Positions 1 through 17,944 of a stretch of DNA of 17,944 nt are shown piece after piece. Origin of the DNA: Deltaproteobacteria bacterium (GTDB lineage Bacteria; Bdellovibrionota_F; JAHFAK01); contig JAHFAK010000030.1 in NCBI GenBank assembly GCA_023250585.1, forward strand, positions 1 through 17,944, read 5' to 3'. The notes under the pieces are model-generated. The model was given only the letters and a program-made list of their open reading frames with translations, searched no databases and was not told the origin of the DNA. A program made the position numbers and the translations under genes. The number at the start of each line of letters is the position of its first letter. The stretch's first letter is position 1.

Positions 1-439
1 CCCACGTGAAATTATCATATCCTAAATCTTTAAAATCTCCTTGTTGTTCCTCTTGAATTTCTGAAAATGTTTTATTGGTCAGGATGAAATCAAATTGTTC
101 CATCTTATAGCGCGCTAGAATTGCCCCAATCGTATTGTTTTGGGAATAATCAAAGAGTTTTAAAGAAACAGATTCTGAATTTATAATCGCAAGAAGTCCT
201 ATAGAAAGAATGGCAAGTGCGATCACTGCTTCAAGTAAACTAAAACCATCCTTATGGACTCTCTGAAAAACTCCTATTTCAGGGAACCTCTCAAAAAAGT
301 CCAGATGCGAGGCGCACGCAAAGCCGCAACCGGAGCATACTCGGGTAGTATGTGAGGATTGTGGTTTTGTGTGCAACGATGCAGATGGGCCTTTTTCAGA
401 GGTTCCCTTATGTATTATCTTTATTTTCGGGATCAACAT
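1..439 (-). CDS. gspI: GspI, type II secretion minor pseudopilin, 3' end outside the window, leader enlarged by a MITE
   Basis: Minor pseudopilin of the T2SS pseudopilus tip. Read on the minus strand, the frame opens at ATG 439-437, inside the end of gspH, after a GAGG at short spacing (3 nt). It stays open to the left edge. The prepilin signature KDG|FSLLEAVIALAIL is at 253-205; the cleavage Gly is codon 247-245, with Phe at +1 and Glu at +5, followed by a hydrophobic helix. The first ten codons (MLIPKIKIIH) join directly to HKDG only if 156 bp are removed. Between them lie 52 extra residues encoded by a palindromic element at 257-405 plus a 7-bp duplication. The restored leader MLIPKIKIIHKDG is of normal length; the actual leader is about 65 residues. 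Prepilin peptidase would remove all of it, so the mature protein should be unchanged, provided the long leader is still handled. The window holds about 80 residues after the cleavage site. Identity as gspI rests on the motif and the position after gspH. Confidence 0.85.
   Translation of the reverse strand, partial: MLIPKIKIIHKGTSEKGPSASLHTKPQSSHTTRVCSGCGFACASHLDFFERFPEIGVFQRVHKDGFSLLEAVIALAILSIGLLAIINSESVSLKLFDYSQNNTIGAILARYKMEQFDFILTNKTFSEIQEEQQGDFKDLGYDNFTW
257..405. mobile_element. 149-bp MITE-like palindromic element in the gspI leader, with 7-bp target duplication
   Basis: The element is flanked by the direct repeat CCTTATG at 250-256 and 406-412. Its two ends, read inward, are GACTCTCTGAAAAACTCC and GAACCTCTGAAAAAGGCC, imperfect terminal inverted repeats. 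Inside is a long hairpin core. AGGGAACCTCT (281-291) pairs with AGAGGTTCCCT (398-408), which runs into the right duplication. The arms at about 314-331 and 357-375 pair with G.T wobbles, CATACT pairs with AGTATG, and the apical loop is CGGG-rich. The core is much richer in GC than its surroundings. There is no transposase and no room for one, so it would depend on an enzyme supplied elsewhere. The gspH stop codon (TAA, 410-408) lies within the right duplication and is unchanged by the insertion. Confidence 0.85.
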
Positions 440-1040
440 AATCCTCAACGATTTCTACACTGCCAATAACGGGATTTACATTCAGGGTATAAATTTTTTC
501 GTTTCTATCCTGTAAATATACCATGGTTTTTTCAGTAAAACCATTAGGGAAAAAAAGACTAAATTCTTTACCTTCTTTAACTACTTTACCTGAATGCTCA
601 GTATAAACACCATGAAAAGAAATACCTATAGGCAGGCTTTCTTTACCAAAAGTATTGGATTCATCTTCAAACGGAGAAAAATTGGCACGAATGGCGATAC
701 GAGATTCTTTCTCATCTTCTTCATTATTTTCTTCTTTTTTTGTTGTTTTTTCCGTTGTGTCTGAATCTTTTTTATCTTTCTCTTCTTCTATAGGTTCTCC
801 ATATTCAATCCAATAGGTACCATTTTCTAAATCATATACAATCCTAAATACTTTGTTTTTAATGACTGACTGATTGTAGGTGTACCGAATCATTGTACCC
901 ATCTGGACACAGGCTCCTTTCATGCCGAGCCCAAAAATTGCAGTTATATTTGGAACAACAAATGTTGCAGTTATGGCAAGAATGAGAACAACTATAACGA
1001 GTTCGAGAAGAGTAAAGCCGCGAGTCTTTTTACTTATCAT
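408..1040 (-). CDS. gspH: GspH, type II secretion minor pseudopilin
   Basis: Minor pseudopilin of the T2SS tip complex, inserted in the inner membrane and processed by prepilin peptidase. The N-terminus MISKKTRG|FTLLELVIVV has the cleavage Gly, Phe at +1 and Glu at +5, followed by the hydrophobic helix (about residues 9-30). The C-terminal part is a plausible GspH beta-fold (FSLFFPNGFTEKTMVYL). Residues about 83-113 form a Lys/Glu/Asp-rich low-complexity insertion between two beta segments, which makes the protein (210 aa) longer than typical GspH. Its ATG overlaps the end of gspG by 11 bp, so the two are probably translationally coupled. Its own last 32 bp overlap the inferred gspI start. 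Order G-H-I is the standard T2SS order and supports the assignment over a generic type IV pilin. Confidence 0.85.
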   Translation of the reverse strand: MISKKTRGFTLLELVIVVLILAITATFVVPNITAIFGLGMKGACVQMGTMIRYTYNQSVIKNKVFRIVYDLENGTYWIEYGEPIEEEKDKKDSDTTEKTTKKEENNEEDEKESRIAIRANFSPFEDESNTFGKESLPIGISFHGVYTEHSGKVVKEGKEFSLFFPNGFTEKTMVYLQDRNEKIYTLNVNPVIGSVEIVEDYVDPENKDNT

Positions 1041-1479
1041 CCTTTTCTTTCCAGTTTCCTATCGTCTTTGGATTATCCTCGTCACCTTCAGTCCAAATAT
1101 CATAGGATTTTCCATGACTGCCTGGATATTCATATTGATAAGGATTATGCCATGAATCTTCGGGAACTTCTTCTTTTCCTAAAAACCCTCCTTCAGGATA
1201 TCCTTTACATTCCTTACCCGCTGTTGGTGGAGATACTAATGCCTCAAGCCCTTGCTCAGTTGATGGAAAGAATCCACAGGTCGTTTTAAAGAGTATCAAT
1301 GCACTTTCTAAATTTTTGATTTGAATACGAGCTGCATTTTCTTTAGCTTGCTTGGCTCCTCCAAGAATATTCACTCCGATAATAGCGCTCAGAATACCCA
1401 TGATGAGAACAACAATCATAATTTCAAGAAATGTAAAACCTCGATTATCGTTTAAGTTTCGTAATAATAGCTTTTTCAT
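1030..1479 (-). CDS. gspG: GspG, major pseudopilin of type II secretion
   Basis: Main subunit of the T2SS pseudopilus. The leader of 14 residues ends NRG|FTFLEIMIVVLIMGIL, with Glu at +5. The family pattern follows: an extended helix (NAARIQIKNLESAL), then FFPSTEQGLEALV, PEDSWHNPYQY, and SHGKSYDIW near the C-terminus. That last region is the calcium-binding loop of known GspG proteins. Here it is Asp/Glu rich (TEGDEDNPKTIGNW) but lacks the usual paired glycines, so calcium binding is plausible and not certain. The length of 149 aa is normal. A strong AAAGGAG lies 6 nt before the ATG. It follows gspF after 29 bp and overlaps gspH. Confidence 0.95.
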   Translation of the reverse strand: MKKLLLRNLNDNRGFTFLEIMIVVLIMGILSAIIGVNILGGAKQAKENAARIQIKNLESALILFKTTCGFFPSTEQGLEALVSPPTAGKECKGYPEGGFLGKEEVPEDSWHNPYQYEYPGSHGKSYDIWTEGDEDNPKTIGNWKEKDDK

Positions 1480-1508
1480 TACAAACTCCTTTCTTCAATA
1501 ATTATTTT

Positions 1509-2735
1509 TTACCTTCCTACTAACTGTTGCATTTTAAAGATAGGAAGTAAAATGGATATTACCACAAATCCCACAACCAAACCTAATGCTGCTATCATAA
1601 CAGGTTCGAGAAGTGACATGAGCGTTGAGATACTACGATCGACTTCACCATTATATGATTGGCTTACTTTGAGTAACATCTCTTCAAGATTACCGGTCTT
1701 TTCTCCAATTGCAATCATATGTGTGACCATCGCAGGAAATTCGCCACTTGCACGTAACGGCTGTGCAATACCCTGCCCTTCTGAGATACTTTCAGCTGTT
1801 TCTTTAATGACTCTTTGAATAACCAAATTAGAAATAATCACACGGACAATATCCATTGCAGCTAACAAAGGAACGCCTGAAGCAAGCAGGGTACCTAACG
1901 TTTCAGAAAAACGTGCAATAGAAATCATACGAATCATCTTTCCATAGACGGGTAGCTTTAATTGGAATTTGTGGAATTTATATTTTCCTTCATAGGTGCT
2001 CGTAAAACGTCTAAAAAGAAAAAGAGCGAGGAAAAACAAAATAATTAAAACAAACCAATACGATTTAAGAAAATTACTTGTTGCCATCAAAATAACAGTT
2101 GGTAAAGGCAACGCAGCTTTGATGCTTGAGAAAAGACTCGTAATTTTTGGAATAACGAATGTAAACAACGCAATAATAATACCAAAACCCATAAGAGCCA
2201 TAAGCACGGGGTATGCCAGAGCGCCCATGACTTTATTACGAAGAGCAAGTTGTTTCTCAGTGAAATCGGCAAGTTTTTGCAAAACTACATCCAGGTTCCC
2301 CGATGCCTCTCCGGCGCGAATCATATTACAATACATATCAGAAAATACCTTTGGATACAGTTTGAGTGCGTTGGCAAGCGAACTTCCTTGGTTAACTGAA
2401 TCACGAATGGAAGAAATAACTTTCTTGAGTTTAAGATTTTCAGTCTGATCAACAAGAGCGGTAAGAGATTCAACCAAAGGAATATGCGCTCCAATGAGCG
2501 TCGCTAACTGCCTCGTCATATCAGCAACGTCTTGAACACCCACTCTTTCAAAAATATCGCTTAAATGAAATTCATGAACTTTAGAAGAAGAACCATCTCC
2601 GCCCAAAGTTAAGAACGTAGGAAAAATGCCTTCTTTGCGGAGCTTTGCTTTTGCGGCAATAGGACTATCCGCATCGATTAACCCCGCGATTGCTTTTCCC
2701 TGAGTATTAATCCCTTTATATTCGAATACTGCCAT
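1509..2735 (-). CDS. gspF: GspF, inner-membrane platform protein of type II secretion
   Basis: Polytopic inner-membrane protein on which GspE acts to assemble the pseudopilus. It has two T2SSF domains (about residues 70-193 and 271-393 of 408), each with the repeated signature (AGEASGNLDVVL and IGEKTGNLEEML). Predicted membrane segments are at about 173-196, 227-243 and 376-400. The start is placed at ATG 2735 (MAVFEYKG, the usual family N-terminus); an in-frame TTG at 2741 adds two residues but has no support. There is no Shine-Dalgarno directly before either start. The nearest one, GGAGAAAGG at 2806-2814, overlaps the gspE stop and is separated from the ATG by a repeat hairpin (see 2741-2807). 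Confidence 0.93.
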   Translation of the reverse strand: MAVFEYKGINTQGKAIAGLIDADSPIAAKAKLRKEGIFPTFLTLGGDGSSSKVHEFHLSDIFERVGVQDVADMTRQLATLIGAHIPLVESLTALVDQTENLKLKKVISSIRDSVNQGSSLANALKLYPKVFSDMYCNMIRAGEASGNLDVVLQKLADFTEKQLALRNKVMGALAYPVLMALMGFGIIIALFTFVIPKITSLFSSIKAALPLPTVILMATSNFLKSYWFVLIILFFLALFLFRRFTSTYEGKYKFHKFQLKLPVYGKMIRMISIARFSETLGTLLASGVPLLAAMDIVRVIISNLVIQRVIKETAESISEGQGIAQPLRASGEFPAMVTHMIAIGEKTGNLEEMLLKVSQSYNGEVDRSISTLMSLLEPVMIAALGLVVGFVVISILLPIFKMQQLVGR

Positions 2736-2740
2736 ACGCA

Positions 2741-2807
2741 ATTAGCGGTTATCGGTTAGCGGTGTGCGGTTAGCGTTAGAGAAAAATGAAAACGCTAACC
2801 GATAACC
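2741..2807. repeat. GGTTAGCGGT-type palindromic repeat, copy 1, between gspE and gspF
   Basis: GGTTATCGGTTAGCG (2747-2761) and its exact reverse complement (2793-2807) form a perfect 15-bp stem. An alternative 11-bp stem is CGGTTAGCGTT (2767-2777) with AACGCTAACCG (2791-2801), loop 13 nt. The two stems share bases and exclude each other. The 23 bases at 2754-2776 recur with one mismatch on the minus strand at 10557-10579, so this is a dispersed family. It sits exactly between the gspF Shine-Dalgarno and start codon. Confidence 0.8.
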
Positions 2808-2814
2808 TTTCTCC
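2806..2814 (-). promoter_or_regulatory. Displaced Shine-Dalgarno of gspF
   Basis: On the minus strand GGAGAAAGG begins at the last base of the gspE stop codon (TAG, 2816-2814). It is the only good ribosome-binding sequence upstream of gspF, but the ATG at 2735 is 70 nt away. The intervening bases fold into the 15-bp stem of the repeat at 2747-2807, which could bring the two together in the mRNA. This role is inferred from position. Confidence 0.5.
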
Positions 2815-4631
2815 TATTCCTCTATTACTGAATCAACTTGCGTTGCTTTCAATACTTCTTCTATGGTCGTTACGCCTTCTGCTACTTTTAAGGCTCCATC
2901 ATCTCGCAAGGTTAACATGCCACGAGCAAGAGCTGCTTTTTTAATAGTAACTGAATCTACACTTTTCAAAATAAGACCTCGAATTTCATCATCGATGGGC
3001 AAAAATTCATAAATACCACTTCTGCCTTTATAACCAGTTCCTTGGCATTTATCGCATCCTTGCGCCTTATAGATAACTCCGCCCTTAATATATTCCTTTT
3101 TAATATTGAGAATTTTTAATTCATCATCAGTAGGAGTCACTGGTTTACGACACTCGAGGCAAACTTTACGGATAAGTCGTTGAGCAAGTACAGCGACCAA
3201 TGATGATGATACTAAGAACGGCTCTATTTCCATATCGGTCAACCGAGTTACCGCACCAAAGGAATCATTGGTGTGTAACGTACTAAAAACAAAATGTCCG
3301 GTAAGAGACGCTTGGACTGCAATTTCAGCTGTTTCACTATCTCGAATTTCTCCAATCATTATTACATCCGGGTCTTGTCGTAAGATTGATCGTAATCCAT
3401 TCGCAAAGGTAAGATCGATTTTGGGATTTATTTGAATTTGTCCAATACCCTCAAGCTGATATTCGACAGGATCTTCAACGGTAATGATATTTTTTTCGAC
3501 GCTATAAATTTTTGATAAGCATGCATAGAGTGTGGTCGTTTTTCCTGATCCTGTGGGTCCTGTAACTAAAAATATACCATGAGGTTTATAGATTACTTCC
3601 AAAATCTTCTGATAATTTTTATCAGAGAGCCCAATGGTTTTTAAATCAAGCATAACGTTACTCTTATCTAAAAGTCGCATAACGATACGTTCACCATGTG
3701 ATGTCGGAAGCGTTGACAGACGAACATCAATATCTTTTCCCGCAATTTTAATACGAATACGTCCATCTTGCGGAAGGCGCTTCTCAGCAATGTTGAGTTT
3801 TGCCATGATTTTAATTCTTGTCGCGATACTCTGCTGATATTTTTTTGGTGGCTTCATAACATCATAGAGCGCACCATCAATTCGGTAACGAACGGCTAAA
3901 TCTTTTTCAAAAGGTTCTATGTGAATATCACTTGCGCCCTCTTTAACTGCACGAAATAATATTGAGTTGACGAGACGAATAATGGGCGCTTCTTCATCAC
4001 TTTCAAGAAGATCTTGAGGTTCTTCAAAATCTAAATTATCCATATTTTCATCAAAGTCTTTCATTTCATCCTTGGTATCTTTTGCTCTATCATATATTCG
4101 ATTAATGGCTTCGATTATTTCTGTAGGCTTTGCGAGAACCAAACGAATTTCTGTTTCCAGTAAAATACGTATATCATCGATAGGAGAAAGATCATTTGGG
4201 TTTTCAATTGCGACTATAATAAAATCTTCCTCGTGCTTGATAGGAATAATCTTAAACTTCTTCGCAAAGTTAATAGGAATTTTTTTAATAAGTTCAACAT
4301 CCAAGTCAGCTGCATCTATTTTTTTCTGATAAGGAATATTATATTGATAGCTTAAAGCATTATAGATTTCATCCTCAGTCACATATTTTTTCTTAAGAAG
4401 AATTTCTCCTAATTTTTCTTTTTTACTTTGACTCTTCTGAACTTCAATTGCTTCATTAAGCTTTTCAGGAGTAATCGTTGAAGTCATGAGCAAAATGTCA
4501 CCTAAAAGCAATGACTGCTGATCCCGTGAGCTTTCTGTCTCTATAATTTTTTTAATCTTATTATTATCTATACTCGTAAGCTCATCAATGAAATCATTAA
4601 TGAGATCGCGTACACTATGTTCTCTGGCCAT
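2814..4631 (-). CDS. gspE: GspE, type II secretion ATPase
   Basis: Cytoplasmic hexameric ATPase that drives pseudopilus assembly. An N-terminal MshEN/GspE-N domain lies at about residues 55-180, followed by an acidic linker (about 185-215, rich in Asp/Glu) and the secretion ATPase core. Visible motifs are Walker A GPTGSGKTT (358-366), the Asp box around GASDIHIEP (232-240), Walker B in DPDVIMIGEIRD (420-431), and the His box SLTGHFVFSTLHT (442-454). A four-cysteine zinc site follows (Cys491, Cys494, Cys526, Cys529), typical of GspE/PilB. The length of 605 aa is slightly long because of the N-terminus. GGAG lies 7-8 nt before the ATG. The gap to gspD is 24 bp. The C/D/F/G/H context makes GspE rather than PilB. 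Confidence 0.96.
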   Translation of the reverse strand: MAREHSVRDLINDFIDELTSIDNNKIKKIIETESSRDQQSLLLGDILLMTSTITPEKLNEAIEVQKSQSKKEKLGEILLKKKYVTEDEIYNALSYQYNIPYQKKIDAADLDVELIKKIPINFAKKFKIIPIKHEEDFIIVAIENPNDLSPIDDIRILLETEIRLVLAKPTEIIEAINRIYDRAKDTKDEMKDFDENMDNLDFEEPQDLLESDEEAPIIRLVNSILFRAVKEGASDIHIEPFEKDLAVRYRIDGALYDVMKPPKKYQQSIATRIKIMAKLNIAEKRLPQDGRIRIKIAGKDIDVRLSTLPTSHGERIVMRLLDKSNVMLDLKTIGLSDKNYQKILEVIYKPHGIFLVTGPTGSGKTTTLYACLSKIYSVEKNIITVEDPVEYQLEGIGQIQINPKIDLTFANGLRSILRQDPDVIMIGEIRDSETAEIAVQASLTGHFVFSTLHTNDSFGAVTRLTDMEIEPFLVSSSLVAVLAQRLIRKVCLECRKPVTPTDDELKILNIKKEYIKGGVIYKAQGCDKCQGTGYKGRSGIYEFLPIDDEIRGLILKSVDSVTIKKAALARGMLTLRDDGALKVAEGVTTIEEVLKATQVDSVIEE

Positions 4632-4655
4632 ATTTTTCTCCGTTTATACTGAGTT

Positions 4656-7073
4656 TTACTCAAATTTTTCCCATTCGTTATCTTCATTTTTTTCTGAAGG
4701 CTGATCATTTTCTGATGGAGGTTCTTTACTTTCATCTTTAGGTCCTATTTGATCTTCAGGTTGTCGCTCCTGAGCTCGCTCTTCTGGCGTTATTATCGTG
4801 GAACGTTCTTCCCGTTTTTCTTCTGGGGTGGTTTCTGCGGGAATTTTTTCTTCGGGTGTTTCTTGTTTTACTCCTTCTTGAGTTTCTTCTTGTTTTTGTT
4901 TTACTTCACCTGAATCCTCTGTATCGCTCTTTTCATCTTTTTCTATAACGTCCTCCGGCTTTTCCTCTACAGGCGCTGGGGGTAAAGATTCTGGAAATGG
5001 TTTTGCTGGCTCAAAGTTTTCTGCTCGCTCACGTCGTGGTTTCGGTTCAGGAAGAGGAGTGAGTTTTATACCCATATCTTCGAGTTTTTTATTTTGTTCC
5101 ATTCCATGTTTTTCTAAAAAGAGTTCTCGTTGCTTTGTTTTTTCCAGGAATATTTTACCCATATCCTCCGGTGTTTCAATAATATAGGGAGTTGCAATGA
5201 GAATTAGGTTTGTCTTCTGCTTTGATTTACCGGTGTTTCTAAAAAAGAATCCCAACAGAGGAATATCCCCTAAAATTGGAACTTTCGAAACTGTTTTTGT
5301 TTCACGATCACCAATCAAACCACCAATAACAACCGATTGCCTATCTTTAACAACAACTGTTGTTTTTGCATTACGTTTCGAGGTTGATGGTCCCTGGGTT
5401 TGTATAATCGAAGGATTTTGTCCTTCTAAAAGTTCTTGAACATCTTCTTCAATTTTTAACGTCACTTCATCACGAGAGCTTACCTGTGGAGTAATACGTA
5501 AAGTAACACCGATATTTTCTCGTGTAACATTGACAATCGGGTTCATATTTGTGTCGCGAGCAGTACTTGATACAAATGGAACGCTTGATCCTACTTGAAT
5601 AACCGCCTCTTCATTATCAGTTGTTAGGATATGAGGTGTTGACAGGATATTCACATTTGAATTATTTCCAACGGCACGCAAGATTGCGCCGACAACCGGA
5701 ACTGTAATGTCAGTTCCTCCAGGAATATCAAGGGTTGCAGTATCTTTGCTAGAAAATCCAACCAATAATCCCGAACTTGTTAATGGATCATTAGGATTAA
5801 GAGCAGAATTAAATCCACCAAAGGTTGCGCCAAAGGTAGTTCCAAAATCGGTGAGTTTATTACCGATAGCTGCGTTACCAGCAAAACCTCCAACATTATA
5901 TCCACTCGATATTGCTACTTCCATAATCACTGATTCAACGAAAACCTGTTTTCGTCGCGCATCGAGTCTATTGATAATTTGACCAACAAGAATTTTATAA
6001 TCTGAAGGAGATGCAACGATAACTAAGGCATTCGTTGCAGCATCAGCGACTATTTTAATTTCTCCTTCAAAACTTACGGTACTCTCGGGGCCTCCTCGTC
6101 CACCGGATGGTCTTCCCGCTCCGGTTGTTATACTGCTTAATGTCTTTGCCATTTCGACAGCATCAGCATTTTCAAGATTGTATACATGGAAATTTCCACC
6201 AGAATCTCCACTTCCCAGCGGGATGTCGAGTTTCATGATTACTTCTTTAACCTTTTCAATTCCTGCTTTTGTTGCAAGAACAATAATGGAGTTATTTCGT
6301 TCATAAGGAATTAATTTTGAAATTGCGGAGGATTCTAAATCAGAAACTACATTGGGATCTTTGGGCGCACCTTTTCTTCCTCCTTCTGAGAGATGAAATA
6401 TATCTTCAAGTTTTTCTACAATTTCTTTGGCCGATCCATGTAGTACCTGAATAAGAGCAAATTTCTCCTGATATCCTTTGACATCCAAGTTTTCAATAAT
6501 CCGTAAAACTTTAGCAATATTTGCTTTTGAATCGGTGATAATTAACATTTGGGTGGGAGCATAGGCTGTTACCGTTCCTTCATTTGAGATTAAACCCTTC
6601 ACAATCTTGGAAATTTCATTAACATCGATATATTGTATATTAATTATTCGAGTCATATACGGATCAGCAAAAGGAGATTTACTTAAATAAGTAGGAATAG
6701 CTTCATGAACAGCATCACGCTTTTGAATAATTTTAATGATACTTCCTTCATGAACCGTTGTATATCCCGCAATATCAAGAGCTGATAAAAATGCTTGGTA
6801 AGCGGCATCTACCGGCATTCCTTTTGGACCTATAATAGTAACTTTATTTTTAACCTTACTTGAATCAAACGCAAAATTGAGCCGCATCATCTTTGATACG
6901 GTTTCAATAACATCGGTTAATTCAACATCACGGAAATCAAATGAATCTACGTAGAGTTGTTGGCCTTGCTTATAGGTTTTCCGGCCGGCCGCTTCTGGAG
7001 CAGCAATTGACTTAGTTCCTATGAATGCCATGAGCATTACTACGGTCAGTACCATTTTCGTTGTTCTTTTCAT
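4656..7073 (-). CDS. gspD: GspD, outer-membrane secretin of type II secretion, with long charged tail
   Basis: Forms the outer-membrane channel. A signal peptide occupies about residues 1-25. The N0 domain (about 38-118), N1 (138-198), N2 (205-285) and N3 (293-372) precede the secretin barrel (about 375-635), which contains NVNILSTPHILTTDNEEA and the VPILGDIPLLGFFFR signature. After about residue 675 comes a Pro/Glu/Lys-rich, probably disordered tail of about 130 residues in place of the short S-domain of classical GspD. N3 has a Gly-rich loop (GRPSGGRGG). Start: AAGGAG at 7085-7080 lies 6 nt before ATG 7073, and an adjacent ATG at 7076 is nearly as good. A GTG at 7091 would overlap the gspC stop but has its Shine-Dalgarno inside the gene, so I reject it. 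Confidence 0.95.
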   Translation of the reverse strand: MKRTTKMVLTVVMLMAFIGTKSIAAPEAAGRKTYKQGQQLYVDSFDFRDVELTDVIETVSKMMRLNFAFDSSKVKNKVTIIGPKGMPVDAAYQAFLSALDIAGYTTVHEGSIIKIIQKRDAVHEAIPTYLSKSPFADPYMTRIINIQYIDVNEISKIVKGLISNEGTVTAYAPTQMLIITDSKANIAKVLRIIENLDVKGYQEKFALIQVLHGSAKEIVEKLEDIFHLSEGGRKGAPKDPNVVSDLESSAISKLIPYERNNSIIVLATKAGIEKVKEVIMKLDIPLGSGDSGGNFHVYNLENADAVEMAKTLSSITTGAGRPSGGRGGPESTVSFEGEIKIVADAATNALVIVASPSDYKILVGQIINRLDARRKQVFVESVIMEVAISSGYNVGGFAGNAAIGNKLTDFGTTFGATFGGFNSALNPNDPLTSSGLLVGFSSKDTATLDIPGGTDITVPVVGAILRAVGNNSNVNILSTPHILTTDNEEAVIQVGSSVPFVSSTARDTNMNPIVNVTRENIGVTLRITPQVSSRDEVTLKIEEDVQELLEGQNPSIIQTQGPSTSKRNAKTTVVVKDRQSVVIGGLIGDRETKTVSKVPILGDIPLLGFFFRNTGKSKQKTNLILIATPYIIETPEDMGKIFLEKTKQRELFLEKHGMEQNKKLEDMGIKLTPLPEPKPRRERAENFEPAKPFPESLPPAPVEEKPEDVIEKDEKSDTEDSGEVKQKQEETQEGVKQETPEEKIPAETTPEEKREERSTIITPEERAQERQPEDQIGPKDESKEPPSENDQPSEKNEDNEWEKFE

Positions 7074-7087
7074 CATTATCTCCTTCT

Positions 7088-7996
7088 TCACTTTACTTCA
7101 TACCTCAACGATTCTTTTTTACCCTGTCTTTGTACATTTATGGTAAAATTCGATGCATTTCGCAAATCCTGAAAAAGTCCCAATGATGATTCAATACTAT
7201 CGAGATTTTTTCCATTGACCTGTTCAATGACATCACCATTTTTAAGTCCAAGTTCTCTGAAAATACTTTTATAGCGAATAGAAAGAATTTTAAATCCCTG
7301 CATTTGTCCTTGCACCATATAAGGAACCGCTCGTGCTTCACGTAAAATGTTGTTAATATCCGACAAAGATGCTTCAAGTTTTTCACGTGCAATCTCAAAT
7401 TCGTTCTCGCTCTTTTTATAAATTCCGTCCTCAACATTTCCTACTCCACCTTTTGATCCGGTGGAACTTTTTGAAGCCATATCTTCTTCTGACTGGAGTC
7501 CTTCAACTTCAAGATATTCTACATATCCACCTCTATTAATCAAAACCTTATTGCGCTGAATATCAACAATCACTCCATCTTCTAGTCTATCGTTCAAACT
7601 ATATTGGTCCGTCTGATTTTGATAAAAAATTGTCGCGATTGAATACTCGGGGATACTCATAATAACCGTACCCAAAAGCTTCGCTGCTATTTTGCTGCGA
7701 ACAACATTTTTATTTGCCTCATCGACTATCACTTGTTCTAAACTCTTTTGGGTATTTTTAGAATCAAAAATGTTCCGGTCACTAATAGTTTCGTATACTT
7801 TTTTATCTAATGACTTTTTGATGACCCTTTCATTCTTAATCCTCTCTAATTGGCCATTGTCTATTTTCTCGCCAGATATATACAACTGTGCTCCTACAAC
7901 ATTCATAATAATATTAGCTAACATGAGCCCTATAATTCCTAATGCAAATAAATTAATCGCCCAATTGTATTTCTTTAAATACAGTTCAATATTCAT
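7088..7996 (-). CDS. gspC: GspC, inner-membrane/periplasmic linker of type II secretion
   Basis: Bitopic protein linking the inner-membrane platform to the secretin. A short cytoplasmic N-terminus precedes a membrane helix at about residues 13-35. The homology region that contacts GspD N0 follows at about 65-165 (KIAAKLLGTVIMSIPEYSIATIF). Then come a Ser/Gly-rich linker, a probable helical segment (about 200-222), and a C-terminal PDZ domain (about 225-302, with LGLKNGDVIEQVNGKNLDS). The length of 302 aa is normal. It is the first gene of the operon: a strong promoter lies about 60 bp upstream and a hairpin closes the preceding gene. No strong Shine-Dalgarno is visible before the ATG. Confidence 0.93.
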   Translation of the reverse strand: MNIELYLKKYNWAINLFALGIIGLMLANIIMNVVGAQLYISGEKIDNGQLERIKNERVIKKSLDKKVYETISDRNIFDSKNTQKSLEQVIVDEANKNVVRSKIAAKLLGTVIMSIPEYSIATIFYQNQTDQYSLNDRLEDGVIVDIQRNKVLINRGGYVEYLEVEGLQSEEDMASKSSTGSKGGVGNVEDGIYKKSENEFEIAREKLEASLSDINNILREARAVPYMVQGQMQGFKILSIRYKSIFRELGLKNGDVIEQVNGKNLDSIESSLGLFQDLRNASNFTINVQRQGKKESLRYEVK

Positions 7997-8062
7997 ACTT
8001 CAATTATATCGGTTTATACCCGAAAAATCATCCCTTTTGTTAATAAATACTAACCTATTAAT

Positions 8063-8091
8063 ATTATAAGATATTTGAGCCCGAAGTGCAA
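8063..8091 (-). promoter_or_regulatory. Promoter of the gsp operon
   Basis: On the minus strand TTGCAC (8091-8086) and TATAAT (8068-8063) are separated by exactly 17 bp, close to the sigma-70 consensus. The expected transcript start is near 8056, giving a leader of about 60 nt to the gspC ATG. No operator is recognisable. Confidence 0.7.
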
Positions 8092-8116
8092 GGAAAAGAA
8101 TAAAGCAGAAAATATG

Positions 8117-8163
8117 AGCTGTGTTAAGAAGGGATTATATATTCAACTCCTTCTTACACAGCT
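8117..8163 (-). terminator. Hairpin after the DUF1844 gene, probable terminator
   Basis: AGCTGTGTTAAGAAGG (8117-8132) pairs with CCTTCTTACACAGCT (8149-8163) with a single bulged base and a 16-nt AT-rich loop. On the minus strand the hairpin begins at the stop codon of the DUF1844 gene and is followed by ATATTTTC, a weak U tract. It separates that gene from the gspC promoter. Confidence 0.55.
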
Positions 8164-8560
8164 ACTTCTTAACTTTTTCTACATATTTCATACGTAAATC
8201 ATAAAGAAGACTTGCAAGAAGTCTCTCTTCATTTTGATCAAGGTTCCCTTTTGTTTTTTCTGCCAAAATTGAGAGAATATCGATATTTTGTTTTGCAAGG
8301 TCAAAATCTTCTTCTTTTTTATTCGTTACCGGATTTGGCATTTCGCCTAAATATATGAGAGCAGAAGTACTCAAAGAAAATACAAAAGCGGAAAAATTTA
8401 ACTCAGGTGTTTGTTGTGAATAACTTGTAGCCTTTTTTTGTTCTTGTGTATCTTCTTTTTTAGAAAAAACTTTTTCATCCTGCTCTTTCTTTAAAGTTCC
8501 TTCTTCATCTAAAAAACGTTTATCAGAGACAGAAAAAGGTGTTTTCTTTTCTTTGTCCAT
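8162..8560 (-). CDS. DUF1844 family protein
   Basis: Small soluble protein of unknown function. Residues 1-50 are a Lys/Glu/Gln-rich, probably disordered N-terminus. The C-terminal 80 residues match the DUF1844 pattern: NFSAFVFSLSTSALIYLGEMPNP, then a Leu/Ala helix with the core IDILSILAEKTKGNL, then the closing LLYDLRMKYVEKVKK. AAGG lies 7-8 nt before the ATG. It lies between a 111-bp palindromic element upstream and a terminator-like hairpin downstream, so it may be transcribed alone or as the tail of the upstream operon. I infer no function. Confidence 0.85.
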   Translation of the reverse strand: MDKEKKTPFSVSDKRFLDEEGTLKKEQDEKVFSKKEDTQEQKKATSYSQQTPELNFSAFVFSLSTSALIYLGEMPNPVTNKKEEDFDLAKQNIDILSILAEKTKGNLDQNEERLLASLLYDLRMKYVEKVKK

Positions 8561-8590
8561 ACTAAACCTTATATAATCTCTCAGTTATTA

Positions 8591-8701
8591 GGGAGTAGGT
8601 AAGTTCCCAAAAAGTATTTCTATCGACGTCGCTTCCATAATACTATTAAGAACAGGAAAGCGCGCTCGATAGAAATACTTTTTGGGAACTTACCTACTCC
8701 C
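8591..8701. mobile_element. 111-bp MITE-like element with perfect 36-bp inverted arms
   Basis: GGGAGTAGGTAAGTTCCC and the 18 bases after it (8591-8626) recur exactly as the reverse complement at 8666-8701. The similarity continues inward imperfectly (CGCTTCC against GGAAAGCG), leaving a small unpaired centre. TTA occurs directly outside both ends (8588-8590 and 8702-8704) and may be a 3-bp target duplication. It lies 31 bp after the DUF4340 gene and 30 bp before the DUF1844 gene. It has no coding capacity. Perfect arms suggest a recent insertion. As RNA it would be a very stable hairpin, but no U tract follows on either strand. Confidence 0.8.
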
Positions 8702-8732
8702 TTACTACCTCATTTACTGAGCTGTTACAACC

Positions 8733-10490
8733 TTACTTATCTTTTTCTTTTTGCTCAAAAAAATTTGTTACTGCTTCATAGGAAGCTTTACTAACTTCAA
8801 GAACGATCCCTTCATCAGCTCTATACACAAAAGCTTTATCCATTTCAACTTTTCCAAAATGCACCTGAACGTCTTCATTATTTTTTCCTTTAATATGAAG
8901 TGTAAATCCCTTATCAAATTCATAGGGTTTTAAATCAGTATTAAAGCTAAATTTAGTTACTTTCAGATTATCAATAGCCTCGAGAAATTCAACTGCAGCC
9001 TTACTGTCTTTCTCAATCAGTTTATCGTTGCTATATTTTTGCCACGTATCGTTTGTATTTTGCACATAGCGAATCTTTTTTTCTGGTATACTCATCTCGG
9101 TTATATTCCATCGAGGAATGGTAACCAATTTTTCCTCACGCACATTTTCAACAGAAACCGCAAAAAGCTTGTCTTTATCCTCTTTTTTAATCGTATATAT
9201 AAACGGATCGTTATATTTTTTTACATAAAATTCTTTGGCTTGAGCATTTTCTCTGCCAATCATAAAACCAAATGTATTATTTTCGCTATCCTCGATATCA
9301 ACGCTCATAATTGGCTTTGTGAAACCATAGGTAGATTCTTTCTTAAGATCAGCATGAATGGATTCAATTCTCATGATTTCAATTGTCTTGAGTGTATTTA
9401 AAAAATTATTGAAGATCGTCTGGTCAGTTATAAATTTAACTGGCGTCGTTCCATACCATTTTAGAGCTTCATGAGAAAAAATTATTTGGCGATCTTTGGT
9501 AAAGATAAGTTTTTTTAAGTCCCTACTTTCGAAGTTTACTAATTTTTTATCAACTAAATCAGCGAGGGTTTTGTTCAATGTATTAAAATCTGATTCATCA
9601 AGAGAAACAAGAACATCGTTCTGAGAAGAGTGGAAATAAAAACTCTTTTCGCCTTTGGTATTTTTATTGAATGCAATACTAAACGTAATAGTTTCTTTGG
9701 TCTTAAGATCAAAACTCATCGTAATAGCTGGCTTCTGTAATCCATATTTTTTTAGATCATCGGGATCAGCTTTTTCAGTGATAAAAGATTGAGCATGAAG
9801 CTCTACAATAGCCGAGAGAAGCGCAGCAACTCCATCCCCTAAACTATGCACAATTGGTTCAGTGAGTATCCATTTCTTTTTATCTTCATCAAAAGAAGCC
9901 TTATAATGTCCATGTTCATTCTGTAAGGTAAAGCCGCGAATATCATCTGCTTTAAGATTGTGAAAAACGCTTTTTTCTCTCAATTCACTTAAATCTTTTG
10001 TTTTAATATCATCGAGATTTGTCTCCACAAGATACAGCGCCGGATCACTATCCTTTTTTAAATACGAAGCTGTTTTATCCGGACTTTTTGAACCGAGGAC
10101 AAAATTAAATTGTTTATTATCATTGGTATGAAAGGAAATAGTAGTCGCTTCAACACCGAGTCCAAACGTGTCGCCATTAACTTGGATATCTTTAATGGTC
10201 TTCTTAATTTGTAACATCACAATATCTTCACTTAAATTTTTTAGTACGGTATTATTAGCTTCAGTATTAATGGGTTCTAAAATTTTCCACGTTGAATCGG
10301 GAGACTTTTTAAAATCAAATTTTCCTTTTTGATTTTTTAATTCAATCTCAGTGATCGCATCTGCACCAAAGGTATACATCTTTTTTGCCTCTTCTTCATG
10401 TGTCTCTCGATTTTCTTTTCTCTGAAGAGATTTATGGGCAAGAAAGAAAAGTATTAAAAAGATGCCTAATACAATTAACGTTCGTTTCAT
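8733..10490 (-). CDS. DUF4340 protein with four tandem repeat units, membrane anchored
   Basis: An N-terminal hydrophobic helix (about residues 3-19) anchors it, with the rest probably periplasmic. The body is four copies of one unit at about 45-170, 182-316, 324-450 and 460-578. Each begins with a strand of the type ITEIELKN, GFTLQN or LKKLIFT. A W-containing strand follows (WKILEPI, WILTEPI, WYGTTP, WQKY), then a helix, then (in units 1-3) a YG/FG-containing turn (TFGLGV, KYGLQKP, TYGFTKP), and finally a strand with the pattern of FVLGSKSPDKTASYL. This matches DUF4340 (found beside Gld-like ABC genes). AAGGA lies 8 nt before the ATG. The gene is last in the ABC operon, separated from its neighbour by a repeat hairpin. 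Its biochemical role is unknown; position suggests it works with the transporter. Confidence 0.85.
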   Translation of the reverse strand: MKRTLIVLGIFLILFFLAHKSLQRKENRETHEEEAKKMYTFGADAITEIELKNQKGKFDFKKSPDSTWKILEPINTEANNTVLKNLSEDIVMLQIKKTIKDIQVNGDTFGLGVEATTISFHTNDNKQFNFVLGSKSPDKTASYLKKDSDPALYLVETNLDDIKTKDLSELREKSVFHNLKADDIRGFTLQNEHGHYKASFDEDKKKWILTEPIVHSLGDGVAALLSAIVELHAQSFITEKADPDDLKKYGLQKPAITMSFDLKTKETITFSIAFNKNTKGEKSFYFHSSQNDVLVSLDESDFNTLNKTLADLVDKKLVNFESRDLKKLIFTKDRQIIFSHEALKWYGTTPVKFITDQTIFNNFLNTLKTIEIMRIESIHADLKKESTYGFTKPIMSVDIEDSENNTFGFMIGRENAQAKEFYVKKYNDPFIYTIKKEDKDKLFAVSVENVREEKLVTIPRWNITEMSIPEKKIRYVQNTNDTWQKYSNDKLIEKDSKAAVEFLEAIDNLKVTKFSFNTDLKPYEFDKGFTLHIKGKNNEDVQVHFGKVEMDKAFVYRADEGIVLEVSKASYEAVTNFFEQKEKDK

Positions 10491-10508
10491 TATAAAATCC
10501 TTATTTTC

Positions 10509-10579
10509 GGTTAGTGGTTTTCGGTTTGCAGTTAACGCTTTTAGAACTTTTTTCAGACGCTAACCGCTCACCGCTAACC
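10509..10579. repeat. GGTTAGCGGT-type palindromic repeat, copy 2
   Basis: GGTTAGTGGT (10509-10518) faces ACCGCTAACC (10570-10579), with imperfect pairing between. The minus strand of 10557-10579 matches 2754-2776 at 22 of 23 bases, and the bases after it remain similar (an A-rich stretch ending in GCG). It fills the gap between the GldG-like gene and the DUF4340 gene but ends before the DUF4340 ribosome-binding site, so that site is intact. Confidence 0.75.
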
Positions 10580-10582
10580 ACT

Positions 10583-12175
10583 TTATCGACGTTTCCTCCA
10601 ATACCATACTAAAAGTCCAAAAAGGAGAATAAGTTGAGGTATGGCAAGCACACATAAATAAAATACAAAGCTTGCTTCCTGAGGTGCCCAATTAATGCGA
10701 GATGATTTAATCATCTTAGGACGAACAGAAATTTTTTCAACTTCTCCATTGAGCCAATTAAGACAGTTCAAAAAGAGATTATGATTGGAAGCTCCACCTA
10801 ATCGCTGATTTGAAATAAATGATGCATTTCCTATAACAACGACTTTGGAATTTTTAGCTGCTCCCACATTTTTCATCGATGTCATAAGTACTGAAAACGG
10901 AGCGCCCGTATCATTAGAATCTTTTTTAGCATTACCTTGAAAAATTGAATTAAAGTTCTTTTCACCCCAATACACCGGACCATCGACTTTTATAATTGAT
11001 TCAACCGTAGGAGCCGTGGCAGCCGTAATCTTTGTTAATGGCCGTGTAAATTGAAGAACAACCTTACCATTAAAATCTTTTGTTATTTCGTGTTGCTCAT
11101 ATGAGGCGATATGTACTTCCGGTCTTACTTGTGAGCCAAACATCGCACGCAAAAACTCAGGAATTTCCGGCGCAAACATAATGACTTCACTTCCAAGTCC
11201 GATTCCATATTCACTAAGTATGCCTTCAAAACCCGTTTCAATGAGTTTTGTTTTTGCTACATCAAAAATAGGTTCAAGCATGAAAAAGGCATTTCCGCCT
11301 CCGTCGAGATAGCTTTTTATTTTTGCAATTTCATCAGTACTGAAATTATTCTTAGGCCCGACAACAATTAAGAGAGCTGCATCGGCAGGGACTTTTGCTT
11401 CTTTGCCTAAATCAACATTTTTTGAAGTGTATCCTTCATTTTCAATATACTTTGCAATGATGTTGTATCCAGTCGCTTCTTCATTCTTAATATCACCTTC
11501 TCCATGACCAGTAGTAAAATAAATAAAGGTGTCCGCACCTTTTGTGATTTGAATAAGCCCATTTGTGATATTCTGTTCATCGAGACCTTGGAGAATATTC
11601 TTTTTACCGCTGTGTCCTACAATAACTGCCATGCCATTTGAAACTTCAAGTTCTTTAGCACGTCCTGGGTTCTCATCAGCATCGAACAATTCTAATTTTA
11701 TTTTATCTGAGTAATAGCGATAGCGATCAACGATATCTTTCAGTACTATACGTCCCTGGACACCAACATTGTAAAAACCGATTACGGTTATTTCTTCTTT
11801 AAGATTTTTTGTAATATTAATGGATTGAGACTCAAGTGAAAATACTTTATCCGCAGTCAAATCAATTTTTGCATTGAACGTCGGTTCAGTAACAAAAATA
11901 ACATTTGCAAAAACAAGAATTCCAAAGAGCAAAAAAACATAAATAAATGCATTCGTGCCCCGTAATGTTGAACGCTCTTTCATGGAACTTTTTAGAGAGC
12001 CGCTATTAAAAACAAGATAAAGAACAAGGAAGACGACCCCCACAATTGAATTAATAATGGGGTAAAGAGATAGTGATGCTCCTTTACCTTGGAGTAAATC
12101 GAGTACAAAACTCAATATACCAAAAATAATAGAAACTATACCAATGATACCAAAATATCGAGACGCTGCCCGCAT
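10583..12175 (-). CDS. GldG-like ABC transporter auxiliary protein
   Basis: Membrane protein of the GldG / ABC-type uncharacterised auxiliary family. There are three predicted membrane helices at the N-terminus (about residues 7-27, 38-56, 76-96). A large extracytoplasmic domain then starts with the family motif DLTADKVFSLESQS (105-118) and contains YFTTGHGEGDI (219-229) and EIAKIKSYLDGGGNAFFMLEP. A last helix at about 503-525 is followed by a basic cytoplasmic end. The length of 530 aa is normal. GGAGG lies in the end of the permease gene 7 nt before the ATG, and the genes are 4 bp apart, so they are co-translated. In gliding Bacteroidetes the GldAFG set supports motility; outside that group the substrate is unknown and no motility gene is seen here. 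Confidence 0.88.
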   Translation of the reverse strand: MRAASRYFGIIGIVSIIFGILSFVLDLLQGKGASLSLYPIINSIVGVVFLVLYLVFNSGSLKSSMKERSTLRGTNAFIYVFLLFGILVFANVIFVTEPTFNAKIDLTADKVFSLESQSINITKNLKEEITVIGFYNVGVQGRIVLKDIVDRYRYYSDKIKLELFDADENPGRAKELEVSNGMAVIVGHSGKKNILQGLDEQNITNGLIQITKGADTFIYFTTGHGEGDIKNEEATGYNIIAKYIENEGYTSKNVDLGKEAKVPADAALLIVVGPKNNFSTDEIAKIKSYLDGGGNAFFMLEPIFDVAKTKLIETGFEGILSEYGIGLGSEVIMFAPEIPEFLRAMFGSQVRPEVHIASYEQHEITKDFNGKVVLQFTRPLTKITAATAPTVESIIKVDGPVYWGEKNFNSIFQGNAKKDSNDTGAPFSVLMTSMKNVGAAKNSKVVVIGNASFISNQRLGGASNHNLFLNCLNWLNGEVEKISVRPKMIKSSRINWAPQEASFVFYLCVLAIPQLILLFGLLVWYWRKRR

Positions 12176-12179
12176 AGGT

Positions 12180-12986
12180 TTACCTCCATTTAGAAGATTC
12201 TAAAGATGTCTTGGTTAAAAAGATAAAGAAGACAATAATGCTTACAAAATATAATGTATCGTTTAGATCGAGTGTGCCTTTAGCAAAGTTTGCAAAATGA
12301 CCCGTAATTGAGAGATATCCCAAGACACTTCCAATTGCTCCACTCGTAAGCTGACTTGCCCATCCAATAATTAAGAGCAATAAACCAATGGCAAAAGAAA
12401 TGAAGTACGCATTGATTTGATTGGATGTAAGGCTCGACGTAAAAAGCCCAATTGATAAAAGCAATGTTGCTACAAATATAAGTCCAATATAACCAGAAAC
12501 CAAAGGACCGAGTTCAGGATTACCAAAGTAAAACAAAATGCACATAAATAATGCTGTAAGACTTAATGCTAAAAGGATAAAGAAAAATGATCCGAAGAAC
12601 TTTCCGAGTACAATATTAAATGTTGAAATGGGTGATGTCATAAGCAGTTCATCGGTTTTTTGTTTTTTCTCTTCAGCAATAAGTCGCATCGAAAGTGCTG
12701 GAACAACAAATATCAAAACAATAATTAAAAATTGCAAAAATGGTGCAATGACACGTTCATTTAAATTCAATCGTTCGAGTAATGCTGGATTTCTATAGAG
12801 CTGAGCATACATTTGATACTGATTAATCATTGCAAAGAAATTTGAAAGGAGCATATAGAAGTAAATACCACTTATAACGGTGATGACACATAAAACAGAG
12901 TATGCAATGGGAGAAACAAAATAACCTTTAAGCTCTTTATTAACAATAGCACAACTACTTTTCATACTTAGTATACAATTACGCAT
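12180..12986 (-). CDS. ABC-2 type permease, GldF-like
   Basis: Inner-membrane permease with about six hydrophobic segments (about residues 28-48, 80-102, 126-153, 160-182, 190-212, 242-260). The cytoplasmic coupling motif RLIAEEKKQKTDELLMTSPI (101-120) is characteristic of the ABC-2/GldF group. The length of 268 aa is normal. GGAGG lies 6 nt before the ATG at 12986, which overlaps the ATPase stop by 8 bp. That supports this start over an internal Met (residue 8, MKSSCAIV). It would form the channel for the ATPase upstream. Confidence 0.9.
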   Translation of the reverse strand: MRNCILSMKSSCAIVNKELKGYFVSPIAYSVLCVITVISGIYFYMLLSNFFAMINQYQMYAQLYRNPALLERLNLNERVIAPFLQFLIIVLIFVVPALSMRLIAEEKKQKTDELLMTSPISTFNIVLGKFFGSFFFILLALSLTALFMCILFYFGNPELGPLVSGYIGLIFVATLLLSIGLFTSSLTSNQINAYFISFAIGLLLLIIGWASQLTSGAIGSVLGYLSITGHFANFAKGTLDLNDTLYFVSIIVFFIFLTKTSLESSKWR

Positions 12987-13707
12987 GCAGCACCTCCGTT
13001 TCCCCTTTGGTAACTAAATCCAGGAAGGCGTCTTCCAAGGTTTTTCCTTTAGTCAGTGTTTCGAGCGATTCTTTCGCAATAACTTTTCCTCTATTAATAA
13101 CTACAGCTCGTTGGCATGTCATCGTTACTTCAGGCAATATATGCGTCGATAAAATAATTGAATGCGACCCGGAGAGTTCTTTAATTAAATTTCTAATTTC
13201 GCTGATCTGTCGCGGATCAAGCCCGGCAGTTGGTTCATCTAAAATGAGAACCTTCGGATCATGAATAATTGCCTGAGCAATTCCCACTCGCTGACGAAAA
13301 CCTTTTGATAGATTGCCAATAATACGCGTGGAAACTTCCTTCAGGCTGCATTTTTCTATAGTCCACTCGAGTCGTTCTTTGCGTTTGGATCGTGGTATAC
13401 CTTTTATTTTTGATACAAAAGAAAGATATGAATGCACGGTCATATCGAGATAGAGCGGAGGGAGTTCAGGCAAATAGCCAATGCGCTTTCGAACTTCCAT
13501 GGGATCTTTCATAATATCAAATCCTGCTACGTGAACTTTACCAGATGTGGCGGGAATATAGCCCGTCAAAATCCGCATAGTTGTCGTTTTACCAGCGCCA
13601 TTTGGGCCGAGAAATCCCAGGATTTCTCCTTCTTTGAGTTCAAATGAAACATCATCGATCGCCCATAAGTCACCAAAACGTTTGCGTAAGTTTTCCACAC
13701 TAATCAT
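12979..13707 (-). CDS. ABC transporter ATP-binding protein, GldA-like
   Basis: Cytoplasmic ATPase of the exporter. Walker A is GPNGAGKTT (34-42). The Q-loop region is IGYLPE, with Glu in the place usually held by Gln, as is common in this group. The signature is LSKGFRQRVG (133-142), Walker B VLILDEP (153-159), and the switch His is His189 (ILSTHIL). The C-terminal LEDAFLDLV is the usual end of the family. The length is 242 aa. AGGAG lies 6-7 nt before the ATG. It is the first gene of the operon ATPase-permease-GldG-DUF4340, with a promoter at 13755-13783. Confidence 0.93.
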   Translation of the reverse strand: MISVENLRKRFGDLWAIDDVSFELKEGEILGFLGPNGAGKTTTMRILTGYIPATSGKVHVAGFDIMKDPMEVRKRIGYLPELPPLYLDMTVHSYLSFVSKIKGIPRSKRKERLEWTIEKCSLKEVSTRIIGNLSKGFRQRVGIAQAIIHDPKVLILDEPTAGLDPRQISEIRNLIKELSGSHSIILSTHILPEVTMTCQRAVVINRGKVIAKESLETLTKGKTLEDAFLDLVTKGETEVLHA

Positions 13708-13754
13708 ATACGCTCCTGTGTTGTTAGATGAATATTTTTTAAAAGTGGACTTAA

Positions 13755-13783
13755 AGTTTATTTTCAGAAAAAAGGTTTGTCAA
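13755..13783 (-). promoter_or_regulatory. Promoter of the ABC operon
   Basis: On the minus strand TTGACA (13783-13778) is a perfect -35 box. After 17 bp TAAACT (13760-13755) is an acceptable -10 box. The leader to the ATPase ATG would be about 40 nt. Confidence 0.6.
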
Positions 13784-13793
13784 GCAAGCGACC

Positions 13794-13917
13794 AAAACGT
13801 GCCCGGCAACTTCCGGTCAAAAAATCGACAAAAAGGTACCCCCATATTTAAAAGATGATGTAAAATGAGGTGTACCATTTGGTCGAAAAATGGACCGAAA
13901 GTTGCCGGGCACGTTTT
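13794..13917. repeat. 124-bp imperfect inverted repeat, possibly a deleted IS end pair
   Basis: AAAACGTGCCCGGCAACTT (13794-13812) and its exact reverse complement (13899-13917) bound the element. Inner blocks also mirror each other with small gaps: CCGGTC against GGACCG, ATCGAC against GGTCGA, and AGGTAC against GTACC. Several short blocks inside each end, and TG...CA limits at 13800 and 13911, resemble IS21-family termini, but I see no target duplication, so this is a guess. It lies 39 bp after the metallopeptidase gene, and the outer AAAA/TTTT could also let the arms act as a weak terminator. Confidence 0.6.
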
Positions 13918-13956
13918 AACGTTTTAAAATAGTTAGCGTTTGAATGCGACTTAGTA

Positions 13957-16842
13957 TTAAAATGCCGCGAAGGCTTCGACAAATATTTTATAATCATCTG
14001 TTGCAGCAAATTGATTAATAGGAAAAACACTCCCTACGCGTACATTGAATTCTACATCAAAAAATGTTCGATTTAAGATTTCAATAAAAGGTCCATAGGC
14101 TCCATGAATTTCAGAGCTACCAAAATCATTGTCCCATAAATAGCCAGCACGAGCAAGGACGCCAATACTGAGACCTTCAAAAGCAACGCTGTTTAAAAAC
14201 GAAAGTGAATCTTCAAAAATTCCAAAGTAGCGCGTTCTTCGTGTACGCAGAAGTGGATGCGAAAATTCAACGCTTCCGAGAAATCTTCGTAGGCTTGGCG
14301 TAACATCATCAAAAAGATAGAGCTCATCTAAATCAAATTTATAAAATTGAATGTTGTGCTCGGTATTGTACCCAGCTTCAAGAAAGCCATATGAGTTTAT
14401 GTAACTGGTGAGCTTTGCTAATTTTGAAGTTCGAAGTGTAAAGCGCGCCAATTGATTATTAATAGGAGATATAAGTTCAGGTGAATACAGTGCTTCAAAT
14501 TCATTAATGAGTCCTAAGCTCACTATATCATTTCGCGTGTAATTAAATCGCACATATTCTATAACGTCTGGCAGCTCATCTTTAGTATTGTCTCCTATCA
14601 CCGTATCTACGGAGAGCTCTTTAAAGTGGTTAAATCCCAAGGCAAGACGAAAATGATTTGCATCTATATCAGTAAATCGAGTAAGACCCAATTTATTTTT
14701 TTCAAAAAGCGTAAAGCTATATCCCAATTCATTTATCAAAAAGAATTCCTGTACAGAATCGGTTGAGAGTACTTGGTTTAATGTTATATCACAAAATTGT
14801 CCTCTACCAAGATGATAGGCAAAGCGTTCGATGAAATATACAAAATCGCCGGTGTAGTTTGCTAGAAATGTCCAGTAATGATCGTCGAGAAAATGACCAT
14901 TGATGCGAATGCCATATCCGCCAAAAATATAGGGAGAGAAATTTATATTGTAACCATCCAAAGGATATTCGAATAACAGACTATATTTTATTGGCTTGCG
15001 TGGATAATAATTATTCTCACGGCTAAAGTCTGGAAGATCTTGATTAGGATCGAGTTCCACGCTCACGATTTTTTTATCGCTTTCAATAACAATAGAAAAT
15101 GATTCTTTTTCGTTATCAATAAATAAAAGCTTTGTAGTTTTATCTTCGTATTCTATCTTCAAAGTAAATGGGAGATATGCCTTTCCATAACGATTAATCA
15201 TGATTTCATTTCGTATAATTGGCCCAAAAAAAGTTTTCTTTATAGGTGAAGATTGCAGACTCACAACTTCATAATCGAGATGATGATTATGATAGAACCA
15301 ATCCGAAAAAAATTGCGAAACATCTTTATAGGTACTTTCTTGCACAATTTTTTCAAACTCATGCGTTGTAATAAAATCAGTATTTTTATCGTGGTAGAGT
15401 TTTCTGAGAAGTTCATTAAACTCCTCTTTTCCTACATATGCTGCAAGGGATTTTAGAATAAGATACGATTTGATATACGTTCTTACATAATCAAAATTGG
15501 TGCGGTCATAGGGGAAATGTGTTTCTTTATGAATCGGCTGATCAATGCCATCGAGCACAAATCTTCGATAGTTAAGAAAGTAACTTTCCTCGATAGTTTT
15601 TGGGAAATAATAAGAAAGAGGATCAAAGGCTTGCACGAGATACATAAAAATAAAAAAGATCGAATGCGTTTCAAAAAAATTATCAGCCTTGCCGTATGTT
15701 TTTTCCAGATACGAAATCGAAGAATATTCAGCTAATCCTTCAGCAATCCAATCGTCGGAATAAAAATCATTGGAAACAGCTATGCCCCAATACAGATGGG
15801 CAACCTCATGAGCAACAATGTATTCAAACACACGATCCTTGAGGCCAGGACTCATCATGTCTTTAAAGAAAAAAGTTTCAGCTATGTAAATGAGCCCATC
15901 AGCAGCAAAAAATACTTCTTCACCATAATGAATGGTAAAGGTAATAAATCCATGCGGTAATGGTCCAAATGTTTCAGCATAGTGAGATATAATTTTCCCA
16001 ACTTTTTTAAATAAAAATTCTGCATCATCGTCGTGGTTGCCATGAAGAATCCATGGACTCTTTTGAGGCCCATATACATTGACTATGAGATCACCGATTT
16101 TTTTTGTATATCTCTTAAATTTATTTGAAAATGAAAGCGGAATTGTTCTGACTGGAATTTTTGATTCACTTGCGTAGAGATGTTTCCCATCCACTATTTC
16201 TTCGTAAAATTGATCTCCAATCTGTGCAAGAATATATGATTCAGGAAACGTGATTTTTAATTGATACGTAAAAGCATTAAATAGAAACCCTTCAGTAGCT
16301 TTTCCATCAACAATAGGTAATTCCTGGGGAAACCAACCAAAACGGGCAGTGTAAACATCTTGATAGTAACCAAGATCAGATTTTTTTTCGGCAAGTTTTG
16401 TTTTAAATTCAATCCGAATGGTATATCGCTCATGTGGTTCTAACGGCTCTTTTAACATTACATCAAGAACTGCTTCTTTGGTAGAATACTTCTGAAGAAA
16501 TTCAAAACCCTTGTGTATTTTAAATGGAAGTTTTTCATTATTGCTGGTGGACACACGCGAGATCTCCGTAAATGTTGACTCAAACCCATATCTATATGAA
16601 ACATCCTGAACAATTTTTGCAACACTCTCATTTGCTTCTTTCTCAAGATTTGCAAGCAACATAAGCGAAATGATCGAGATGCTTTCTTTTTGTGCATTAT
16701 AATAGTCGAGAATTAATGTGCCCGAAATGCTATGAGTATCAGGATCAAATGCCGCTTCAATCCGATAATGCGAAACTTCCTGTGCATTCGCTAAAGCAAA
16801 CAGCCCGAAGAAAAAAATAGAGATAAAGAAGAATCTCTTCAT
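13957..16842 (-). CDS. Exported M1-type metallopeptidase with C-terminal outer-membrane beta-barrel
   Basis: A signal peptide (MKRFFFISIFFFGLFALANA, cleaved near residue 20) is followed by an M1-like N-terminal beta domain (about 25-250). The catalytic domain carries HEVAH (345-349) and Glu368, exactly HEXXH-18-E, inside EGLAEY; His345, His349 and Glu368 should bind zinc and Glu346 catalyse. A canonical GAMEN exopeptidase motif is absent; the equivalent region reads FFAADGLIYI (311-320). After a further beta domain (about 525-605), residues about 615-961 are alternating polar/hydrophobic strands with Gly and aromatic residues, ending in Phe (FVEAFAAF). This looks like an outer-membrane barrel of Omp85/surface-antigen size. 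Plain M1 enzymes lack this part. Substrate unknown. It is a single gene with its own promoter, and no Shine-Dalgarno is seen. Confidence 0.85.
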   Translation of the reverse strand: MKRFFFISIFFFGLFALANAQEVSHYRIEAAFDPDTHSISGTLILDYYNAQKESISIISLMLLANLEKEANESVAKIVQDVSYRYGFESTFTEISRVSTSNNEKLPFKIHKGFEFLQKYSTKEAVLDVMLKEPLEPHERYTIRIEFKTKLAEKKSDLGYYQDVYTARFGWFPQELPIVDGKATEGFLFNAFTYQLKITFPESYILAQIGDQFYEEIVDGKHLYASESKIPVRTIPLSFSNKFKRYTKKIGDLIVNVYGPQKSPWILHGNHDDDAEFLFKKVGKIISHYAETFGPLPHGFITFTIHYGEEVFFAADGLIYIAETFFFKDMMSPGLKDRVFEYIVAHEVAHLYWGIAVSNDFYSDDWIAEGLAEYSSISYLEKTYGKADNFFETHSIFFIFMYLVQAFDPLSYYFPKTIEESYFLNYRRFVLDGIDQPIHKETHFPYDRTNFDYVRTYIKSYLILKSLAAYVGKEEFNELLRKLYHDKNTDFITTHEFEKIVQESTYKDVSQFFSDWFYHNHHLDYEVVSLQSSPIKKTFFGPIIRNEIMINRYGKAYLPFTLKIEYEDKTTKLLFIDNEKESFSIVIESDKKIVSVELDPNQDLPDFSRENNYYPRKPIKYSLLFEYPLDGYNINFSPYIFGGYGIRINGHFLDDHYWTFLANYTGDFVYFIERFAYHLGRGQFCDITLNQVLSTDSVQEFFLINELGYSFTLFEKNKLGLTRFTDIDANHFRLALGFNHFKELSVDTVIGDNTKDELPDVIEYVRFNYTRNDIVSLGLINEFEALYSPELISPINNQLARFTLRTSKLAKLTSYINSYGFLEAGYNTEHNIQFYKFDLDELYLFDDVTPSLRRFLGSVEFSHPLLRTRRTRYFGIFEDSLSFLNSVAFEGLSIGVLARAGYLWDNDFGSSEIHGAYGPFIEILNRTFFDVEFNVRVGSVFPINQFAATDDYKIFVEAFAAF

Positions 16843-16851
16843 AAAGAGCGT

Positions 16852-16879
16852 ACTATATACAGAGTTGATGCTTATGCAA
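16852..16879 (-). promoter_or_regulatory. Promoter of the M1-barrel gene
   Basis: On the minus strand TTGCAT (16879-16874), 16 bp, then TATAGT (16857-16852). Transcription would begin near 16845, within a few bases of the ATG at 16842. The mRNA may therefore be nearly leaderless, which fits the missing Shine-Dalgarno. Confidence 0.45.
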
Positions 16880-16925
16880 TAAATTTTTATGTTCGTTATT
16901 CATTTATTTGTTTTTCTGAACTCTA

Positions 16926-16961
16926 TTGACTTTTTATAACAAATAGTTTACTTTAGTTATA
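16926..16961 (+). promoter_or_regulatory. Promoter and possible autoregulatory operator of the toxin-antitoxin pair
   Basis: TTGACT (16926-16931), 17 bp, then TACTTT (16949-16954). An inverted repeat TATAAC (16935-16940) / GTTATA (16956-16961) brackets the -10 box. This is where a ribbon-helix-helix antitoxin would be expected to bind and repress. AAGGAG (16974-16979) lies 6 nt before the antitoxin ATG. The operator role is inferred from position. Confidence 0.45.
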
Positions 16962-16985
16962 TATCCTACAAATAAGGAGATTTAT

Positions 16986-17210
16986 ATGCCAAGAACTACC
17001 TTTGCAGTTAAGCTTGATGTAAAACTTCAGAAGACAGTTAAAGAATTTTGTGAGATTCATGGTTTTAAACAAGGCTCTTTTATTGAAAAGGCAATTCGTG
17101 AACAGATAGACCGAGAAGAACTTGCTCACGATCTTCTTGATCTCTATACCTTACGTTCAACTGAAACTCTTGCCATAAGTCTTGATGATTATCTTAAAGG
17201 ACGAAAATGA
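16986..17210 (+). CDS. RelB/ribbon-helix-helix type antitoxin
   Basis: Protein of 74 aa. The N-terminal strand TTFAVKLDVKL and the two helices after it (LQKTVKEFCEIHG, KQGSFIEKAIREQIDRE) fit a ribbon-helix-helix DNA-binding domain of the CopG/RelB type. The C-terminal part (about 48-74) ends LAISLDDYLKGRK, as in antitoxins that wrap around a RelE-type toxin. Its stop overlaps the toxin ATG by 4 bp (ATGA), so translation is coupled. It probably neutralises the toxin and represses its own promoter. It is recognised mainly by context and architecture; the family name within the ribbon-helix-helix group is not certain. Confidence 0.8.
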   Translation: MPRTTFAVKLDVKLQKTVKEFCEIHGFKQGSFIEKAIREQIDREELAHDLLDLYTLRSTETLAISLDDYLKGRK

Positions 17211-17473
17211 AATCGTCTTATATAATTTTTATTATTCCTAAAGCTCAAAAAGATCTCAATTCTCTTGAAAAAAAGGATTTTCCAAAAATTCAAAAAGTTA
17301 TCGAAACTCTAGCTGAAAATCCACGCCCTTATGGCTCATTAAAATTAAGCGGCGAAGAAGGATACAGAATTCGCGTTGGAACATTGAGGATTCTCTATCG
17401 TATTGATGATAACGCTAAAAAAATTTTTATTTATCGAGTACAACATCGGAAAAATGTCTATAAAAATCTTTAG
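17207..17473 (+). CDS. RelE/ParE superfamily toxin
   Basis: Protein of 88 aa with the whole RelE/ParE fold: a first strand YIIFIIPKAQKDLNSL, two helices, then SLKLSGEEGYRIRVGTLRILYRI split around the central strands, and the closing IYRVQHRKNVYKNL. Arg and Lys residues of the YRIRVG, RILYRI and HRKNVY blocks correspond to the basic surface that contacts ribosome-bound mRNA in RelE enzymes. RelE-type members cleave mRNA in the ribosome, while ParE-type members act on gyrase. The HRKxVY ending favours the RelE group, but I cannot settle the target. It is intact and follows its antitoxin with a 4-bp overlap. It converges on the peroxiredoxin gene with only 29 bp between. Confidence 0.88.
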   Translation: MKSSYIIFIIPKAQKDLNSLEKKDFPKIQKVIETLAENPRPYGSLKLSGEEGYRIRVGTLRILYRIDDNAKKIFIYRVQHRKNVYKNL

Positions 17474-17502
17474 AGGTCTACAGCAACAAATTTGGATGAT
17501 TA

Positions 17503-17944
17503 TTAAGAATTGCTCAACGTCTTGAGCACTTCATCGACATGGCCATTAACTTTAACATTTTTCCATGTCTTTTTTAAGGTACCTGTTTTATCAATAACAA
17601 AAGTAGAACGAATGACTCCTTTATATGTTTTCCCATACATGCTTTTATCACCCCATGCCTCGTATTCTTCAAGGGTCTTATGCTCGGTATCTGAAAGTAA
17701 GGGAAAATTCAGAGCATGTTTTTCTTTAAATTTTTTGTGTGAATCAACTGAATCAGGGCTTACTCCCAAAACAATTGCCTTATTTTTGAGTCGTACAAAG
17801 TTATCGCGGAAATCACATGCTTCGGTGGTACATCCCGGCGTATCATCCTTGGGATAAAAATACAGGACAATGTCTTTGCCTTGCTTGAGTAATTCTTGAA
17901 GATTGTACGTACGCTCTTCATTATTTTCACTCAAACCTTTCAAA
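17503..17944 (-). CDS. bcp: Bcp-type peroxiredoxin, N-terminus outside the window
   Basis: Thiol peroxidase of the Bcp/PrxQ group that reduces hydrogen peroxide and organic peroxides with electrons from thioredoxin. Motif VLYFYPKDDTPGCTTEACDF contains the peroxidatic Cys (in TPGCT) and the resolving Cys five residues later (EAC), the atypical 2-Cys arrangement of Bcp. The later blocks GVSPDSVDSHKKFKEKHALNFPLLSD and VIRSTFVIDKTG are also typical, and the ending WKNVKVNGHVDEVL is the usual one. The frame is open to the window edge, and the family normally begins with a short GDKAPDF-type segment before the first residues seen here. The TTG at 17943 is therefore not taken as the start, and about 10-15 residues are missing. 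It is cytoplasmic and unrelated to its neighbours. Confidence 0.95.
   Translation of the reverse strand, partial: LKGLSENNEERTYNLQELLKQGKDIVLYFYPKDDTPGCTTEACDFRDNFVRLKNKAIVLGVSPDSVDSHKKFKEKHALNFPLLSDTEHKTLEEYEAWGDKSMYGKTYKGVIRSTFVIDKTGTLKKTWKNVKVNGHVDEVLKTLSNS

Follow-up and report, generated by a model that had tools for sequence, protein, structure and literature searches.

Rickettsia palindromic elements (RPEs) are palindromes of about 150 bp that lie in frame within protein genes (review PMC10969869). In Coxiella burnetii, the insertions of QMITE1 and QMITE2 in functional annotated genes are all at the 3' end, where several of them supply or abut the stop codon, and, among genes whose function is known, none is reported to be affected at the 5' end (PMC5896051). 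Prepilin leaders are cytoplasmic and of variable length, and prepilin peptidase cuts them off (PMC10191384). The window examined here (the whole 17,944-nt stretch of DNA that was analysed) carries a MITE-like palindrome in the leader of gspI, a pseudopilin gene of a type II secretion system (T2SS). As with RPEs, this is a palindrome in frame in a coding gene, but RPEs occupy unrelated genes and contribute a conserved peptide, whereas a single copy lies in a cleavable leader here. Nor does the family show the conserved peptide frame and repeated coding insertions of RPEs, since open frames vary or are lacking and most copies sit at gene ends. Compared with QMITE1 and QMITE2, to which the element is likened by description and not by sequence, the overlap of two genes means that an insertion at the 3' end of one is also at the 5' end of the other. 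REP sequences offer a further likeness, being dispersed non-coding palindromes, and the genome has Y1/RAYT-like genes; the present elements differ in measuring 120-150 bp and having target duplications, and only 1 of 27 Y1 loci has an element. A search of the open-licence literature turned up no description of a prepilin leader that contains a mobile element. The confinement to such a leader, regarded as unusual in an earlier note on this DNA, thus appears to be new, although in-frame palindromes and 3'-end MITEs are already known.

The window contig stops within gspI, and the missing part was found on contig C107 through an exact 120-bp overlap. The whole gene encodes 289 residues, leader included, and is not decayed. 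It was identified as gspI by its prepilin motif and by its position after gspG-gspH and before gspJ; the truncated ORF matches TIGR01707 (gspI) with an E-value of 3.3e-6, its score falling short of the curated cut-off. On C107, gspI is followed by gspJ (PF11612) and then by gspK and the start of gspL, these two assigned by appearance only. With gspC-gspH in the window and the rest on C107, the T2SS operon looks intact. Elsewhere in the window, a ParE-like toxin gene (PF05016) lies at 17207-17473 on the plus strand. Features of the locus are collected in Table 1.

Table 1. Coordinates of the gspI insertion and its surroundings in the window.
Feature	Position	Strand	Details
gspI, 5' part	1..439	-	continues on contig C107; full length 289 aa
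Prepilin leader with the insertion, 65 residues (ancestrally 13), end ...HKDG^FSLLEA	245..439	-	translation
Target duplication CTTAT, left copy	251..255	.	direct repeat CCTTATG 250-256
MITE-like palindromic element, 151 bp	256..406	.	ends GGACTCTCTGAAAAA / CTTTTTCAGAGGTTCC; borders by copy alignment
Left extension, 27 bp, with additional copy of terminal motif	256..282	+	copy alignment
Core hairpin unit, 124 bp	283..406	+	modelled as covariance model R1
Target duplication CTTAT, right copy, includes gspH stop codon	407..411	.	direct repeat CCTTATG 406-412
gspH stop codon TAA, retained by duplication	408..410	-	ORF 408-1040
gspH-position pseudopilin	408..1040	-	3' end overlaps gspI start by 32 nt; ORF
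gspG, major pseudopilin	1030..1479	-	TIGR01710 above cut-off
gspF, gspE, gspD, gspC, same operon	1509..7996	-	profile matches

The insertion had been described as a 149-bp palindrome (257-405) flanked by a 7-bp direct repeat, CCTTATG, at 250-256 and 406-412. Both the palindrome and the repeat are present, but their borders moved once the copies were aligned. In an alignment of 34 copies, the outer G and C (GGA...TCC) are element bases in most copies; the element therefore spans 151 bp, and the duplication is most likely 5 bp. CCTTATG as a plain 7-bp duplication was accordingly dropped, the repeat being probably CTTAT plus one element base per end. The sum of element and duplication, 156 bp or exactly 52 codons, is unchanged by the new borders. 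Folded as RNA, positions 256-406 gave -73.6 kcal/mol (z = -7.8), a value equalled by none of 200 shuffles, and 283-406 form a single long hairpin. At gathering score, Rfam gave no match in the window or in ten related loci, tRNAs excepted.

The genome is represented by a single MAG of 2.24 Mb in 164 contigs. Searching it with the element, as the earlier note had proposed, gave 40 BLAST matches (best 95%), and at least 37 near-complete copies are present, together with a second, more diverged subfamily revealed by an end-motif search. The element is thus short, multi-copy and non-coding and has terminal inverted repeats, as MITEs do. Exact flanking duplications of at least 5 bp were found around 11 of 33 copies, whereas random re-pairing of the flanks gave 2.1 on average and never more than 7 in 1000 trials. 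The element is mobile. Around the window copy the duplication is perfect, with CTTAT on both sides, which suggests that the insertion into gspI is recent. Evidence for the insertion event comes from the duplication and from homologues that are distant: in a class-level relative (G001), the gspI start lies on the gspH stop and the leader, 14 residues long, lacks the insert, and short-leader gspI starts are possible in most other T2SS relatives. The view of a MITE-like, multi-copy, duplication-flanked element standing in frame in the leader of an intact T2SS pseudopilin is borne out. Among the other copies, some lie between operon genes (L006:1500-1648, L017:1500-1652 and L022:1499-1648), the pairs being rpsC-rplP, pgk-tpiA and two ABC transporter genes, the last by ORF appearance. 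Plasmids and phages gave no match to the element.

Most copies of the family adjoin the end of a gene. In a test of 37 copies, flanks were joined by script and the distance to the nearest stop was taken, with greedy long ORFs on the copy loci, not a curated annotation, serving as genes. A gene stop lay within 6 bp of 25 copies (p about 4e-19), whereas the corresponding shares in the same loci are 6.6% for intergenic positions and 8.1% for TWWA sites. Retaining both copies of the duplication in the same test gave 22 of 37. The window copy was missed by the script because 4 bp were removed where the duplication is 5; its addition by hand, the gspH stop (408-410) being inside the duplication, brings the copies at gene stops to 26. 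The duplicated sites are TA-rich (e.g., TTTA, TAAA and TATA) and overlap TAA/TAG stops. Moreover, both element ends begin with G, and a junction of TA with this G reads as TAG. The gene-end excess may come either from target choice or from the purging of harmful insertions, which are indistinguishable here. Together with the overlap of gspH and gspI, this gene-stop habit would explain why the leader was hit; the earlier note had missed both.

Related elements occur in other genomes. A covariance model (R1) built from 36 copies of the core hairpin matched in 21 of 289 other genomes, the class-level relative not being among them. The related elements have different stem sequences but share recurring internal motifs, among them AGATGCAAGGCG and CAACGNNGCAGATG. 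Covariation was assessed on 36 matches aligned by fitting to the model, five palindromes being represented by both strands. Changes on both sides were seen in 37 of the 39 pairs. The covariation score was 0.614, compared to 0.186 for shuffled and 0.06-0.10 for slid alignments, again with the matches fitted to the model. In these genomes the gene-end tendency is weaker, with 6 of 28 copies adjoining a gene end vs. 5.7% expected (p = 0.004). No Rfam family matches the related elements, and a literature search with short element motifs returned no relevant paper. The related elements point to a widespread family of covarying palindromes for which Rfam has no entry.

The account we favour, and consider likely, is that a MITE-like element inserted at the gspH stop and that the gspI leader was extended in frame as a collateral effect, which is tolerated. 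As the repeat, the copies and the borders show, a non-autonomous palindrome landed on the gspH stop codon and duplicated CTTAT; its family settles mostly at gene ends, in short TA-rich sites over TAA or TAG. Where the target's TA meets the element's G, the resulting TAG lets the upstream gene retain its stop. With the gspI start 32 nt inside gspH, an insertion harmless to gspH fell within the gspI leader, which grew from 13 to 65 residues while the gene remained open. That gspI stayed open is due to the 156-bp length of element plus duplication and to the one stop-free frame. The added residues are expected to lie on the cytoplasmic side, and cleavage by prepilin peptidase after ...HKDG should take them off, leaving mature GspI unchanged; since the leader remains cytoplasmic, their export is not expected. 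The insertion likely persists through tolerance, not benefit. The insertion is real and looks recent, and elements of this kind are known; its interest lies in the landing habit and the gene overlap. Such a route would give mobile DNA a simple, low-cost entry into protein: the element lands on a stop codon, preserves a stop and, if the next gene overlaps, runs over into a portion that cleavage removes.

The family could also stand at gene ends by function, its 3' hairpins serving as mRNA ends or stabilisers. The strong gene-end excess and the stems that covary across genomes are both in keeping with such a role, which is compatible with the account above. However, copies lie within operons that have to be read through (rpsC-rplP, pgk-tpiA and gspH-gspI), so strong termination is unlikely, and the target duplications speak for mobility. 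On balance we regard a function of this kind as possible but doubtful.

Three features of the leader claimed in the earlier note agree with our analysis. The gspI frame runs through the element without a stop and is the only open one among the six frames of the window copy; deletion of 156 bp gives back the ancestral leader MLIPKIKIIHKDG; and the extra residues are confined upstream of the G^F cleavage site, i.e., to the cleavable leader. Nevertheless, a prepilin leader of 65 residues is long, and the gspH-gspI message contains a very stable hairpin; translation through it is possibly slower. The hairpin or the long leader might thus lower or abolish GspI, and the perfect duplication would suit a recent, mildly harmful allele that is being lost. 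Against such damage, gspI and the genes that follow it are all open and intact, and the frame was kept, as few family copies would do: when 33 copies were placed at the gspI site, the frame was open in only three of them (the window copy, L002 and L008). We therefore consider damage to GspI unlikely, though somewhat less so than recruitment of the added peptide. An in-frame TTG within the element (374-376) could also serve as an alternative gspI start.

The earlier note had further allowed that selection may keep the added peptide, and it had pointed to a Cys-rich patch in the long leader, which could slow export or processing. The majority sequence of the closest copies is already open in the gspI frame, and the window copy differs from it at four positions, all four of which change an amino acid. 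Because of these two observations we see no sign of constraint or selection on the added peptide, bearing in mind that four changes are few, and the patch, for which no support was found, is family sequence. That the peptide was recruited, with the patch regulating export or processing, is consequently very improbable even though the gspI frame alone is open.

Several candidates for a mobilising enzyme were considered. Two DDE_Tnp_1 genes were rejected as the parent IS, as their ends are unrelated to the element, and DDE_Tnp_1_6 and DDE_Tnp_1_4 are absent from the genome. Single element ends, taken as possible ends of a parent element, proved to be remnants, with no parent in the stretches read. 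No autonomous parent with matching ends was found among the families searched in this MAG of 164 contigs. A RAYT/Y1 mobiliser was likewise set aside on the Y1 linkage given above. Two Y1 transposase genes are present in the genome (L204 and L205), one IS200-like and one RAYT-like. Truncated copies that have the outer end but not the core hairpin were observed at seven loci (L146, L147, L156, L157, L160, L167 and L168).

Palindromic repeats were also observed in prepilin leaders of another lineage. Palindromic heptad repeats lie in the gspH and gspJ leaders of both Ca. Manganitrophus (L094) and a MAG of the Manganitrophaceae (L086), and in L086 in that of gspI too; they are read in frame (L094:7763-7850 and 8732-8884; L086:7443-8703). 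The L094 gspH repeat is dispersed, with 17 matches in its own genome and 42 in the L086 genome. Judged by sequence, these repeats look unrelated to the window element. Across 80 T2SS loci, inverted repeats were only weakly enriched in leaders, and no general excess is claimed: with runs of N set apart, exact arms of at least 10 nt were found in 7 of 264 leaders vs. at most 2 of 264 controls, one being an uninspected value of 42 nt. It is a speculative idea, and one we hold to be rather improbable, that palindromic repeats have repeatedly found prepilin leaders a safe place to land, and that some of these repeats come from an unnamed, structured family that seeks out stop codons and occurs in many bacterial lineages. 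Prepilin leaders are nonetheless a place in which to seek palindromic insertions.

One further copy of the window element's family (L014:1500-1652) is located close to where a 320-aa ORF begins; this ORF has no Pfam match. When its flanks are joined by eye, the ORF has a signal-peptide-like start, making this a possible second N-terminal case.

Follow-up and report, generated by a model that had tools for sequence, protein, structure and literature searches.

Whereas Omp85 proteins are known as insertion or transport machines for other proteins, the patatin-like Omp85 protein PlpD is reportedly the first clear sign that an Omp85 barrel can serve instead as the membrane anchor of an enzyme. In PlpD and FplA (type Vd), one exported chain carries a phospholipase (patatin) at its N-terminus and a 16-strand Omp85 barrel at its C-terminus; PlpD also has one POTRA domain. 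Here we describe P0001, a protein of the same layout in which the enzyme is an M1 zinc peptidase rather than a phospholipase, most likely facing the periplasm as in PlpD and FplA, and whose family has no recognisable POTRA domain. An Omp85 'Metallo' subfamily, in which the barrel is combined with an N-terminal metalloprotease domain given as PF00149, has been reported previously (Heinz and Lithgow 2014, PMC4104836). P0001 has no match to PF00149. The latter we take to be the calcineurin-like phosphoesterase family and not an M1 peptidase. No earlier account of an M1 peptidase or aminopeptidase fused to an Omp85 protein or a barrel was found in the open-access literature, and the M1-barrel family is apparently undescribed so far; it would be a second, unrelated case, after PlpD, of an enzyme carried on an Omp85 barrel. 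We consider it likely that P0001 is an M1-fold zinc metallopeptidase anchored on the periplasmic side of the outer membrane through its own 16-strand Omp85-fold barrel; it is probably not a standard aminopeptidase, and its role is most likely housekeeping proteolysis.

The window (the whole stretch of DNA analysed, 17,944 nucleotides) encodes P0001 on its minus strand, a strand left unstated in the first-pass annotation, in a reading frame that opens with ATG and contains no internal stops. The features of the gene are summarized in Table 1. A chance or frame artefact was rejected, given the single open frame and its conservation in 45 relatives. Three alignments were used. A1 is a divergent 13-row alignment that includes M1 proteins outside the P0001 family; A2, narrower than A1 and used as a search profile, comprises P0001 and eight proteins with a layout like that of L004, an 870 aa protein similar to P0001 in length and layout; and A3 comprises P0001 and 45 full-length or near-full-length relatives chosen from the 65 loci found with A2. 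A full-length AlphaFold2 model of P0001 was built on A3, and residues 605-961 were also modelled separately. For structure comparisons by VIA-align, the yardstick was the best Z of 7-8 obtained for models without a clear match.

Table 1. Position and supporting evidence of the features of P0001 within the window.
Feature	Residues	Position	Strand	Evidence
Whole gene; exported M1 peptidase with C-terminal Omp85-type barrel (predicted)	1-961	13957..16842	-	ORF, Pfam, model
Signal peptide (MKRFFFISIFFFGLFALANA), AxA-type cleavage before Q21 (putative)	1-20	16783..16842	-	read from translation
M1 N-terminal beta domain	24-260	16063..16773	-	model strands; full-model match to IRAP/ERAP over ~620 columns
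M1 catalytic domain	270-517	15292..16035	-	PF01433 at 316-515, E = 1.4e-14; model
Altered GXMEN site (FAADG), Glu position = Ala313	312-316	15895..15909	-	profile alignment to solved M1 structures
HEVAH zinc motif	345-349	15796..15810	-	translation
Glu368, third zinc ligand	368	15739..15741	-	invariant, 46/46
Tyr456, equivalent of M1 catalytic Tyr (Y-x-KG motif)	456	15475..15477	-	invariant, 46/46; aligned with Y-x-KG of solved M1 enzymes
Third M1 domain, beta-sandwich-like	522-597	15052..15279	-	model
Junction, DP-x5-D-x2-R-x-NN-x2-P then PLDAY	598-629	14956..15051	-	A3 conservation; model
16-strand barrel of Omp85 fold, C-terminal Phe (predicted)	630-961	13960..14955	-	models; Foldseek; VIA-align

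The first-pass annotation had read P0001 as an exported M1 metallopeptidase fused to an Omp85-type barrel, and this architecture is borne out by Pfam, both models, Foldseek and VIA-align, with the layout shared by the 45 relatives. The N-terminal sequence (MKRFFFISIFFFGLFALANA-Q) looks like a typical Sec signal peptide, in keeping with the proposed export, and residues 2-18 form a helix in the model. The Peptidase_M1 match scores 54.6 bits against a curated cut-off of 27.7; the only other Pfam signal is a sub-threshold M1 N-terminal domain, so that the Pfam matches are to M1 models only and no patatin domain was found in P0001. NCBIfam and PDB sequence searches likewise point to M1. The full-length model (mean pLDDT 82.9, pTM 0.85) places the M1 domains up to residue 597 and matches IRAP/ERAP in Foldseek with E = 3.3e-23. 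Where Omp85 proteins have their POTRA domains the model has the third M1 domain, and a barrel stands in P0001 where many M1 enzymes have a C-terminal helical domain.

Direct searches with P0001 matched proteins of other genomes mostly in the M1 part, at 22-30% identity, while a single-protein scan of genome contigs with P0001 gave no matches. The A2 profile search retrieved 65 loci in named genomes, mostly Bipolaricaulota/Acetothermia and Thermotogota; single records are labelled Atribacteria, Caldisericota, Neomarinimicrobiota, Fraserbacteria and Spirochaetia, labels that may be wrong where they come from metagenome-assembled genomes. L004 is matched in 22 of 103 genomes of its own phylum, and A2 loci from named genomes, such as Marinitoga lauensis, point to Thermotogota as that phylum. 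One relative (L069) covers residues 21-944 of P0001 at 27% identity. All 46 A3 proteins have the same layout, in which the M1 part is followed by ~300-360 further residues, and all 46 match Pfam Peptidase_M1 (E up to 0.1). On the evidence of the models and these relatives, the M1-Omp85 fusion of P0001 is real and recurrent. In a tree of M1 sequences the P0001 family forms one group with support of 100/100; the place of P0001 inside it is uncertain (80/52), its end branch of 1.6 marking a divergent member. Some Bipolaricaulota genomes hold two copies of the M1-barrel protein (L071 and L080; L074 and L076), one pair being on the same contig. The family spans Bipolaricaulota, Thermotogota and other deep-branching diderm lineages, partly in a housekeeping gene order, and would show how little-studied envelopes carry out outer-membrane proteolysis. 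Proteins visible to sequence search only as M1 peptidases would gain a membrane location, and since members occur in Marinitoga, proteins of culturable organisms are open to tests.

The housekeeping setting is that of Bipolaricaulota, where nearly all of the ~28 loci with a corC-like (CorC/CNNM) gene directly upstream and of the ~25 with pheT directly downstream are found. This gene order may not speak for the divergent P0001, which has its own neighbours and stands apart in the window. An ABC transporter set starts 249 bases after the gene, and a toxin-antitoxin-like pair and a Bcp-type peroxiredoxin gene lie before it. None of the flanking genes recurs beside relatives elsewhere, except for weak ABC ATPase matches. 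The pair (16986-17473, plus strand) consists of two short overlapping reading frames (74 and 88 aa), whose translations look like a ribbon-helix-helix antitoxin and a toxin of the RelE/ParE type. By Pfam, the ABC transporter genes (8733-13707, minus strand) form a Gld-like set of a DUF4340 protein, an ABC_transp_aux (GldG-like) protein, an ABC-2 permease and an ABC ATPase. Further along, the translations of a cluster at 408-7996 on the minus strand read as type II secretion genes (gspH/G/F/E/D/C-like).

The C-terminal part of P0001 is, as modelled, a 16-strand barrel of the Omp85 fold. Structure prediction had been proposed as a check on the first reading, and the full-length model shows 16 consecutive strands at 630-960; the barrel-only model again has 16 (pLDDT 81.2, pTM 0.78). 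Within the barrel, the connection at 868-882 has pLDDT < 50. The barrel proper, at ~330 residues ending in Phe, agrees with the earlier estimate of roughly 345 residues with a terminal Phe. The closest solved structures are Omp85 proteins: top Foldseek matches of the barrel-only model were Omp85 proteins only (Sam50 7btw, 3.4e-7; TamA 8us2, 5.6e-7; BamA 9hg5, 1.2e-6), and VIA-align gave Z 20.6 for F. johnsoniae BamA (9n2f), Z 20.2 for D. radiodurans BamA, and Z 20.3 for E. coli TamA (4n74; rmsd 3.4 over 275 residues). With two models and two structure comparisons in agreement, a soluble beta-sandwich in place of the barrel was rejected. Less can be drawn from the alternating strand pattern on which the first-pass annotation had relied. 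The alternation is significant (family mean z 6.5), but soluble strands give a similar value (z 5.0), and the pattern by itself fails to tell barrel from soluble strands.

The profile search proposed at the same time, against the Omp85/surface-antigen family PF01103, matched none of the 46 members, P0001 among them (E up to 0.1). Likewise, no member has a Pfam match to POTRA (0/46, P0001 included), and the loop-6 (V/I/L)RG(F/Y) motif is found in none of the 46 barrels. The family therefore shares the 16-strand barrel fold of BamA, TamA and Sam50 (Z ~19-20), and differs from them in lacking POTRA domains, the loop-6 RG[YF] and a PF01103 match, and in carrying an enzyme. A profile of the barrel gives a weak signal to more classical barrels joined to M1 domains (probability 5.9%; single-comparison E = 0.0065), and therefore Omp85 kinship rests on the fold.

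With the loop-6 motif missing throughout, the lumen may be less obstructed than that of BamA, and the junction on which the M1 domain would dock is conserved. Both observations are consistent with a gated uptake of peptides, in which the barrel would let peptides in and the M1 domain beneath its mouth would cut them, coupling import to digestion. We regard this as rather unlikely, the Bipolaricaulota neighbours being corC-like genes and pheT, not peptide transporters. We would give similarly little chance to the barrel acting as an active conduit, with peptides or unfolded proteins passing through or along it to be cut by the M1 domain at the periplasmic mouth; if true, no characterised Omp85 protein would resemble this device, in which a single chain both translocates and digests at the outer membrane.

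The side of the membrane on which the enzyme lies can be approached from the topology of the modelled barrel. In Omp85 proteins the domain preceding strand 1 is periplasmic. Because the number of strands is even, both ends of the barrel lie on one side, and an enzyme placed before strand 1 would therefore be periplasmic in the usual Omp85 topology. The connections in the model are longer on the side opposite the enzyme (78 residues versus 44), with the longest at the position of loop 6. The junction is short and conserved, has no long helix able to thread the pore, and includes six positions (D598, P599, D605, R608, N611 and P614) that are invariant in 46/46 sequences. Based on the model and on analogy with PlpD, the M1 domain most likely sits on the periplasmic side of the outer membrane. 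An outer membrane with a BAM machine is itself very likely in the host, because its genome (2.24 Mb, 97% complete) encodes, on contigs C154 and C49, two Omp85 proteins that carry the [LV]RG[YF] motif and, by reading, POTRA-like repeats.

The first-pass annotation had instead suggested a surface-tethered or self-translocating protease, drawing on the patatin-like phospholipases as precedent. In such a type V-like secretion the barrel would export its own M1 domain; a signal peptide, an enzyme and a C-terminal barrel do make up the general type V layout, and the protein-exporting Omp85 relatives FhaC and CdiB match the P0001 barrel (Z 18.7 and 18.5). However, classical autotransporters (type Va) have 12 strands and an alpha-helical pore linker, whereas the model of P0001 has 16 strands and no linker helix; its junction is tightly conserved and not a flexible linker; and export would require a large folded zinc enzyme to be unfolded without ATP. 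The precedent itself argues the other way, since the patatin domain of PlpD proved to be exclusively periplasmic (Hanson et al. 2024, PMC11116518). Taken with the even strand number and the loop asymmetry, these points leave the surface claim unsupported, and we think self-export quite improbable and surface display of the M1 domain unlikely. A periplasmic location had been named as an outcome that would count against the first reading; judged from the model and the PlpD analogy, it probably applies to the surface claim and not to the architecture.

The zinc site described by the first-pass annotation (HEVAH and Glu368) is intact in P0001 and in 46/46 members. H345, E346 and H349 are followed after exactly 18 residues by E368, completing HExxHx18E, and these four residues and Y456 are invariant in the A3 columns (46/46). 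P0001 shares this signature, the catalytic Tyr and the order of the soluble domains with M1 aminopeptidases (IRAP, ERAP2, PepN, tricorn factor F3), and differs from them at GXMEN, where the family has a sequence of the type [FM]-[TA]-A-[DENP]-G. In the profile alignment with solved M1 enzymes the FGMTADG-type sequence of the family falls on GAMENWG, and the column of the GXMEN Glu holds Thr in 30 sequences, Ala in 15 and Gly in one, with Glu in 0/46; the M1 proteins of A1 outside the family keep GME. The role of this Glu in characterised M1 enzymes is to bind the substrate's free amine; with it missing from the whole family, the proteins are unlikely to act as standard aminopeptidases, and the objection to ordinary aminopeptidase specificity raised earlier for P0001 thus extends to a family trait. 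Judging from these sequences, the family is probably not made up of standard aminopeptidases and may act as an endopeptidase or oligopeptidase; the loss of the Glu could alternatively mean weak or no activity. A catalytically dead M1 domain, carried on an outer-membrane barrel for binding or as a scaffold, would fit the loss of this Glu in 46/46 members and the existence of inactive M1-like domains, apparently including one in the host genome (L135), but is highly improbable, as decay would not leave zinc ligands, catalytic Glu and Tyr invariant in all 46.

For the reading that we favour, a peptidase anchored to the outer membrane on its inner side, the P0001 chain would cross the inner membrane via Sec, and its barrel would be inserted by BAM, the host genome having a BamA-like protein. 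Folded in the periplasm and held against the barrel via the conserved junction, the M1 domain would cleave peptides or unfolded proteins there. The most likely role would be housekeeping outer-membrane proteolysis, as turnover or quality control of envelope proteins or as trimming of peptides near the membrane.

A second group of four proteins (L020, L022, L026 and L027; ~980-1050 aa) shares the order of M1 part then barrel with P0001, and differs in keeping GXME and in having a more classical Omp85 barrel, with a PF01103 match in L022 (E = 3e-8) and an [LM]RGY motif in three of the four. In the M1 tree these proteins form a clade apart from the P0001 family, adjoining barrel-less M1 proteins (100/98), because of which M1 domains and Omp85-type barrels may have been joined twice, or once with later loss. 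The barrel-less relatives L003, L005-L008, L010 and L014 also have the DP...NN motif, and their short hydrophobic C-terminal stretch may be a membrane anchor or what is left of a barrel. Further M1-type sequences occur in the host genome (G000), among them at least one fragment of a second M1 protein. L135 (contig C70, 1-2304) is a membrane protein that combines N-terminal helices with a C-terminal M1-like domain, resembling permease/M1 fusions; its zinc motif is degenerate, reading REIAF (AREIAF) in place of HExxH, and its sequence includes a masked stretch. L002 (contig C18, 1459-1977), at a contig end, holds the first part of this second protein, which is of exported M1 type and shares 28% identity with residues 2-173 of P0001.
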